DNA from: Stutzerimonas xanthomarina DSM 18231
GTDB lineage: Bacteria > Pseudomonadota > Gammaproteobacteria > Pseudomonadales > Pseudomonadaceae
Assembly: GCF_900129835.1 (NCBI RefSeq)
Contig: NZ_FQXA01000002.1
Coordinates: forward strand, 310,001-374,000
Length of the DNA: 64,000 bases
Direction of reading: 5' to 3'
The notes under the pieces were generated by a model, which saw only the letters and a program-made list of their open reading frames with translations, was not told the origin of the DNA and searched no databases. This document shows, piece after piece, positions 1 through 64,000 of this stretch. Within the stretch, counting starts at the first letter, position 1; every line of letters starts with the position of its first letter. Both the position numbers and the translations under genes were made by a program.

Positions 1-147
1 ATTGCCGCAGGGGTACCGCTGCAGTGCGACGAGCCAGCGGATTTCCAGACCTTCCGCATCGGGCTGTTTGGCCTCGAGAAGCTGAAGAATATTGATCGGA
101 CGCTCAATATCCTGCAGCGCGCCCTCGATCAGATTGTTGCCGTCTAG
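1..147 (+). CDS. Class V aminotransferase, C-terminal end (partial)
   Basis: Open from the first base of the window to a TAG at 145-147, giving the last 48 residues of a protein whose start lies outside. The segment FRIGLFGLEKLKN followed by a helix ending in ALDQIV matches the C-terminus of PLP-dependent class V aminotransferases of the alanine/serine-glyoxylate group. The catalytic lysine and substrate-binding residues are not in the window, so the substrate cannot be stated. No terminator hairpin was recognised downstream. Confidence 0.6.
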   Translation: MAAGVPLQCDEPADFQTFRIGLFGLEKLKNIDRTLNILQRALDQIVAV

Positions 148-367
148 GTCACGGCTGGTTCAGCGGTTCCGGTAAGATCGAGACCGCTCGTCGCCGAATG
201 GATAGGCGTTGAGACGGACGCGCAGACCTGTTGTTGAGCCATGCCGCATGCCAGAGACCTCGCGAATACGGCTTTGGGGGTGGGTAGAGGGGCTGAAACC
301 TGCGAGATAGACACATTCCTGAAACAAAATTGTGTTTGCGCGGGCCGTCATGCTGACTACGCTGAAA

Positions 368-375
368 TTGTACAA
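368..375. promoter_or_regulatory. Single TTGTACAA box upstream of a small membrane-protein gene
   Basis: A perfect TTGTACAA palindrome lies 31 bp before the ATG at 407. The same octamer occurs in the promoters of the LitR/photolyase operon at 11197-11223. Unlike those promoters there is no second TGTACA box 18-19 bp away, so assignment to the light regulon is tentative. The rest of the 148-406 gap shows no convincing gene. Confidence 0.35.
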
Positions 376-406
376 AGCTTATTACAACAAGAAAGAGGGG
401 CTAACT

Positions 407-625
407 ATGACCAACAACCAGAATGCTCAGGTCGTTGCACTCGAGTTGTGGCGCTTTTGCGCACACTGCATTGCTACCATCGTTGTTGTAGGAGCGGTAC
501 TGATTGGGTTCCTCGGATCATGGGAGCTGGGCCTCAAGGTCGGTGTGCTGCCGTTGCTGGCGCTGATTGCCGCGGACATGCTGGCCAGACGTCGGGAGCA
601 TGACATTCAACCAAGGAATTCCTGA
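407..625 (+). CDS. Small hypothetical inner-membrane protein (72 aa)
   Basis: Starts MTNNQNAQVV. The ATG at 407 is preceded by a purine-rich AGAGGGG ribosome-binding site about 6 bases upstream, which makes it preferable to the in-frame ATG at 332. Residues about 15-35 and 42-62 are hydrophobic, suggesting two membrane segments, with a basic RRRREH-like tail on the cytoplasmic side. No family or function is recognised. A TTGTACAA box upstream hints at co-regulation with the light-response genes further along; this is inference. Confidence 0.55.
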   Translation: MTNNQNAQVVALELWRFCAHCIATIVVVGAVLIGFLGSWELGLKVGVLPLLALIAADMLARRREHDIQPRNS

Positions 626-866
626 CCACTTGCCATCCTGCGCTGACCCGAGCGGTTCGCGCAGGATAGAACCCCTTTCGACCCTCGCTGTCTTGTCTAC
701 CTCTGCAACTTAGCCACAACGGTTCGCGGTGTTTTAAGACATCACGCGTGGTCAAGCTGGCCATCTGTTCGCCAAGCTCGTCATTCAATGTCTCGATAGC
801 ACCAACCGCAGGGAAGCCCGTGTTTCTCCGGCCACGTAGTCAATGCGAATAACCGAGCGGTAATGA

Positions 867-1895
867 CTAAGGGGCTGAGCGCTCGTCAAGGTAATCATGG
901 TAGTAGTCCAACGTGGCGAGGTTCTTGTCCTTGGCCTCGAACATCATGTCGAACCGATCGAGGAATTCACGGGCGTAGAGATTGGTCCAGCGATTCCACA
1001 TGCGTTTGCTGTGGCTGTAGAGGTCACGTTTGCTGACTTTTTCCAGCAGCGCCGGAATTTCCAATTTCTCATCGACGCTGAACCCTAGCTCCATCAGGCT
1101 TTCCGGCGGTTGCGAGTAATGCATAGCTGGCCGTACACCGCGCCAGCTGTCAACGATGCGCGCCACGCGCGTGTCCTGTGGGTCGATATACCGGTCTTCA
1201 TTGATCCAGCAGTGGTGGATGTCCAGTACCACCGGCGCAAGGTCGGCGAGCTGCAGGCAGTCGTCGACGCCGTAGGTCTTTTCCTCGTTCTCGAAGGTGA
1301 TGCAATTACGCGCCTCGGTGGAGAGTCGCGGCCAGATCGTGCGGATGCCGTCGACGCCCAGGCGACCCGCGATGTGCACGTTGCATTTGAAATCCTGGAA
1401 CTGCCGACCGAAGCCCATCATGCGAATCATGTCGGCGTGATATTCGAATTCGGTCAGGCTGTTCTCGACGACCTGAGGCTTGTCTGAGCCAAGCACGCAA
1501 TATTGACCCGGGTGCAGCGACAGCCTGATGCCGGCTGCTCGAGCACGCTCGCCGATCAGCGCAAAGCCTTTGTCCATCGCCGCTTGCACCTCGGCCTGAC
1601 GGTAGAAGTCCTTCGCTTCCGGATGGCTATAGAACGGCAGCAAGTCGCTGCTCAGGCGCAACATGCGCAGGGGTGGTGGCAAGGTCTCGACGTAGTCGAG
1701 CATGCGCAACTGCGCAGCCAGGTTGTGTTCGATGATGCCGTTCAGCTTCTCGCGCGCCACCTCTTGCGACACGCTGTTGAGCCAACGCAACGTGGTCGAA
1801 CGCGGATTGAAGGTGCGCTCGATGGCTTCCAGCTCTCTCAGCGACTCGCTGTGGCCGGGGTGACGATACATGCAGGCAAAACCTATCTTGTACAT
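867..1895 (-). CDS. uvsE: UV damage endonuclease UvsE/UvdE
   Basis: A 342-residue TIM-barrel nuclease that nicks DNA 5' to UV photoproducts and starts excision repair independently of UvrABC. Visible family signatures are MYKIGFACMYRHPG at the N-terminus, the metal-binding stretches SLHPGQYCVL, CNVHIAG, FENEEKTYGVDD and VLDIHHCWIN, and a length typical of UvdE proteins. It stands alone on the minus strand. Its presence near a photolyase and a light-sensing block fits a photoprotection role. The start at 1895 is the only one that keeps the conserved N-terminal strand. Confidence 0.9.
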   Translation of the reverse strand: MYKIGFACMYRHPGHSESLRELEAIERTFNPRSTTLRWLNSVSQEVAREKLNGIIEHNLAAQLRMLDYVETLPPPLRMLRLSSDLLPFYSHPEAKDFYRQAEVQAAMDKGFALIGERARAAGIRLSLHPGQYCVLGSDKPQVVENSLTEFEYHADMIRMMGFGRQFQDFKCNVHIAGRLGVDGIRTIWPRLSTEARNCITFENEEKTYGVDDCLQLADLAPVVLDIHHCWINEDRYIDPQDTRVARIVDSWRGVRPAMHYSQPPESLMELGFSVDEKLEIPALLEKVSKRDLYSHSKRMWNRWTNLYAREFLDRFDMMFEAKDKNLATLDYYHDYLDERSAP

Positions 1896-2173
1896 AACGA
1901 CCTATGCCGGCAGCGCTGATGGTAGCCGCTGCAAGTGACTGTCTTGTTTAGTACCCGGACGTTACCTGGGGTGCCATGCACCTGATGAACAGTCGACCGC
2001 AGCAACACGAGCGGAACCTGTAAGCCCAATACGTCTGCCGAGGGGTGTATCCGTTTCTTGGACCGTGCAAAAGGCCGAGCCGTCGCCGCGACCACTGCTC
2101 GCTCGGCAGGCAGCCAGCGGTGAAAAACCCGTACCATATCAACCACCTGTTGATGCTCTAGTTGGTTTTTTCC

Positions 2174-4153
2174 ATGTTTTCTGCCGTCAAACGCTACAAG
2201 CTCCTGGTGTCGGGTGCCTTGGCGCGTTGTTTTCCTCGCACCTCAGCTTATCTGCAATCGGAAGAGGAACTGTTGTTGCGGCGCTGGCCGGACGCAGCTG
2301 CCAAGCAAGCCTTGCAGCGCACGGGCAAAAAGCCAGGTGCAACAGCGAAGATCGGTCGGACGATCAAGTCCCCTGCGGCGGCAGCTACTTCAGCCAAACC
2401 TCGCGCAAAAGCTCGCAAGCCGGCCAGTGAAGGCATTTATGGGCCGGCTAAGTTGACGGTCGATGAACAGCAGATTCAGGCGATGCGTCTTCGTGTCGGT
2501 CGCGCGGTAGAAGCCGGCGTGATCTGCGCGCCGTCGGATGAGCAATGGGCAATGATCCTCTGCGAGAGCCCGGTGACGCGTATCTTTGCGGGGGCCGGCT
2601 CAGGTAAGTCCACCACGTTGGTGCTGCGTGTGGTGTTCATGCTCTGCCATATGGGGATCGCGCCGGAGCGGCTGACCGTCATTTCCTTCACTAATGCATC
2701 CTGTACGCAGCTGCGCGAGCAACTGATTCGGGTGCTGGGTTTCTGGAATTTCGATTTTGATCCCGCCAGTGCCCGGCAGTGTGTGAGGACGTTCCATTCG
2801 GCCATGGCTGCGATGGCCAGGGACGTGCTCGGCAAGCCGGTCTGGTTCGAGCAACTGGACGAAAAGGGTGCCTCGCCGCTCGAGCTGGACAACCCCCTGA
2901 CCGCTTCGCGTATGCGGCCGGCACAGCAACGACTGCTCAAACAGGCCTATCAGAGCTGTTATGCCGAAGAGGATCGTTTTCGCACGCTGGTGCATGAGCT
3001 GCTGCGCTTGCCGCCGCCAGACGATAAAAAGCGTGCGCCAAAGGCGCCTCTGGATCTATTCAAGCTCGCCGGTGAGTTCACCCCAGTGCCGCTGTTCGAG
3101 GCGTTCTTCGTGCAAGCGGGATTTATCGAAAGCATCGGCATTCGCATCGACCAGATGCACCCCACCCGGCTGCAGGGTTCATCGGCTGAACGAACCTTCA
3201 GCGAGGCCTTGGCGCTGTTCTGGCGGCATTTCCAGGCGCTGCTCGCGTCGCAGGGATTGACCACCTTCAACGGTGCGTTTCAAACCTTGACCCAGCGTCT
3301 TGCTGCATCCGACCGCAGTGTGCCGTCAGCGGCGCTGACGCCGTTCAGCCACTTGCTGATCGATGAATTTCAGGATATCTCGCCGCAGATCGTTCAGTGG
3401 CTGCAGGCGCTTCACCGTGCGCTGTCGAGCCAGGGCGAGGCCGTCAGCCTGATGGCCATCGGCGACGACTGGCAGTCGATCTACGGCTGGCGCGGCAGTT
3501 CGCCGGAGCTGTTCATGGATTTTGACAAATACTTCCCTGGCCACGGCGCATCGAAGAAGAGCAGGGTGGTGATGCTGGAAACCAACTACCGTTCAATCGA
3601 GCCCGTCATCCGCGATGGCGAGGCCGTGCTGAGCGGGGTGACGTTCAAGCAGACCAAGGTCAGCCAGGCGGCCAAGGCGACGCAACAGGGCGATCATGGG
3701 GTAAAACTGGTAACCCGCTTCGATGTGAAGAGCCGGCTGCCAGAGCTGATCCGCGAGATCCAGGCGCAATGCGAACATGTTGCCGCTCGCCCGAATGCTG
3801 ACCGCAACGCGGTGCTGGTACTCAGCCGGCGCAACGAGCCATTGCGGGCCATCGAGGCGCAGCTGGACCGCAAGCTGCCGGTCAAGACCTACACCATTCA
3901 TCGCGCCAAGGGCCTGCAGGCCGAGGTCGCGATCATCGTCGATGATTGTCTGCCGGCCGAGCGCCATCCTTTGCGAAATGCGCTGTATGCCTACTCAGGT
4001 TTTTTCCGCCACAGTTATGACCAGGCGATGGCCGACGAGAGCCTGCGCCTGGCTTACGTGGCGATCACCCGTGGCGTTAGCCGGGTGTTCTGGTATACGC
4101 AGAAAGTCCAGGGCGCAACGCGGCTGCTAGCTGACCAACGCAAAGCGCAGTGA
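2174..4153 (+). CDS. UvrD/Rep-family superfamily I DNA helicase
   Basis: A 659-residue SF1A helicase. Walker A GAGSGKST is at about residue 140, motif II LIDEFQDIS near 395, motif III GDDWQSIYGWRGS near 430, the motif V region TIHRAKGLQ near 572 and motif VI YVAITRG near 627. A basic, low-complexity N-terminal 85 residues (alanine/lysine rich) precedes the ATPase core and is not a known domain. It would unwind DNA by ATP hydrolysis, but its pathway cannot be told from sequence. The ATG at 2174 is preferred over the upstream TTG at 2162. It is shorter than UvrD or Rep (about 670-720), so some 2B-subdomain content may be reduced. Confidence 0.85.
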   Translation: MFSAVKRYKLLVSGALARCFPRTSAYLQSEEELLLRRWPDAAAKQALQRTGKKPGATAKIGRTIKSPAAAATSAKPRAKARKPASEGIYGPAKLTVDEQQIQAMRLRVGRAVEAGVICAPSDEQWAMILCESPVTRIFAGAGSGKSTTLVLRVVFMLCHMGIAPERLTVISFTNASCTQLREQLIRVLGFWNFDFDPASARQCVRTFHSAMAAMARDVLGKPVWFEQLDEKGASPLELDNPLTASRMRPAQQRLLKQAYQSCYAEEDRFRTLVHELLRLPPPDDKKRAPKAPLDLFKLAGEFTPVPLFEAFFVQAGFIESIGIRIDQMHPTRLQGSSAERTFSEALALFWRHFQALLASQGLTTFNGAFQTLTQRLAASDRSVPSAALTPFSHLLIDEFQDISPQIVQWLQALHRALSSQGEAVSLMAIGDDWQSIYGWRGSSPELFMDFDKYFPGHGASKKSRVVMLETNYRSIEPVIRDGEAVLSGVTFKQTKVSQAAKATQQGDHGVKLVTRFDVKSRLPELIREIQAQCEHVAARPNADRNAVLVLSRRNEPLRAIEAQLDRKLPVKTYTIHRAKGLQAEVAIIVDDCLPAERHPLRNALYAYSGFFRHSYDQAMADESLRLAYVAITRGVSRVFWYTQKVQGATRLLADQRKAQ

Positions 4154-4236
4154 GCAAGTCCGGCTGGCGACCGATAGCCGTCAGCCACTAAGGTCAAGGC
4201 GCTGACATCCGATATTGACGCACAGGAGTACATCGA

Positions 4237-4857
4237 ATGCTGAAACTCTGGGGACGACTCAACTCGACCAACGTGAAAAAAGTGCTCTGGTGCCTGGAAG
4301 AGCTGAACATCGAATACACCCGTGTCGATGCTGGCGGGATCTTTGGGGTGGTTGGCGAGGCCGACTACATCGCGAAAAATCCCAACCAGCTGGTGCCTTG
4401 CCTGGAGGATGGCGAACTGGTGCTGTGGGAATCCAACGCCATCGTTCGTTATCTGGCGGCGCAATACGGCGAGGGCATCTTGTGGCAGGTAGATCCGGCT
4501 CAACGCGCCCAGGCTGACAAGTGGATGGATTGGGTCACCTCGTCCCTGGCTGCGCCGTTTCGCACGGTGTTCTGGAACATGGTGCGTACCGCGCCGGAGC
4601 AGCGCGACATGCCCGCGGTGCACGCCGCAACAGCGGAGTGCGGCAAGTTGTTGATGATCGCCGACCGGGCACTGTCGGACCAACCCTACCTGTCCGGCGC
4701 GTCGTTCGGCATGGGCGACATTCCGCTGGGTTGTTTCGCCTATGCCTGGTTCGAGATGCCCATCGAACGTCCTGACCTGCCGCACCTGCAGGCCTGGTAT
4801 GAGCGGCTGCGCCAGCGAACGGCTTACCAGACGGCTGTAGTTACGCCTTTGACATGA
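4237..4857 (+). CDS. Glutathione S-transferase family protein
   Basis: 206 residues. The N-terminal thioredoxin-like half has KLWGRLNSTNVKKVLWCLEE, then NPNQLVPCLEDGELVLWES, where the Pro and the E-S pair are the glutathione-binding elements, followed by AIVRYLA. The C-terminal half is all-helical as in GSTs, with GMGDIPLGCFAYAW. GSTs conjugate or reduce electrophiles with glutathione in the cytoplasm; the substrate is unknown. The start at 4237 follows an ACAGGAG ribosome-binding site. It is a single-gene unit between the helicase and the convergent cobB. Confidence 0.88.
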   Translation: MLKLWGRLNSTNVKKVLWCLEELNIEYTRVDAGGIFGVVGEADYIAKNPNQLVPCLEDGELVLWESNAIVRYLAAQYGEGILWQVDPAQRAQADKWMDWVTSSLAAPFRTVFWNMVRTAPEQRDMPAVHAATAECGKLLMIADRALSDQPYLSGASFGMGDIPLGCFAYAWFEMPIERPDLPHLQAWYERLRQRTAYQTAVVTPLT

Positions 4858-4923
4858 CGCAGCACTGCCGGGGCCGTTGAAGTCGCGTCAGCGCTGGCAC
4901 CTGCTTGGGAATTCACGCATCGG

Positions 4924-5694
4924 TTAACCCGAGGTCACCTGACCGAAAGCCTGCTCGATCAGCAGTGGCAACTGTTCGCCAGCCGGCCCAGCCAACGCAA
5001 ACTCCCGCTCGCCGTGATTGGCCTGAGGTTGCGGATTAACGTGCACGACTACCGCACCGGCGCGCCAGGCCAGCCCCGGAACCTCGGCGGCGGGATAGAC
5101 CATTCCGGATGTGCCGACCGAGATCAGCACGTCGCACGACTCTGCAGCAGTGAAGGCGGCACTCAGTGCTTCAGTTGGCAGGCTTTCGCCGAACCAGACC
5201 ACACCTGGACGCAGCTGACCACCGCATGCCGCGCAGCGCGGCGGCTCCAGACGGCGCCCACCTTCGGGTTCGTCCGGCATAGTTGGCGGCGCGTCTGGGC
5301 GTTGACCGCAGTTGAAGCAGCGAGGCTGATGAACGCTGCCGTGCAAATGGATGACGTCGGTGCTGCCGGCTCGCTCATGCAAATCGTCGACGTTCTGGGT
5401 GACAAGTGTGAGAAGGGGGACGTGCCGAGCCAATTCGGCAATCGCCATGTGGGCGGGGTTCGGCTGGGCCTGCAGCACCTTCATGCGCCGCCACTCGTAC
5501 CACCCCCAGACCAGAGCCGGGTCCGCTCGGTAGGCTTCTGGCGTTGCCAGCGATGCCGCGTCGAAGCGCTCCCACAGGCCGGTGAGCGAGTCGCGAAAAG
5601 TTGGTATACCGCTTTCTGCTGACACGCCTGCGCCTGAAAAAACCACAACGTGTCTGGCGCGGCGCAGTGCGTCGATCAGTGGGGCTGGGATCAT
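4924..5694 (-). CDS. cobB: NAD-dependent protein deacylase (sirtuin), CobB type
   Basis: 256 residues from ATG 5694, which has AAGGAG seven bases upstream; the longer frame to 5754 lacks such a site. Sirtuin motifs are GAGVSAESGIPTFRD (NAD binding), TQNVDDLHERAGS, the HLHGS catalytic histidine, two zinc CxxC pairs (CFNC and CAAC), and GTSGMVYPAAE. The Y-x-x-R in WYEWRRMKV matches the acyl-binding pair of class III sirtuins such as SIRT5 and E. coli CobB, so desuccinylation is plausible besides deacetylation. Cytoplasmic. No operon partner. Confidence 0.9.
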   Translation of the reverse strand: MIPAPLIDALRRARHVVVFSGAGVSAESGIPTFRDSLTGLWERFDAASLATPEAYRADPALVWGWYEWRRMKVLQAQPNPAHMAIAELARHVPLLTLVTQNVDDLHERAGSTDVIHLHGSVHQPRCFNCGQRPDAPPTMPDEPEGGRRLEPPRCAACGGQLRPGVVWFGESLPTEALSAAFTAAESCDVLISVGTSGMVYPAAEVPGLAWRAGAVVVHVNPQPQANHGEREFALAGPAGEQLPLLIEQAFGQVTSG

Positions 5695-5784
5695 GGATTG
5701 ACTCCTTGCATAGTCGCTAGCGGACGTCGACCAATACCATTCGACTATAGCCAAACGCCAGAGGCGGCCATCGTCGCCTGGCGC

Positions 5785-5934
5785 CTACCAGCCAAGCGCC
5801 TCAAATAACTCGGCGGGTAGTTTTCGCAGGCCTGGGCGATCCACTGTTTTGTCGGTGTCGAACCCCGAGAGATCGTTGAGGGGCGTTCGGCTGATGTTTC
5901 GCAGTGTCCGCAACATATTGAAAGAGCGGGACAT
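5785..5934 (-). CDS. Possible 49-aa small protein (unsupported by family)
   Basis: An open frame beginning MSRSFNMLRTLRNISRTPLN and ending PAELFEALGW lies in the gap between the chemoreceptor and cobB. It reads like protein (a basic helix followed by a PAELFEAL segment), but no family is recognised and no strong ribosome-binding site is seen. It could be a real small gene, a remnant of a longer gene, or chance. Confidence 0.25.
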   Translation of the reverse strand: MSRSFNMLRTLRNISRTPLNDLSGFDTDKTVDRPGLRKLPAELFEALGW

Positions 5935-5982
5935 GCGATTGCTTCGGGGCGTCTTTGCACAAACGAAGCCCCGTGCCGTCGA

Positions 5983-7479
5983 TCAGCTAACGGCGAAGCG
6001 ACCACTGAGCGTCCCCAGCCGCGAGGCCAGGGCACTCAACCCGGCACTGGCCTGCTCCAGCTGGCTGGCATCTACAGCGTTCTGCTCGGCAATCTGCTGA
6101 ACGCTCTGCAGGTGACTGGCGATATCCGCGGATACCGCGGTTTGCTCATGAGTGGCGGCGGCAATCAATTCATTCATGTGGCTGATGGCTTCGATCTCTT
6201 GCGCCATCGATTCCAGCAGCTTCGTGGTTTGCTGGCTGTCGTCGACGCAACGGGCCACGCTCTGCCGGCTGTCTTGCAGCGATTCGGCCGCCTTGCGGCT
6301 GCTCTGCTGCAGTCGAGTGATGATCTCCTGAATCTCACGTGTCGACGTCGCTGTTTTCTGCGCGAGATTCCTCACTTCATCAGCCACTACCGCAAAGCCC
6401 CGGCCTTGCTCGCCGGCCCGAGCGGCTTCGATGGCCGCGTTCAAGGCCAGCAGGTTGGTCTGTTCGGCAATGCTGCGGATCACTTCAAGCACGCGCCCGA
6501 TCTGCTCGGACTGGGCAGCCAGGTCTTGCATGACTACGTCGGTTCCGTCGATCCGCTGCGCCAGCTGGGCGATTTCCTCGCGGCTGGTCGCCACCGCTTG
6601 CCGGCCCTGTCCCGCCTTCGCGTTCGCGGCTTGCGCCGCTTGTGCAGCCCGATCGGCATGGCCGGAGACTTCTTCGATGGCAGTCGACATCTGCTGCATT
6701 GCATTGACCATCTGCGCGGTCTCGCCCAGTTGCAGATCGGCGCCGTCGCGCATTTGCCGGGTAGCGGTGCTCAGGCTGCCAGCCGTACCGTCAAGCCCGC
6801 GAGCATCGGTTACTACCGCGCTGACCAGTTTGGATAACTGATTGATCAGGTGATTGAACCGCTCAGCGACGGGCCCGCTGGCTGCGGAGCGCTGATGCAG
6901 GTCGATCCGCTCCGGGTTGCGAGTGATCTCTGCCGCGGCGTGCAGCAGTGCTTCGCCTTCGAGCGCTTCGGCGTTGGCACGCACCGCCAGATAAATCAGG
7001 ATGGCACTCTCCAGCACCACATAGAACGCATGTAGGAAGACTTGTCCCCAATTGCCGCTGGGCATCAGGAACACCCCGGCTGCCTGCTGTTGCAGTGCAA
7101 AGAAGGCCAGGTGATGCACTGCGATGGTCGCCGCAGCTACCACTATCGGCAGCCAGTCCCGGTAGTACACCAGAAACGCGAGCAGGGCGAAGATGCCGAA
7201 ATGCATCTCCAACATGCCGTGTTGCTGGTTGATGTGCAGTGCCGACATGACCATGAACGCAGCACCGAAAAGGCAACGCATCAGCCGCTCGCCTGCGATT
7301 AGCGCGTTGAGCACCGTCATCGCAACGGCAGTACCGCCACCGATGACGATAGCCTGTGCCCAACTGCCGCTCATCGCTGCCAAGCCGAGCGCATAGACGA
7401 CGAGAAACCACAGCACGCCGAGCATGATGCGATCGGCCTTGCGGTAGTGGTCTTGCAGGGTGAAGGTCGTGCTGTTCAT
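5983..7479 (-). CDS. Methyl-accepting chemotaxis protein
   Basis: 498 residues. The first ~190 hold about six hydrophobic segments with very little periplasmic sequence, so sensing is probably membrane-embedded or of cytoplasmic or energy state rather than of an external ligand. A HAMP domain is not obvious. The cytoplasmic MCP domain contains the highly conserved hairpin tip ([35 protein letters not shown]), which binds CheA and CheW, flanked by coiled-coil methylation helices. It is transcribed alone; the 7480-7793 stretch upstream would carry its promoter. Confidence 0.88.
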
Positions 7480-7793
7480 TGTTGGTTCTCATAAGGCGCT
7501 TGGGCGCGCATCGCTATATCGGCTGGTTTGGAACTGGAACTCAGACCGCCCATCGCCTCAGCGCCAATGGATGACGGAAAACAAGCGGGGCGTTGTAAAC
7601 CTCTCGTCACACGCACTCAGCGACCCTCGACGGCGTACGAGGCGCTGGCTGCAGGCGCGCCTCGCTTTTCCCAGGGCAGCATCAGGAACCGGTTGTGATT
7701 GTGCTCGGCGGTGGTCCGACGTGCCCCTTGTAACGACCAGTTCATTTCCGGGCAGTAGTCAGGGATGGCGGTGCCTGTCCGGTTCCAAGCCGC
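7480..7793. other. Gene-free stretch between MCP and photolyase genes
   Basis: No coding frame with protein-like composition, no TGTACA box and no clear terminator hairpin were seen. It lies between the start of the chemoreceptor gene and the end of the photolyase operon, both on the minus strand. Confidence 0.5.
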
Positions 7794-9221
7794 TCATAGC
7801 GCCTCTCCCAGTTGCCTGAAAGCCGAAAGCGCCCGGTCGCGACTCATCGGCAAATCGATGATTTGCGACGGGTAATCGACGCCGGCAAGCAATCCGTTCA
7901 GTTTCGCCGGGTTGTGGATTCCGCGTTTGTCCAATTCGGCCAGCTCGGGTAGCCAACGCCGCAGGAAACTGCCATCCGGATCGAACTTGGCGGACTGACT
8001 AAGCGGGTTGAACAGCCGAAAATAGGGCACCGAGTCGGTTCCCGTCGAAGCGCTCCACTGCCATCCGCCATTGTTGGCAGCTAGGTCGCCATCAATCAGG
8101 TGCTGCATGAACCACCGCTCACCTTCGCGCCAGTCGATGAGCAGGTTTTTGCTCAGAAACATGGCGACGATCATGCGCAGGCGGTTGTGCATCCAGCCGG
8201 TTGCCAGCAGCTGGCGCATCGCCGCATCGATGATTGGAAAACCCGTACGGCCTTGCTGCCAGGCGGCCAGCTCATCGGGTGCGTGACGCCAGGGCAGGGC
8301 TTCGGTTTCACGCCGAAACCCCCGGCCCATCGAGACGTGTGGATAGCCAACCAGGATATGTTTGTAGAACTCACGCCAGAGCAGCTCATTGATCCAGGTG
8401 ACCGCACCGGGATTGCCACTGTCGAGTTCGCCCCGATTCGCTCGCAGAGCGGCATGCAGGCATTGACGAGGGGAAACGACACCCGCGGCCAGATAGGCAG
8501 AAATCTGACTGGTACCAGGCTCGGCAGGGAAGTCGCGACGTTGTTGGTAATCTGCTAGGTCGTTTTCGGCGAAACGCGCGAGTCGCAGTTGCGCCAAGTC
8601 TTCGCCAGCCGGCCACAGCGAGCGCAAGTAATCACTGGGCTGGGCAAACCCCTCGACTGTTGGCAGCACCGAATCGCTGACAATCGGCAGCGAAGGCTGA
8701 CGATCCGGGACCGGGACGCAGGCGGGAAGTGACTGCGTCAGCCGGGCATAACACAGCTTTCGAAACTGGCTGAAGACTTTGAAGTAACCACCCGACAGCG
8801 TCGTGATCGTGCCTGGCGCAAACAACAGCTGATCGAGGTGGCGGCGCATGCTGGTGCGCGTTTGCTGTAGCGCTGCGGCGACGGCCTCGTCACGGCACTG
8901 CTCGTTGACTCCGTATTCGTCGTTGACGTGCAGGGTATCAATTTCATAGGTACGGCAAAGATCAGCAATCAGCGCCGGCACGCCCTGCCAGTCTTCAACG
9001 CTGCGAATCAGCAGCGGGACGTTCAATTCTGAAAGGCGTGCCGACAGTTCAGTTAGGTTGCGTAGCCAGAAATCGACCTTGCACGGCGCATCGTCATGGG
9101 CCCGCCACTGGCCCGGCGTAATCAGATAGAGCGCTACCGTCGGGCCGGCGCTCATTGCGGCATTCAGGGCGTTGTTGTCACTGACGCGCAGGTCGGTGCG
9201 TAGCCAGAGAAGCTGATTCAT
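7794..9221 (-). CDS. phrB: Deoxyribodipyrimidine photolyase (class I CPD photolyase)
   Basis: 475 residues. The N-terminal alpha/beta antenna domain begins MNQLLWLRTDLRVSDNNAL. The C-terminal helical FAD domain has INELLWREFYKHILVGYPHV, GRTGFPIIDAAMRQL, WMHNRLRMIVAMFLSKNL and the DNA/FAD signature NNGGWQWSASTGTD. It repairs cyclobutane pyrimidine dimers using blue light. Its ATG overlaps the stop of the upstream LitR-like gene (ATGA, 9218-9221), so it is the third, translationally coupled gene of an operon starting near 11.1 kb. Light-dependent repair controlled by a light-responsive repressor makes biological sense. Confidence 0.95.
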   Translation of the reverse strand: MNQLLWLRTDLRVSDNNALNAAMSAGPTVALYLITPGQWRAHDDAPCKVDFWLRNLTELSARLSELNVPLLIRSVEDWQGVPALIADLCRTYEIDTLHVNDEYGVNEQCRDEAVAAALQQTRTSMRRHLDQLLFAPGTITTLSGGYFKVFSQFRKLCYARLTQSLPACVPVPDRQPSLPIVSDSVLPTVEGFAQPSDYLRSLWPAGEDLAQLRLARFAENDLADYQQRRDFPAEPGTSQISAYLAAGVVSPRQCLHAALRANRGELDSGNPGAVTWINELLWREFYKHILVGYPHVSMGRGFRRETEALPWRHAPDELAAWQQGRTGFPIIDAAMRQLLATGWMHNRLRMIVAMFLSKNLLIDWREGERWFMQHLIDGDLAANNGGWQWSASTGTDSVPYFRLFNPLSQSAKFDPDGSFLRRWLPELAELDKRGIHNPAKLNGLLAGVDYPSQIIDLPMSRDRALSAFRQLGEAL

Positions 9222-10159
9222 TCCAGAAAGCCTTTGGGTTTTTCAAGCAGCGGCCCAGCCTGCAGGGCTTCGAGTGCGGCGAGCGGGTCAATGGCGAGGG
9301 TCAGGCCGGGTACGTTGCGCAATTCGGCCAGGTGAATGCTGGCGGCCGGCCCCACTAACAGCATAGGCAGCTCTTGCGTGTCGGCGAGGCGTGGCAATTG
9401 CCGTTTGAGGTAACCGCTGTCCAGCGACTGGCTGGCATACAGCAGCAGGCCGCGTGGCTTGATCCGTTCCACGGCCAGCGGCAATTCGGCCAGCGGTACC
9501 AACCACTCGATCACTTCGGCAGGGCAACCTGCACTGGACACCAGCCAGGCGCTGAGCCACAGACCCGGCTCGAAGCGCTGCTCGCACAAGGTCGTCAACA
9601 GCAACGGCGCGCCGTTATGCTGGCGGTTGCTGTGGTAGATGCGTGTGCCGAGCTTGGTTCGTAGCCACGAATAGAACAACCCGCGCTCGAGTTCCGCGCC
9701 AAACGCGCCGGTCCAGCGCTGTTCGAGGCTCAGCAGCAGCGGCAACAGCAGGTGCTTGCAGAGGGTAACCGGCGGATACAGAGAAAGCGCACGGTTGAAG
9801 CTGTCGTCGAGCTGCCGCTCAGAGAGCTCGGTGACGGCCAGAGACATCTGATTCTGAAGACCGCCCCACTGGCTGTGCTCGGTCAGATTGGGGCTCTGAC
9901 GTGCGTCCAGCAATTGTTTGACCTGGCCGACCGCGACGCCCCGATTCAGCCACTTGAGAATGCTTTGGATGCGCTTGACGTGACTGTCGTCGTAGAGCCG
10001 GTGGCCCTTCGGGGTGCGACGCGGCACGATCAGTCCGTAGCGCCGTTCCCAGGCGCGCAGCGTGACCGGATTAACCCCGGTGAGGCGCGCCACCTCTCTG
10101 ATCGGAAACCAGTCGTCTTCCCGGCCCAGGGCGGTGTCATCATTAATGTTCAGGGCCAT
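9218..10159 (-). CDS. MerR-family regulator, class II LitR/CarH-like (light response)
   Basis: 313 residues. The N-terminal winged helix-turn-helix (FPIREVARLTGVNPVTLRAW, ERRYGLI) is MerR type and matches LitR/CarA/CarH proteins. The C-terminal ~200 residues have the helical-plus-Rossmann layout of their cobalamin-binding domain, but no DxHxxG motif is visible. That is the feature of class II LitR proteins of Pseudomonas (PplR type), which do not use adenosylcobalamin and instead respond through a short LOV protein. Such a LOV gene is at 16535-16981. It sits between the DUF523 gene (2 bp gap) and phrB (4 bp overlap), and probably represses its own operon through the TGTACA boxes at 11148-11223. 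Confidence 0.85.
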   Translation of the reverse strand: MALNINDDTALGREDDWFPIREVARLTGVNPVTLRAWERRYGLIVPRRTPKGHRLYDDSHVKRIQSILKWLNRGVAVGQVKQLLDARQSPNLTEHSQWGGLQNQMSLAVTELSERQLDDSFNRALSLYPPVTLCKHLLLPLLLSLEQRWTGAFGAELERGLFYSWLRTKLGTRIYHSNRQHNGAPLLLTTLCEQRFEPGLWLSAWLVSSAGCPAEVIEWLVPLAELPLAVERIKPRGLLLYASQSLDSGYLKRQLPRLADTQELPMLLVGPAASIHLAELRNVPGLTLAIDPLAALEALQAGPLLEKPKGFLE

Positions 10160-10161
10160 GG

Positions 10162-11124
10162 TCAGATGCCGTTGCGCAGGCTGAGATCTTCTGGATGCGG
10201 CTGCAGATACACCTGGCTGGCAACGTAGCGATCCGGATGACGACGGAAGTGATGTTTTAGCAATGTCATCGGCACGACGAGCGGCACGATTCCTTCACGG
10301 TATTGGCTGATGAGACGTTGCAACTCCTGCTTGTCCTCGCCGCAAAGATCGTTCTTCAAGTAGCCGCTCAGGTGCTGCAGCACATTGCTGTGCGTGCCGC
10401 GCGAAGCAGTGGTCTTGAGCGCCGCCATCAGCTGGCTGAAATAGATCGGTGCAAGCTCATCAAGCGGCTTTATGCCGACCGTCGCGACCATCCGACCGAG
10501 GGCTTTGTATTGCACAGGGTTGGTCGCCATCAGCTGATACTTGTGCCGCGAGTGATAGTCGACCAGGGCCTTGCGGGTCAGCCCAGCTTCGAGCAAGCGC
10601 TGCCATTCGGCGTAGGCAAAGATTCGTGTGAGGAAATTCTCCCGCAGCACGGGGTCGTTTAGCCGACCGTCTTCCTCAATGGGCAGATCTGGCCTAGCTT
10701 CCATCAGTGCATGAGCGAACAGGCCGGAACCGCCGCCATCAATGGGGTGCCCGTTGGCCTGATAGACCTTGACCCGCTCCATCCCGCAGGAGGGGGATTT
10801 CTGCATCAGGATATAACCGCTGATATCGCTCAGTTCTTCGGCGATCTGCTTACCGTACGCGGTCAGTGCCTCGCTGACATCGAGCTCCGGGTGCACGGTG
10901 CCGACTGCGCGAGGGCTGTCTGGATCACCGACCAAGCGGATTGGCTCACGTGGCGTGCCGAGCCCTATAGCGACTTCCGGGCAGACCGGAACGAACTCGA
11001 AATGCCTGGCCAGCGTTTCGCTGCATAGCCGCGACTCCTTATGGCCGCCATTGAACCGCACCGGACTGCCAAGCAGGCAGGCACTGATGCCGACCTTTAT
11101 AGGAGGATTGCAGGAATTGGGCAT
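10162..11124 (-). CDS. DUF523 and DUF1722 (YbgA-like) two-domain protein
   Basis: 320 residues from ATG 11124. The frame extends to 11172, but that would place the operator boxes inside the gene, so the inner ATG is preferred. Residues ~7-150 are DUF523, with VGISACLLGSPVRFNGGHK and the Cys-containing LMQKSPSCGM. The C-terminal half is DUF1722/YbgA, with LVDYHSRHKYQLMATNPVQY. Biochemical function is unknown, though the family is repeatedly encoded beside photolyases and in light-induced operons. First gene of the operon with the LitR-like regulator and phrB. Confidence 0.85.
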   Translation of the reverse strand: MPNSCNPPIKVGISACLLGSPVRFNGGHKESRLCSETLARHFEFVPVCPEVAIGLGTPREPIRLVGDPDSPRAVGTVHPELDVSEALTAYGKQIAEELSDISGYILMQKSPSCGMERVKVYQANGHPIDGGGSGLFAHALMEARPDLPIEEDGRLNDPVLRENFLTRIFAYAEWQRLLEAGLTRKALVDYHSRHKYQLMATNPVQYKALGRMVATVGIKPLDELAPIYFSQLMAALKTTASRGTHSNVLQHLSGYLKNDLCGEDKQELQRLISQYREGIVPLVVPMTLLKHHFRRHPDRYVASQVYLQPHPEDLSLRNGI

Positions 11125-11147
11125 GGGGGTCGGCCTCGCTGTGTTCT

Positions 11148-11223
11148 TGTACAGATTAGAGTCTCTGTACAACCTGAGGCCATCATAAGCGGTTAGTTGT
11201 ACAAGTCAATAATGGTTGTACAA
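11148..11223. promoter_or_regulatory. Operator region: four TGTACA boxes in two pairs
   Basis: TGTACA occurs at 11148-11153, 11166-11171, 11198-11203 and 11217-11222; the last two are full TTGTACAA palindromes. Within pairs the start-to-start spacing is 18 and 19 bp. They surround a sigma70-type promoter reading toward the DUF523/LitR/phrB operon. The same 18-bp arrangement recurs at 11560-11583. TGTACA-type boxes are what LitR/CarA-family repressors bind, so this is the likely operator. Confidence 0.75.
11182..11209 (-). promoter_or_regulatory. Sigma70-type promoter of the DUF523-litR-phrB operon
   Basis: On the minus strand TTGACT (11209-11204) is separated by 16 bp from TATGAT (11187-11182), a good -35/-10 pair. 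The TTGTACAA box at 11197-11204 overlaps the -35/spacer and another box lies just upstream, so a bound repressor would block RNA polymerase. The start codon at 11124 is about 55 bp downstream. Confidence 0.6.
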
Positions 11224-11260
11224 GATGTTGTAATACACCAGTCCCGTGCGCTCAGGGTTG

Positions 11261-11476
11261 CTATTGCCAACCAAACAGCCACCGCTGATCGTCGCGCAGC
11301 TCACGCCAGTCGATCCACTGACTGCGTTGAGTGAGGGCAGCCTGTAGCTCAACCTGCACTAGAACACTGTTTTCATCACGTAACAGCTCCGTGATGAGGA
11401 AGTGCTTTTCCTTGTTTTGCGGCTCAGTGGCGGTCCACTTGGACAGCAGCAGCTTGTCTGGATTGAATTGGTTCAT
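11261..11476 (-). CDS. TIGR02450-type Trp-rich small protein
   Basis: 71 residues beginning MNQFNPDKLLLSKWTAT, with a conserved-looking EKHFLITELLRDE core and a Trp-rich tail (WIDWRELRDDQRWLFGWQ). Length and tryptophan pattern fit the small Trp-rich family that often lies beside cryptochrome/photolyase genes. No catalytic function is known. It is divergent from the TIGR01777 gene; the TGTACA pair at 11560-11583 lies in their shared promoter region. Confidence 0.75.
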   Translation of the reverse strand: MNQFNPDKLLLSKWTATEPQNKEKHFLITELLRDENSVLVQVELQAALTQRSQWIDWRELRDDQRWLFGWQ

Positions 11477-11559
11477 GGTGCCCTAGTGTTGCGAAAAGGT
11501 TGAGATGTACTGGTCGCCTGTTAGCGAGCTTTACGTAGACTACGCTTGCACTAATAAGT

Positions 11560-11583
11560 TATACAGTGGCCGCTTGTTGTACA
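11560..11583. promoter_or_regulatory. Paired TATACA/TGTACA operator between divergent genes
   Basis: TATACA at 11560-11565 and TGTACA at 11578-11583 are 18 bp apart, the same geometry as in the phrB operon promoter. The TTGTAC at 11577 could itself serve as a -35 for the rightward epimerase-hemH unit (TGTAAC at 11600-11605, 17 bp away). It probably brings both divergent genes under the LitR-like regulator. Confidence 0.6.
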
Positions 11584-11653
11584 GGCGTTAACCTCAGAAT
11601 GTAACTGCTCTAAATGATCGACGCGGGACCACAGCTAAGATGCGGAGGGCTCA

Positions 11654-12553
11654 ATGAACATATTGCTCACCGGCGGGACCGGCCTGATTGGACGGGCGCT
11701 GTGCAAACACTGGTTGCCACAGGGTCATCGGCTCTGGGTTTGGAGTCGGTCACCCGAGCAGGTGGCGGAGCGTTGCGGCGAGTCGGTAATCGGCATTGGC
11801 GATCTGCGCGAGCTCGATCAGGTCCCGCTTGATGCTGTGATCAACCTGGCGGGCGCGCCGATCGCCGATCGCCCCTGGACCAAGTCTCGTCGTCTGCTGC
11901 TGTGGAACAGCCGCATCGAGTTGACCGAGCATTTGGTCGAGTGGCTTGCAACGAGGCAGCAGAAACCTGCAGTGCTGATTTCCGGCTCGGCCGTCGGCTG
12001 GTATGGCGACGGTGGTGAGCGGGAACTGAGCGAGGACGACGGTCCGGTTACCTACGATTTTGCCAGCCAGCTGTGTGCCGCCTGGGAGGAAAGTGCGATG
12101 CGAGCGGAGCCGCTGGGCATCCGCGTGATACTGATCCGGACTGGGCTGGTGCTGGCATCCCGAGGCGGCTTCCTGCAACGTCTCAGGCCGCTGTTCGCGC
12201 TCGGGCTTGGTGGCAGGCAGGGCAACGGCCGTCAGTGGATGCCTTGGATACACATCGACGATCAGATTGGTCTGATAGATTTTCTCTTGCACCAGCCCGA
12301 TGCAGGTGGGCCCTACAATGCGTGCGCACCGCAGCCGGCGCGCAACGCTGATTTTGCCAAGGCGCTCGCAGCAAGTATGGGACGTCCGGCGGTTCTACCT
12401 GTGCCTGCACTGGCCTTGAAGGTTGGCTTGGGCGAACTGTCCGGGTTGATTCTCGGCGGTCAGAAAGCGCGACCGTTGCGATTGCAGGTCGCAGGGTTTC
12501 AGTTTCGTTTCGTGACATTGGATGCGGCATTGGCGGATCTGCGCAAGGCGTGA
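11654..12553 (+). CDS. TIGR01777 (SDR39U1/YfcH) NAD(P)-dependent epimerase-like protein
   Basis: 299 residues. The N-terminal Rossmann motif is MNILLTGGTGLIGRALCK (GxxGxxG); VINLAGAPIADRPWT and SGSAVGWYGDGG are typical of the family, and a short C-terminal DUF1731-like segment contains the PALALKVGLGELSG region. It is predicted to bind a nicotinamide cofactor; the substrate is unknown. It is followed by hemH after 72 bp on the same strand, and the pair is preceded by TGTACA boxes, so it is probably part of the photo-induced set. Confidence 0.87.
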   Translation: MNILLTGGTGLIGRALCKHWLPQGHRLWVWSRSPEQVAERCGESVIGIGDLRELDQVPLDAVINLAGAPIADRPWTKSRRLLLWNSRIELTEHLVEWLATRQQKPAVLISGSAVGWYGDGGERELSEDDGPVTYDFASQLCAAWEESAMRAEPLGIRVILIRTGLVLASRGGFLQRLRPLFALGLGGRQGNGRQWMPWIHIDDQIGLIDFLLHQPDAGGPYNACAPQPARNADFAKALAASMGRPAVLPVPALALKVGLGELSGLILGGQKARPLRLQVAGFQFRFVTLDAALADLRKA

Positions 12554-12625
12554 CCGCTGTGTGAAAATAGTGCCGCGACCAACGGGTTGCGGCGCGATCC
12601 ATTAAATCAGCAGTTGGAAATGTGC

Positions 12626-13651
12626 ATGTCCGAGCAGGCGTTGTTGTTGGTCAATCTGGGTTCTCCGGCGTCCACCGAAGTGGCCGATGTACGCCGCTAT
12701 CTCAACCAGTTCCTGATGGACCCCTATGTCATCGATCTGCCTTGGCCCGTTCGCCGGCTGCTGGTCTCGCTGATCCTGATCAAGCGCCCGGAACAGTCGG
12801 CGCATGCCTATGCTTCCATCTGGTGGCCAGAAGGTTCGCCCCTGGTAGTGCTCAGCCAACGCTTGGCTGACGCCGTCCGGCCGCATTGGAAAGAGGGCCC
12901 GGTGGAACTGGCGATGCGCTATGGCGAATTGTCGATTGAGCGCTCGCTGTTGAAAGTGGCAGGGCAGGGCATCAGACAGGTCACCTTGGCGCCGCTGTAT
13001 CCGCAGTTCGCGGACAGCACCACGACCACCGTCATTGAAGAGGCGCGACGGGTGATTCGCGAGCGTAACCTCGACATTCAGCTGTCGATCCTGCAGCCGT
13101 TTTTCGACCAGCCGGAATATCTCGAGGCGCTGGTTACGAGTGTCCAACCGCACCTGGAGCAACCATTCGACCATCTTCTGCTGAGCTATCACGGTTTGCC
13201 TGAGCGACATTTGCGCAAGACGGATCCGACCGGCGCGCATTGCCTGAAAACCGATGATTGCTGCCAGCGTGCCGAAGGCGCGGTGCTTGCCAGCTGCTAC
13301 CGCGCCCAGTGCATTCAGAGCGCAGCTGCATTTGCCGAGCGTGCCGGCTTGCGACCCGAACAGTGGTCGGTGTCGTTCCAATCACGACTGGGACGCGCCA
13401 AGTGGATCGAGCCCTATACCGAGGCGCAGCTGGAAGAGCTGGCGGCCAGAGGCGTGAAGAAGTTGCTGGTGATGTGCCCTGCGTTCGTGTCCGATTGCAT
13501 CGAAACGCTTGAGGAAATCGGTGATCGAGGCCGCGAACAGTTCGTTGCGGCCGGTGGTACGGATCTACAGCTGGTCCCTTGCCTGAATACCCATGAGCAG
13601 TGGGTGCAGGCGCTGGTCACCTTGTGTCGACGGGCCCCGCTGGCGTTGTAA
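12626..13651 (+). CDS. hemH: Ferrochelatase
   Basis: 341 residues from ATG 12626 ([11 protein letters not shown] start). It inserts ferrous iron into protoporphyrin IX, the last step of heme b synthesis. The catalytic histidine lies in [19 protein letters not shown], and the C-terminal [17 protein letters not shown] and [21 protein letters not shown] are diagnostic. Between residues ~208 and 232 there is a cysteine-rich stretch ([16 protein letters not shown]), unlike E. coli HemH. This could be an iron-sulfur or redox site, but that is a guess. Placing hemH in a light-controlled unit may limit photosensitising free porphyrin. Confidence 0.93.
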
Positions 13652-13688
13652 GCGGCCCATCTCGGCGTGGGGTAAGCGAATGCGACCC

Positions 13689-16325
13689 TCACGCCACGGG
13701 TTCGAGCTCCAGCGCTTCGAATGCCTCCAGCGGCACCGGACGGCTAAATAGGTAACCCTGGAACATGTTGCAGCCATTGGCGACCAACAGTGACCGTTGC
13801 TCCTCCGTCTCGACCCCTTCGGCGATCACTTCCAGGTTGAGCCCAGTGGCAAGCGCGCAGGTGGCACGGATGATGGTCTGGCTGCTGACGTCATCGACCA
13901 GCTGACGAACAAACGACTGGTCGATTTTTAGTTGGTCGAGCGGCAACCGCTGCAGGTAGGCCATGGACGAATAACCTGTGCCGAAGTCGTCGATCGAGAA
14001 GCGAATGCCGTGCTGCTTCAGCGTCCTCATTCGAACCACCGCTTCTTCCATATCATCGAGCAGCAGGGATTCGGTGATTTCAAGCTTGAGCAGTCGCGGA
14101 TTGGCACCGGTGCGTTCGAGCAACGCGAGCACACGATCCACGAAGTCGGCCTGATAGAGCAGGCTCGCACTCAAGTTGACGGCAAGCGTCAGTGTCGCCC
14201 AGCGTGGCTGTTTCGCCCAGGTGGCGAGCTGTTCGCAGGCCTGAGTCAGCACCATGAAATCCAGTATTTCGATCAGCCCGGCCCTTTCGGCCGGGCCGAT
14301 GAAGTGGAACGGGCTGAGCAAGCCGCGTTGTGGATGCTGCCAGCGAACCAGGACCTCAGCACCGACAATCCCACGATGACGCTCGATTTGAGGCTGGAAA
14401 TGAATCACGAATTCGCCAGCTGTCAGGCCTCGGCGGATTTCGTCTTCCAGGCGCAGGCGTTCTTGCACAGCCTGCTGCATGCGAGGGTCGAAGAAGCGCA
14501 GGGCATTCTTGCCGGCTTGTTTGGCTTCGTACATCGACATGTCGGCGCGCTTCATCAGCTCTTCCGCGTCCCCGTCATTGCTGTTCAGCAACACCACACC
14601 GATGCTGGCGCTGCTGTGCAGCAACAGGGCGCCCAGTCGGTAAGGCTGACCCAACGCCGACAGAATTCTTTCGCCGATCTGCTCGGCCTGGGCTGCTGCG
14701 TATTCCGCCTTGGCATCCAGATCCTCGAGCATGACAACGAACTCGTCGCCGCCGAGGCGGGCAACGGTGTTGATGCCACGGACCTCACCGCTCAGTCGTT
14801 CGGCCACCATGCAGAGCAACTGGTCGCCGGCCTGGTGGCCATGGAGGTCATTGATGTTCTTGAAATTGTCCAGATCGATGAACATCAGCGCGCCGTACTG
14901 CTGGCTGCGTGCAGTGGCTGCCAGGGCTTGCTGGAGGCGATCAAGCAGCAGGCGACGGTTTGGCAGGCCGCTCAGCGGGTCGTAAAAAGCAAGGTTATGA
15001 ATGCGCTCTTCGGCTTGCTTGCGCTCGGTAATGTCGGTAAAGGCTGCCACGTAGTTGGACACAGCGCCCTGTGCGTCGAACACAGTGCTGATCGACAACC
15101 ACTCGGGGTATACCTCGCCAGTCTTGCGGCGGTTCCAGATCTCGCCCTGCCACGCCCCGGTCTGCTGGATACTGCGCCACATGGCCAGGTAGAAATCGGG
15201 CGCGTGGCGACCGGAGGCGAGCAGGCTCGTGTCCTGTCCGATGGCCTCGTCTGCACCGTAGCCGCTGATCTCGGTGAATGCGTGGTTGACCTGCAGGATG
15301 CGGTTATTGGCATCGGTGATGATCATGCCCTGCTGGGATTCGAACGCGATCGCGGCGATGCGACGCTCCTGTTCGGCTTTGGCACGTTCGCTGATGTCTC
15401 GGCTCAAGCACACCACGGCTGGCTTGTACGGTTGCCCCAGTGACAAGCGCTGGGCGCGTACTTCGAATATCTTCAAGCCGTTTGCGGTCTGCATGGAATA
15501 TTCAAGCAGCCCGGGCGTGCCGCTGGAAAGCGTGTCACGAATCAGTTCGCGGAAGCGTTCTGCCTGGCGGGGAGGGAGCACATCCTCCACCGTCTTACCG
15601 ATCAGGTTTTGGTTGCCTCCTTGAAGCAGAGACGAGTCGTTGGCGATCACTTCCAGGTAACGGCCGTCCTCGTCAAGGACCAACAGCACGTCGGGGATCG
15701 CCTGGGTGATCGCCCTTAAACGTGCCTCACTGAGATGCATTGCACGTTCGATCTGGTCGCGCCGGAGCAAATCGGCCACTAGCAGGCCCAGTAGCACTAC
15801 CGTTGTTGGCAGCACCAGCAGCATAGGCACCGCAACCTGCTCAAGTGTAGGTGCGACAAGCTGAGCGGGTAACAACAACAGTGAGGCTACGACACCGCCA
15901 TGCAGGACCAAGCCAAAGAGCAGTAATTGCCAGCTGCCGACGGCGATCTGGCCACGGCGATGGAAATGGCGGTAGCCAAGACCCAGGACGATCGGCAGCA
16001 GCACATTGATCAATCCGACCCAGACGCCTAAACCACCCACCCACAGTCGATACACGCCGGCAATCAGCCCCGCGATACCCGCCGCAATTGGGCCTCCAAA
16101 CAAGGCTGCCATACTCAGCACAACAGTGCGTGCATCGAAGATCACACCATCCTGCACGGAGATGGGCATCAGCATGCCAACGATGCAGGCGCCCCCGAAC
16201 CAGATGCCGGCCGTGCATTGCGCCCATATCTGTTGGCTCTGGCCCCAATGACGCGCGGTAACAGAGAGCAGCCAGCAAAGCGCAAGGAGCACCGTTGCGT
16301 TTTCGACAAATGCATAGGAAGTCAA
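13689..16325 (-). CDS. Membrane PAS-GGDEF-EAL cyclic-di-GMP protein
   Basis: 878 residues. The first ~190 form a LytS-like 5TM sensor domain with the motifs AGIAGLIAGVYRLWVGG and VGLINVLLPI. Two PAS domains follow (about 205-320 and 325-440), the second ending in a PAC motif before NLAFYDPLSGLPNRR. The cyclase domain has an intact RLGGDEFVVML. The phosphodiesterase domain has AEVLVRWQHP (EVL in place of EAL, common in active enzymes), DDFGTGYSS and EGVETEEQ. Both synthesis and breakdown of c-di-GMP are therefore possible. The only usable start is TTG at 16325. It is convergent with hemH. Confidence 0.92.
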   Translation of the reverse strand: MTSYAFVENATVLLALCWLLSVTARHWGQSQQIWAQCTAGIWFGGACIVGMLMPISVQDGVIFDARTVVLSMAALFGGPIAAGIAGLIAGVYRLWVGGLGVWVGLINVLLPIVLGLGYRHFHRRGQIAVGSWQLLLFGLVLHGGVVASLLLLPAQLVAPTLEQVAVPMLLVLPTTVVLLGLLVADLLRRDQIERAMHLSEARLRAITQAIPDVLLVLDEDGRYLEVIANDSSLLQGGNQNLIGKTVEDVLPPRQAERFRELIRDTLSSGTPGLLEYSMQTANGLKIFEVRAQRLSLGQPYKPAVVCLSRDISERAKAEQERRIAAIAFESQQGMIITDANNRILQVNHAFTEISGYGADEAIGQDTSLLASGRHAPDFYLAMWRSIQQTGAWQGEIWNRRKTGEVYPEWLSISTVFDAQGAVSNYVAAFTDITERKQAEERIHNLAFYDPLSGLPNRRLLLDRLQQALAATARSQQYGALMFIDLDNFKNINDLHGHQAGDQLLCMVAERLSGEVRGINTVARLGGDEFVVMLEDLDAKAEYAAAQAEQIGERILSALGQPYRLGALLLHSSASIGVVLLNSNDGDAEELMKRADMSMYEAKQAGKNALRFFDPRMQQAVQERLRLEDEIRRGLTAGEFVIHFQPQIERHRGIVGAEVLVRWQHPQRGLLSPFHFIGPAERAGLIEILDFMVLTQACEQLATWAKQPRWATLTLAVNLSASLLYQADFVDRVLALLERTGANPRLLKLEITESLLLDDMEEAVVRMRTLKQHGIRFSIDDFGTGYSSMAYLQRLPLDQLKIDQSFVRQLVDDVSSQTIIRATCALATGLNLEVIAEGVETEEQRSLLVANGCNMFQGYLFSRPVPLEAFEALELEPVA

Positions 16326-16534
16326 AGTAGCGGACCCGAATTCAGCCGCCGTCCAAGTTGGCGGGAATGTGATAGCAGATGGTAATTATTCGTGATTTCC
16401 CAGCAGTGTCATCTACAAACCTACTTGCCGGTCACAAGTCGTGCCGCGACTTCAGGTTGCGCATACCAGCGCTATCGGCAACCCTGATTAAGGCTGAAGT
16501 GCCATGGAGCACAGACCGACATGCGGCACGCTGG

Positions 16535-16981
16535 TTAGCGCTGGAGAGCCGCAAGCTGCTCCCGGAGATGCTGGACTTCAGCTTCAAGCTCGCAGACCCG
16601 CTGCTTGGCTTCGACCTCCGGCGTGACGTCTTTCTGGATGCCGATGAAATAGGTGAGTTGGTCACCTTCGTTGAAAACCGGCGTGATGGACAACTCGTTC
16701 CAGAAGGCACTGCCGTCCTTGCGGTAGTTGCGGATGATCTGGCGGCAGGGCGTATTGTTGCGAATCGCTTCGCGAATCGCCGCAAGACCTAGCTGGTCTC
16801 GGTCGTCGGCCTGCAGGAAGCGGCAGTCCTGGTAGAGGATGTCGTCGATCTCATAGCCCGTCAGCCGCTGAAATGCGGGGTTGGCGTAGATAAGGATGTT
16901 GTCGTCGCCTTCCTGCTCCGCTACCACGATCCCGTCATTGGAGGCTTCGATTACCAGTTGCAGCAGTTTGGCGTTGATCAT
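16535..16981 (-). CDS. Short LOV blue-light photoreceptor (PpSB-LOV type)
   Basis: 148 residues: a single LOV domain without a fused output domain. The flavin-binding motif YQDCRFLQ has the photoactive cysteine at residue 53. NYRKDGSAFWNELSITPV and YFIGIQKDV provide the conserved Asn and Gln residues that contact FMN. A C-terminal helix (EAKQRVCELEAEVQHLREQL) forms a coiled-coil dimerisation element. It closely resembles the Pseudomonas putida PpSB1-LOV protein, which works with a class II LitR repressor. It is divergent from a second LitR-like gene (17248) and lies 6 kb from the first. Confidence 0.93.
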   Translation of the reverse strand: MINAKLLQLVIEASNDGIVVAEQEGDDNILIYANPAFQRLTGYEIDDILYQDCRFLQADDRDQLGLAAIREAIRNNTPCRQIIRNYRKDGSAFWNELSITPVFNEGDQLTYFIGIQKDVTPEVEAKQRVCELEAEVQHLREQLAALQR

Positions 16982-17247
16982 ATGGGTGTCTCTTGTGCAC
17001 TTCGCGGCATTCTAGAACAACTACCTGAGCGCTGGCACAAAGGCTTTTGTAGCGAGGCGGCTCTACCGGTCGGTAGGACCGCAACCAGATACCTTGCGGT
17101 GCAGAGCGGGCAGGCACCGTCGACAGAGAGCGCAAATCGCAACTTTCGAACATCGCACAATCTGTACGTGTCTAGCCTCTGCACCGCCTATGCCTGCAGA
17201 CCCTTGAGTTACACTGCGCCCATTCTTTTGCATGAGCTGTCCGCGTC

Positions 17248-18204
17248 ATGACTGAATTTGCCCGTGCTTCCTCGCTGCGTTCGTCGTCATCGCTCAAGCA
17301 GGAAGAGTTATTCCCGATCCGCGAGGTATCACGCCTGACGGGTGTCAATCCGGTCACCCTGCGTGCCTGGGAACGCCGCTACGGCTTGATCCAGCCGACC
17401 CGCACCGAGAGCGGTCATCGTTTGTACTCGATGGCCGATGTCGAGGCGGTGCGCAACATCGTGGCCTGGACGGAACGTGGCGTGGCGGTGAGCAAGGTCG
17501 GTAGCATTTTGTCGCGCAATGCCGCCACCCGAGCGGTGGTACAGCCCGAGCAGCACGAGCCGGTCACCGGCGAGTGGCGCGAATGGCAGGTCCAGGTGCA
17601 GCGGGCTGTAAGCAGTTTCGACGAGGGCCGCCTCGATCAGGTCTATGGGCAGGTCTTCTCGACTTATCCATTACCCGTGGTGTTTCAGGATGTCCTGCTG
17701 CCGTTGTGGCAACAGTTGTTGGTGCGTCAGGATGAGTTCGGTCACACCAGCGAGTGGCTCTTTCTCGATAACTTCTTGCGGGGCCGCGTGTTGCAGCGGC
17801 TGCAACTTGCCCGAGCCCAGACGGAAGATCGCGTATTGCTGGCCGCTGTGCCTGGACAATGCCGTGAGCTGGAATTACTGATTGCCGGTCTGCTGCTCTC
17901 CAGTGATCAGGTCGGCGTCAGTGTGCTGGCCATCGGTCAACCGATGGATGAGCTGACGCTGATTTGTGAAAAGGTCCGCCCGCGCGCATTGGTGCTGTAT
18001 TCCAACGTTCCGCCCAACGCCGCCTTGCTGAAGCAGTTTGCCAGGCTGACGCTGAGCCTCGATTGCCCTCTGGCCATGGCGGGTGAGGCGGCCGAGTTTT
18101 CCGAGGAAGGGCTGCGCGGATCGCCGATCGCCTGCCTTGGCACTGCCGGCAAGTTGATACAGCGTCGTCTGTTGCAGTTCCTCGACGGGCATCTGGATAC
18201 CTGA
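17248..18204 (+). CDS. Second MerR-family class II LitR-like regulator
   Basis: 318 residues. The HTH region (FPIREVSRLTGVNPVTLRAW, ERRYGLIQPTRTESGHRLYS) is nearly identical to that of the regulator at 9218-10159. The C-terminal part keeps the cobalamin-domain fold pattern but shows no DxHxxG motif. It therefore belongs to the vitamin-independent class. It is divergently arranged with the LOV gene across 266 bp. The two regulators are paralogs and could heterodimerise or compete for the same TGTACA boxes; this is inference. Confidence 0.87.
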   Translation: MTEFARASSLRSSSSLKQEELFPIREVSRLTGVNPVTLRAWERRYGLIQPTRTESGHRLYSMADVEAVRNIVAWTERGVAVSKVGSILSRNAATRAVVQPEQHEPVTGEWREWQVQVQRAVSSFDEGRLDQVYGQVFSTYPLPVVFQDVLLPLWQQLLVRQDEFGHTSEWLFLDNFLRGRVLQRLQLARAQTEDRVLLAAVPGQCRELELLIAGLLLSSDQVGVSVLAIGQPMDELTLICEKVRPRALVLYSNVPPNAALLKQFARLTLSLDCPLAMAGEAAEFSEEGLRGSPIACLGTAGKLIQRRLLQFLDGHLDT

Positions 18205-18239
18205 CGACGGCTGGACTTGCCGAGCTGAACACAGGGTTT

Positions 18240-18253
18240 GATGCTTAAGCATC
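18240..18253. repeat. 14-bp perfect palindrome upstream of pqqF
   Basis: GATGCTTAAGCATC is a perfect inverted repeat 60 bp before the pqqF start. It is followed at 18255-18270 by TTGTGCC-AA-GGGAACC, a weak version of the 7-2-7 dyad found before the dehydrogenase genes. It could be a regulator site or part of the end of the preceding transcript; no T-run follows, so it is not a typical terminator. Confidence 0.4.
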
Positions 18254-18312
18254 ATTGTGCCAAGGGAACCTCCGCGCGATCCTTTTAACTCTCAGCCGGA
18301 ACACGTCGCCCA

Positions 18313-20844
18313 ATGCACTCGTCAGCCGATCCTCTCCAGCGGCCACAGCAAAGCATTTACTCCAACGGTTTGCGCGTGCGCCTGCTGCCGTTGCTGGGCA
18401 GCTCGCAGGCCGCAGCATTGGTGCGCGTCCACGCTGGCTCGCATGATGCGCCGAGCACCTATCCGGGGCTGGCGCATTTTCTCGAGCATCTGCTGTTTCT
18501 CGGCAGCCGGAATTACTCTGCGGTTGAAGGCCTGATGCCCTTCGTTCAAGGGTGCGGAGGGCAGCTGAACGCGTCGACCCGTGAACGGCATACCGACTTT
18601 TTCTTTCAGCTTCCAGCCGGCCAGTTAGAAGAGGGTTTGCACCGCCTGCTGGACATGCTGGCCCATCCGCTGCTCGCCCCTGATGCACAGCTGCGTGAAC
18701 GCGAAGTCTTGCAGGCCGAGTACCTGGCTCGTGCGCAGGACGCCGAAACACTGTGCGATGCTGCGCTCGGACGCGCGGCCAACCCAGACCATCCATTCGC
18801 TGGCTTTCACGCGGGCAATCGCGGGACGCTCCCCGTCGAGGACGCAGCCTTTCAGCAGGCTCTGCTTGGCTATCATCGGCGTTTCTACCACGCGGGTCAG
18901 ATAGAGTTATTGCTCGCCGGGCCTCAGCACGAAAGCGTACTGCAGCGTCTCGCCGAGGAGATGGACGCTGAACTCGCTAGCCGTCCAGCTGTTCCTCGCC
19001 AGGCCCCGCCATTGCGCTTTAACGCCGGTGCCTGGTTTCGCTTGCAGTTCAACAATGCTCAACCACGCCTGCAACTGGCATTCGCTCTTGATCAGTTGCC
19101 GGAACAAGCCGTGCCTGCGCTGGACTATCTTTGCGCCTGGCTCGCATCCGAAGCGCCAGGTGGGCTTGCCCAGCGGCTGCGTGAAACCGGGCTGTGCCAG
19201 TCGGTGAAGCTACGCACGCCGTACTGGTATGCAGGGCAGGGCGTTGCGGTCATTGAGCTGTCACTGACACAACGGGGCTTGGACGCCCGCGCCGTCGTCA
19301 TCGATGCCGTACTCGACTGGATGCGCTTCTTCTCGGGCGACGAACGCTGGCAGCCTTGCCGCGAGGAATACCAGCGGATCCGTCAGCGGAACCTGCAGAA
19401 CGCCGAGCCGCTGGCACGGCTACGTCACTGGATTGAGCCGCAGGCCTGGGGCCTCGACAGTGATGAAGCTGCGATTCAACAAGCGCTGGTGTCGCTCACG
19501 GCGCAGATGCTCGGCTCCACGCCGCTGGTCCTCACTGCTGACAAAAGCCATTGCGAGCCGATCGAAACCAGCGGCTTTCCCCTGCGTCTGCGGACCGAGC
19601 CTCCGCAGCGAACCACGCCTGCCGACTGGCACTGGCAACAACCCGCTACGAATCCCTGGTTGAAGCCCAACACTATCCGCCACGAGGCGGCGCCTATCCC
19701 GCCTGCGCTGCGTAGGCAAGGGCCAGAAGACATGAGCGGGCAGGGCGCCCTGTTTCTACGCTGGCAATTGGCGCGATGCCAGCCTTCCACCGCTATGTGG
19801 CACACGGTAGCGCATGCCCTGCAGCCTGCTGTTTGGGCAGCGCAGCAAGCGGGCGTGATGTTGCGTTTCGAGAATTTTGGAAGCGCATGGTGCCTCCGAT
19901 TGGAAGGCTTTGCCGAGGCCATACCGGCGATTCTCAGCGACATCGTGCCGGTGCTGACCGTGCCGCCAGCCGCAGCGTTCACGAAGGGCAATTCACTGGC
20001 TGAGCGCGACGCAGCACTCAGCCACGATGAGATGCTGATCCGTCAGTTGCTCAACCAACTACCCCGACTGCTGGCAGGCTCTGCCGCGGCCGACGCCCAG
20101 CCTGCGGACGCAGACCCAGCGTCGCTGTCTCGGCTGTGGCAGTCGGCACAGTGGCAGGGCCAGGCTATCGGCTTCGCGCCGTCCTTGAACGGAGCACTGA
20201 GCGATGCCACCCGTGCGTTGCCGGGAACGCCCGCGGTTAGACCGGTTGCTCGCAGCAAGCACGCAGCATTGAAGCGTTGGCACGATCTCAGCGGCAGTAG
20301 CGTGACGGTAGAAACCGCATTGCTGTTGTTCTGCCCATTGCCGGACCACACCGCCAAATGCGAGGCGTCGTGGCGTCTGTTGGCGCGGGTCACCGAAGCA
20401 GACTTTTTCCGAAGGTTGAGGAGCGAGCTGCAACTGGGATACGCCGTCTTCAGCCGCTTCTGTCAGTTCGGCGAGCATGCCGGGGTGCTTTTTGCCGTGC
20501 AGTCACCGAGTGCCTCAGCGGAAGAGATCCTCGAGCATGTCGAGAGGTTTCTCTGCGACAGCGCCGCGAAGCTGGCCAACCAATCTGAAGATGTGATCGA
20601 GCGAGCGGCACGCCAGGCCGCTGATCAGCACGTAGCCAGCAAAGCGGACTTTCGCGCCCAGGCCGAACAGGCATGGCAGTGCTTGCAGGCGGGACATGAG
20701 CTTGATCGACCGGCCGAGGTTGCCGACGCGATGCGCATGCTTCAGCGGCACGACCTGGCCGCAGCCCTGGAGTCACTGCGTGGGGCTGACGCCGGCTGGG
20801 TGGCTGTCGCCAATGCACCACCGCCGGACCTGAGCTGGAGCTGA
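18313..20844 (+). CDS. pqqF: PQQ biosynthesis protease PqqF (M16 family)
   Basis: 843 residues. The inverted zinc-binding motif HFLEH (inside GLAHFLEHLLFLGSRNY, residues ~54-70) is that of M16 peptidases. A downstream glutamate follows at the expected spacing, and QLNASTRERHTDFFF is typical of PqqF/insulinase N-domains. The C-terminal M16 half lacks the zinc motif, as usual. PqqF with its partner trims the crosslinked Glu-Tyr unit out of PqqA. It is unlinked from pqqABCDE, which is 37 kb away, as in other pseudomonads. The start at ATG 18313 gives the usual short lead before YSNGLRVRLLP. Confidence 0.92.
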   Translation: MHSSADPLQRPQQSIYSNGLRVRLLPLLGSSQAAALVRVHAGSHDAPSTYPGLAHFLEHLLFLGSRNYSAVEGLMPFVQGCGGQLNASTRERHTDFFFQLPAGQLEEGLHRLLDMLAHPLLAPDAQLREREVLQAEYLARAQDAETLCDAALGRAANPDHPFAGFHAGNRGTLPVEDAAFQQALLGYHRRFYHAGQIELLLAGPQHESVLQRLAEEMDAELASRPAVPRQAPPLRFNAGAWFRLQFNNAQPRLQLAFALDQLPEQAVPALDYLCAWLASEAPGGLAQRLRETGLCQSVKLRTPYWYAGQGVAVIELSLTQRGLDARAVVIDAVLDWMRFFSGDERWQPCREEYQRIRQRNLQNAEPLARLRHWIEPQAWGLDSDEAAIQQALVSLTAQMLGSTPLVLTADKSHCEPIETSGFPLRLRTEPPQRTTPADWHWQQPATNPWLKPNTIRHEAAPIPPALRRQGPEDMSGQGALFLRWQLARCQPSTAMWHTVAHALQPAVWAAQQAGVMLRFENFGSAWCLRLEGFAEAIPAILSDIVPVLTVPPAAAFTKGNSLAERDAALSHDEMLIRQLLNQLPRLLAGSAAADAQPADADPASLSRLWQSAQWQGQAIGFAPSLNGALSDATRALPGTPAVRPVARSKHAALKRWHDLSGSSVTVETALLLFCPLPDHTAKCEASWRLLARVTEADFFRRLRSELQLGYAVFSRFCQFGEHAGVLFAVQSPSASAEEILEHVERFLCDSAAKLANQSEDVIERAARQAADQHVASKADFRAQAEQAWQCLQAGHELDRPAEVADAMRMLQRHDLAAALESLRGADAGWVAVANAPPPDLSWS

Positions 20845-21120
20845 CACTCAATCCCACCGCAACCCCATCCCGTTTTGCTGCCTGACCGCTCACGAGTGGA
20901 TTCGGGCTGCCGGCTTGCGTCTGCAGATCTACTTAAGCGTAACGACGTAAGACCTAAGCGCTACTTCGAACGGAACGAGCGGGAGCGCCTTAACGCTTGA
21001 TTCATCGAGCCTGACGAAAGTAGCAGCCAGTCGCCGCCATTGGAGCGTATGGCCCTCCGGTTGTGCTTTCGATAATCCGCCTCGACACGACTGCCTGTCG
21101 TCACATCAGCGGAGAGCGCC
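20845..21120. other. Gene-free region before the porin gene
   Basis: No protein-like reading frame. It should hold the porin promoter; a GGAGAGCGCC segment just before 21121 serves as the ribosome-binding site. No 7-2-7 dyad or TGTACA box was found here. Confidence 0.45.
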
Positions 21121-22308
21121 ATGTACAACAAGAAGAAAGCGGTTAGCACCTTATTACCGTTGGCTCTGGCCAGCGCGATTGGCATGACCCTAAGCCAGTC
21201 GGCAGTAGCCGAAATCATGCTTTACGACAAAGACGACACCACCTTTACCGTAGACGGCTACTTCAACACCTTCTACGTCAGCAGCGATGTCGATCGCGCC
21301 GGTGAGCAATTCGACCGGGATCAGTCCCGCGTTAAGATGGGCTTCCTGCCCAATTACATCGGCTTCAACTTCGGCAAGCAGCTCGACGACCTCAAGGTCG
21401 GCGGCCGCTCTTCCTTCTGGGTCACGATCAACGACAGCGACACCAACGGCACCGAGACCGGCATCGACGTTCGTCAGTTCTACGGCACGGCGTCTAACGA
21501 CCAGTGGGGAGAGGTGCTTTTCGGTAAGGACTTCGGCCTGTTCGGCCGCTCCAACATTTTCCTCGACGAGATGCTGACCGGCTATGGCCAGGTCAGCGAC
21601 ACCCTGGGCCTGGTTGATTTCGGTGGTGTGTCCTTTGGCAACATTGGCACGGGTTACCCCTATCCGTTCCCAACCTCCCAGGTCACCTATCGCTCGCCGG
21701 TGATGAGCGGCCTGCGTGTGGCCGTGGGCATCATGGACCCTGTAGATACCACGAACGACGCCAGCAGCGCGTTGGACGAGGCCTACCAGGACAGCCCGCG
21801 CTTCGAAACCGAGATTACCTATCAGTTCGAGGTTGGCGGTGCTCAGATCTATTCCTGGGTCAACGGCATGCAGCAGACCTCGAAAAACACCGACAGCACC
21901 GTCGACGAAGTTGATTCTCAAGGCATCGGCTACGGCGTACAGGCCAAGATGGCCGGCTTCTCCGTTACCGCGTCAGGCTTCCAGGCCGAAGGCATCAACC
22001 CTTTCTACACCAACAACGCAGGCGAAGCGCAACTGCGCGACGTGGACAGCGATGGCTATCTGCTGCAAGGCTCCTACACCTTTGGCAAGAACCGCATCGC
22101 ACTGTCATCCGGCAAGACCAAGGATGACGGCAATGGTCTGGGAACGGCGGCCGATTACGAAACCCGTGGCATCGCCTATTTCCGCACCATCAATGACAAC
22201 CTGAAGCTGGTGGCCGAAGTGAACCAGTTCGAGTTGACCGGTCGAGATACCAGTGCCATTGATGAAGAAACCCGCACCTACGCCATTGGTGCCACGCTGA
22301 GCTTCTAA
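21121..22308 (+). CDS. Outer-membrane porin
   Basis: 395 residues with a Sec signal peptide (MYNKKKAV, then a hydrophobic core ending at QSAVAE). The mature part is rich in alternating aromatic/polar beta strands (FTVDGYFNTFYVSSDVDR, QFYGTASNDQWGEVLFGKDF) and ends in an aromatic residue (IGATLSF), the signature for outer-membrane insertion by BAM. It resembles general Gram-negative porins. The substrate is unknown; its place between pqqF and nosP suggests uptake of alcohols or acids, but this is only positional. A strong terminator follows. Confidence 0.85.
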   Translation: MYNKKKAVSTLLPLALASAIGMTLSQSAVAEIMLYDKDDTTFTVDGYFNTFYVSSDVDRAGEQFDRDQSRVKMGFLPNYIGFNFGKQLDDLKVGGRSSFWVTINDSDTNGTETGIDVRQFYGTASNDQWGEVLFGKDFGLFGRSNIFLDEMLTGYGQVSDTLGLVDFGGVSFGNIGTGYPYPFPTSQVTYRSPVMSGLRVAVGIMDPVDTTNDASSALDEAYQDSPRFETEITYQFEVGGAQIYSWVNGMQQTSKNTDSTVDEVDSQGIGYGVQAKMAGFSVTASGFQAEGINPFYTNNAGEAQLRDVDSDGYLLQGSYTFGKNRIALSSGKTKDDGNGLGTAADYETRGIAYFRTINDNLKLVAEVNQFELTGRDTSAIDEETRTYAIGATLSF

Positions 22309-22328
22309 CCCCAGCCGGCGGCAATCAG

Positions 22329-22358
22329 ACGGATGCCTTTCGGGGCATCCGTTTTTTT
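22329..22358 (+). terminator. Rho-independent terminator after the porin gene
   Basis: Stem ACGGATGCC / GGCATCCGT with a short TTTCG loop, followed directly by a run of seven T. It begins 21 bp past the porin stop codon. Confidence 0.9.
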
Positions 22359-22412
22359 GTTTGGGGCGCCACCCGCAGCCGCAGCAACAGGCGCCGTGGT
22401 GTTTCGTCGCTT

Positions 22413-22428
22413 TGCTACCTTGGCAGGC
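22413..22428. promoter_or_regulatory. 7-2-7 dyad site upstream of nosP
   Basis: TGCTACC-TT-GGCAGGC: two inverted heptamers with a 2-bp spacer, matching the consensus seen at the dehydrogenase promoters. It lies about 85-100 bp before the likely nosP start. Confidence 0.6.
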
Positions 22429-22514
22429 CGCAGGCGGTACTGAAGTAGCATGTTCGTACCCTATGCCCTGACCAAGAATGAGGTCATACGATAACGGTGT
22501 ATGGGGTGGTGTGC

Positions 22515-23690
22515 GTGGGCGAGCAAGAATCCTTAGCGGTGCGCACAGCAATGTCTGAAGCGCAGGATGCCGAGACGGTGGCCCAGGACCTGGCGCGCCA
22601 GCTGATACATCCGTATCTCGGCTTCGTTCTGTTTTTCTGCTCTGCCGAGTATGACTTACCGGCACTGGGCAATGCGCTGCACCAGTACTTCGGCGGCGTG
22701 CGCATGGTCGGTTGTACGTCGGCTGGTGAAATTACCTCGCAGGGCTACGGGCGCAGTTGCGTGACTGCGGTTGGCTTCGATCACCGCAGCTTTTCCATCG
22801 CCTGCGAGCTGATCGACGAGATGGATCGCTTCAGCCTCACCGATGCGCAGCAACTGGTCGAGCGCCTGGGCAGCGATTGCCGCAGCAACTCGCTGGCGCC
22901 GATCAAGGATCACAGCTTCGCGCTCACCCTGCTTGACGGACTGTCGAGCCGCGAGGAGATCGTGCTGTCCGCGCTCAGTGCCGCCTTTGGCAGCATTCCG
23001 CATTTCGGCGGCTCGGCCGGCGACGACAACCACCTGACCGACACGCACGTCTACTACGGCGGCAAGTTCCACAGCGGGGCGGCGGCGGTGGTGCTGATCA
23101 ACACCTGGCTGGATTTCGAGGTGTTCACCACGCATCACATGCTGCCGCGCACCGAGAAGCTGGTGGTGACGCGCGTGGACAGTCATGCCCGGCGGGTCTA
23201 CGAACTGAACGCAGAGCCCGCCGCCGAGGAGTATGCGCGGCTGATCGGTGTCGAGGTCATCGATCTCGATCACCGCCTGTTCGCGGCGCATCCGCTGGCG
23301 GTACGTATTAACGAGCACTACTACGTCCGCGCCATCCAGAAGGTCAACGATGACCTCAGCCTGACGTTCTATTGCGCCGTGGAGAACGGCATCGTGCTGA
23401 CTGCGATGCGTCCTGGTCCACTGATGCCCAACCTCGAAGCGCTGTTCGAACGCCTCGAACAGCGCCTCGGCCCACCGTTGCTGACGATCGGCTGCGACTG
23501 CTTCCTGCGGCGGCTGGAGATCGATGACAACGGTTCCAGTGACGACACTTCGGCCTTTCTCCGACGCCAGCAGGTGATCGGTTTCAACACCTACGGAGAG
23601 CAGTTCAATGGCATGCATATCAACCAGACCTTCACCGGCGTCGCCATCGGCCGGCCGGGTGGACGGGCTGGAGAAAGAGGTGCCCGTTGA
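22515..23690 (+). CDS. nosP: FIST-domain nitric-oxide sensing protein NosP
   Basis: 391 residues if the GTG at 22515 is used; the frame is open from GTG 22497, and ATG 22551 is another candidate. The FIST N domain (FVLFFCSAEYDL, VGCTSAGEITSQGYG, GSAGDDNHLTDTHVYY) is followed by FIST_C (GYNTYGEQFNGMHINQT-like end, here GFNTYGEQFNG). Proteins of this family next to a NahK-like kinase bind heme and NO and inhibit that kinase in P. aeruginosa. The downstream nahK overlaps by 11 bp, so the pair is co-translated. A 7-2-7 dyad upstream ties it to the alcohol regulon. Confidence 0.87.
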   Translation: MGEQESLAVRTAMSEAQDAETVAQDLARQLIHPYLGFVLFFCSAEYDLPALGNALHQYFGGVRMVGCTSAGEITSQGYGRSCVTAVGFDHRSFSIACELIDEMDRFSLTDAQQLVERLGSDCRSNSLAPIKDHSFALTLLDGLSSREEIVLSALSAAFGSIPHFGGSAGDDNHLTDTHVYYGGKFHSGAAAVVLINTWLDFEVFTTHHMLPRTEKLVVTRVDSHARRVYELNAEPAAEEYARLIGVEVIDLDHRLFAAHPLAVRINEHYYVRAIQKVNDDLSLTFYCAVENGIVLTAMRPGPLMPNLEALFERLEQRLGPPLLTIGCDCFLRRLEIDDNGSSDDTSAFLRRQQVIGFNTYGEQFNGMHINQTFTGVAIGRPGGRAGERGAR

Positions 23691-26256
23691 ACGGCTCGAC
23701 AGGCAGGCCGAACTCGAGCGCGAAAACTACAAGCTGCGACGCATCAATGCTGCGCTGATCGAGCGCATTGAATCCAGTAACACCGGGCGCGATGCGTCTT
23801 ACGCGGCTTTTCAGCATTCGGTCGAACTGGCCGAGCAGGTGCGCGAACGCACCGATGCGCTGAATCAGGCGATGGCCGAGCTGAAGGCCAGCAACCGCTT
23901 GTTGAGCGACGCGCGCCTGCGTGCCGAAACCGCGCATCAGCATCTAGTCGATGCGATCGAGAGCATTTCCGATGCCTTCGTACTGTTCGACAAAGACCAG
24001 CGCATCGTCCTGTTCAACAAGCGCTTCAAGACGCTGTGGAGCCGAACCCGCGTCCGCATCAACAGCGGCACGCGGCTGGCGGAACTCAAGCGGCTGGCGG
24101 AAAACAGCGGTTTGATCGCCGAGGAGCACCGCGGCAAGGCCAATGAGCCCACCGTCTACCGTCTACAAAGCGGGCGCTGGGTGCAGCTCAGCGAGCGGCC
24201 AACCCGCGAGGGTGGGTTGGTGATGCTTTACACCGACATCACCGAGGTGAAGGTCAGCGAGACCATGCGCCGCGAGCAGGCCTTGGCGCAGAAGTCCCGC
24301 TTGTTGCAGCGCGCCGTAGACAACCTTTCACAAGGCGTCGCCATGGTCAGCGCCGATGGTGGCTTGGAGCTATGGAACGGTCGTTTCCTCGAACTTTGCG
24401 GCCTGGCGCCCATCGAGGCGCATCGACCATTCGACGAGGTGATGGCCGACAGTGAGCTGAAACTACTGACGCCCAACACCCGTGACGCCGACGGTCAGCC
24501 GCTGACGGAGCTGGAGCAGCACCTGTTCGACGGTCGAACGCTTGAAGTCCGTACCCATCCGCTGCCCACTGGCGGCTTCGTCAACACCTTCACTGACATC
24601 ACCGAGCGTTACCGCCATGCCGAAGCGCTGCGCGAGAGCGAGCGCTGGATCCGCCTGATCACCGACCATGTGCCGGCACTGATAGCCTATGTGTCGGCTG
24701 ATCTGACCTACGAATTCACCAACAAGGTCTACGAGGAATGGTATCGCTGGCCCAGCGAAGGCATGCTCGGCCAGTCGCTGCGTGACATTCACAGCGGCGA
24801 GCACTGGCAGCAGCTCGAACCCTATATCGACCGGGCGCTGCGCGGCGAAAGCGTCAGCTTCGAGATGGCCGAACACAATCATTCCGGGCTGCAGCGCTAC
24901 ATGCTGCGCTCTTACGTACCGAACCGTCAGGCCAGCGGCGAGGTGGTCGGCATCTTCGTTCTGATTCAGGACATCACCGACCGCAGGCGCACGGCCGAGG
25001 CGCTGCACCAGGCCTATCAGAACCTAGAACAGCGAGTTCGGGAGCGCACCGCAGAACTCACTAGCCTCAACGATAAGCTGCTGTGCGAAATCGACGAGCG
25101 TGCCCACGCCGAGGCGCGGTTGCGTGAAGCCAAGCGCGAAGCAGAATTGGCCAACCTGTCGAAGACCAAGTTTCTTGCCGCGGTGAGCCACGACTTGTTG
25201 CAACCCTTGAACGCCGCTCGACTGTTCACCAGCGCACTGCTGGAGCAGCCCACCGCACCCAGTGGCGGGCTGATCCGCAACATCAGCAATTCTCTGGAGG
25301 ACGTAGAAAACCTTCTGGGTACGCTGGTCGATATTTCCAAACTCGATGCCGGTGTGATCAAGCCCGATATCGCCCCGTTTGCCGTCAGCGAGCTACTGGA
25401 AAACCTGGCCGCGGAGTTTCACCAGATCGCGGCCAGCGAGCAACTGCAGCTGGACTTTATTCCCTGTTCCGCACTGGTGCGCAGCGATATTCAGTTGCTG
25501 GCGCGCATCCTGCGCAACCTGTTGACCAACGCCATTCGCTACACGCCCCATGGCCGCGTGATGCTGGGTTGCCGTCGCCGGCGACAGAGCCTGTCAATCG
25601 AGGTATGGGACACTGGAATCGGCATCCCCGAAGACAAGCTCGAGGAGGTCTTCCACGAGTTCAAACGCGGGGAAGGCGTGCGGCCTCAACAGGATCGCGG
25701 GCTTGGCCTGGGCCTGGCAATAGTCGAGAAGATCGCGCGAATTCTTGGTCATCGGGTCCAGGTCAGCTCGGTCCCCGGGCGCGGCTCCAAATTCGCCATC
25801 GAAGTGCCCTTGGCCAAGCGGGCACCAAAGGCCAGCGTAGAGCCGTCAGCTACGGACCAACTGCTCGAACGACTCAAGGGCGCGCGGGTCTGGGTGCTGG
25901 ATAACGACACCGCGATCTGTGCCGGCATGCGCACATTGCTGGAAGGCTGGGGCTGTCATGTTGTAACGGCGCTGTCGGAGCAGGACCTGGCCGGGCAGGT
26001 TGACAACTTCCACGCCGATGCCGATCTGATCATCGCCGACTACCACCTGGACAACGACTGCAACGGCGTCGACGTGGTCGAAACAGTCAATGCCAGGCGT
26101 GCCAGCCCGCTGCCAGCCTTGATGATCACCGCCAATTACAGCAACGAACTGAAACAACAGGTGCGTGAGCTGGGCCACATGCTGATGCATAAGCCGGTGC
26201 GCCCGATGAAGCTGAAGACCGCCATGTGTCACATGATGGAACAGGGGCATCCTTAG
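23680..26256 (+). CDS. nahK: Hybrid sensor histidine kinase NahK (ErcS'-like)
   Basis: 858 residues from GTG 23680 (GGAG upstream); the frame is also open to an ATG at 23608. Order: N-terminal coiled coil (residues ~5-90), three PAS domains each ending in a DIT-type PAC, a second coiled coil, HisKA with the H-box VSHDLLQPLNAARLF, HATPase (NAIRYTP, DTGIGIP, GLGLGLAI), and a C-terminal receiver domain with the phospho-accepting Asp in LIIADYHLDND. It is a cytoplasmic, membrane-free hybrid kinase. It is paralogous to the kinase at 62643 (same SHDLLQPLNAAR and LVDISKLD/LLDISKLD blocks). It is probably controlled by NosP and feeds a phosphorelay to ErbR or other regulators. Confidence 0.9.
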   Translation: MPVERLDRQAELERENYKLRRINAALIERIESSNTGRDASYAAFQHSVELAEQVRERTDALNQAMAELKASNRLLSDARLRAETAHQHLVDAIESISDAFVLFDKDQRIVLFNKRFKTLWSRTRVRINSGTRLAELKRLAENSGLIAEEHRGKANEPTVYRLQSGRWVQLSERPTREGGLVMLYTDITEVKVSETMRREQALAQKSRLLQRAVDNLSQGVAMVSADGGLELWNGRFLELCGLAPIEAHRPFDEVMADSELKLLTPNTRDADGQPLTELEQHLFDGRTLEVRTHPLPTGGFVNTFTDITERYRHAEALRESERWIRLITDHVPALIAYVSADLTYEFTNKVYEEWYRWPSEGMLGQSLRDIHSGEHWQQLEPYIDRALRGESVSFEMAEHNHSGLQRYMLRSYVPNRQASGEVVGIFVLIQDITDRRRTAEALHQAYQNLEQRVRERTAELTSLNDKLLCEIDERAHAEARLREAKREAELANLSKTKFLAAVSHDLLQPLNAARLFTSALLEQPTAPSGGLIRNISNSLEDVENLLGTLVDISKLDAGVIKPDIAPFAVSELLENLAAEFHQIAASEQLQLDFIPCSALVRSDIQLLARILRNLLTNAIRYTPHGRVMLGCRRRRQSLSIEVWDTGIGIPEDKLEEVFHEFKRGEGVRPQQDRGLGLGLAIVEKIARILGHRVQVSSVPGRGSKFAIEVPLAKRAPKASVEPSATDQLLERLKGARVWVLDNDTAICAGMRTLLEGWGCHVVTALSEQDLAGQVDNFHADADLIIADYHLDNDCNGVDVVETVNARRASPLPALMITANYSNELKQQVRELGHMLMHKPVRPMKLKTAMCHMMEQGHP

Positions 26257-26312
26257 AACAGCGCCAGGCTCGATCTACATGTGCTCGGCGTCGCTGACGT
26301 CTATGGTCAATC

Positions 26313-26385
26313 TGTAGGAGTGAGCTTGTTAGCGATCAGCTGCAGCTCAGGAGCCCCGGCTATCGCCAGCAAGCTGGCTCCTACA
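26313..26385. repeat. Pseudomonas REP-type palindromic element
   Basis: TGTAGGAGTGAGCTTGTTAG... and its inverted partner ...CAGCAAGCTGGCTCCTACA form an imperfect long hairpin, the classic Pseudomonas REP layout (TGTAGGAGCGAGCTTGC). It sits between the convergent nahK and erbR genes, where it may end both transcripts. Confidence 0.8.
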
Positions 26386-26438
26386 AGGGATTTTTAGCCT
26401 GCTGCTGGGGCGTGCGTGACAGCGTTGGTTATGGCTGA

Positions 26439-27104
26439 TCACCTGCGCAGATAAGCCGTGAAGTCGATGTCTCCCGCCGAGAGGATGGCTTGCACCCGGT
26501 TGTGCACGTTGAGCTTGCGCAGGATGGCCGAGACATGGGCCTTGACTGTGGTTTCGGCGATGTCGAGGTTGTAGGCGATCTGCTTGTTGGACTCGCCCTT
26601 GGTCATGCGTTCAAGCACCAGCAGCTGCTTGCGGGTCAGTGCCTGCAACAGCTCGGGCGGGATGCTTTGTTCGTTGTGCTGGGCGCGGCGGGTGGTGGCT
26701 TTCTGGCTGCGGATGATGTCCGAGGGCAAGTAAACATTGCCGTTGAGGATCTGCTCGATCGCATCGGTCATCTGCGCGCGTGGCGAAGACTTGGTGATGA
26801 AACCGCAGGCGCCATAGGTGATGGCCTGCAGCACGACCTGCTTGTCCTGTTCGGCCGAGACGATCACCACGGGAATGGTTGGCGCCTCATTGCGCATGTT
26901 GATCAGCCCGTTAAGGCCGTGCATGCCGGGCATGTTCAGGTCGAGCAGCACCAGATCGAGATCGTCATTCTCCAGCGTCATCGCCAACGCGCTGTCGAGG
27001 TCGGCGGTTTCGAGGATCTCGCTGCCGGGGAAGCCATCCTGGATGACGTTATGGATAGCTTCGCGAAAAAGCGGGTGGTCGTCAGCGATCAGTATCTTGT
27101 ACAT
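26439..27104 (-). CDS. erbR: LuxR/NarL-family response regulator ErbR (AgmR/PedR1)
   Basis: 221 residues. The receiver domain has DDHPLFREA, the phosphorylation Asp in [11 protein letters not shown] (about residue 57) and KSSPRAQM (Lys ~105). The C-terminal LuxR-type HTH contains [20 protein letters not shown] and [16 protein letters not shown]. It matches the regulator that activates PQQ-dependent ethanol oxidation in P. aeruginosa and P. putida. It is probably phosphorylated through the neighbouring NahK/ErcS kinases. NarL-type regulators bind inverted heptamers with a 2-bp gap, so this protein (or the one at 33584) is a strong candidate for the 7-2-7 dyads in this island. Confidence 0.88.
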
Positions 27105-27411
27105 GGCCGGTCACCTTCATTGTTCTGATTATGGTGGGGTAGATCGGAAGAAGACCTTCGTTGTGCGCGGCTTCGAGCGACCAATGGCAGCCTGTGTGCG
27201 GCGCCTATTCGATCAGGTTCTGTTCACCGACAAGCTTGCCCAGTCCTGCGAAAGAAAACCATGGGGAAACAGTCGTGGGTTTGGACTCCATAGCGTCTGG
27301 ATTTGCTACAAAGCCTGGTGGGCTCTGGCATGTCCTGTTTTCCAGTACTTCAGTCGGCCACATTACAGGGCAAAGTGCCGCAGTTTGAAATCCTACAATC
27401 GACAGGAAAAC

Positions 27412-27427
27412 CAGCACCAAAGTAGTA
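27412..27427. promoter_or_regulatory. 7-2-7 dyad between the ABC permease gene and erbR
   Basis: CAGCACC-AA-AGTAGTA (on the minus strand TACTACT-TT-GGTGCTG). It lies about 310 bp upstream of erbR and just past the stop of the ABC permease gene. The rest of 27105-27411 has no supported gene; its composition is more AT-rich than its surroundings. Confidence 0.45.
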
Positions 27428-27436
27428 GTGAACTGC

Positions 27437-28228
27437 TCAGGTAGACCGTCGTAGCGCAGCGTGCTGCGGATTGAAGCTGAGCACTGCAAGCAGACTGAAC
27501 AACAGTGTCAGGCCGAAGCAAACCGCCAGCGCCAGCGGATTGAGACGTTCATACAGCGCATAGCGAACCAACTCCACGGCGTAGGTAAAGGGATTGAACG
27601 AGCAGATCCAGAACAGCCACTCACTGGCTTCGCGCATTTTCCACAGCGGATAGAGCGCCGATGACAGGAAAAACATCGGGAAGATGACGAAATTCATCAC
27701 CCCGGCAAAGTTTTCCAGCTGCCTGATGCCGTTGGATAACAGCAATCCCAGGGCACTGAGCAGCAACGCTACTAGCAACAGCGCTGGCAGAGCCGTCAGC
27801 AGGCCTGCCGCAGGCGGCTGTACGCCATACAACCAGGCGATTAAAAGAAACGCATAGACCTGCAGCAGCGAGATCAGCGCAGTTGCCAGCAGCTTGCTCG
27901 CCAGCAGGAAGCTGCGCGGCAGAGGGCTGGTCAGCAGTACGCGCATGCTGCCCATCTCGCGGTCGTACACCATGGAGAGCGAGCCCTGCATGCCGTTGAA
28001 CAGCAGGATCATGCAGGCCAGGCCCGGCACGATCCAGGTTTCGTAGGTGATATAGGTCTCGTAGGGTTCGATGATGGCGATGCCCAGAGCGGCGCGAAAT
28101 CCGGCAGCGAACACCACCAGCCAGAGCAGCGGTCGCACCAGGGCGCTGAAGAACCGCGAGCGCTGCTGAACGAAGCGCAGCCACTCGCGAAACACGATGG
28201 CTCGCAGGCATTCCCAATAGGGCGTCAT
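27437..28228 (-). CDS. ABC-2 permease of the PQQ-alcohol-associated transporter (PedC type)
   Basis: 263 residues from ATG 28228. Six hydrophobic segments follow an N-terminal amphipathic start (MTPYWECLRAIVFREWLRF). The ABC-2 signature MQGSLSMVYDREMGSMRVLLTSPLP lies near residue 85-105. It matches the 'alcohol ABC transporter permease' family found only with PQQ alcohol dehydrogenases. The transported substrate is not established; export of a signal or of a toxic intermediate has been suggested for P. putida. Last gene of the minus-strand ABC cluster, 55 bp after the ATPase gene. Confidence 0.88.
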   Translation of the reverse strand: MTPYWECLRAIVFREWLRFVQQRSRFFSALVRPLLWLVVFAAGFRAALGIAIIEPYETYITYETWIVPGLACMILLFNGMQGSLSMVYDREMGSMRVLLTSPLPRSFLLASKLLATALISLLQVYAFLLIAWLYGVQPPAAGLLTALPALLLVALLLSALGLLLSNGIRQLENFAGVMNFVIFPMFFLSSALYPLWKMREASEWLFWICSFNPFTYAVELVRYALYERLNPLALAVCFGLTLLFSLLAVLSFNPQHAALRRST

Positions 28229-28283
28229 GGCGAGGATTCCTGAGTTGGACGTGGCCTGGGGCGTATAGCATGGCTGGAGCGCA

Positions 28284-29012
28284 TCACGCTGGCACCGCGT
28301 TACGCGTGAGCCGGGCAAAGGTCTGCTGGAGACTGCCATCTGCGGCAGCCAGCGTATCGGCTCGACCCTGCGCGACCAGGTTTCCGCGGTTGAGGATGAT
28401 CAGTTCGTCACTTGCCTGCACCTCGTCCAGCAGGTGGGTGGTCCAGAGCACACTCATGCCTTGCTCATCGCAGAGGGATCTCACGTGATCGTTGAGGTTC
28501 TGGCGGCTAGCGGGATCGAGCCCCGCACTGGCTTCATCAAGCAGCAGCAGGCTTGGCTTGTGGAGGAGGGCACGGGCAATTTCCACTCTTCGGCGATGAC
28601 CGCCATTGAGTTCGCGCACCTTGCTCTTGCGGCGCTCGCCCAGTTGCTGGCGATCCAGCTCGACTTCGATGCGGTCATTGGCGACCTTGCGCGGCATGCC
28701 ATGCAGGGCGGCGTGATAGCGCAGGTTCTGCTCGACACTGAGATCCAGGTCCAGCGTGCTTTGCTGGAAGACCACCCCAAGCCGCCGCAAGGCTTCGCGC
28801 GGCTGGCGACGCAGACTGAAGCCAGCCACCTGAATGTCGCCCTGCTGCAAGTCATAGAGGCGCGTCAGCAACGCGATCAGCGTCGATTTGCCTGCGCCGT
28901 TGGGGCCGAGCAGGGCGGTGAAGCCACCCGCTGCCGTGTTGAAGCTCACGTCATGTAATGCCTGACGTTTACCGTAGGCAAAGCTGACGCCCTCTACCCG
29001 CAGGGCGGTCAC
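28284..29012 (-). CDS. ABC transporter ATPase, PQQ-alcohol system
   Basis: 242 residues. Walker A is GPNGAGKST (residue ~37), Q-loop VVFQQSTLDLDLS, Walker B LLLLDEASAGLD and H-loop TTHLLDEV. The signature motif reads LNGGHRRRVEIA rather than LSGGQ, a variant typical of this subfamily. It pairs with the permease downstream to power transport from the cytoplasmic face. Its start overlaps the stop of the beta-propeller gene by 4 bp (ATGA). Confidence 0.9.
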   Translation of the reverse strand: MTALRVEGVSFAYGKRQALHDVSFNTAAGGFTALLGPNGAGKSTLIALLTRLYDLQQGDIQVAGFSLRRQPREALRRLGVVFQQSTLDLDLSVEQNLRYHAALHGMPRKVANDRIEVELDRQQLGERRKSKVRELNGGHRRRVEIARALLHKPSLLLLDEASAGLDPASRQNLNDHVRSLCDEQGMSVLWTTHLLDEVQASDELIILNRGNLVAQGRADTLAAADGSLQQTFARLTRNAVPA

Positions 29013-29980
29013 GGTGCTACCACCACGCCCCAGGGATAGCGGCCAACCTTGATCGACTTGATCACCTTGAGCGAGTCCACGTCGATCACCGAAACATCAC
29101 CGCTGACACCATTGGTGGTCAGCAGTCGGCTCTCATCGATGTTGAATGCCATGTGCCAGACCCGGCGCCCCACCAGCAGGTAGTCGAGTACCTCGTAGGT
29201 TTTGGCATCCACGACGGCTATGTGGTTGGCCGGGCCGAGCGCGACGAAGGCGTATTTGCCGTCCGAGCTGAGTTTGATGCCGACTGGCTGGACCTTGTCG
29301 GGATGTACGCCCTTGATCTTGAAATTCAACGTCTTGATGATCTCCCGCTGCTCAACGTCAACGACGCTGACCGTCCCGCCGATTTCCGACGAGGCCCAGA
29401 GCAGCGTGCTGTCCTTGTTGAATTCCACGTGGCGCGGGCGCTGGTCGACCAGGGTGTTGTCCACCAATTGGTTGGTACTGGTGTCGATCCAGTGCAGCAT
29501 GTTGGTGGTTTCGCTGGTATTTACCGCCCACTTGCCATCCGGGCTGACGCCCATGCCTTCAGGCTCGACGCCGACATCGATCTGTGCGAGCACCTCTTCG
29601 TTGTCGACATCGACCACCGTCACCAGCGCATCGTCCTCGTTGGAGATGTACAGCCACTTGTTGTTCGGGTGCAGCGCGAACTGTTCGGGGTCAGCGCCGG
29701 ACGGCAGCTGTTTGATGATCTTCCGGGTCGCCAGGTCCATGACCTGCACCGTGTCCGAGTCGCTGGCGCAGATGTAGAGCAGCTTATTGTCGCGCGACAG
29801 CGTCAACCCGCGTGGACGCTGGCCAACGTCAAGCGTTTCGACCGTTTCCAGGGTATCCAGATCGATCACGCTGACGGTGTCATCCTTCTCGTTGGACACA
29901 TAGGCGGTGGCGGCGAGGGCGGATGCGCTGGCGCAAGCCAGTGCACAGGAAACAGCGGCAGCAAGGAGTGTTCGGGTCAT
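29009..29980 (-). CDS. Periplasmic YVTN-type beta-propeller protein, PQQ-alcohol associated
   Basis: 323 residues with a signal peptide (MTRTLLAAAVSCALACASASALAA cleaved near residue 24). Seven blade-like repeats carry the YVTN pattern (for example AYVSNEKDDTVSVIDLDTLE, LYICASDSDTVQVMDL, LYISNEDDALVTVVDVD). It belongs to the beta-propeller family found only with PQQ-dependent catabolism and ABC genes. No catalytic residues are apparent; binding of a partner or of PQQ in the periplasm is inferred. It is coupled to the ATPase downstream. Confidence 0.88.
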   Translation of the reverse strand: MTRTLLAAAVSCALACASASALAATAYVSNEKDDTVSVIDLDTLETVETLDVGQRPRGLTLSRDNKLLYICASDSDTVQVMDLATRKIIKQLPSGADPEQFALHPNNKWLYISNEDDALVTVVDVDNEEVLAQIDVGVEPEGMGVSPDGKWAVNTSETTNMLHWIDTSTNQLVDNTLVDQRPRHVEFNKDSTLLWASSEIGGTVSVVDVEQREIIKTLNFKIKGVHPDKVQPVGIKLSSDGKYAFVALGPANHIAVVDAKTYEVLDYLLVGRRVWHMAFNIDESRLLTTNGVSGDVSVIDVDSLKVIKSIKVGRYPWGVVVAP

Positions 29981-30023
29981 TGGAATATTCTCTTGTTTTG
30001 GTGTGAACCGCTCAACGGGCGAT

Positions 30024-30503
30024 TTAATTTGGCGACTGTTCCATGCGCAGCAGGTATTCGTCCGCTTCGGTCTGCCCGCCTTCGGATGCCCGGCGCAGCC
30101 ACATGCGCGCGGCCTTGCGGTCTTTTTTTACGCCGCGCCCTTCGGCTAATGCGGTACCCCAGTGGTAGCGGGCCAGACTTACATAGCTAGCCTCATCTGA
30201 CTGATTAGCGCCGAGCTCTATGAGCGCAGCGGCTTTGTCCATATCTACCGGAACGCCCGAGCCAGATTCATACATCTGAGCCAGCCAGATCATCGAATAC
30301 ACGTCGTTCCAGCGCGCGATGCAGTCTTCGAATATCTGCTTGGCAGCTCCAAAGTTTCCGGTCTTGGCAGTGACATAGCCGTACATGCATTTGATTCGCT
30401 TCGGGCTGTCAATGTATGCGTCATACCCCAGCTCGCTGGCGCTCGCGGTTTGTGCCAAGCCGGCAAGAAGCAGACCGGAGACGCAGCGAGATATGGCTTT
30501 CAT
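30024..30503 (-). CDS. Periplasmic Sel1/TPR-repeat protein
   Basis: 159 residues from ATG 30503, which overlaps the stop of the binding-protein gene (ATGA). A signal peptide (ISRCVSGLLLAGLAQTASA) is followed by two to three Sel1-like repeats (MIWLAQMYESGSGVPVDMDK, HWGTALAEGRGVKKDRKAAR, MWLRRASEGG). Such repeats mediate protein contacts. It probably scaffolds the other periplasmic members of this ABC/alcohol cluster; a specific role is not known. Confidence 0.8.
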   Translation of the reverse strand: MKAISRCVSGLLLAGLAQTASASELGYDAYIDSPKRIKCMYGYVTAKTGNFGAAKQIFEDCIARWNDVYSMIWLAQMYESGSGVPVDMDKAAALIELGANQSDEASYVSLARYHWGTALAEGRGVKKDRKAARMWLRRASEGGQTEADEYLLRMEQSPN

Positions 30504-31693
30504 CGGGTCGCCTCGCTCAGCCGGCACTGGCTCTCTGGCCGATCGAAGCCCAAGGTGTCCAGCTCGCTGGTGGGGTGCAGGAAGCCATCCTGGGGCGAAC
30601 TGCTGACCAGCCCTCGCGGATGCACCAGCGGAACTGGTTGCCGCAGCTGGCCGTTCCAGGGCCGGAACGTCAACTTGCGACCCTTGAACCCATCGACCGG
30701 GAGCGACTCGCTCAGCAATATTTGGCGGATTGCCAGTGGGTCCGTGGTCCCGAGCTTGGTGATTGCAGTGGCCAGGCTGCGCACACCGATCCAGGCGGCA
30801 AAGTCGCGGTCATTCATCCAGCGATTGGCATGGGTTTCGAAGCGTTTCTGCAGCTGCGCCGCGCCGTAGGTTTCGACCGTCTTGTGCCAGCCGGTCGGGG
30901 TCAGGCCCTGTGTGCCCGCAACCGGCCGCGGCAGCCAGGTGTGGTAGGGCACGTATTCGCCGAAGTCGCCGCGCTCATCAGCTACCACGACAACGTCGTA
31001 CTCGCCAGCTTGAGTGAACAGCGGCATGTCGGCTTGAGCTGTGCGCCGTTGGTCGTTATCGAAGGACCAGGGCTTTTCCTCGATGATCTTGTGGCCGAAG
31101 CGCTTGGCGGCACGCTTGAGTGCCTCGGCATAGGCCTGATCCTCTTCAGTCGGCCCGCTGATCAACAGCCAGCGATTCCAGCGGCGCACGGCGAGGAACT
31201 GCCCCAGCGCGTCGGCCAACATGCTGCGGCTTGGCAGCGTATGCAGCACGTTACCCAGGCAACGAGACGTTCGCAGCTCATCATCGGGACTGCCAGCGTT
31301 GATCAGCAGACTGTCCGGCATGGCCCCGGCCAACGTTTCCAGGCTGTACGCGGGAGCGTTCACCACAAACAGGCGCACACCCTGATCATGCAGCTGCCGC
31401 GCTTCGTCCAGTAGCTGCTCTGGGGTTTCAGCCGTGACGCGGTCCAGGGTGTAGCTGTGCTTGAGAAAACGACCGGTGCTGTTGCTGTCGGTAATGGCCA
31501 GCTCGGCGCCGCTCAAGCCCGCGTCAACCGGCTCAGGTATCACATTCGATAGCAGCGGGCCTGGGTCCGGGCGGTAACCGAGGTAACCGATGCGCGCCGA
31601 GAGTTCTGGCCCCGCCGCGCCTGCAGTACTGACGAAAACTGCACAGCAGGTAAGGGCGATCAAGCAACCGGTACGATACAAAAGAGGGCGCAT
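30500..31693 (-). CDS. Periplasmic binding protein, PQQ-alcohol ABC system
   Basis: 397 residues with a signal peptide (to STAGAA, residue ~27). It has the two-lobed type I periplasmic-binding fold of branched-chain amino-acid receptors (ELAITDSNSTGRFLKHSY, LLINAGSPDDELRTSRC, WNRWLLISGPTEED). It belongs to the binding-protein family confined to PQQ alcohol clusters. Yet the associated transporter is ABC-2 type, usually an exporter, so the protein may sense rather than import. First gene of the minus-strand unit; the 31770-31785 dyad is in its promoter region. Confidence 0.87.
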   Translation of the reverse strand: MRPLLYRTGCLIALTCCAVFVSTAGAAGPELSARIGYLGYRPDPGPLLSNVIPEPVDAGLSGAELAITDSNSTGRFLKHSYTLDRVTAETPEQLLDEARQLHDQGVRLFVVNAPAYSLETLAGAMPDSLLINAGSPDDELRTSRCLGNVLHTLPSRSMLADALGQFLAVRRWNRWLLISGPTEEDQAYAEALKRAAKRFGHKIIEEKPWSFDNDQRRTAQADMPLFTQAGEYDVVVVADERGDFGEYVPYHTWLPRPVAGTQGLTPTGWHKTVETYGAAQLQKRFETHANRWMNDRDFAAWIGVRSLATAITKLGTTDPLAIRQILLSESLPVDGFKGRKLTFRPWNGQLRQPVPLVHPRGLVSSSPQDGFLHPTSELDTLGFDRPESQCRLSEATR

Positions 31694-31769
31694 GGACGAC
31701 TCCTATGGCGTTGCGGTCAGCATAGGAACCCTGTCGGCGCGGGGAAATATGCAGAAAGTACCAGCTGCT

Positions 31770-31785
31770 GTGTACCAAGGTAGTA
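31770..31785. promoter_or_regulatory. 7-2-7 dyad in the divergent ABC/cupredoxin promoter
   Basis: GTGTACC-AA-GGTAGTA; on the other strand TACTACC-TT-GGTACAC, the most symmetrical copy of the motif in this window. It lies 76 bp before the binding-protein start on the minus strand and 60 bp before the cupredoxin start on the plus strand, so one site could serve both. Confidence 0.6.
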
Positions 31786-31845
31786 AACCGGACCCTGACA
31801 GGCACCTCTAGGATGAAGCCATCAATAACAAAAACGAGAAGCCCC

Positions 31846-32283
31846 ATGCCTCCATTCAAAGCGCTAACACTTCACCTCTTGCTGATCGCCAGCCTGATCG
31901 GCTTCGATCAGGTGCTTGCCGCCGGTGACCTTACCCGTCGGACACAATCGCTGCCCGATCTCAGGTTTGGCTCCGAAGAAAGCGATTACGCGGTTTCCCA
32001 GAAGGAATACCAGCTGGAAACCGGCGTCGCCTATCAACTCAAAGTCATCGCCGATGGCCAGAAAGAGTGTGCTTTTCAGGCTCCTGAGTTTTCACAGGCC
32101 ATCTTCCTGCGCAAGGTCGAGGCCGGCGGTGTGGAGATCAAAGCCGTGACGCTCGTCGAGCTGGAGTTCGAAGAAGCGGGCGAGGCGGAAATTTTCTTCC
32201 TGCCGATCAAGCCCGGGCGTTTCCCTTTCTATTGCAAAGGGCTTCAGAACAAGGGCATGGAAGGGAGCTTTGTGGTCAAGTAG
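31846..32283 (+). CDS. Periplasmic cupredoxin-like protein
   Basis: 145 residues from ATG 31846 (AGAAG upstream; ATG 31813 is also open). A signal peptide ends near FDQVLA. The rest is an all-beta domain ending GRFPFYCKGLQNKGMEGSF. In blue-copper cupredoxins this loop reads Cys-x-x-His-x(3)-Gly-Met; here the Cys and Met are kept but the His position is Leu. Copper binding may therefore be altered or lost. It directly precedes the two-component genes on the same strand (36 bp) and may be a sensory accessory. Divergent from the ABC operon. Confidence 0.7.
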   Translation: MPPFKALTLHLLLIASLIGFDQVLAAGDLTRRTQSLPDLRFGSEESDYAVSQKEYQLETGVAYQLKVIADGQKECAFQAPEFSQAIFLRKVEAGGVEIKAVTLVELEFEEAGEAEIFFLPIKPGRFPFYCKGLQNKGMEGSFVVK

Positions 32284-32319
32284 CACAGCAACCTGCTGCT
32301 CTTGAAGCGGACATTGAAC

Positions 32320-33603
32320 ATGTCAGCACTCTGGCGTATCAGCCTACTGGTCTCGCTGTTTTTTAGCCTGGTTGCGGCTGTCTGCTTGGCCGTACTGCTG
32401 CGTCAGGCGAGCCAAGACGTAGGCCGTGAACTGGCTGCGGCGGGTGCCGTGCTTAGCTATCTCGGCGATATAGCGAAACGCGATCCCGCTGCTCTCCAAC
32501 CTGAGCTGACGCGTCATCTGCGGCATGTGCAGGTTCGCTGGTTAGGCCCGGGCGTTCCGAGCCGTGAGATCCGCCCACAGCGAAGCACCTTGCTCGAGAC
32601 CCTGTTGTATCCCGCCCAGTTGCCCGCGCCCCTGACAGTACAGATGCCTGAAGGCCGGACCTTGCAATTGAGCGTAGACCCACGAGACGAAATCGAGGAG
32701 GTAGAGGATTCGCTGCTACAGCTATTGGTGTGGTTCGGCAGTGCATTATTGCTGAGTCTGCTGGCGATCCGCTGGGCTGTCAGGCCGGCGCTGGGCACGC
32801 TGAACGAGTTGCTTGCAGCCTTTGGCCAGGTTTCACAAGGCCGTCTCGATACGCGCCTGCCGAGTCATTCCCTGCTGGAGGCACAGCGGCTCTCCGGGCA
32901 TTTCAACCGCATGGTCAGCGCCTTGGAGTACACCCGGCGGGAAAACGATGACCTGACGCGCTCGTTACTGGAGCTGCAGGAGCGTGAGCGCACGCAGCTT
33001 GCCCAGGCGCTGCATGACGACCTGGGGCAATACCTGGCCGGTATCCGCGCCCAGGCCTGCCTGCTACAGGCGATAAAAGACCAGCCGCAACTGGTCAGCG
33101 CAACCGCACGCAGCCTGGATGATCACTGCGAACAGTTGCAGGACGGTTTCCGCAGGCTCACGCGCGAGCTCTATCCCGTGATGCTTGATCATTTGGAATT
33201 ACCCGAGGCGATACGCCTGTTGGCTGAGCAATGGCAAAGCGCGCAAGGAATCGAGGTGCGCGTGCAGATCGACCGGCGCATTCCATGCCTGGCGTTGCAC
33301 GAGAAAGAACAGCTGTACCGGTTGCTGCAGGAATCTCTCACAAACGTGGCCAAGCATGCCTGCGCCAGCTTCGTGCTCATTCGCCTGCGCATGACCAGCG
33401 GTCGACTGAAGCTGCTCGTGCGTGACAACGGCAGCAGTTCCAGCGCATCCGGACGGCCCGGCATCGGACTGCGTTCGATGCATGAACGCGCGCGGGCGCT
33501 GGAGGGCCGGTTGATCGCGTCGGGGCGATCAGGTCAGGGCTGGGTGGTTTATTTGGACATTCCGATCAGGGAGTCATGCTCCAATGAAGATCCTTCTCGT
33601 TGA
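32320..33603 (+). CDS. Sensor histidine kinase, PedS2-like (HisKA_3 type)
   Basis: 427 residues. One membrane helix near the N-terminus (LLVSLFFSLVAAVCLAVLL), a ~110-residue periplasmic domain, a second helix (LVWFGSALLLSLLAIRWAV) and a HAMP-like linker (AAFGQVSQGRLDTRLPSHS). The kinase core has the H-box ERTQLAQALHDDLGQYLAG of the NarX class and an HATPase domain ending RPGIGLRSMHERARALEG. Position and architecture match the P. putida PedS2 kinase that mediates the lanthanide switch between PQQ dehydrogenases. The response-regulator gene overlaps by 20 bp. ATG 32320 is chosen over TTG 32302. Confidence 0.85.
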   Translation: MSALWRISLLVSLFFSLVAAVCLAVLLRQASQDVGRELAAAGAVLSYLGDIAKRDPAALQPELTRHLRHVQVRWLGPGVPSREIRPQRSTLLETLLYPAQLPAPLTVQMPEGRTLQLSVDPRDEIEEVEDSLLQLLVWFGSALLLSLLAIRWAVRPALGTLNELLAAFGQVSQGRLDTRLPSHSLLEAQRLSGHFNRMVSALEYTRRENDDLTRSLLELQERERTQLAQALHDDLGQYLAGIRAQACLLQAIKDQPQLVSATARSLDDHCEQLQDGFRRLTRELYPVMLDHLELPEAIRLLAEQWQSAQGIEVRVQIDRRIPCLALHEKEQLYRLLQESLTNVAKHACASFVLIRLRMTSGRLKLLVRDNGSSSSASGRPGIGLRSMHERARALEGRLIASGRSGQGWVVYLDIPIRESCSNEDPSR

Positions 33604-34237
33604 CGATCACGCCGTGGTTCGCCAGGGCTACGCTGCGCTGTTAAGCGCTTTGCTACCTGAGGTTGAGGTCGTCGAGGCTTGCAACGGCGAGGAGGCCCTG
33701 GCCAAAGCACTGGAGGCGGCCCCAAGCCTGGTCATCATGGATGTCGGGCTACCCGGCATCAGCGGCGTCGAAACCACCCGGCGCCTGTTGCAGCGCCTGC
33801 CACAACTGCGCGTGCTGTTCTTCAGCATGCACGACGAACTACCCTTGGTGCGCCAGGCACTGGATGCCGGAGCCGCCGGCTATATCACCAAGAGTTCGTC
33901 ACCGGAGGTGTTGCTGGATGCGGTACGCCGAACCTTGGCTGGTTATGCCTACATTGAACAGCCGCTGGCCACTCAATTGGCACGCAACCCGACGGCGGCC
34001 AATGCGCAGGATCCACGCTTGCAAGGAATGACTCAGCGTGAATTCGAGATCTTCGTGATGCTCGCCAAGGGCACTCCGGCGCGACTGATCGCCGAGCGGC
34101 TTTGTATCAGCGGCAAGACAGTGTCCAACTACCTGACGCTCCTCAAAAGCAAGCTGCAGGTCAGCTCCCATGCCGAGCTGGTTCATCTGGCCATCGATGC
34201 CGGTATTGTGCGGGTAGGTGATCGGGCAGCCAGTTAG
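33584..34237 (+). CDS. LuxR/NarL-family response regulator, PedR2-like
   Basis: 217 residues. Receiver domain with VDDHAVVRQGY, phospho-Asp in LVIMDVGLPGISG (about residue 54) and KSSSPEVL. C-terminal LuxR HTH: GMTQREFEIFVMLAKGTPAR, SGKTVSNYLTLLKSKLQV. It starts inside the kinase gene (20-bp overlap), so the two proteins are made in a fixed ratio. It is probably one of the regulators that choose between the calcium-type and lanthanide-type dehydrogenases at 39.8 and 46.4 kb. Either it or ErbR could recognise the 7-2-7 dyads. Confidence 0.87.
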   Translation: MKILLVDDHAVVRQGYAALLSALLPEVEVVEACNGEEALAKALEAAPSLVIMDVGLPGISGVETTRRLLQRLPQLRVLFFSMHDELPLVRQALDAGAAGYITKSSSPEVLLDAVRRTLAGYAYIEQPLATQLARNPTAANAQDPRLQGMTQREFEIFVMLAKGTPARLIAERLCISGKTVSNYLTLLKSKLQVSSHAELVHLAIDAGIVRVGDRAAS

Positions 34238-34427
34238 CTCGGTCTGCTACGTTTGGCTCGCACCGCCTTCGCTGGTAACGGCGCTGCCTGACAATGCGAT
34301 TGTAAAAACCTCGGCGCTCGCGGGCTGTCAGAGCTCGGGCATCGCGGCATCGTGTCTGATCGTCGATGCTATTCCCGTAACGGTGGCAAGCGGGCGTAAG
34401 TCCAACCCTTGATAGAGGCAATTGAGC

Positions 34428-34745
34428 ATGATCAAAGTCAGCGTGATGTATCCCAATACCCCAGGTGCGAGGTTCGATCACGACTACTATCGCGACACGC
34501 ACCTGCCGTTGCTCAAGGCCCGTATGGGCGATGCCTGTCTTTACTACACGATCGATAAGGCCATCTGCGGGCGCACTCCTGACGAGCCGGCGCCATATAT
34601 CGCGATGTGTCACATTTTCAGCGAGTCGCTGGAAACCTTCCAGGCCGGTATTGCTCCTCATGCCGAGGAGATCGTTGCGGACATTGCCAATTACACCGAC
34701 CTAACGCCTGCCCGGCAGATCAGCGAGGTAGTGGTAGGGCACTGA
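34428..34745 (+). CDS. EthD-family protein
   Basis: 105 residues from ATG 34428. It is a dimeric alpha-beta barrel protein with the EthD motif MYPNTPGARFDHDYYRDTHL at its N-terminus and the PLLKARMGD core. The family is small and of uncertain activity; some members act in degradation clusters. The 3' end overlaps the convergent diguanylate cyclase gene by 26 bp. The preceding 190 bp (34238-34427) contain no gene. Confidence 0.8.
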   Translation: MIKVSVMYPNTPGARFDHDYYRDTHLPLLKARMGDACLYYTIDKAICGRTPDEPAPYIAMCHIFSESLETFQAGIAPHAEEIVADIANYTDLTPARQISEVVVGH

Positions 34746-36447
34746 CAGTTGCTTGGACGGTACCGGGCATCGCCATGACCCGGTTGCGTCCGCAGTCTTT
34801 GGCCAAATACAGCTGTCGGTCAGCCTGCTGCATGAGGCCGTCCAGGTCACTGGCTTGTGAGGGAAAATGCACGACGCCGATCGACATGGTCAGGTGCAGC
34901 AGGCCGGCACGCGTCTCCAACGGTTGATCCGCGAACCGTTCGCAGAGATGCGCCAGCTTTCCCAAGGCTTCGGCCGGCTGAGTAGACGGCAGTATCAGCA
35001 AAAATTCCTCACCTCCGATACGAAAGACCGCATCGGTGGTGCGCAATCCGTCCAACAGAAATGCAGCCACAGCTTTCAACGCATCATCGCCAACTGCGTG
35101 ACCATGGGTGTCGTTCAGCCGCTTGAAATGATCCAGGTCGACCATCGCCAATGCGATAGGCGCATCATCACGCTGTGCTCGGGCTGCCTCGCGGGCAAAG
35201 AATTCTTCCAGATAACGACGGTTGTAGAGGTCGGTCAGTGGATCGCGAAGTGCCTGGTCCTGCAGGGTTTTGTGAAGGCTGGAAATGGTCGCCAACTGCT
35301 GTTCGCTCAATGCCAGCGCTTCGGCCAGCTGCTGCTGGCTGCGTTGAAATTCGGTGATATCACGCAGGTAAAGCATTTGCCCAAGGGTCACCGTTCCTTC
35401 GCGCGTCGAGCGACAAATCGCGCGGACACGTACTTCGAAATGCTGTTGCCGTGTCTCGACGCTTATCAGCTGCGGTGTGTCACCAAGTTCCGCCTGCTGC
35501 ACCATGCCGTCCAACGTACTGCCGATATGAGGCCATTGCGCCAATGCGCAGCCATGCCAGCCCTTTTTCAGGTTCGCCATGCCGAGTGCGGACGGGTTGG
35601 CCTCGATCACGCGGCGTTGTGGGTCGATCACTAACACCGGGTCCATCAGCGCATCGAGCAGCAGATGGCGTGCCACCGGCAACAGATCGAACAGACGCAG
35701 CCCGCTGATCAACCAGCCGAAACCCGCTACGGTCAATGCGAAGCTGAACGGCGTTGGGTCGAAGCCGAACAGGGTCCAGCCAAAAGCGACGTAGCTGATA
35801 TTGGCGGCCCAGGGAATCGTGGTCAGTATCAGGAAAACCAGATAGTGCCGTCGGTGCAGGCCGCTGCTGAGCGCCACTGCACGTAGCGTGATACCAATGC
35901 AGAAAATCATGAAGGGATAGCCGTAAGCCGCGGCCAGATAGAACAATGGGCCATGCTGGTAGACGATCGGCGCGTTGGGTTCCGATGAGATTGGCGCGCT
36001 GGCCGAACCGTAGAACAGAAAATGCCAGGGGTTGCTCAGCGCCAGCAGCCAGAACAGTGCAGGCATCACCATCAATCCCGTCACGGCGAGCGGCTTAAGC
36101 GGGCTACGGACGCTGTTGACGTACTGCCAGAGAAACACCGACCAGAACGTCGGCACGCCGAGAATGGCGGGCCAGGCCATGCCTGCCCAGAACATCTTAC
36201 AACTCTGCTGGTGCACGCTCATTTCCAGCGCGGCAACGCCGAGCCACCAGAGGATCGCCAGGTGCATCAGGCTGAAAGCGGAACTGCCGGCGAATTGCTG
36301 CTGATGGCGAAGCCAGCGAGCCAATAACGCGACGCCGAGGCCAACCAGCAGAGTCATCAGCACGGGGGCTGAAAAACTCCAGCCTGAAATCAAACAGGCC
36401 GACATCGGGCCGTCCTCTGACAAGTCGATACGTACGTCAATGCGCAT
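34720..36447 (-). CDS. Membrane diguanylate cyclase with 7TM and PAS domains
   Basis: 575 residues; an inner start at 36405 is also possible. Residues ~20-245 hold seven hydrophobic segments of the 7TM histidine-kinase-N type. A PAS domain (LLDALMDPVLVIDPQRRVIE) and a short coiled coil follow. The GGDEF domain has DPLTDLYNRRYLEEFF and an active-site RIGGEEFLLIL (GGEEF, active form). It makes c-di-GMP from two GTP. No autoinhibitory RxxD was confirmed. No link to the alcohol genes is evident except position. Confidence 0.9.
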   Translation of the reverse strand: MRIDVRIDLSEDGPMSACLISGWSFSAPVLMTLLVGLGVALLARWLRHQQQFAGSSAFSLMHLAILWWLGVAALEMSVHQQSCKMFWAGMAWPAILGVPTFWSVFLWQYVNSVRSPLKPLAVTGLMVMPALFWLLALSNPWHFLFYGSASAPISSEPNAPIVYQHGPLFYLAAAYGYPFMIFCIGITLRAVALSSGLHRRHYLVFLILTTIPWAANISYVAFGWTLFGFDPTPFSFALTVAGFGWLISGLRLFDLLPVARHLLLDALMDPVLVIDPQRRVIEANPSALGMANLKKGWHGCALAQWPHIGSTLDGMVQQAELGDTPQLISVETRQQHFEVRVRAICRSTREGTVTLGQMLYLRDITEFQRSQQQLAEALALSEQQLATISSLHKTLQDQALRDPLTDLYNRRYLEEFFAREAARAQRDDAPIALAMVDLDHFKRLNDTHGHAVGDDALKAVAAFLLDGLRTTDAVFRIGGEEFLLILPSTQPAEALGKLAHLCERFADQPLETRAGLLHLTMSIGVVHFPSQASDLDGLMQQADRQLYLAKDCGRNRVMAMPGTVQATVSALPLPR

Positions 36448-36617
36448 TTTGAGCGGCGAAGATACCTGAAAGCGGAATACCTGACATGAATCCTTGTAGT
36501 GGCCTTGTGCTTGGCCATTCGCGCTCTAACAGTCCGCAGGCAACCGGGGTGAACTTACAAAGGCCAGGTTCTTCGAACACGTTGAATCTTTGATGACGGG
36601 AGCAATACGTCCGCCCT

Positions 36618-37564
36618 ATGGTTTTTCTAGTCTTGGGAATCCTGCTTTTCCTGATCACGGCAACAGATATCACCAAAACCACGCTGTCGACGCGAGGTGG
36701 CGGGACTATCACCAATACCGTCTCCAAAAGCGTATGGCGTTTTTTCTTCGCCTTAGCGGGTCGGCGAGAGGAAGCGAAGCTGCTTGAGTATGCAGGCCAG
36801 TGCGTGCTGCTGTTGGTCCTGCTGACCTGGATTGCCTGCCTATGGGTTAGCTTGTTTTTGATGCTTGCGTCGGACCCGGCCTCGGTGATCAACGGCACGA
36901 CCAAGGCGGCCGCGGACTCCTAGGAAACCTTCTACTACGCCGGCTTCACGCTTTCGACCTTAGGCGTAGGCGACTACGCAGCATCCGGCGACGGCTGGCG
37001 GGTGCTGACCAGTGCAGCGGCGTTCTGCGGCCTGACCTTGATCACGGCTGCGATCACCTACATCGTTCCGGTACTTTCGGCTGTCAGCCTGAAAAAAACC
37101 AGCTCAGTCTGCTCATCAGCAGCATGGGACGGACGCCACAGGAGATCTTGGTCAACAGTTGGAACGGGTCTGATTTTTCACGTTTTTATGACAATGCCAG
37201 CGAAATACGGCAGATGCTGGCGAGCACACCCTCAACCATCACGCCTATCCGGTGATCCGCTGTTTCCATAACAATCAGGCAGAGAAGAACGTGATTCCCG
37301 CTGTGGCGAGCCTGAACGAGGTGCTGCTCCTACTCGAAGGGGTCGCTGAACCACCATCTCGAGATGCAACGATCCAAGTACCTCGACCAGGTGGACAGGC
37401 CCGTCCAGCTGCCAATCATCGACGTCTCATCCCTGAGAGAAGCCGGAATACCGCTTAAACCGGGCGTGGAAGAATCACTCAATACGCCTGAGCGCCGTCG
37501 GTTGTTGGGCGCGTTACTGGAAGCAGATGGCTGGGGATGGCATCACGTTTACCGGCGCGACTGA
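36618..37564 (+). pseudogene. Decayed two-TM ion-channel gene
   Basis: Translation gives MVFLVLGILLFLITATDITK, a second membrane segment and then a TAG stop at 36921-36923. In the same frame the sequence continues ETFYYAGFTLSTLGVGDYAA, a pore loop with the TLGVGD selectivity-filter-like motif of bacterial potassium channels, and a further membrane helix. The frame is then lost at an A7 tract (37092-37098), continues one frame over (NQLSLLISSMGRTPQEI), shifts again near 37230 (LNHHAYPVIRCFHNNQAEKN), and again near 37345 to end at 37564. One nonsense mutation and three frameshifts make function unlikely. Confidence 0.85.
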
Positions 37565-37598
37565 CGAGCCGGGGCGTCAATCGCAACGCTCCGATGGC

Positions 37599-38141
37599 CT
37601 ACAGGTCAATGTCCCGGGGGCCGGGCGTCATGACCCCTGATAGGCTCGAACGGCTATCGCCTGAACCTATTTTGGTCACGCTGAAGCTGCCATCGGTCTC
37701 CAGCACGACTGCTTCAACCTCATTGATCGCTGAAAGACCGCTGGAGCGTATCGCCGAGCAGACTTCATCTTCAGTGACCCGAGCCACCCGCATCGCACTG
37801 CTGAGCATCTGCCCTTGATATAGCAGCAGTGCCGGTTCGCCAGTGACCAGCTTGCGTACCCAACCGACCCTTACACTGGACCAGGTAACCAGGTACTGCA
37901 ATCCGATAAGAAGCGCCAATGCGAGGGTGCCTTCGGCGAGCGATACATCGCGGTTCAGCAAAATGGTAGCGAACGTCGACCCTAGGGCTACCGTGACAAT
38001 CAGGTCGAATGCGTTCATCTTGGAGAGCGTACGGCGGCCGGAAATACGCAACAGTACGATCAGGTTGATATAAGCCAGGATGCCAATGACCAGGGTGCGA
38101 ACCAGTGTCGACCAGCCGCTGAAAAAACATGCCTTCCACAT
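37599..38141 (-). CDS. DUF421 (YetF-like) membrane protein
   Basis: 180 residues from ATG 38141, preceded by AAAGGAG at ideal spacing. Three membrane helices in the first ~85 residues include the family motif RISGRRTLSKMNAFDLIVTVALG. A small cytoplasmic C-terminal domain follows (GEPALLLYQGQML, VEAVVLETDGSFSV). Function of the family is unknown. It lies back-to-back with the ion-channel pseudogene and is not obviously linked to the alcohol genes. Confidence 0.87.
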   Translation of the reverse strand: MWKACFFSGWSTLVRTLVIGILAYINLIVLLRISGRRTLSKMNAFDLIVTVALGSTFATILLNRDVSLAEGTLALALLIGLQYLVTWSSVRVGWVRKLVTGEPALLLYQGQMLSSAMRVARVTEDEVCSAIRSSGLSAINEVEAVVLETDGSFSVTKIGSGDSRSSLSGVMTPGPRDIDL

Positions 38142-38244
38142 CTGTCTCCTTTTGCGTCTGCAGTTGGTAGACGCCATCAAGATGGATGGGTTGCAGGTTA
38201 AGGGCGAGCAAGAGGGCATTCCTTCGCATCGACCAAGCACGTTG

Positions 38245-38889
38245 TCAGCTGTCCAGTCTTTTGGCCGGGACGATGCGGTCTTGCAGACCGCGTTCGGCGT
38301 CGTCGCCTAAAGCAAGGAATACTCTGAGTGCGGCGTAGGCATCGTTTGCTGCGTACAGCCGCTGCGCATCGGTAAGGGAACGGTTGCTCCAGTTCGACGT
38401 GGATACGCTGCGCGATTTGCTCACTCGCATACCCAATACGGTCGCAACCGCGCCGCGTAGTCCGACTTGTCCCTTTTTGCCCTGGTAGCGCAGCGTTGTG
38501 CCCAGATCGATGAAGTGCCGCATCTCGATATGCAGGCGATTGCGCAATCGACTGCGGTCGCTGCTCAACCCGAATCCCACCTTCAACACCCGATCTGACT
38601 GGAGCACTGCGCTGACGGCTTCACTGCAGCCATCCGAGCCGACCTTGAATAGGTAGGCTTTCTCGGGGCTGGCAAACTGAATCAAATGCGGCCCCGTCGA
38701 TACTTCACCCACCTTGAAGGTCGGTTTGGATTCGGTATCGAAGCCGACCTGAGGCCAACCGAGAAGCTCGTCCCTGGCTTGGCTGAAGGCTTCGGGTGTT
38801 TCGGGCGTAACGATCTGATCGAGTTGCAGGCCATCAAAGGGGGGCAGGACGTCCAGTTCGACGACCTGTGGAATGCGGATGAGGGGCAT
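38245..38889 (-). CDS. 3'-5' exonuclease domain protein (RNase D-like, DEDDy)
   Basis: 214 residues from ATG 38889. The DEDD exonuclease motifs are visible: Exo I VGFDTESKP, Exo II VGFGLSSDRSRL and Exo III RLYAANDAYAALRV with the Tyr of the DEDDy class. There is no HRDC domain, so it is a single-domain enzyme rather than full RNase D. It would hydrolyse RNA or DNA 3' ends with two metal ions; the substrate is unknown. It stands alone. Confidence 0.85.
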   Translation of the reverse strand: MPLIRIPQVVELDVLPPFDGLQLDQIVTPETPEAFSQARDELLGWPQVGFDTESKPTFKVGEVSTGPHLIQFASPEKAYLFKVGSDGCSEAVSAVLQSDRVLKVGFGLSSDRSRLRNRLHIEMRHFIDLGTTLRYQGKKGQVGLRGAVATVLGMRVSKSRSVSTSNWSNRSLTDAQRLYAANDAYAALRVFLALGDDAERGLQDRIVPAKRLDS

Positions 38890-38995
38890 GAGAGGTTCCG
38901 GCAAGCGCAGACTTGAACGACAGGCTGCAGTGGCGTCGTTGATGCACGCGAGACTAGCGCACAACGTTCCGGACGCATATCTGGATGCGTATCCC

Positions 38996-39646
38996 TTACT
39001 TCTCCCAATCCATTGGGCAATCGATGCAGCTGTCCATATTGGTGCCTTGAAAGGTTGCATAGTGACGGCGTGCCCCGGTCAGGGTGGCCTCTGCGAGATT
39101 GGCATCGTTGAACTTGCCCTCTTGCAGGTTCGCGTCGGTCAGCGTTGCGCGTGCGAGATCGGCCTTGCTGAGCCAGGTCATTTCAAGGTTGGCGGCGGTT
39201 AGATTTGCGCCCTGCATCTTCGCCCCGCTCAAACGCGCAAACTCAAGGTTTGCGGCGGTCAGGTTGGCCCCGTTGAAGCGAGCGGCCTGAGCGAACAGGC
39301 CCCATCCCTGAATCGCCACCAGGTGCGCATTGGTGAGATCAGCCACCCGCAGGTTGGCTTGTTGCAGGCTGGCGCGGGTGAAGGTGGCGCCGGTTAGATC
39401 TGCCTTTTCCAGATTGGCCAGATCGAGATTGGCGTGACGCAGGTTGGCACCGGACAGATTGGCACCGGCCAGGTCCATCTTGCGCATGTCCTGATTGCTC
39501 AGGTCGGCGTTACGGAGGTCGGCGTTGCGGCACTTGCCTTCCGGCTGGATAACGCAGCCATTGATGACTGTTGGTTGATGGCCATCAGCGAGGAGGGACG
39601 TGCTGGCGAGCAATGCAAGGGGCAGCAAAAGAAGAGTCGGGTTCAT
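38996..39646 (-). CDS. Secreted pentapeptide-repeat protein
   Basis: 216 residues with a signal peptide (LLLLPLALLASTSLLADG). From about residue 40 to 190 nearly every fifth position follows A(D/N)Lxx (ADLRNADLSNQDMRKMDLAG and on), which folds as a right-handed quadrilateral beta helix. Two cysteines (CVIQPEGKC) lie before the helix and a CIDC pair at the end may form a periplasmic disulfide. No ligand can be inferred. It may be the last gene before the quinoprotein core. Confidence 0.88.
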   Translation of the reverse strand: MNPTLLLLPLALLASTSLLADGHQPTVINGCVIQPEGKCRNADLRNADLSNQDMRKMDLAGANLSGANLRHANLDLANLEKADLTGATFTRASLQQANLRVADLTNAHLVAIQGWGLFAQAARFNGANLTAANLEFARLSGAKMQGANLTAANLEMTWLSKADLARATLTDANLQEGKFNDANLAEATLTGARRHYATFQGTNMDSCIDCPMDWEK

Positions 39647-39791
39647 GGCAGTTCCGTATTTGAAGGGGAAAGAAGAGCCGACGCGTGACGGGTCGGTGAA
39701 CCGGAGAGCGCCAACCCTTGCGGTTCAACCGAGTTGACTACGCCAGCTGTCCGACGCGGGATACTGCGCCGCATCACGACGCAGCCTCTAC

Positions 39792-41651
39792 TTAGCGTTT
39801 GGCGGTCTGCTTGTCCCAGCTCGGGATCCGGAACACCCAGAACGAGCCGCCTTGCGCAACAGGCTTGGTCAGCGCTGCCATGTCACCACCCCACAGCGGC
39901 ACGGCGCCACCGTAGCCGACGGTCACTCCGATGAATTGCTCACCGTCCTGCTGCCAGGTGATGGGCGGGGCGATGATTCCGCTGCCGGTCTGGAATTTCC
40001 ACAGCTCTTCGCCGGTTTTGGCGTTGAAGGCTTTCAGGTAGCCGTCGCCAGTCCCGGTGAATACCAGATTGCCTTGGGTGGCAAGCACACCCGCCCAGAG
40101 CGGCAGCGGTTCCTTGTGTTCCCAAGCGACCTTGCCCGTGGTGGGATCCATGGCGCGAAGAATGCCGACGTGATCGTCGTACATGCGCTTGATGCGAAAG
40201 CCCTGACCGAGATAGGCATTACCCTTCTTGTAGCTGACCTCTTCGGTCCAGTAGTCCTCTTTCCAATGGTTGGCCGGGACGTAGAACAGTCCGGTGTCCT
40301 GGCTGTACGCCATGGGATTCCAGTTTTTGCCGCCGAGAAATGGCGGCGAAACTTCTACTGACTTGCCACGCGCTTCGCCTGGCTCGGGCATCGGTGGACG
40401 CTGGCCTTCGTTCTCGACGGGTCGTCCGGTCTTCAGGTCGATGTGGCTGGCCCAGGTAATGTTGTCGACGAACGGAAACGCATTCTGCAGCTTGCCATCT
40501 TCGCGATCGACCACGTAGAAGAAGCCATTGCGATCGGCGTGGGCCGTCGCCTTGACGGTTTTTCCATCCTTGTCTTTGTAATCGAACAGCACCAGCTCGT
40601 TGTTTCCGGAGAAATCCCAGGCATCGTTGGGCGTGTGCTGATAGAACCACTTTACTTCCCCGGTGGTGGCATCGACACCGACTTGCCCAGAGGTATAGAG
40701 GCTGTCGTAGTCTTTCGGCTCTCCGCCATCAGCGGTGCGCGCCCAACCGTTCCAGGGCGCGGGGTTTCCCGCACCAACGATGATGGTGTTGGTCTCGGCA
40801 TCGAAGCTCGCACTCTGCCAAGGCGCGCCGCCACCCTGGCTCCAGGCCTCTTTCTTGCCGGTGGGTGAACTGGGGTCATCAGGCCAGGAGGGCGCCTTGA
40901 CGTCCCCGGTCGGTGTGCTGTCTTTGCCGTTGAGTCGACCCACATGGCCCTCGACGAAGGGACGCATCCAGACCTCCTCGCCGGTATCTGGATCGCGGGC
41001 GAACAGCTTGCCGACAACGCCAAATTCGTCGCCGGAGCTGCCATGAATCAACAGCACCTTGCCGCTTTTCTGATCCTTGATCAGGGTTGGTGCGCCGGTC
41101 ATAGTGTAGCCCGCGCCGTGATCACCGAACTTCTTCTTCCAGACGACCTTGCCGGTGTCCTTGTTCAGCGCGACTACCTGCGCATCCAGCGTGCCGAAGT
41201 AGATCTTGTCACCATAAATCGCCGCACCTCGGTTGACGACGTCACAGCAGGGTCGGATATCCGCAGGCAACCGGTGTGCGTAGCTCCAAAGCCGTTTGCC
41301 TGTGCGCGAATCGAGCGCGAACACGCGCGAGTAAGAACCTGTCACATAGATCACACCGTCATGCACGATGGCCTGGGATTCCTGTCCCCGCTGCTTCTCG
41401 TCACCAAAGGAAAAGGACCAGGCTGGCGTCAATTTGAAGACGTTTTCATCATTCACCTGATTCAGCGGGCTCCAGCGCTGGGCATTGGTGCCCAGGCCGT
41501 ACTGCAATACGTTGTCGGTCGAAAGATGGTCGTTGGCGATGTCGTCCCAGGTGACGGTCTTGGCGTCTGCCAAGCCGCTGAGTGAGAGACCGCCAATCAG
41601 AACGGCTATGGCGAGGGGGCGTTTGCTGCCCAGGGGGGCTGTTGTTGTCAT
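39792..41651 (-). CDS. exaA: PQQ-dependent alcohol dehydrogenase, calcium type (ExaA/PedE)
   Basis: 619 residues from ATG 41651 (AAGGGA upstream), with a signal peptide ending near GLADA. It is an eight-bladed propeller with repeated W-docking motifs ([33 protein letters not shown]). The vicinal disulfide is in RPCCDVVNRGA. The catalytic Asp is residue 346 in NDAWDFSGNNE. Two residues on is Ser348, where lanthanide enzymes have a second Asp, so this is the Ca2+-dependent form. It oxidises ethanol and other primary alcohols in the periplasm and passes electrons to the cytochrome encoded divergently at 41977. Two 7-2-7 dyads lie between them. Confidence 0.93.
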   Translation of the reverse strand: MTTTAPLGSKRPLAIAVLIGGLSLSGLADAKTVTWDDIANDHLSTDNVLQYGLGTNAQRWSPLNQVNDENVFKLTPAWSFSFGDEKQRGQESQAIVHDGVIYVTGSYSRVFALDSRTGKRLWSYAHRLPADIRPCCDVVNRGAAIYGDKIYFGTLDAQVVALNKDTGKVVWKKKFGDHGAGYTMTGAPTLIKDQKSGKVLLIHGSSGDEFGVVGKLFARDPDTGEEVWMRPFVEGHVGRLNGKDSTPTGDVKAPSWPDDPSSPTGKKEAWSQGGGAPWQSASFDAETNTIIVGAGNPAPWNGWARTADGGEPKDYDSLYTSGQVGVDATTGEVKWFYQHTPNDAWDFSGNNELVLFDYKDKDGKTVKATAHADRNGFFYVVDREDGKLQNAFPFVDNITWASHIDLKTGRPVENEGQRPPMPEPGEARGKSVEVSPPFLGGKNWNPMAYSQDTGLFYVPANHWKEDYWTEEVSYKKGNAYLGQGFRIKRMYDDHVGILRAMDPTTGKVAWEHKEPLPLWAGVLATQGNLVFTGTGDGYLKAFNAKTGEELWKFQTGSGIIAPPITWQQDGEQFIGVTVGYGGAVPLWGGDMAALTKPVAQGGSFWVFRIPSWDKQTAKR

Positions 41652-41810
41652 GGTTGGTTTCCCTTGGTCGATTCGGACGGGGCCAACCGCTCGCTGCGCA
41701 GCGAGAGGCTGGTCCGGCGATTCGATTATTGGGACGACGCAGCGACAGCTGATACGGAAAAGCTCCCGCTGATTCAGGGAAAACTTCCCAATCCGCCTGT
41801 GTTTTCGACC

Positions 41811-41863
41811 TGCTACCTGGGTGCTGTGCCGGTGTCGCACGAGTCCCTACTACCAAGGGAGGA
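41811..41863. promoter_or_regulatory. Two 7-2-7 dyads in the exaA-exaB divergent promoter
   Basis: Site 1 at 41811-41826 is TGCTACC-TG-GGTGCTG, almost perfectly symmetrical. Site 2 at 41848-41863 is TACTACC-AA-GGGAGGA. Their centres are 37 bp apart (about 3.5 helical turns). They lie 160-212 bp upstream of exaA and 114-166 bp upstream of exaB, suitable for a response-regulator activator. Confidence 0.65.
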
Positions 41864-41976
41864 GAATCCGACAACCAAAGCAGGATTCTGCCATCCGGGC
41901 GCAATGCCCAAGATGACCACCATGCGCTCCAACTGGGGCTGCCTTGCTCAGGTATTCGAACTCAACGGTGGTAGTC

Positions 41977-42414
41977 ATGAATAACAAAACTGAACTGCGC
42001 GCGCTCTTTGCTGCTGGTCTGCTCGGCTTCGCCGGCTTTGCCTTCGCCCACGGTGACGTCACGCCGCAGAAGGTGGAAACCAAGGGGTTGTCCCCGCTGG
42101 GTGAAGAGTGGGTCGATGAAAACCCATACCGGGCGCCCAGTGAAGACCATGACAGGGCAGTTGAAATTGGCTCATCGGCCTACAACCAGAACTGCGCCCG
42201 CTGCCATGGCCTTGAGGCAATTTCTGGCGGCATCGCACCGGATCTGCGTGAACTGGAAGCCAGCTATGACGGCGACGAATGGTACAAGGAGCGCGTAATC
42301 AACGGTGCTGTTCGCGATGGCGCCGTCTACATGCCGCGCATGGCCGATTATCTCAGCCAGGAAGCGCTATGGGCCATCCGTACCTACATCGAAAGCGAAG
42401 CTGCCAAGCGGTGA
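41977..42414 (+). CDS. exaB: Cytochrome c550 (ExaB/PedF type), electron acceptor of PQQ dehydrogenase
   Basis: 145 residues with a signal peptide (LFAAGLLGFAGFAFA). The heme-attachment motif is CARCH in YNQNCARCHGLEAISGG, with an axial Met in AVYMPRMADYLSQEAL. It belongs to the soluble periplasmic c-type cytochromes that take electrons from quinoprotein ethanol dehydrogenase and pass them to the terminal oxidase. ATG 41977 gives the proper signal peptide. It is followed after only 5 bp by the MxaJ-like gene, forming an operon. Confidence 0.92.
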   Translation: MNNKTELRALFAAGLLGFAGFAFAHGDVTPQKVETKGLSPLGEEWVDENPYRAPSEDHDRAVEIGSSAYNQNCARCHGLEAISGGIAPDLRELEASYDGDEWYKERVINGAVRDGAVYMPRMADYLSQEALWAIRTYIESEAAKR

Positions 42415-42419
42415 CTACG

Positions 42420-43319
42420 ATGCGCCAGTTGCTTGCGGGGCTCTGCTTGTGGATGGTTTGCGCGCTGGTACAGGCGGAGGTGGTCAAGGTGCGCGCGTTC
42501 GATGACATCATCGATTCGGGCGTGCTCAAGGTGGCGATGTACGAAAACTTCCCGCCCTACAGCTTCATGGCCGATGGCAAGCCGCGCGGGGTCGATTTCG
42601 AGCTCGCGCAAAAACTGGCGTCCAAACTCGGGCTGAAGGTCGAGGTATTGTGGGTAAGGCCAGACGAGACACTGGATGACGACCTGCGCAACTTCATCTG
42701 GAAAGGGCATTACCTGCGACCGAACGTACTGGCCGATGTGATGATGCGCGTGCCTTACGACCGCGAGTTTTCCTACAAGCAGAACGAGCTGGGCGAGCTG
42801 ATCAACGAGCTGGTGGTCATGTTTGGCCCGTACCAGCGTGAGCGCTGGCAGTCTGCCTATGACGATCGCCGGCTTGAAGATCTCTCCAGTGTCGCCGTGT
42901 TCCGTTACCACCCGGTCGGGGTGGAAGTGGAAAGCGTCCCCTCGTTCTATTTGTCATCGGTATTCAACGGCAGCATTGCCAAGATGCTGCATCACTACCC
43001 AACGGCTCAGGCCGCTTTCGCAGCGATGCAGGCTGGGGAAGTTGACGCGACCATGGCCATGCGCGGCGAGATCGACTGGATGCTGGGGCAAGCCAAGGAC
43101 AGTCATCTTAAACCTGCAGAAAACGCCTATCCGAACATGGGCAAGCAGGTATGGGAGCTGGGTATGGCCGTGCACGAATCCAATCGGCAACTGGCCTATG
43201 CGCTTGAGGGTGAGCTGGAAGGCTTGATGAAGGACGGTGCGGTTGAGGCTATCTATGCCGATTACGGGCTGCGCTATGAATTGCCCGAGCTGTACCAGGT
43301 GCAGCTTGGCGAGAACTGA
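42420..43319 (+). CDS. MxaJ/XoxJ-like periplasmic solute-binding protein
   Basis: 299 residues from ATG 42420. A signal peptide (LLAGLCLWMVCALVQA) is followed by a family 3 solute-binding fold (VLKVAMYENFPPYSFMADGK, GVDFELAQKLASKLGLKVE, then GEVDATMAMRGEIDWML). In methylotrophs MxaJ/XoxJ proteins of this fold are encoded next to quinoprotein dehydrogenases and are needed for their maturation. The same arrangement occurs in Pseudomonas alcohol clusters. No transporter is linked, which favours a maturation role over uptake. Confidence 0.83.
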   Translation: MRQLLAGLCLWMVCALVQAEVVKVRAFDDIIDSGVLKVAMYENFPPYSFMADGKPRGVDFELAQKLASKLGLKVEVLWVRPDETLDDDLRNFIWKGHYLRPNVLADVMMRVPYDREFSYKQNELGELINELVVMFGPYQRERWQSAYDDRRLEDLSSVAVFRYHPVGVEVESVPSFYLSSVFNGSIAKMLHHYPTAQAAFAAMQAGEVDATMAMRGEIDWMLGQAKDSHLKPAENAYPNMGKQVWELGMAVHESNRQLAYALEGELEGLMKDGAVEAIYADYGLRYELPELYQVQLGEN

Positions 43320-43424
43320 TCACCGTTCTATCCCGCAGCCAGCCGATGCCTGCGAATTCTGTTTGTTGGCGCCGGGCAGAGTTCGCATGTCCTGATTCGT
43401 CCGTCCGTCCGTCCGATCGCCAGT

Positions 43425-44645
43425 CTAGTCCGCTGGCCCTGCATGACCGCAGGCCTGCATCCGTGGATGCCGGAAAAACCACACGGCCAGCGGCGTAGCG
43501 AGTGCAACCACAACCCAGCCCAGCAAACTGATCGCAACGGGCAGTCCGTAGTGGTCAGCGACCCAGCCGACGCCGAGCAACGGCACGATGCTGCCAACGT
43601 AGCCGCACACCAGGTAGGTTGAAATTAGCCCCGAACGTTCGGCGGGGCTGGCGATACGGTTGACCATGCTGATACCGGCCAACAGGCACATGCCATGGCC
43701 CGCCGCAGCAGCGCAGACACCGATGATGAATACCAGCGACGAGCCGGCCGTGAAGTTGAGCACGAGCATCGCGTTGCTCAATACCACCGACAACAGGCCG
43801 AGCAGCCCGCACCAGCGCAGACTCATCCTCGCGCAGGCCAGTTGCATCATGGCGGAAGCCAGCAGAATGACACCGATGGACGTGCCGCTCACTATCGGGC
43901 CATGCCAGGGCAGCATTTTCTCCAAGAACAGCGGCGCCATCGACGCGTAGATGCCGAACACGCCAAAGGCAAAAAAAGGGCAGGCGCAGGTCAGCAGAAA
44001 CGCCAGCGAGTCCTGGCGCGCAGCCCAGGCCAACCGCGGAATAAATGTACGTAAACCTAAAGGTGCTGCTGCGCTGAACTCCGGGTGCGGCTTGAGCTGC
44101 ACCCGCAGCAAGGCGTAGACGGCCAGCACGCCCAGGATCAGCGTCGGGATATAGGTCGTTATCAGCGGCTGCGCAAACCATTGGCCCGTGACGCCGCCGG
44201 TAAGCGGGCCGAGGCCGAAGCCAAAGGCGAGCAGGAAGCTGGTGATCATCGATATTCGCTGCGATGCGCCGTCACGGGAAATCTGCACCAGACCCACCGA
44301 TGCGCTGGTCACCATCAGGCTGGAAGAAAGGCCGACTGCAAAACGGCCGATGTTGAGGCTAGGCAGGTTCCACGCGAGCATCGTCACCAGGGTCCCGGCC
44401 CAGCCAAGCAGCAGGCCGGTAAGCATGACCTTGCGAAAGCCCAGGGTGTCGGACAGGCGGCCCATGAACAACAGCCCGAACAGCGCACCCGCCATATAGA
44501 TGATGTAAATCAGCGAAATATCGCTGGTACGGAGCTGCCACGCCTGCTGATACAACGGGTACAGCGGAGAGATGAGCGCTGTGCCCATGACGCCGACGCA
44601 CATGGCGAAGCACACCCAGGTAAACGGGGACCATGTTTGTTTCAT
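43425..44645 (-). CDS. MFS transporter, drug/metabolite antiporter type
   Basis: 406 residues from ATG 44645; a TTG seven codons upstream is also open. Twelve hydrophobic segments. The family motif between TM2 and TM3 is FMGRLSDTLGFRKVMLTG (GxLaDrxGrkxxl), and NRIASPAERSGLISTYLVCGY resembles the second loop repeat. It probably exports or imports a small organic compound. Position between the two quinoprotein loci suggests an alcohol/acid or aldehyde link, but no direct evidence. Transcribed alone. Confidence 0.85.
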   Translation of the reverse strand: MKQTWSPFTWVCFAMCVGVMGTALISPLYPLYQQAWQLRTSDISLIYIIYMAGALFGLLFMGRLSDTLGFRKVMLTGLLLGWAGTLVTMLAWNLPSLNIGRFAVGLSSSLMVTSASVGLVQISRDGASQRISMITSFLLAFGFGLGPLTGGVTGQWFAQPLITTYIPTLILGVLAVYALLRVQLKPHPEFSAAAPLGLRTFIPRLAWAARQDSLAFLLTCACPFFAFGVFGIYASMAPLFLEKMLPWHGPIVSGTSIGVILLASAMMQLACARMSLRWCGLLGLLSVVLSNAMLVLNFTAGSSLVFIIGVCAAAAGHGMCLLAGISMVNRIASPAERSGLISTYLVCGYVGSIVPLLGVGWVADHYGLPVAISLLGWVVVALATPLAVWFFRHPRMQACGHAGPAD

Positions 44646-44841
44646 TGAAAGAACCCAGCTTGACAAAAGAATGGCGTCATCCGTATTGCCTAGCGTGGCG
44701 GGATGACGCCTTGATCATTAGGCGCCTACTGTATCGGCTCGGCGTGATCTCCGCGCAGTCATTCGTTCCGTGATTAACAACCCATTGGGCCAGGCGCGCC
44801 GACCCGCAGCCCTCTCGGCGGCAGACGGCACGGCGCTATCG

Positions 44842-46077
44842 CTAGCGCAAGGTCAGCTCGTCACCGCGCTCCTCCTGCCAATCATCGAAGCTCGGAGCTG
44901 CCGCTTCGCCGTCCATGCGATGGATGATGTTGAAATAATCCTGTTTGAACCTGTCCTGCATGATTTCATTCCGCGGCCGGATCCGCACCGCATAGATGCT
45001 CTGCACGTTCTGATGGTCGAAGCTGCGCCAATATTGTTCGTCCTTGAGCAGGCTATAGCGGTGGTCTTCAAGCGCCTTGATGACTTTCTCACTGTTCAGA
45101 CTGCCTGCACGCTGTCCGGCCGCAGCCCATTGCTGAACGATGGCGTAGGCGGACGCGGCGGTACTGTCCGGGTAGCGCTGATGCTGTGCGATAAAGGCAT
45201 CGACGAAGGCCTGGCCCTGTTCGCTTTTGACCAGGGCCGGGACGCGCCAGGTCCAGGCTGCCGTGCCAATGACGTGCTCCATTACCTGCGGGCCTGCCTG
45301 CTCGACAATGCTGCCGGTCAGATTGGGCACGATGATCTGCATCCGCTGGTCGAGCTTGAGGTCATGCGCCAGACGCATGGTCTGCACCAGATCCTGGCCG
45401 AGCAGGATGACGACTAAGACATCTGCGTCGCTGGCTGCGGCCTTTTTCAGCGCGGCGAGATACTCCTCATGATGTGCACCTCTGGCACTGATCCGCGAGA
45501 AGCCGTGGCGCGCTCGGTCACGGCTGCGAGTGGCTTCGCGCAGTGCCTGTTCCATGCTGCGGCCCCAGGTGTCGTCGAGGCTGAGGTAGTGATAGCGGCG
45601 ATTCGGCAGATGCCAGCTGAGGTACTCGCCAAGCACCCGAGCACTCATCCAGGCGTTGTTGGTTTCGCGGAACAGATAACGCTGGCCATCGTGTCCGGTG
45701 ATTGCGTTCGCATACCCCAGCGTGGGGAAGAACAGCATGCCCAGCTCGCGGGCGCGCTGGCCGGCAGCCACGGCTTCCTCGCTAGTAGCTCCGCCAAAGG
45801 CCATCGCGACGCCTTGGGCCGCAAATTTATCGATGTTGGCCCGCGCCTTCTGTTCGCGGGCGGCCGAGTTGCGGCTGATCAGCTCGAGCGGCCGGCCCAG
45901 CACGCCGCCCTGTCGGTTGATGGTTTCGATGGCGAGGAGGGCGCCGCGGCGCAGCTCAAGGCCTTCGCTCTTATAGTTACCGGTGCTTGGGTAATTCAGG
46001 CCCAGGCGAATTGGCTGGGCGGCGTTGGCGGTGGCAGCCAATGCCAACAGGAAGTTGCAGATCATGAGGCGGCGCAT
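44842..46077 (-). CDS. Branched-chain/urea-type periplasmic binding protein
   Basis: 411 residues from ATG 46077 (AAGGAC upstream). Signal peptide ICNFLLALAATANAA. Type I periplasmic binding fold: LGLNYPSTGNYKSEGLELRR, AFGGATSEEAVAAGQRAREL, YLSLDDTWGRSMEQALREAT. It resembles receptors for amides, urea or branched-chain amino acids. No permease or ATPase gene is adjacent, so it may act as a sensor or with a distant transporter. It is divergent from the lanthanide-type dehydrogenase and shares its regulatory gap. Confidence 0.82.
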   Translation of the reverse strand: MRRLMICNFLLALAATANAAQPIRLGLNYPSTGNYKSEGLELRRGALLAIETINRQGGVLGRPLELISRNSAAREQKARANIDKFAAQGVAMAFGGATSEEAVAAGQRARELGMLFFPTLGYANAITGHDGQRYLFRETNNAWMSARVLGEYLSWHLPNRRYHYLSLDDTWGRSMEQALREATRSRDRARHGFSRISARGAHHEEYLAALKKAAASDADVLVVILLGQDLVQTMRLAHDLKLDQRMQIIVPNLTGSIVEQAGPQVMEHVIGTAAWTWRVPALVKSEQGQAFVDAFIAQHQRYPDSTAASAYAIVQQWAAAGQRAGSLNSEKVIKALEDHRYSLLKDEQYWRSFDHQNVQSIYAVRIRPRNEIMQDRFKQDYFNIIHRMDGEAAAPSFDDWQEERGDELTLR

Positions 46078-46233
46078 GGCTCGTGTCCTTGTGAGCGGAG
46101 GGGCATCCGTTGTAAGCCTCGAACTCGGCGCGAGGAATTGTCTTTTCGGGCACACCGGCTTCAACTTCGGTGCCGGTGTGGTAGCCCGGTTTGTCCGTCA
46201 GGATGCAAGGATGACGGGGTTTGCGCGGAGTAT

Positions 46234-46249
46234 TGCTACCAAGGGAGGA
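46234..46249. promoter_or_regulatory. 7-2-7 dyad upstream of the lanthanide-type dehydrogenase
   Basis: TGCTACC-AA-GGGAGGA, sharing 14 of 16 positions with the exaA site at 41848-41863 if T/G is treated as equal at position 2. It lies 113 bp before the pedH start. An extra half-site GGTAGCC is at 46180-46186. The remaining gap (46078-46361) holds no gene. Confidence 0.65.
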
Positions 46250-46361
46250 GGAAAATCGGTACTGCGTGTAATTGTTGCAGGAGCGGCAAGATCCAAGAAT
46301 CGCTACTAGACCGGGAAAACTTCCCGGCGACGATAACAATGAACCCGCAGAGGTAGCCGCA

Positions 46362-48140
46362 ATGAAGCACACCGGTCTTCGCAAGCCCTTCGCCCTGACA
46401 GCGCTTTGCGCCGCCATGGCAGTGTCCAGCGTGTCGGCATGGGCAGTCACCGATCAGGAAATTCTCGATGACGCCAAGTCCACCGATCAGATCGTTACCA
46501 ACGGCCTGGGGCTGCAAGGCCAGCGCTACAGCACCCTGGATGCCCTGAACACCGAGAACGTCACTCAGCTGCGCCCGGTCTGGGGCTTTTCCTTAGGGGG
46601 CGAAAAGCAACGCGGCCAGGAAGCGCAGCCGCTGATCAAAGATGGTGTGATGTACCTCACCGGCTCCTACTCGCGCGTATTTGCGGTCGACGCCCGTACC
46701 GGCAAGGAACTGTGGCAGTACGACGCCCGCCTGCCGGATGGCATCATGCCTTGCTGTGACGTGATCAACCGTGGCGTGGCGCTGTATGACGACCTGGTTA
46801 TCTTCGGCACGCTGGATGCCAAGTTGGTCGCGCTGAACAAGGACACCGGCAAGGTCGTCTGGAAAAAGACCGTCGCTGACTACAAGGCTGGCTACTCGAT
46901 TTCTGCCGCGCCGATGGTGGTAAAAGGCAAGTTGATCACTGGCCTGGCCGGCGGTGAGTTCGGCGTAGTTGGCATGATCCAGGCGTTCAACCCAAAGAAT
47001 GGCGAGCTGCTGTGGACCCGTCCGACCGTCGAAGGTCACATGGGCTACGTGATGAAGGATGGCAAAAAGGTCGAAAACGGCATCTCTGGCGGCGAAGCCG
47101 GTAAAACCTGGCCGGGCGATCTTTGGAAGACCGGCGGTGCCGCGCCTTGGCTGGGTGGCTACTACGATCCGGACACCGATTCGCTGCTGTTCGGTACCGG
47201 CAACCCCTCACCGTGGAACTCGCACCTTCGCCCCGGTGACAACCTGTATTCCTCCTCGCGCCTGGCGCTCGATCCGGACGACGGCTCGATCAAATGGCAT
47301 TTCCAGTCCACGCCCCATGACGGCTGGGACTATGACGGTGTGAACGAACTGATCTCCTTCGATTACAAGGAAAACGGCAAGACCGTGAAGGCAGCGGGTA
47401 CAGCGGACCGTAACGGCTTCTTCTATGTGCTAGATCGCACCAACGGCAAGTTCATTCGCGGCTTCCCGTTCGTGGACAAGATCACCTGGGCCAAGGGGCT
47501 GGACAAGGATGGCCGACCGATCTACGACGACGCCCACCGTCCTGGCGCACCAGGAGAGGCCGACAAGGGCAAGACTGTCACCGTGGCGCCATCATTCCTC
47601 GGCGGCAAGAACTGGATGCCAATGGCCTACAGCCAGGACACCGGACTGTTCTACGTTCCGTCCAACGAGTGGGCGATGGACATCTGGAACGAAGGCGTCG
47701 CTTACAAGAAGGGTGCAGCCTATCTGGGTGCCGGCTTCACCATCCATCCGCTGAACGAGGAGTACATTGGCGTGCTGCGCGCCATTGATCCGAAAACCGG
47801 CAAGGAAGTCTGGCGTTACGAGAACTACGCGCCGCTATGGGGTGGTGTGCTGGCCACCAAGGGCAATCTAGTGTTCACCGGCAACCCGGAAGGGTTCCTG
47901 ATGGCGTTCAATGCCAAGACGGGAGAGAAGGTCTACGAGTTCAACACTGGCTCCGGCGTGATCGGTTCTCCGGTTACCTGGGAAATGGATGGCGAACAGT
48001 ACGTTTCGGTCCTCTCCGGCTGGGGCGGCGCTGTACCGCTCTGGGGCGGCGAAGTCGCCAAGCGCGTCAAAGACTTCAACCAGGGCGGCATGGTCTGGAC
48101 CTTCAAACTGCCGAAGGAGCAAGTCGTAGCCAAGCGTTGA
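46362..48140 (+). CDS. pedH: PQQ-dependent alcohol dehydrogenase, lanthanide type (PedH/ExaF)
   Basis: 592 residues, signal peptide to VSAWAV. Quinoprotein propeller with the vicinal disulfide [10 protein letters not shown], the PQQ-cavity segment [11 protein letters not shown] and tryptophan-docking motifs ([21 protein letters not shown]). The catalytic Asp is residue 323 in [11 protein letters not shown], with a second Asp at 325. That Asp-x-Asp pair is the hallmark of La/Ce/Pr/Nd-dependent enzymes such as XoxF, ExaF and PedH, in contrast to Ser in the paralog at 39792. It oxidises alcohols and aldehydes in the periplasm. It is followed by a terminator and divergent from a binding-protein gene. 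Confidence 0.93.
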
Positions 48141-48155
48141 TCTAGGCTCCAAGCG

Positions 48156-48183
48156 AAGGGCCGGCTTATAGCCGGCCTTTTGC
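48156..48183 (+). terminator. Terminator after pedH
   Basis: GGCCGGC (48159-48165), TTATA loop, GCCGGCC (48171-48177) then TTTT; AAG/TTT pairs extend the stem. Begins about 16 bp after the stop codon. Confidence 0.85.
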
Positions 48184-48551
48184 GTTTATGGGGGTCGAGT
48201 AATTCGCACGGATGCTGCCGGTGAGTCAGTTCGTGGGTACGCTTCGACATTGTTAGACGAGGATGCCTTAGCCAAATCTCGGCGTTTCACAGGGATGTCG
48301 ATCAGGCGGTGCACCTGTGTAATGACGGACTCGCTTGGAGTCAGAGCACTCAACAAGCCTTGCTTCGGGTGCTTGCCCGCTAGCTGAAGAAGAGAACGGC
48401 ACGTTCGGGTGAAGCTCGCTCCGGGTTTTCCTGACAGCCGCCCCAAACGGTGGCGCCGACTTAACCGCAACCGCGTTCCGTCGCGCCAGGGAGATCCCGC
48501 ATTACAGCGTACTGAGCGCCGTCAGGCCTGCTTGCGATCATTGATGACTCG
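48184..48551. other. Gene-free region between pedH and the second pqq-like cluster
   Basis: No frame with convincing protein character and no ribosome-binding site. The only long open frames on either strand have atypical residue composition. It separates the pedH terminator from the end of the minus-strand cluster that runs from 52608 to 48552. No hairpin terminator for that cluster was recognised. Confidence 0.45.
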
Positions 48552-49409
48552 TCATTTCCAAGGGGCTCGCAGCAAGCGACGAGCCAACCATGGACCTTGA
48601 TGCAGCAATGCCGCATGGACCTGTACCAGCTGCGCACCCGCGTTCAGGCGCCCCTGAAGATCGGCGGCGCTCTGAATTCCTCCAACCGACATCAGCGTAA
48701 GTCCCCCACCGCAGAAGCTGTGCAAATGCTCGATCTGCTCGCAGGCTTGCGCCTGTTGGCGCTGGTCTTGCCAGTCGTGGTAACGCTGGCGCGTTGCAGG
48801 CGGTCCTGGATCATGAGCGACGAGCAGGCCATCAAAGCCTAGTTCCAGCAGCAGACCTGCGAGTGAGAACGGAATTTGCGCTGGCAGGCAACGTAGCTTG
48901 GCAACCAACGGAACCCGACGATTGCCTGCCTGATTCAGGTGCTGCTGTTGTTGACGAAGCGCAGTGAGCAACTGACGCAAGCGCGCGTCCTGTTGTAATA
49001 GCGGTGCGCTGGCCGGGCCGATCAGGTTAAGCACCAGGTAGTCGGCATGCGGCCAGCCGTTACTCAGCATGGAGCACGCTTCGGCCGTTGATTGCGATGC
49101 GTCCAAGGTCAGGTTAATGCCAAGACGCGCGTCACCGTGGTGCGCAGGCGCCAGGCTGGCAACCTGATCGAAGGTCAGGCTGCCGATTTCATTGAAACCA
49201 AAACCCAGTGCGGCGACCCGACGACCGAGCCGTCCGCTGTGGTCGAAGCCGGCTGCGATACCCAATGGGGAGGGGAAGCGCAGGCCCATCGCCGTTACCG
49301 GACGGCTGATCGCAAGGGTGGGCATGTGGCATGCCATATCGACGAGACCCAGTGCGAGTCGCTGTGTCAGGTGCTTGCGCAGGGCGTGAAGATCGAATTT
49401 TTCAGCCAT
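48552..49409 (-). CDS. Dihydroorotate-dehydrogenase-like flavoprotein, catalytically divergent
   Basis: 285 residues, about 50 shorter than quinone-linked PyrD. Family features kept: SPLGIAAGFDHSGR (counterpart of GLDKNG), FNEIGSLTF, LVAKLRC (counterpart of the VKIAPDL lysine strand) and the phosphate-binding LMSVGGIQSA. The catalytic strand NxSSPNTPG of PyrD is replaced by LNLIGPASAP, so the catalytic serine is missing and orotate synthesis is unlikely. FMN binding is still plausible. It starts inside the SerC-like gene (8-bp overlap) and is the last gene of the coupled pqqA2 cluster, suggesting a redox step on that cluster's product. Confidence 0.75.
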   Translation of the reverse strand: MAEKFDLHALRKHLTQRLALGLVDMACHMPTLAISRPVTAMGLRFPSPLGIAAGFDHSGRLGRRVAALGFGFNEIGSLTFDQVASLAPAHHGDARLGINLTLDASQSTAEACSMLSNGWPHADYLVLNLIGPASAPLLQQDARLRQLLTALRQQQQHLNQAGNRRVPLVAKLRCLPAQIPFSLAGLLLELGFDGLLVAHDPGPPATRQRYHDWQDQRQQAQACEQIEHLHSFCGGGLTLMSVGGIQSAADLQGRLNAGAQLVQVHAALLHQGPWLARRLLRAPWK

Positions 49410-50499
49410 GGATGCGCTCGAACCGTGTCATGAATTCCACCAGTCGATCCACGCCTGCCAGCGGCATGGCGTTGTACAAGCTGGCGCGAATGCCGCCTAC
49501 GGCAGCGTGGCCGGCCAGATGGTGCAGGCCGACATGCTCGGCTTCGCTGAGGAACGCCGAAAGCAGGCGCGGTTCGCGGAGCTCGAAACAGACGTTCACC
49601 TTCGAGCGATCCACGGCGGGCTGCCGGCAGTGATACAGGCCGCTGTGGTCAATGCAAGCGTATAGACGCCGGCTTTTTCGCTCGGTGGCCGCAGCCATCG
49701 CGGCGAGGCCGCCCTGATACTTGATCCAGCGCAGCATCAAGTTGGCGACGTACAGGGCGAAGGTCGGCGGAGTATTGAAGCGGCTCTGTTGCTCGGCCTG
49801 TACCGCATAACTCAACGCCGAGGGCAGCGAAGGTTGCGGTGGTTGCAGCAGGTCATCGCGCACGATCAGCAGACACAGTCCGGCGACGCCAAGATTTTTC
49901 TGCGCACTGGCATAGATCAGGCCGAAGCGCTCGACCGGGACTGATCGGGTAAGGAAGTCCGAAGTCATGTCGGCAACCAGCGGCACCGACAGTTCCGGGA
50001 AGTGCGGTAGTTGCAGGCCGTTACCGGTTTCGTTACTGGTGATATGGCAGTAGCCAGCGTTCGGGTCGCACTGCCAATCCTGAGCGGCTGGCAGTGCGGT
50101 AAAATTTTGTGTCGAGCCACTGGCCATGACACTGACTGGTGCGTGCCGTCGGGCCTCGACAATCGCCTTACGCGCCCAGTGGCCGCTTTCCAGATAGTCG
50201 GCGCTCTGTCCGGGCCGCAGCAGGTTGAGCGGCACCAGGCCGAACTGCGCCGAGGCACCGCCCTGTACAAACAGCACCCGGTAGTTTTGTGGAATCGACA
50301 GCAGCGTGCGCAAATCCTGTTCGGTCTCCGCCATCAGTTGCTTGAATGCGGAGGTTGTGAACGGCTGTTCAAGCATCGAGAAGCCACTGCGATTCCAGTC
50401 CGGCAGTTCGTCGCGGATCTGCGCCAGTACCGCGCTCGGCAGCATCGCCGGGCCGGCGGCAAAACTGTAGCGCTCAGTCTCAGAAGATATGCAGGCCAT
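49402..50499 (-). CDS. SerC-like PLP aminotransferase
   Basis: 365 residues from ATG 50499. Strong phosphoserine-aminotransferase pattern: YSFAAGPAMLPSAVL, LFVQGGASAQFGLVPLNLL, HITSNETGNGL, the PLP lysine in YASAQKNLGVAGL, FNTPPTFALYVANL and GGIRASLYNAMPL. It would move an amino group between glutamate and a 3-phosphohydroxy-2-oxo acid. A housekeeping serC is normally elsewhere in Pseudomonas, so this copy may be specialised. It overlaps the upstream membrane-protein gene by 20 bp and the downstream flavoprotein gene by 8 bp. Confidence 0.82.
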   Translation of the reverse strand: MACISSETERYSFAAGPAMLPSAVLAQIRDELPDWNRSGFSMLEQPFTTSAFKQLMAETEQDLRTLLSIPQNYRVLFVQGGASAQFGLVPLNLLRPGQSADYLESGHWARKAIVEARRHAPVSVMASGSTQNFTALPAAQDWQCDPNAGYCHITSNETGNGLQLPHFPELSVPLVADMTSDFLTRSVPVERFGLIYASAQKNLGVAGLCLLIVRDDLLQPPQPSLPSALSYAVQAEQQSRFNTPPTFALYVANLMLRWIKYQGGLAAMAAATERKSRRLYACIDHSGLYHCRQPAVDRSKVNVCFELREPRLLSAFLSEAEHVGLHHLAGHAAVGGIRASLYNAMPLAGVDRLVEFMTRFERIHG

Positions 50500-50983
50500 G
50501 ACCACCGCTTGCCATCAAAAACAAAAGGGGAAAGGAGAGGATGGTGTTGCTGCGTGAGGAGAGGAAGGTGATCCGCGAGCAGCGTACCCGCTCCTCCAAT
50601 GTCGCGGGTACGAAGCCGAGCAGCTTCTTCTGATGCGGCCAGAGCACCAACCAGAGGTTGAGCAGCATCAGCGTGCCGATCCAGGCGCCGAGGCCGATCA
50701 CCGCCAGCGGCCCCTGCAACAACAGCGCATCGGCCAGCCAGCCGCGCTGCCAGAGCATCAACATGCCAGACACCCAGACCACGAGGGAGGCGTAGCGAAA
50801 GATGCCGTGCTCACGCTTCATCCGCGTCTCAAGATCGCGATTGAGCGTGGCGGTATCGATGCCGTTCTGCAACGGCACGAAACGCGGGTTCTGGATAAAG
50901 TTGGCGTAGTTGTGGCCGACCCAGACCAGCGCGAACAACAGATGCGCATAGCGAGCCAGCACATCGAGCACAGGCATTTGCAT
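50480..50983 (-). CDS. PuuD/urate-oxidase-N-like four-helix membrane protein
   Basis: 167 residues with about four membrane helices (around residues 8-26, 62-78, 86-112, 148-162). Histidines lie near helix ends (RYAHLLFALVWVGHNYANF, WPHQKKLLG, GGHGLHIF), as in membrane heme or quinone proteins of the urate-hydroxylase N-terminal type. Strong ribosome-binding site GGAGG five bases before ATG 50983. It overlaps the SerC-like gene. In this cluster it may pass electrons between the membrane and the flavoprotein; this is inference. Confidence 0.7.
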   Translation of the reverse strand: MQMPVLDVLARYAHLLFALVWVGHNYANFIQNPRFVPLQNGIDTATLNRDLETRMKREHGIFRYASLVVWVSGMLMLWQRGWLADALLLQGPLAVIGLGAWIGTLMLLNLWLVLWPHQKKLLGFVPATLEERVRCSRITFLSSRSNTILSFPLLFLMASGGHGLHIF

Positions 50984-50992
50984 CGGCGCCTC

Positions 50993-51085
50993 CTAGATCA
51001 GTACGCGCAGCAGCAGGTAGCAGCCAAGCGTCAGCGCGAGCCCGGCGCTTACGGTGCCGCCAAACGAGTCATGGGGTAGTTTCAA
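50993..51085 (-). CDS. 30-aa single-span membrane peptide in the pqqA2 cluster
   Basis: A frame with TTG start at 51085 reads MKLPHDSFGGTVSAGLALTL followed by GCYLLLRVLI, then TAG. Residues ~10-30 form one membrane helix. A GGGGG-rich ribosome-binding site lies just upstream within the end of pqqE2, which it overlaps by 17 bp; the next gene begins 10 bp after its stop. Small single-span peptides often stabilise membrane oxidoreductases, so it may be a subunit of the PuuD-like protein. Unrecognised family. Confidence 0.55.
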   Translation of the reverse strand: MKLPHDSFGGTVSAGLALTLGCYLLLRVLI

Positions 51086-52214
51086 ATGCCACCCCCTGGC
51101 TGGCCTGACGGGCGATCAGCGTGCCTTGCGGGCGGGTCGCATCCTGCGCCAACTCCACGGCCTGGCGAATCAGCTGGTGATGGGGTGATTTGCTGCACGC
51201 CGGGTCAGTGTTTGCACCGTTGCCAGTCAGCAGCAGCGCTTGGCAGCGACAGCCGCCGAAGTCCTTTTCCTTTTCGTCACAGCTGCGGCAGGGCTCGGGC
51301 ATCCAGGCATCGCCGCGGTAGAGGTTGAATACCGGCGAGTCGTGCCAGATCTGTTCCAGGCGCTGCTGACGAACGTTGGGAAATTCGATGTCCTTGAAGT
51401 TGGCCGCCTGCGAACAGGGCAGCACGTTGCCGTTTGGCGCAACCGTGACGTGAATAGCACCCCAACCGTTCATACAAGCCTTGGGCCGGCCTTCGTAATA
51501 GTCGGGAATGACGAAGAAAATAGTCAGTTGATCACCGTAGCGTGTGCGCGCCTGCTGCACTTGGTCTTCGGCGCGCTGCAGTTCTGCATGGGTCGGCATC
51601 AGTGCATCGCGATTGAGCAGCGCCCAGTTGTAGTACTGCACGTTCGCCAGTTCGAGGTACTCGACCCCCAGCTCGACGGCAAACTCGATAATGTCTGGCA
51701 CCTGAGCGATGTTCTGCCGAGTAATAGGAACGTTGAGCACCATGGGAAACTCCATGGACTTGATCAACCGCGCCATCTTTATCTTGCGCTCCCACGCATC
51801 GACACCAGCCAGCTGACGTGCCACGTCACGGTCGGTGGACTGAAAGCCGAGCTGGATGTGGCGCAGCCCGGCGTCTTTCAAAGCGTGCAGCCGCGCTTCG
51901 GTCAGCCCTATGCCAGACGTGATCAGGTTGGTGTAGTAGCCCATGCCGTCGGCCTCACCGACCAACGTTTCGAGGTCCTTGCGCAGCGTCGGCTCGCCGC
52001 CGGAAAAGCCGATCTGCATCGCACCCATGGCGCGGGCCTGGGCCATCACGTCGATCCACTCGGCGGTGCTCAACTCATCCTGGCGGTATTCGGCAAAGTT
52101 GCGCGGGTTGCTGCAGAACACGCACTGCAACGGGCACTGGTAGGTCAGCTCCAATAGCAACCAAACGGGGTTGCCGTTGCCATCAAGCCTTAGCGCGGAT
52201 CCAGCCTTTGCCAT
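51069..52214 (-). CDS. Second PqqE-like radical SAM enzyme
   Basis: 381 residues. The radical-SAM motif CPLQCVFC (CxxxCxxC) near residue 31 binds the SAM [4Fe-4S] cluster; GFSGGEPTLRKDL follows. The SPASM region keeps the cysteines of PqqE ([43 protein letters not shown]). It closely parallels PqqE at 58300 but is clearly divergent, for example NVPITRQNIAQVPD against [13 protein letters not shown]. PqqE joins Glu and Tyr of PqqA by a C-C bond; this copy probably does so on PqqA2. The start overlaps pqqD2 by 32 bp, as in the main cluster. Confidence 0.9.
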   Translation of the reverse strand: MAKAGSALRLDGNGNPVWLLLELTYQCPLQCVFCSNPRNFAEYRQDELSTAEWIDVMAQARAMGAMQIGFSGGEPTLRKDLETLVGEADGMGYYTNLITSGIGLTEARLHALKDAGLRHIQLGFQSTDRDVARQLAGVDAWERKIKMARLIKSMEFPMVLNVPITRQNIAQVPDIIEFAVELGVEYLELANVQYYNWALLNRDALMPTHAELQRAEDQVQQARTRYGDQLTIFFVIPDYYEGRPKACMNGWGAIHVTVAPNGNVLPCSQAANFKDIEFPNVRQQRLEQIWHDSPVFNLYRGDAWMPEPCRSCDEKEKDFGGCRCQALLLTGNGANTDPACSKSPHHQLIRQAVELAQDATRPQGTLIARQASQGVAFETTP

Positions 52215-52476
52215 GGGATACCTCCAGGAAATTCAGGACGCCATTGCGGATCGCGTCGATATCGGATGCGTTGTAGCTATGAGCCAGCTGATCGATCAGC
52301 TCAGCGACGTTGGTCTTGCCGTCGCAGCGTTTCAAAATTTCTCCGCCGGTGGCGTTCAGTTTGACGATGCCCTCGGGATAGAGCAGGACGTGCGCCTGCT
52401 GCGATTCCTCCCAGCGAAACAGAAAGGGCGAGCGAATCTCGTAGCAGCTGAGGGACGAAATGTTTGTTGTTGTCAT
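52183..52476 (-). CDS. Second PqqD-like peptide chaperone
   Basis: 97 residues. The PqqD core matches: [20 protein letters not shown], then IVKLNATGGEILKRCDG and a C-terminal winged-helix. PqqD binds the precursor peptide and presents it to the radical-SAM enzyme. It differs at many positions from the copy at 58050, including CEIRSPF against IPVFRRGF. Located between pqqA2 (57 bp gap) and pqqE2 (overlap). Confidence 0.9.
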   Translation of the reverse strand: MTTTNISSLSCYEIRSPFLFRWEESQQAHVLLYPEGIVKLNATGGEILKRCDGKTNVAELIDQLAHSYNASDIDAIRNGVLNFLEVSHGKGWIRAKA

Positions 52477-52533
52477 GTCTTTTATCCTCGCTCGACCGAC
52501 GTGACGGCGGTTGCAATCACGCCGGTCGTGGGC

Positions 52534-52608
52534 TTAGCGCACGTAGACGTACGCGGTGACTTCAAAGCCCAGACGCAGGTCGCAGAAGTCCGGATCGATC
52601 CACTGCAT
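52534..52608 (-). CDS. PqqA-like precursor peptide, variant (PqqA2)
   Basis: 24 codons from ATG 52608 with AAGGAGATATGCC just before it. Translation reads MQWIDPDFCDLRLGFEVTAY followed by VYVR. Compared with the canonical PqqA at 56054 ([23 protein letters not shown]) it keeps DLR.GFEVT.Y, so the Glu and Tyr that become PQQ have the same E-x-x-x-Y spacing (Glu16, Tyr20). New features are Cys9 in place of Thr, a second Tyr at 22 and a VYVR tail. It begins a coupled minus-strand cluster with its own PqqD and PqqE but no PqqB or PqqC. Confidence 0.88.
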   Translation of the reverse strand: MQWIDPDFCDLRLGFEVTAYVYVR

Positions 52609-53020
52609 GGCATATCTCCTTAGCAGGTGTTTTTTTGAAAAAACCAATGTTGCGCCTCGAAGCTAAGGCTCTTTGAGCGGTCGACTAATACGACTTTGGG
52701 ATCGGTTTTACGGGCAGTTGGTCGCGCTTTTCTGGCGCGCTAAAAATAGTTACCAGGCGGCTGGCCGCCTTTGCGTATGGTCAATTGCGCCGGGTCTGTG
52801 GAGGCCTAATCTGGCAAGTTTTTTCGGGCAAATGGCTCACTTTTTAACGCACCAGGAAGCCGGCGGCGGCTGTGCACGCGCTGCGGTTTCTACTACCAAA
52901 TGAGGAACGCTTCTGTTCCTTGGGTGCATTCCGGCCAAGCGGCTGGGTTGCCTAAGATCGTTCCATGTCCTGTCCATGTCCGGTCAGGCTCGACAAGCAG
53001 AAAAACTAGAGAGGCCGCTC
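52609..53020. promoter_or_regulatory. Divergent control region between pqqA2 and exaC, with 7-2-7 dyad
   Basis: No gene. A good dyad TACTACC-AA-ATGAGGA lies at 52891-52906, 115 bp before exaC. A weak one, AGTTACC-AG-GCGGCTG, is at 52748-52763. Near pqqA2 an AT-rich inverted repeat GGTgTTTTTTTGAAAAAACC (52626-52645) lies about 18 bp upstream of its ATG and may form a hairpin in the pqqA2 leader. No clear -35/-10 pair was settled. Confidence 0.55.
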
Positions 53021-54541
<1,521 letters not shown>

Positions 54542-54661
54542 GCGCGACACTGCAACTTGAAAGACCCGGCGCGTTCGCTCCAGCGCGCCGGCTGACTTGC
54601 TCGCACGCAATCAGTGCGGGGACCCTCGGCCGACCGGGTGCGGCAGGTGGTCCATCAACGC

Positions 54662-54689
54662 AACGCGGCCCCCAAGGCCGCGTTTTTTT
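54662..54689 (+). terminator. Rho-independent terminator after exaC
   Basis: AACGCGGCC (54662-54670), loop CCCAA, GGCCGCGTT (54676-54684) followed by a T run. About 120 bp after the exaC stop. Confidence 0.9.
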
Positions 54690-54780
54690 ATGCCCTCGCC
54701 AAGCCCGGCGAGTAAGGGGCGAACTCCAACGCCCGTTGCACCTCAGATTCAGCATGACCCACGTTCACGAGGATTTGCTG

Positions 54781-55896
54781 ATGCCCCAATTGCTAGAACC
54801 TGCCCAGCTGAATCAGCTGCGCCTGCGCAACCGCGCCGTGCTGGCTCCGATGACCCGCGTCAGCGCCGAGCCGGAAGGGCAACCCAATGAACTGATGCGC
54901 GACTACTACCAAGCGTTTGCCCAGGGCGGCTTCGGCATGTTAATTACCGAAGGCACCTATACGGACACCGCCTATAGCCAGGGTTATCTGAACCAGCCGG
55001 GCCTGGCCACCGAGGTACAACGTGATAGCTGGAAGCCGATTGTCAGTGCGGTCCATCAGGCGGGTGCAGCCATCATCGCCCAGCTGATGCACGGCGGCGC
55101 ACAGACCCAGGGCAACATCCACCACGCCCGTCACGTCGCCCCATCAGCAGTCCAGCCTGGCGGGCGGCAGTTAAGCTTCTACGGCGGCGAAGGCCCTTAC
55201 GCGACGCCGGCGGAGATAACCGAGGCAGAAATCCAGGAAGCGATTGCCGGCTTCGTCCAGGCAGCGAAACATGCACGCGACGCCGGTTTCGATGGCGTGG
55301 AATTGCATGGCGCAAACGGCTACCTGTTGCACGAATTCATGACTGCCGAGTTCAATCAGCGCAGCGATCGGTGGGGCGGCGATTACAAGGCGAGACTGAC
55401 CCTGCCGCTGGAAATCATCCGCGCGGTGCGTGAAGCGGTCGGGACGGGCTTTGTCGTGGGTATGCGGCTGTCGCAAGGCATGGTCACCGACAGTCGGCTC
55501 AAATGGGACGGAGGGCTTGAGGCGGCGCGCTATCGTATCGCCACGCTAGCCGCCGCCGGGCTCGACTATATCCACATCACCGAAGCCGACATCAGTGCTC
55601 CGGCATTCGAGGAAAGTGAGAGTCTGGCGGCAATTGCCAAAGGTGCCGTCGAGATTCCGATCGTCGGCAATGGCGCCATCGGCACCGGTGATCAGGCGCA
55701 ACAACTGCTCGATGCCGGCGTACTGGACTTCGTGGCGATAGGCAAGGCGGCGCTGGCCAATCATGACTGGCCGCTGCGTGTACAGGAGCAGGTCCCGCTG
55801 ACCGCGTTCGACTTCGATATGTTTTCTCCGATGGCGACCATCACCAACGAGCTGGCCTGGCGCGGCACCCACGGTCGCTCCGCTGTGCGCCGCTGA
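54781..55896 (+). CDS. Old-yellow-enzyme family NADH:flavin oxidoreductase
   Basis: 371 residues from ATG 54781 (GAGGA upstream); earlier ATG 54754 is possible. FMN TIM barrel: LRNRAVLAPMTRVSAEPEG, IIAQLMHGGAQ, the phosphate-site pattern ELHGANGYLLHEFMTAEFNQ, RWGGDYKARL and EIPIVGNGAIGTGDQAQ. It would reduce activated C=C bonds of enones or nitro groups with NAD(P)H. There is no fused iron-sulfur domain. It lies between exaC and pqqA on the same strand, but no common transcript is assured. Confidence 0.87.
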   Translation: MPQLLEPAQLNQLRLRNRAVLAPMTRVSAEPEGQPNELMRDYYQAFAQGGFGMLITEGTYTDTAYSQGYLNQPGLATEVQRDSWKPIVSAVHQAGAAIIAQLMHGGAQTQGNIHHARHVAPSAVQPGGRQLSFYGGEGPYATPAEITEAEIQEAIAGFVQAAKHARDAGFDGVELHGANGYLLHEFMTAEFNQRSDRWGGDYKARLTLPLEIIRAVREAVGTGFVVGMRLSQGMVTDSRLKWDGGLEAARYRIATLAAAGLDYIHITEADISAPAFEESESLAAIAKGAVEIPIVGNGAIGTGDQAQQLLDAGVLDFVAIGKAALANHDWPLRVQEQVPLTAFDFDMFSPMATITNELAWRGTHGRSAVRR

Positions 55897-55939
55897 ACAA
55901 TCAGGTTATCGCGCGTTATGAAAACGGAGGCAGTCGAGG

Positions 55940-55955
55940 CACTACCAATGCAGAG
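55940..55955. promoter_or_regulatory. 7-2-7-like dyad upstream of pqqA
   Basis: CACTACC-AA-TGCAGAG, matching the left half of the motif well and the right half poorly. It lies 99 bp before the pqqA start. It suggests that cofactor synthesis is switched on together with the dehydrogenases. Confidence 0.5.
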
Positions 55956-56053
55956 CGCTGTCTCCTTCCAAAGTACCATTCCGCTTTTGACGGAGCAGGG
56001 TGCTTAATGGGTTGTCGGAATAATTCCGCCATCACAAAAAAGAGGAATCAGCC

Positions 56054-56125
56054 ATGTGGACTAAACCTGCTTTTACCGACCTGCGCATTGGTTTCGAAGT
56101 CACCATGTACTTCGCCAATCGCTGA
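56054..56125 (+). CDS. pqqA: PQQ precursor peptide PqqA
   Basis: 23 residues, [20 protein letters not shown] then ANR. Glu15 and Tyr19 are the two residues joined by PqqE to make the PQQ skeleton. Ribosome-binding site GAGGAA lies eight bases before the ATG. It is the first gene of pqqABCDE; pqqB follows after 48 bp. A divergent relative is at 52534-52608 on the other strand. Confidence 0.97.
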
Positions 56126-56173
56126 TTGATCTGCCCCGGCCCCGGTCGGGGCTCCGTTTTTTGGGAGCTGCCC

Positions 56174-57085
56174 ATGTTCATCCAGATTTTAGGTTCTGCT
56201 GCTGGCGGCGGCTTTCCTCAGTGGAACTGTAACTGCGCCAACTGCGCCGGGCTGCGAAACGGCAGCCTGCGTGCCAAGGCTCGCACGCAATCGTCGATAG
56301 CCATCAGCGACAACGGCGAGGACTGGATCCTCTGCAACGCCTCGCCTGATATTCGTGCGCAGCTTGAATCCTTTCCCAAGCTGCAGCCGGCACGCGGACC
56401 GCGAGACACCGCGATTGGCGCCATCATTCTGCTGGACAGCCAGATCGACCACACCACCGGTCTGCTGACACTGCGCGAAGGTTGCCCGCACGAAGTCTGG
56501 TGTACGGAGATGGTCCATCAGGACCTCACCACCGGTTTCCCACTGTTCAACATGCTTGAGCATTGGAATGGCGGCCTGCGCTGGAACCCCATCGCACTGG
56601 AAGGCAGCTTCCGCATTCCGACCTGCCCGACTCTGGAGATCACGCCAATCCCGCTGCGCAGCTCTGCGCCTCCCTATTCGCCGCACCGTAACGATCCGCA
56701 CCCTGGCGACAACATCGGCCTGCTGATCGTGGACCAGAACACGGGCGGTAAGCTGTTCTACGCACCGGGCCTCGGCAAGGTCAGCCCCGAGCTTCTGGAG
56801 CTCATGCGCAGCGCCGATTGCCTGCTCGTCGACGGCACTCTGTGGCGCGACGACGAAATGCGGGTACGTGAGGTAGGCACCAAGCTGGGCAGCGAGATGG
56901 GCCACCTACAGCAGAGTGGGCCGGGGGGCATGATCGAGGTGCTCGACAGCATGCCCGCAGCACGCAAGATACTCATCCACATCAACAACACCAATCCGAT
57001 CCTCGACGAAGACTCCGCCGAACGCGCGGTGCTCGACGAGCACGGGATCGAGGTTTCGTTCGATGGCATGAGTATCGAGCTGTAG
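56174..57085 (+). CDS. pqqB: PqqB, metallo-beta-lactamase-fold hydroxylase
   Basis: 303 residues from ATG 56174. Zinc-binding CNCANC near the N-terminus ([18 protein letters not shown]), [12 protein letters not shown] as the altered active-site loop and the end [18 protein letters not shown] are typical of PqqB. It acts before PqqC, hydroxylating the tyrosine-derived ring of the crosslinked intermediate. Second gene of the main pqq operon. Upstream in-frame codons (56126 on) lack a ribosome-binding site. Confidence 0.95.
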
Positions 57086-57180
57086 CCGGCATCCGCCCGC
57101 GATTCACCAGAGAACTCAGTGGCTGAAGGTGCTTGCCGGTGCCTGCCGGAACAGCCCGCACAACCCGTAAGGAAGTTTTT

Positions 57181-57933
57181 ATGACCCTGCCAGCCATGAC
57201 TCCGTCCGAGTTCGAAGCGGCGCTACGCGCCAAGGGCGGCTACTACCACATCCATCATCCGTTCCACCGCGCCATGTACGAGGGCCGCTCGACTCGCGAG
57301 CAGATTCAGGGCTGGGTCGCCAATCGCTTCTACTATCAGGTCTGCATTCCGGTGAAGGATGCGGCGATCATGGCTAACTGCCCGGATCGCGATACCCGCC
57401 GTGAGTGGGTCCAGCGCATCATTGATCACGATGGAAGCCCAGGCGAGGAGGGCGGCATCGAAGCCTGGCTGCGCTTGGCCGAGGCGGTGGGCCTGGACCG
57501 CGAACAGGTGCTGTCGCAGGAACTGGTGCTGCCGGGCGTGCGTTTCGCCGTCGACGCCTATGTCAATTTCGCCCGCCGCGCCGTCTGGCAGGAGGCTGCC
57601 AGCAGTTCACTCACCGAGCTGTTCGCCCCGACCATTCACCAGTCCCGTCTGGACGCCTGGCCCCAGCACTACAGCTGGATCGATGCGTCCGGTTACGACT
57701 ACTTCCGCAAACGCCTGAAGGAAGCGCGTCGCGACGTCGAGCACGGCCTGCGGATCACGCTGGAACACTACAAGACGCGGGAAAGCCAGGAGCGCATGCT
57801 GAACATTCTTCAGTTCAAACTCGATGTTTTGTGGAGCATGCTGGATGCCATGAGCATGGCCTACGAACTGGATCGTCCGCCCTACCACACGGTGACGAGC
57901 GAGCGTGTCTGGCACAAGGGCATCACGTTCTGA
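57181..57933 (+). CDS. pqqC: PqqC, pyrroloquinoline-quinone synthase
   Basis: 250 residues from ATG 57181 (GTAAGGAAG upstream). All-helical heme-oxygenase-like fold. Signature segments include [20 protein letters not shown] (His residues of the active site), [19 protein letters not shown] and [20 protein letters not shown]. It catalyses the last ring closure and eight-electron oxidation to PQQ using O2 without metal. Third gene of the operon; a short hairpin separates it from pqqD. Confidence 0.96.
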
Positions 57934-57985
57934 CTGCTTGGCTGGGTGACCTGTGATCGAGTGGCGGCAGCCCTCGCATATAAGC

Positions 57986-58012
57986 TGTAGGGCGGGCTTC
58001 AGCCCACAAGCC
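57986..58012. repeat. Short palindromic repeat between pqqC and pqqD
   Basis: TGTAGGGCGGGCTTCAGCCC followed by ACAAGCCC contains GGGC-TTCA-GCCC, a REP-like hairpin often seen in Pseudomonas gaps. It splits pqqC from pqqD and may give differential expression. The rest of 57934-58049 is empty. Confidence 0.45.
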
Positions 58013-58049
58013 CTTACCGATGATGTTTTCACTGGCGAGACAGAGGACC

Positions 58050-58328
58050 ATGAGCGCTACCCAACTGACCCAGATTCCGGTTTTTCGCCGCGGTTTCCGC
58101 TTCCAGTGGGAACCGGCGCAGAACTGCCATGTGCTGCTCTACCCCGAAGGCATGATCAAGCTGAACGAGAGCGCATCGGCGGTTCTGGGCGAGGTCGATG
58201 GCACCCGGAGCGTGGGGGCAATTGTCGCCGATCTGCAGAGCCGCTTTCCCGATGCCGAGGGCATCGAGGAGGACATCGTCGCATTCCTGGAGGTAGCCGT
58301 TGAACGGTTCTGGATCGAGCTTCGCTAA
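58050..58328 (+). CDS. pqqD: PqqD peptide chaperone
   Basis: 92 residues from ATG 58050 (GAGGACC upstream). Core [20 protein letters not shown] then [20 protein letters not shown], as in other PqqD proteins. It carries PqqA to PqqE. The gene overlaps pqqE by 29 bp. Confidence 0.95.
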
Positions 58329-59454
58329 GCCGGGTTTTGAGCCCGGTCCGCCGCTGTGGCTACTCGCCGAGCTGACCTATCGGTGCCCACTGCAGTGCCC
58401 ATACTGCTCGAATCCGCTGGATTTCGCCCGCAGCCATGAAGAGCTGAGCACAGCCGAGTGGATTGAAATTTTTCGTCAGGCGCGCGAAATGGGCGCGGCA
58501 CAACTGGGCTTTTCCGGCGGCGAGCCGTTGGTTCGCCAGGATCTGGCCGAGCTGATCAAGGCGGCACGGGACCTAGGCTATTACACCAACCTGATCACCT
58601 CTGGCATCGGCCTGACCGAGGAGAAAATCGCCTCGTTCGCCGACGCTGGGCTCGATCATATTCAGATCAGCTTTCAGGCCGCCGACGAAGAGGTGAACAA
58701 CCTGCTCGCTGGCTCGAAGAAGGCATTCGCACAGAAGCTCGCCATGGCGCGCGCAGTCAAGGCGCACGGCTATCCGATGGTGCTGAATTTCGTGACCCAT
58801 CGGCACAATATCGACAATATCGACCGCATCATTCAGCTCTGCCTGGAGCTGGAAGCGGACTTCGTCGAACTCGCAACCTGTCAGTTCTACGGCTGGGCCG
58901 AGCTCAACCGCGCCGGCCTGCTGCCGAGCAAGGAACAGCTGGTGCGTGCCGAACGCATCACCAACGAATGGCGCGACAAGCTCGCTGCCGAGAACCACCC
59001 TTGCAAACTGATTTTCGTCACCCCGGACTATTACGAAGAACGCCCCAAGGGCTGCATGAACGGCTGGGGCAACCTGTTCCTCGATATCACCCCAGACGGT
59101 ACGGCACTACCGTGCCACAGTGCGCGACAGCTGCCCATTACCTTTCCGAACGTCCGCGAGCAAAGCATCGAGCAGATCTGGAAGCACTCGATGGGCTTCA
59201 ACAAATTCCGCGGCTTCGACTGGATGCCCGAGCCGTGCCAATCCTGCGATGAAAAGGAAAAGGACTTCGGCGGCTGCCGCTGCCAGGCCTTCATGCTCAC
59301 CGGCGATGCGGCCAACGCCGATCCGGTGTGCAGCAAGTCGTCTTATCACAACAAAATTCTTGCAGCGCGTACCGAGGCCGAACAGGCTCCGCGCGGGCTG
59401 GATGAACTGACCTTCCGCAACGAAAAGGCATCAAAGCTGATTCTCAAGGTGTAG
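58300..59454 (+). CDS. pqqE: PqqE, radical SAM enzyme
   Basis: 384 residues from TTG 58300, which has GGAGGT seven bases before it inside pqqD; no better start exists. Radical SAM motif CPLQCPYC near residue 28, [13 protein letters not shown], and SPASM cysteines ([42 protein letters not shown]). It forms the C-C bond between Glu15 and Tyr19 of PqqA. Compare its paralog at 51069. Confidence 0.96.
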
Positions 59455-59498
59455 GTCCGTTTAGAGAGCGGCAGCCTGACCGACCGGAACCGACAGCA

Positions 59499-61397
59499 AT
59501 GATCAAGACAGAAACGCCGTACGGCTTTTGGACGAGTGAATGGACCGCTGAAAAAGCGGCCTCGGCCAGCCGCGATTTCGCCGAGCTGCGTGCCGGACAT
59601 GGCGGGTTGTTCTGGATTCAATACGACCCAGACGATGCTCGTTGCACCTTGTGGTATTGGCGCAACGGTATGACGCAGTGCCTGACCCCAAGGGGTTTTT
59701 CGCTGCGAAGCCGGGTATACGAATACGGCGGCGGTGCGCTTTGCTTGACCGATGGCGGCGTTGCGTTCGTCAACGAAAAGGATCAGCAGATCTATCTGCA
59801 AGCCGTTGACGGTTCGAACCCGAGCCAGCCTGCGCTGCTTACCTCGCGCCCAAGATGCCGTTACGGCGACCTGCAATATGATCACCGCCGAGGCGCGATC
59901 CTGGCGGTCGAGGAAACCCACCATGACAAGGGCGTCGAGCATCGACTGGTGAGCGTTTCGCTTGTAGGCGAGCACAAGCTGCTTGCCGAAGGCGCTGACT
60001 TCTATGCCGCGCCAACGCTGGATGCCGCTGGCGAGCGTTTGGCCTGGATTCAATGGCAGCGTCCCGAGCAGCCCTGGACGGCCACCAGCCTCTGGATGGC
60101 CAACTACGTGCCTGACGGGCGGCTCGATCATCCGGTGTGTCTAGCAGGCGCCGAGGGTACGGAATCGCTGCAACAGCCTTGCTTCGCCGGGGACGGCACG
60201 CTGTTTTGCCTGACCGACCGCGCCGGTTGGTGGCAACCCTGGCGAAGCCAGGGCGATTCAATGGTGCCGGTGGATCGCTTTGTCCACCATCGCTTCGACC
60301 ACGCTCCCGCGCCCTGGCAATTAGCGACCATAAGCTACCTTCCACTCACCGAGGGTGCCTGGTTGTCGACCCGGCTAGTAGACGGGTACGGCTTGCTGTT
60401 CGAGCATGACGCTGAGGGCAACGAGCGACAGCTCGCGTCTAAGTACAGCCGTTGCCGTCAATTAGCCGTTGATGACCAGCACTACTATTGCCTTGCCGGA
60501 GCGTCGGACCGGACGCCTGCCGTGCTGGCGATCGACCGCCTCAACGAAGAGATCACGATACTGGCCGGCGGCGAACAGCCGTTGCCCGCCGAGCAGCTGT
60601 CCTGCGCGCAACCGTTCAGTTTTGCGACCGGCCAAGGGGAGGTTGCGCACGCTTTCCTCTATCCGCCCTGTAATGCGAACCACCGTGGCTTGCCCGGGGA
60701 GAAGCCACCGCTGGTTGTGTTCATGCATGGCGGGCCGACCTCGGCCAGCTATTCAGTCTTCGATCCGCGTATTCAGTACTGGACGCAACGCGGTTTCGCC
60801 GTCGCTGACATCAATTACCGGGGCAGCAGTGGATTTGGCCGAGCCTATCGGCAGCGTTTGCGCGGCAACTGGGGCGTGGTGGACGTCGAGGATGCCTGCG
60901 CGGCGGTTCAATCATTGGCCGTTCGTGGCCAGATCGATTCCGCGCGCACCTTCATTCGTGGCTCCAGCGCGGGCGGTTACAGCGCGCTCTGCGCGTTGGC
61001 CGTTGATGCGGGCTTTACTGGCGGCGCCAGCCTCTACGGGGTCAGCGATCCGATGGCCCTGCGGCGCGTAACGCACAAATTCGAAGCGGATTATCTGGAC
61101 TGGCTGATCGGCGACCCGGAGCGTGACGCTCAGCGATACACGGAGCGGACGCCGCTTAACAACGCAGCACAGATACGGGTTCCTGTGATTTTCTTCCAGG
61201 GCGCGCTGGATGCGGTGGTTCTGCCCGAACAAACCGAGTCCATGGTGGACGCATTGCGCGAGCAGGGTGTGCGGGTGGAATATTGCCTCTATCCGCAAGA
61301 ACGTCATGGTTTTCGCCAGGCAGCCAACCTGGCAGATGCATTGGAGCGCGAGTGCCGCTTCTATATGTCGCTGCTGGGTCGAACCGGCGGCCAGTAA
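59499..61397 (+). CDS. pqqH: PqqH, S9-family prolyl-oligopeptidase-like protease
   Basis: 632 residues. An N-terminal beta-propeller (FWTSEWTAEKAASASRDFAE, RSRVYEYGGGALCLTDGG) and a C-terminal alpha/beta-hydrolase with FMHGGPTSASYSVFDPRIQY, the nucleophile in FIRGSSAGGYSALCALA (GxSxGG), Asp in FFQGALDAVVLPEQ and His in PQERHGFRQ. In P. aeruginosa a gene in this position after pqqE is called pqqH; a role in processing PqqA is proposed. 44 bp after pqqE, 98 bp before ercA. Confidence 0.88.
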   Translation: MIKTETPYGFWTSEWTAEKAASASRDFAELRAGHGGLFWIQYDPDDARCTLWYWRNGMTQCLTPRGFSLRSRVYEYGGGALCLTDGGVAFVNEKDQQIYLQAVDGSNPSQPALLTSRPRCRYGDLQYDHRRGAILAVEETHHDKGVEHRLVSVSLVGEHKLLAEGADFYAAPTLDAAGERLAWIQWQRPEQPWTATSLWMANYVPDGRLDHPVCLAGAEGTESLQQPCFAGDGTLFCLTDRAGWWQPWRSQGDSMVPVDRFVHHRFDHAPAPWQLATISYLPLTEGAWLSTRLVDGYGLLFEHDAEGNERQLASKYSRCRQLAVDDQHYYCLAGASDRTPAVLAIDRLNEEITILAGGEQPLPAEQLSCAQPFSFATGQGEVAHAFLYPPCNANHRGLPGEKPPLVVFMHGGPTSASYSVFDPRIQYWTQRGFAVADINYRGSSGFGRAYRQRLRGNWGVVDVEDACAAVQSLAVRGQIDSARTFIRGSSAGGYSALCALAVDAGFTGGASLYGVSDPMALRRVTHKFEADYLDWLIGDPERDAQRYTERTPLNNAAQIRVPVIFFQGALDAVVLPEQTESMVDALREQGVRVEYCLYPQERHGFRQAANLADALERECRFYMSLLGRTGGQ

Positions 61398-61495
61398 AGC
61401 AGCCCTCGCACCGCCATGCTCCGATTTGCCGATTGCTTTGATGGAGGAAAGCAGTACGCTTGCCAAAGTAACAAATAATAACGAGAGGCCGCCGT

Positions 61496-62659
61496 ATGAG
61501 CCCCAACCTTAGCCTGCAACGTAAGTTCGTATCCCCAGAGATCGTGTTTGGTGCGGGCTGTCGGCATAGCGCCGGCAATTACGCGAAAAACTTCGGCGCC
61601 CGAAAGGTGTTGCTCGTGTCTGATCCGGGCGTGGTCGCGGCCGGTTGGGTTGGTGACGTCCAGGCAAGTCTGAGCCGACAGGACATCGACTACCACCTGT
61701 TTACCCAAGTGTCGGCCAACCCCCGCTCAGAAGAAGTGATGCTGGGTGCCGAGATGTACCGCAGTGAGGGGTGTAACGTCATCGTTGCGGTTGGCGGCGG
61801 CAGCCCGATGGATTGTGCCAAGGGCATCGGTATCGCGGTAGCGCATGGCCGGAATATCGTCGAGTTCGAGGGCGTCGACACGCTGCGCGTGCCAAGCCCG
61901 CCATTGATCCTGATTCCCACGACCGCGGGCACTTCTGCTGATGTTTCGCAGTTCGTGATCATCTCCAACCAGAGCGAGCGGATGAAGTTTTCCATCGTTA
62001 GCAAGGGCGCCGTACCGGATGTCTCGCTGATCGATCCGGAAACCACGCTCAGCATGGATCCGTTCCTATCGGCCTGTACGGGTATTGATGCGCTGGTCCA
62101 TGCCATCGAAGCCTTCGTTTCGACTGGCCATGGACCGCTGACCGATCCACACGCGCTGGAAGCGATGCGGCTGATCAACGGCCATCTGGTTGAGATGATC
62201 GCCAATCCGGCAGATATCCAACTGCGCGAGAAAATCATGCTCGGTAGCATGCAAGCCGGCTTGGCCTTCTCAAACGCGATCCTTGGCGCAGTACACGCGA
62301 TGTCTCACAGCTTGGGCGGTTACCTGGATCTGCCGCATGGTCTGTGCAATGCAGTTTTGGTCGAGCACGTGGTGGCGTTCAACTACGATTCGGCGCCGGA
62401 TCGCTTCAAAGTGGTGGCGGAAACCCTGGGTATCGACAGTCGCGGGCTCAACCATCGGCAGACTCGTGAAAGGCTTATGCAACATCTGATCAGCCTCAAG
62501 CAGGCCATTGGCTTCAATGAAACGCTGAGCTTGCATGGCGTGGACCTCTCCGACATCCCGTTTCTTTCACAGCACGCGATGCAAGACCCCTGCATTCTGA
62601 CCAACCCCCGCTCGTCGACCCAACGAGACGTCGAAGTGGTCTATGCCGAAGCACTCTGA
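61496..62659 (+). CDS. ercA: Iron-containing alcohol dehydrogenase ErcA
   Basis: 387 residues. Group III iron alcohol dehydrogenase: NAD-binding GGGSPMDCAKGIG, GTSADVSQF and the metal ligands in AVHAMSHSLGGYLDLPHGLC (His-x(3)-His and a distal His). In P. aeruginosa ErcA is needed for growth on ethanol and acts in the regulation of the exa genes rather than catabolism itself. Ribosome-binding site GAGAGG upstream. It overlaps the kinase gene downstream by 17 bp. A weak dyad GCTTGCC-AA-AGTAACA is at 61458-61473. Confidence 0.9.
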   Translation: MSPNLSLQRKFVSPEIVFGAGCRHSAGNYAKNFGARKVLLVSDPGVVAAGWVGDVQASLSRQDIDYHLFTQVSANPRSEEVMLGAEMYRSEGCNVIVAVGGGSPMDCAKGIGIAVAHGRNIVEFEGVDTLRVPSPPLILIPTTAGTSADVSQFVIISNQSERMKFSIVSKGAVPDVSLIDPETTLSMDPFLSACTGIDALVHAIEAFVSTGHGPLTDPHALEAMRLINGHLVEMIANPADIQLREKIMLGSMQAGLAFSNAILGAVHAMSHSLGGYLDLPHGLCNAVLVEHVVAFNYDSAPDRFKVVAETLGIDSRGLNHRQTRERLMQHLISLKQAIGFNETLSLHGVDLSDIPFLSQHAMQDPCILTNPRSSTQRDVEVVYAEAL

Positions 62660-64000
62660 ACAGGATGAGGCTCTTGCCGGGCTGCTCGGGCTGGGTACGC
62701 ATTCGGCCCGCAAAAGCCACTATCCCGAGCTCGTGGCCCGTCTCGAAGAGCTCGAAGCCGAACGCAACCGCTACAAATGGCTGTTCGAGCATGCTGTACA
62801 CGGTATTTTCCAGGCAAGCCTGCAGGAAGGCATCCGTGCAGCCAATCCGGCCCTGGCACGGATGCTCGGGTACGAAAGCCCGGCCGAGGCGCTCTGGCAC
62901 CTGACCGACCTGTCGCATCACTTGTTCATCGGTGGTGAGGCCGAACTCGAGCAAATTCGCCACACTCTGAAGACCCAGCAAGGCCTGTTCGGTTACGACA
63001 CCCGCCTGCGGCGCAAAGACGGCACCGCAATCTATGTGATCATGAACCTCTTGCTTAAGCCGGACGAGGACGGCCTGGTCGAGGGCTTCGTCGCCGACAT
63101 CACCGAACGCAAACTGGTTCAGATGCGCCTGTTGCAACTCAACGAGCAGCTTGAACAGCGGGTCACCGAACGCACCCTTGAGCTACGAAAGGCGCGGGAT
63201 GCTGCTGAGGCGGCCAACCACAGCAAAGACAAATACCTGGCCGCCGCCAGCCACGATCTATTGCAGCCACTCAATGCCGCACGTTTGTTGATCTCGACGC
63301 TGCGGGAACGCCGTTTGCCGGATGCTGAGACCAATCTGGTCGAACGGGCGCACCAGGCGCTTGAGGGGGCCGAAGATCTACTTACGGACTTGCTGGATAT
63401 TTCCAAATTGGACCAGCAGGCGATAAAGCCCGATATCGACATCTACCGGCTCGATGAAGTCCTGTTGCCCCTGGTCTCTGAATTTCAGTCAGTGGCAGAT
63501 GCAGCCGGCCTCGGTTTTGATCACTACATTCCGGCCTATGCACTGCGCAGCGATTTCCGCCTGCTGACGCGCATTCTGCGTAACTTTCTCAGCAATGCCT
63601 GCCGCTACACCGATCAAGGCCGCGTCCTTTTGGGCGCGCGCAAACGCGGCGAATACCTGCGCATCGAGGTCTGGGATACCGGCCGAGGCATCGAGCCGGA
63701 CCAGATGCAATCGATCTTCCTTGAGTTCAATCAGTTGAGCGTACAGCGCGCCACCGAGCGCGCCGGTGTCGGGCTCGGTCTGGCGATCGTTGATCGCATT
63801 GCCTCGATGCTGGCCTATCCGATACAGGTGCGTTCTCAGTTGGGGCGAGGCTCTGTGTTCAGCATTGATGTGCCGCTGGCCGATCCGTCGGAGCACCTGC
63901 CGGCCGAAGCGCCGGGGTTGCTGCCAGTGCTTGGCAATCCGTTACCGGGGCGGCGTCTGCTGGTCCTCGATAACGAGCTGAGCATCCTGCACAGCATGGC
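62643..64000 (+). CDS. ercS: Sensor histidine kinase ErcS, N-terminal part (runs off window)
   Basis: At least 452 residues from ATG 62643. A PAS domain (VHGIFQASLQEGIRAANPAL, then ITERK-type end), coiled coil, HisKA with ASHDLLQPLNAARLLISTLR, and HATPase (NACRYTDQG, DTGRGIEP, AGVGLGLAIVDRIA). A receiver domain begins at the window edge (RLLVLDNELSILHSM). It overlaps ercA by 17 bp. It is paralogous to NahK at 23680 and shares its kinase core; likely the partner for ErbR. Confidence 0.9.
   Translation, partial: MPKHSEQDEALAGLLGLGTHSARKSHYPELVARLEELEAERNRYKWLFEHAVHGIFQASLQEGIRAANPALARMLGYESPAEALWHLTDLSHHLFIGGEAELEQIRHTLKTQQGLFGYDTRLRRKDGTAIYVIMNLLLKPDEDGLVEGFVADITERKLVQMRLLQLNEQLEQRVTERTLELRKARDAAEAANHSKDKYLAAASHDLLQPLNAARLLISTLRERRLPDAETNLVERAHQALEGAEDLLTDLLDISKLDQQAIKPDIDIYRLDEVLLPLVSEFQSVADAAGLGFDHYIPAYALRSDFRLLTRILRNFLSNACRYTDQGRVLLGARKRGEYLRIEVWDTGRGIEPDQMQSIFLEFNQLSVQRATERAGVGLGLAIVDRIASMLAYPIQVRSQLGRGSVFSIDVPLADPSEHLPAEAPGLLPVLGNPLPGRRLLVLDNELSILHSM

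Follow-up and report, generated by a model that had tools for sequence, protein, structure and literature searches.

A run of seven genes built around a second PqqA-type precursor peptide is a conserved unit in many nitrate-breathing bacteria. Its gene content, read together with the genomes that carry it, makes it probable that this cassette constitutes an oxygen-independent branch of PQQ-type cofactor biosynthesis that is used in nitrate respiration. The cluster and the hypothesis of O2-independent PQQ synthesis are already in print (PMC12423496), and the view in the earlier note on this DNA that the arrangement was not recognised as described has to be given up, as the same cluster was published in 2025 with Stutzerimonas named. 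If true, the proposal would explain quinoprotein function in many nitrate respirers of anoxic water and sediment, add an O2-free route to an ortho-quinone cofactor and provide genes for anoxic PQQ production.

Organisation of the cassette

The window, which is the whole stretch of 64,000 nucleotides analysed, carries the cassette at positions 48552-52608. A re-check of open reading frames and profiles found all seven genes on the minus strand, each where it had been placed before:

52534..52608 (-): pqqA2, 24-residue precursor MQWIDPDFCDLRLGFEVTAYVYVR, with Glu16-x3-Tyr20
52183..52476 (-): pqqD2, peptide chaperone (TIGR03859, 85.3 bits)
51069..52214 (-): pqqE2, radical SAM/SPASM PqqA cross-linking enzyme (TIGR02109, 510.9 bits)
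50993..51085 (-): TM30, 30-residue single-helix membrane peptide (LKLPHDSFGG...), TTG start, overlapping pqqE2
50480..50983 (-): PuuD-like four-helix membrane protein, matching part of Urate_ox_N (PF06181)
49402..50499 (-): SerC-fold class-V aminotransferase without the phosphate site (Aminotran_5, 145 bits)
48552..49409 (-): PyrD-like, putatively FMN-type flavoprotein with a class-2 DHODH fold and a changed active site (DHO_dh, 64 bits)

From pqqD2 onward, neighbouring genes either share up to 32 nt or are separated by 9 nt, and pqqA2 stands 57 nt away from pqqD2. Orthologues of the aminotransferase begin at MAC, which makes the ATG at 50499 a likelier start than the GTG at 50505. The cassette is devoid of pqqB and pqqC, as had been observed, and both are found at 56126-57933 in a separate main operon (56054-59454, plus strand) that consists of pqqA, pqqB, pqqC, pqqD and pqqE. 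The PQQ dehydrogenase adjoining the cassette (46272-48140) has the motif WDYDG, which we take to be a lanthanide-type signature, and the other PQQ dehydrogenase of the window (39792-41840) has WDFSG.

Conservation across genomes

A search for this gene order in other genomes, as the earlier note had suggested, recovered all seven genes in the same order in 59 of 72 named proteobacterial loci, a lower bound obtained with two peptide patterns; one of the 59 (L121) is counted despite a fragmentary PyrD-like match. These ordered loci rule out chance or a merely local arrangement. The neighbours are conserved with pqqA2 across genera, which supports the idea of a coherent set, from precursor to oxidoreductase, around a second PqqA. 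None of the 72 loci recovered with the two patterns is titled Hyphomicrobium. The 13 loci outside the 59 include six cut by a contig end (L088, L100, L103, L104, L111 and L115), one without pqqA2 (L054), one without the PyrD-like gene (L119) and one with pqqA and pqqD inverted (L117).

Where no contig end interrupts the locus, pqqE2 is almost always followed by the PuuD-like and SerC-like genes, and usually by TM30 and the PyrD-like gene as well. TM30 is at the same place in 64 of the 72 loci; a weak match below threshold sits in place in L093, L095, L100 and L117, and the Marinobacter loci L088, L102 and L122 leave no space for it. The PyrD-like gene is broken in L121 and frameshifted in L039, and in L119, from which it is missing, an M48 gene directly follows the aminotransferase. 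Within the Pseudomonadaceae, 36 genomes of the family were matched and 29 regions examined: 26 hold all seven genes in order (L039 included, with its PyrD-like gene split by the frameshift), two hold cassette remnants only, and one, near a contig end, has no pqqA2.

Precursor and cross-linking enzymes

PqqA2 scores above the cut-offs of PF08042 (40.1 bits against 21.1) and TIGR02107 (32.1 against 20), and the scores listed above for PqqD2 and PqqE2 exceed cut-offs of 46 and 381, respectively. Against the mycofactocin radical SAM model TIGR03962 (MftC), PqqE2 reaches 97.4, below the cut-off of 265. The cysteines of the PqqE clusters and Asp318 are invariant in 12 aligned PqqE. The precursor motif is EVTAY in all cassette peptides listed, whereas the canonical PqqA carries EVTMY in 31 and EVTLY in two of 33 copies, many of them near-copies, after the exclusion of 12 cassette-type peptides from 45 rows. 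In a tree, cassette PqqE is set apart from canonical PqqE at 100/97, with groups assigned by locus and score, L052-L059 not entered and the canonical L164 very long-branched.

A second PqqE is encoded by 27 of 42 cassette hosts. In seven genomes, the cassette PqqE is the sole PqqE, pqqB and pqqC adjoin it, and its sequence nests among cassette PqqE in the tree; a single cross-linking set therefore apparently supplies both ends. Each of the seven genomes also encodes a PQQ alcohol dehydrogenase. Of 47 related loci, seven have pqqB and pqqC next to the cassette, and three more have the canonical operon in the flank.

The membrane protein, aminotransferase and flavoprotein

The PuuD-like protein aligns to positions 148-239 of the 295-position PF06181 profile with a score of 41.3 bits, and its 167 residues hold no cytochrome c domain, no CXXCH and no eight-helix domain. 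His14, His24, His59, His162 and five arginines are invariant in all 39 sequences compared. Its structure model (pLDDT 88.5) gave no Foldseek match at E 0.001 or better, and the protein has no sequence relative in the PDB. VIA-align comparisons with cytochromes b561 and b6f, made in view of the bis-His four-helix heme-b core of b561-like diheme proteins, gave Z of about 10 (10.3 to 4o7g), below the helical-bundle baseline.

For the SerC-like protein, the residues of E. coli SerC served as the reference, of which we take Lys198 to be the PLP lysine, Arg335 the carboxylate arginine, and His41, Arg42 and Arg329 the phosphate ligands. The equivalents of Lys198 and Arg335 are kept in 43 of 43 sequences. 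In the same 43, His41 is replaced by Phe and Arg42 by Thr, Ser or Gly; Arg329 is kept in three. The protein scores 410 bits with TIGR01364, below 443.6, and 445 with NF003764, above 253. Judged from its sequence, the gene is not a second SerC, because the His41 and Arg42 equivalents are missing throughout, and its substrate pocket has been rebuilt.

The PyrD-like protein gives a confident model of the full-length DHODH fold (pLDDT 94.6; best Foldseek E 1e-16), and all 50 PDB matches listed for the model are DHODH of the quinone type. Lys217 is kept in 41 of 41 sequences. Ser175, presumably catalytic, is present in 9 of the 41 and is Gly in the window protein; Asn177 and Asn246, which we take to be orotate residues, are present in one and in none. 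The TIGR01036 score is 107.5, below 200. The protein had been called degenerate, and remodelled would be the better word in view of its fold and its invariant lysine.

Housekeeping serC and pyrD were considered as identities for the two genes and rejected, given the lost active-site residues and the relatives without a cassette. At least 20 genomes of the same genus have no match to the PyrD-like protein and two relatives have remnants only; with a SerC-like pocket lacking the phosphate ligands, it is unlikely that these are the sole housekeeping copies.

Upstream region

Upstream of pqqA2, the following sites are found in the window:

52771..52784 (-): FNR/ANR-box-like site TTGACCATACGCAA, 176 nt upstream of pqqA2, 7/10 match
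52685..52722 (-): two further conserved boxes, ACCAANNNCCCGNAAA and CAAAGTCNTATTAG, from an alignment of 18 Pseudomonadaceae

Nine other Pseudomonas loci carry an exact version of the FNR-like site, of which the one here is a weak copy; in the window's own genus the site is degenerate (6-8/10). The only exact copy of ACCAANNNCCCGNAAA/CAAAGTCNTATTAG within the window is the one given here. Across 65 loci and the window, FNR/ANR boxes matching at 9/10 or better occur in 28 of 66 cassette upstream regions, against 0.92 expected, and in none of 33 canonical pqqA upstream regions. For expression of the cassette along with denitrification genes, these boxes of relatives are indirect support only. 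Six merged pqqBC loci have an FNR-like site of at most 7/10 at pqqA. The promoter scan did not find a sigma-70-like site.

Host genomes and neighbours

The genomic context points to an anaerobic life of the hosts. PqqC, narG and the PQQ alcohol dehydrogenase were sought in 45 of the genomes that contain the 72 loci, and a second PqqE in 42 of those 45; the genomes beyond the 45 are Stutzerimonas or Pseudomonas. The controls were 47 pqqC-positive genomes of the window's class, not matched for ancestry; the score on the PuuD-like profile (at least 229 against at most 139 bits) decided whether a genome counted as free of the cassette. By Fisher tests, narG is present in 30 of 45 cassette genomes and 9 of 47 controls (p=6e-6), NosZ in 35 of 44 and 5 of 36 (p=5e-9), and UbiU, a protein of O2-independent ubiquinone synthesis, in 41 of 44 and 1 of 36 (p=5e-18); the NosZ and UbiU counts omit a second Sedimenticola hydrogenitrophicus genome and, from the controls, eight genus duplicates and three genomes less than 90% complete. 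Fifteen of 45 cassette genomes are without narG and 9 of 44 without NosZ, some being incomplete. It is with nitrate respiration and anaerobic quinone synthesis that the cassette is associated, and not specifically with the lanthanide-type dehydrogenase adjoining it in the window. Growth on methanol with nitrate is a trait of denitrifying methylotrophs, Hyphomicrobium denitrificans among them.

Flanks were clustered for 52 loci, up to about 8 kb per side, with one representative named per annotated cluster. Neighbours include ubiU (9 loci), ubiV (8) and ubiT (10), and a narX-like sensor with a weakly NarK-like transporter in four; in five genomes the distance between narG and the cassette pqqE is 0.9-10.4 kb. 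Downstream of the cassette, some lineages encode an M48 peptidase and a creatininase-family protein; the creatininase cluster is found in six related loci, with representatives scoring 96.7 and 91.7 against the MftE cut-off of 172. An ABC-ATPase cluster in 8 of 52 loci is a mix of unrelated proteins. No dedicated receptor or exporter occurs among the annotated flank clusters, a minority of the clusters of the 52 loci.

The PQQ alcohol dehydrogenase is encoded in 44 of 45 hosts (41 above cut-off) and pqqC in 40 of 45 (39 above cut-off). A PqqC match is absent from five: G1037, G1044, G1051, G1054 and G1058. Four of these are metagenome-assembled, and in the fifth, G1058 (Methylophaga sp. OBS4), the cassette is at a contig end. 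G1054, metagenome-assembled and maybe incomplete, encodes the cassette and a quinoprotein, with the cassette (locus L107) flanked by PQQ-enzyme-associated ABC genes on one side and quinoprotein relay genes on the other. It is the best candidate for a producer of PQQ by the cassette alone, and none of the five is decisive.

Proposed pathway and alternatives

Canonical PqqB and PqqC are O2-dependent. Under the preferred reading, an oxygen-independent branch, PQQ made without O2 would fill periplasmic PQQ alcohol dehydrogenases during nitrate respiration. As in canonical PQQ synthesis, PqqD2 would present PqqA2 and PqqE2 would link its Glu16 and Tyr20, a step well supported by sequence. A peptidase may then release the cross-linked Glu-Tyr unit. 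In place of PqqB, the PuuD-like protein, usually with TM30, could oxidise the electron-rich ring by analogy with its urate-oxidising kin, the oxygen probably coming from water and the electrons passing to the respiratory chain through a putative His-bound heme. The class-2-DHODH-like flavoprotein, in place of PqqC, might dehydrogenate the carboxylated N-heterocycle and deliver electrons to ubiquinone. Least certain is the SerC-like enzyme, which may act by PLP chemistry on a single amino group of an intermediate. The end product would most likely be PQQ itself, and the earlier suggestion of a PQQ-like cofactor is still a live reading of the cluster product. Spelled out in full, namely that a putative hemoprotein of the PuuD kind, usually with its 30-residue partner, hydroxylates Glu-Tyr with water, and that a DHODH-derived flavoprotein and a repurposed SerC finish anaerobic PQQ or a PQQ analogue used by quinoproteins only during denitrification, the scheme is a tentative one, less probable than not.

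Several observations speak against an oxygen-independent branch. PqqB and PqqC may still be needed, as pqqC is present in most hosts; the transaminase has no obvious place in a PQQ route that keeps both nitrogens; some loci lack an intact PyrD-like gene (L119, L121 and L039) or room for TM30; and the FNR-like sites of the window's genus are weak, with narG or NosZ missing from some hosts. The aminotransferase could instead convert one amino acid of the Glu-Tyr adduct to a keto acid, and the cassette would then make another PqqA-derived molecule for use under nitrate respiration, be it a PQQ analogue short of one nitrogen, another redox cofactor, a metal ligand or a signal. A SerC-like enzyme that is role-less in the known PQQ route and yet kept with a rebuilt pocket, the distinct precursor subfamily, the separation of cassette PqqE and the second PqqE of many hosts all favour such a product. 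We nevertheless consider it rather unlikely, as the seven genomes with a single PqqE joined to pqqB and pqqC all have a PQQ alcohol dehydrogenase, and neither a dedicated receptor nor a dedicated exporter is among the annotated minority of flank clusters. A lanthanophore or a secreted signal is still conceivable as the product, although these annotated clusters of the 52 loci provide neither for it.

The frequent presence of PqqC also suits a backup or dosage role, in which PqqA2, PqqD2 and PqqE2 only supply cross-linked peptide to the PqqB/PqqC route and the other genes are passengers. Conservation of most of the extra genes, in order and together with pqqADE, makes this role, also raised in the earlier note, unlikely. 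The PuuD-like and SerC-like genes come after pqqE2 in almost all loci free of a contig break, the extra genes overlap one another in the window and accompany pqqE where it is single-copy too, and the FNR-type control is unlike that of canonical pqqA; we regard the idea as very improbable. Equally slight is the chance that the extra genes act after PqqC, to reduce, modify, move or recycle finished PQQ at the membrane. Co-occurrence with pqqC and the direct pqqB-pqqC linkage in seven loci fit such a role, but a standalone set of this kind would need no pqqADE of its own, whereas in loci with sufficient flank the extra genes follow pqqE2, and G1054, maybe incomplete, combines cassette and quinoprotein with no PqqC match.

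Comparison with known systems

The published cluster of Hyphomicrobium denitrificans, pqqAED-puuD-serC-pyrD (Hden_0548-0553), has all six of its genes, pqqA, pqqD, pqqE and the puuD-, serC- and pyrD-like genes, represented in the window cassette (PMC12423496). That paper names examples from Stutzerimonas stutzeri, Halomonas, Methylophaga and Azoarcus, suggests PQQ synthesis without O2, and reports that transcripts of Hden_0551-0553 drop alongside denitrification and ubiXDTUV genes in sHdrR/SoxR mutants. Citing earlier work, it describes the PqqC reaction as O2-requiring and states that anaerobic PQQ production does not occur in Klebsiella pneumoniae and Pseudomonas aeruginosa, which have canonical genes only. 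In the portions of the paper available to us, the function is a proposal as it is here, and TM30, the FNR boxes, the changed active sites, the merged single-copy operons and the survey are not mentioned. It was the only paper showing the cluster in a literature search from which preprints were absent and in which subscription papers were few.

PuuD, a membrane cytochrome c urate oxidase, shares part of the membrane domain PF06181 with the cassette protein and, in the accessible portion of its description, combines an eight-helix domain with a CXXCH cytochrome c domain, in contrast to the 167 residues found here (PMC4562309). Mycofactocin has in common a RiPP precursor, an RRE-type partner, a radical SAM enzyme and a flavoprotein, but the precursor and flavoprotein families differ and PqqE2 falls below the cut-off of its radical SAM model. 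With canonical pqqABCDE(F/G/H), the cassette shares the E-x3-Y of PqqA, PqqD and PqqE above curated cut-offs; it differs in being without pqqB and pqqC, in its four extra genes and in its PqqA and PqqE subfamilies. The enzymes of UbiT-UbiU-UbiV are unrelated and that pathway makes ubiquinone, yet it shares with the cassette the idea of replacing an O2-dependent hydroxylation, and it is a neighbour in about ten of the 52 loci.

The cassette and its conservation

The earlier note claimed seven consecutive genes on the minus strand, and all seven are found between two plus-strand dehydrogenase genes. Their order is pqqA2, pqqD2, pqqE2, the gene of a 30-residue single-helix membrane peptide (TM30), and then the genes of a PuuD-like membrane protein, a SerC-like aminotransferase and a PyrD-like flavoprotein. 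The setting in the window is as follows:

46272-48140 (+), PQQ alcohol dehydrogenase gene, bordering the cassette on one side
48552-52608 (-), the seven-gene cassette
52976-54541 (+), aldehyde dehydrogenase gene, bordering it on the other side
56054-59454 (+), canonical pqqABCDE operon, close by

Between aldB and the canonical pqqA there is also a gene for an old-yellow-enzyme-type flavoprotein (54736-55896, +; PF00724, 241 bits), found at the same place in many Stutzerimonas relatives.

PqqA2, PqqD2 and PqqE2 pass the curated cut-offs in profile searches. When PqqE2 is aligned with ten cassette orthologues and the canonical PqqE of the window, its cluster-binding cysteines never vary, and neither does Asp318, which we take to be a cluster ligand. 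The cassette precursor is nearly frozen, reading GFEVTAY and then mostly VYVR; canonical PqqA has EVTMY in 31 of 33 copies and EVTLY in the other two. Further, a tree of 81 PqqE sequences has a branch (100/97) that parts 19 canonical from 62 cassette rows. Canonical pqqA itself may stand in tandem, with three copies at 7085-7649 of locus L179 and two at 4418-4770 of L170, which belong to Methylophaga and a Methylophagaceae-type bin.

A match to the PyrD-like protein at E 1e-20 or better was required in a sample of 298 genomes of the family, and 36 had one. In the 29 regions fetched from these, the full seven genes stand in order in 26, remnants alone are left in two (L049 and L050) and pqqA2 is missing from one (L051). 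The two remnants adjoin aldB and consist of PyrD-like gene ends with a piece of the PqqE or SerC-like gene; they mark the loss of the cassette from two Pseudomonadaceae. L051 and L054 (Stutzerimonas stutzeri TS44) have pqqD2 close to the aldB region with no pqqA2 found upstream; either the precursor gene was lost or the assembly is faulty there.

The earlier note had asked whether this gene order recurs in other genomes, and it does: a scan of named genomes with a PuuD-like profile gave 72 loci, and the complete cassette is kept in order in 59. These 72 loci span Stutzerimonas, Pseudomonas, Denitrificimonas, Halomonas/Billgrantia, Marinobacter, Marinobacterium, Motiliproteus, Methylophaga, Sedimenticola, Methylobacillus, Aromatoleum, Simplicispira, Terasakiella and others. 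Contig ends interrupt six of the other 13; the rest have no clear TM30, pqqA2 or PyrD-like gene or are rearranged, as in Simplicispira (L117), where pqqA and pqqD are reversed. Three Marinobacter loci lack TM30, since only about 20 nt separate pqqE from the PuuD-like gene. The PyrD-like gene is missing from L119, a Rhodospirillales bin in which an M48 gene directly follows the aminotransferase (8533-10794), and is a fragment in L121 (9769-11358). As TM30 and the PyrD-like gene are absent from some loci, it is the PuuD-like and SerC-like proteins that accompany pqqADE most faithfully. L121 also holds two TM30-like peptides within its one cassette, about 1.6 kb apart (6197-7913). Overall, the cassette is a real, conserved gene set.

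An anaerobic setting

The anaerobic setting of the cassette is strongly supported. The controls were pqqC-positive, cassette-free genomes of the window's class (369 sampled, 52 pqqC-positive, five with the cassette removed, leaving 47). narG occurs in 30 of 45 cassette genomes vs nine of 47 controls (29 vs 8 above the cut-off; Fisher p 6e-6), NosZ in 35/44 vs 5/36 (p 5e-9) and UbiU, of the O2-independent ubiquinone pathway, in 41/44 vs 1/36 (p 5e-18), p values that overstate independence because the two sets are unmatched for ancestry. Judged by their titles, the hosts include alpha-, beta- and gammaproteobacteria; 44 of 45 encode a PQQ alcohol dehydrogenase (41 above the cut-off).

Clustering the flanks of 52 loci places ubiU in nine, ubiV in eight and a ubiT cluster in ten, one representative of each being named above the cut-off by NCBIfam (NF047963, NF047965 and NF047962). 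A narX-like sensor and a weakly NarK-like transporter, both under their model cut-offs, recur in four of the 52. The cassette pqqE lies 0.9 to 10.4 kb from narG in five genomes and 1.8 to 6.4 kb from ubiU in eight. An M48 peptidase follows the cassette in nine loci, six of which add a creatininase-family protein with a below-cut-off likeness to the mycofactocin peptidase MftE; the two are candidate release peptidases. In L107 the cassette is flanked on one side by PQQ-dehydrogenase-associated ABC genes (TIGR03863, TIGR03864, TIGR03866) and on the other by quinoprotein relay genes (TIGR04557, TIGR04559), all above cut-off:

171-3207 and 10524-15170 of L107, ABC genes, M48 peptidase, creatininase-family protein, relay metallohydrolase and SoxYZ-like carrier

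A search for PqqC in the genome of L107 (G1054) gave no match. In three Billgrantia/Halomonas genomes (G1031, G1032, G1035), two true copies of PqqC are each time accompanied by a third, weak PqqC-like protein (52-56 bits, cut-off 240).

FNR/ANR boxes were scored against TTGATNNNNATCAA, 9 or 10 of 10 counting as near-perfect. Such a box lies 5' of pqqA2 in 28 of 66 regions, compared with a mean of 0.92 and at most 3 in 50 dinucleotide shuffles; upstream of canonical pqqA it was found in none of 33 regions. Nine Pseudomonas loci (L060, L066, L069, L070, L072, L073, L077-L079) have a perfect copy at -173 to -178. Stutzerimonas loci carry a weaker FNR/ANR-like site at the same position (52771-52784 in the window), whose TGA and CAA are kept in 18/18 aligned sequences. 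Because this site scores only 6-8 of 10, the evidence for a putative anaerobic control is weaker in the window and its genus than in their relatives.

A front end apparently shared with PqqB and PqqC

In seven of 47 loci examined (L082, L099, L108, L110, L113, L117, L119), pqqB and pqqC adjoin the cassette; in three more, the canonical operon is visible in its flank. Among 42 genomes searched, 13 have one PqqE, 27 two or more and two none, and in all seven merged genomes the sole PqqE found is that of the cassette. The tree puts these seven PqqE at three points within the cassette group. Immediately downstream of its cassette, the Motiliproteus MSK22-1 locus (L082) retains a fragment that matches pqqD and lies between pqqC and the gene of an S9 peptidase:

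10884-14817 of L082, pqqB, pqqC, pqqD-like fragment and S9 peptidase

Neither a canonical pqqA nor pqqE was found at this stretch, which looks like the result of a replacement of canonical pqqA, D and E. Upstream of pqqA in the six merged loci that could be scored (L082, L099, L108, L110, L113, L119) no box exceeds 7/10, as might be expected of a single operon that serves both with O2 and in its absence.

With the cassette PqqE as the sole PqqE, the cassette PqqA-D-E can apparently supply the PqqB/PqqC route, and the two back ends probably share their starting intermediate. This shared front end gives our strongest argument for PQQ, as opposed to another compound, as the product.

Altered active sites and a proposed route

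The SerC-like aminotransferase has the SerC fold. In 43/43 sequences it keeps the PLP lysine and the equivalents of Asp174, Gln197, Trp102 and Arg335 (E. coli SerC numbering). Where SerC has its phosphate-binding SHR motif, all 43 read PF and then Thr, Ser or Gly, and the Arg329 equivalent is kept in three. The PyrD-like flavoprotein gives a confident model (pLDDT 94.6), for which the 50 PDB matches listed are quinone-type DHODH; Lys217 and the phosphate-loop Gly-Gly are kept in 41/41 sequences, Ser175 in nine, Asn177 in one and Asn246 in none.

The PuuD-like protein matches a portion of the PuuD membrane domain and lacks the cytochrome c of PuuD. All 39 sequences share His14, His24, His59, His162, Glu58, Glu131 and five arginines, and the model (pLDDT 88.5) is a bundle of four membrane helices. 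Since its structural likeness to cytochromes b561 and b6f falls below the helical-bundle baseline, we only infer heme binding.

The following chemistry is a proposal. PqqE2 with PqqD2 would form the Glu16-Tyr20 cross-link, a step well supported by sequence, and a peptidase may free the cross-linked unit. The PuuD-like protein, usually with TM30, could then oxidise the ring, with water as the oxygen source and electrons passing through heme into the respiratory chain. The PyrD-like flavoprotein might dehydrogenate the carboxylated heterocycle with ubiquinone as acceptor, and the SerC-like enzyme would carry out a PLP step on an amino group. This last step is the weakest point, because PQQ keeps both nitrogens, and it is also the main reason for considering a PQQ analogue as the product.

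Relation to earlier work

The passages of PMC12997753 on additional pqq operons describe extra, often incomplete operons in some Pseudomonas genomes and do not discuss this cassette. Section 2.9 and other passages of PMC12423496 make no mention of TM30, the FNR boxes, the altered active sites, the merged single-copy operons or a survey with controls, and in that section and related passages the shared-front-end argument does not appear. The cluster itself, which the earlier note took to be undescribed, is already in print: these passages of PMC12423496 describe it in Hyphomicrobium denitrificans, where pqq transcripts drop in regulator mutants alongside denitrification genes and ubiXDTUV, and name Stutzerimonas stutzeri, Halomonas, Methylophaga and Azoarcus as examples. 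They suggest O2-free PQQ synthesis by the cluster, and on these passages priority for both the cluster and its anaerobic reading belongs to PMC12423496.
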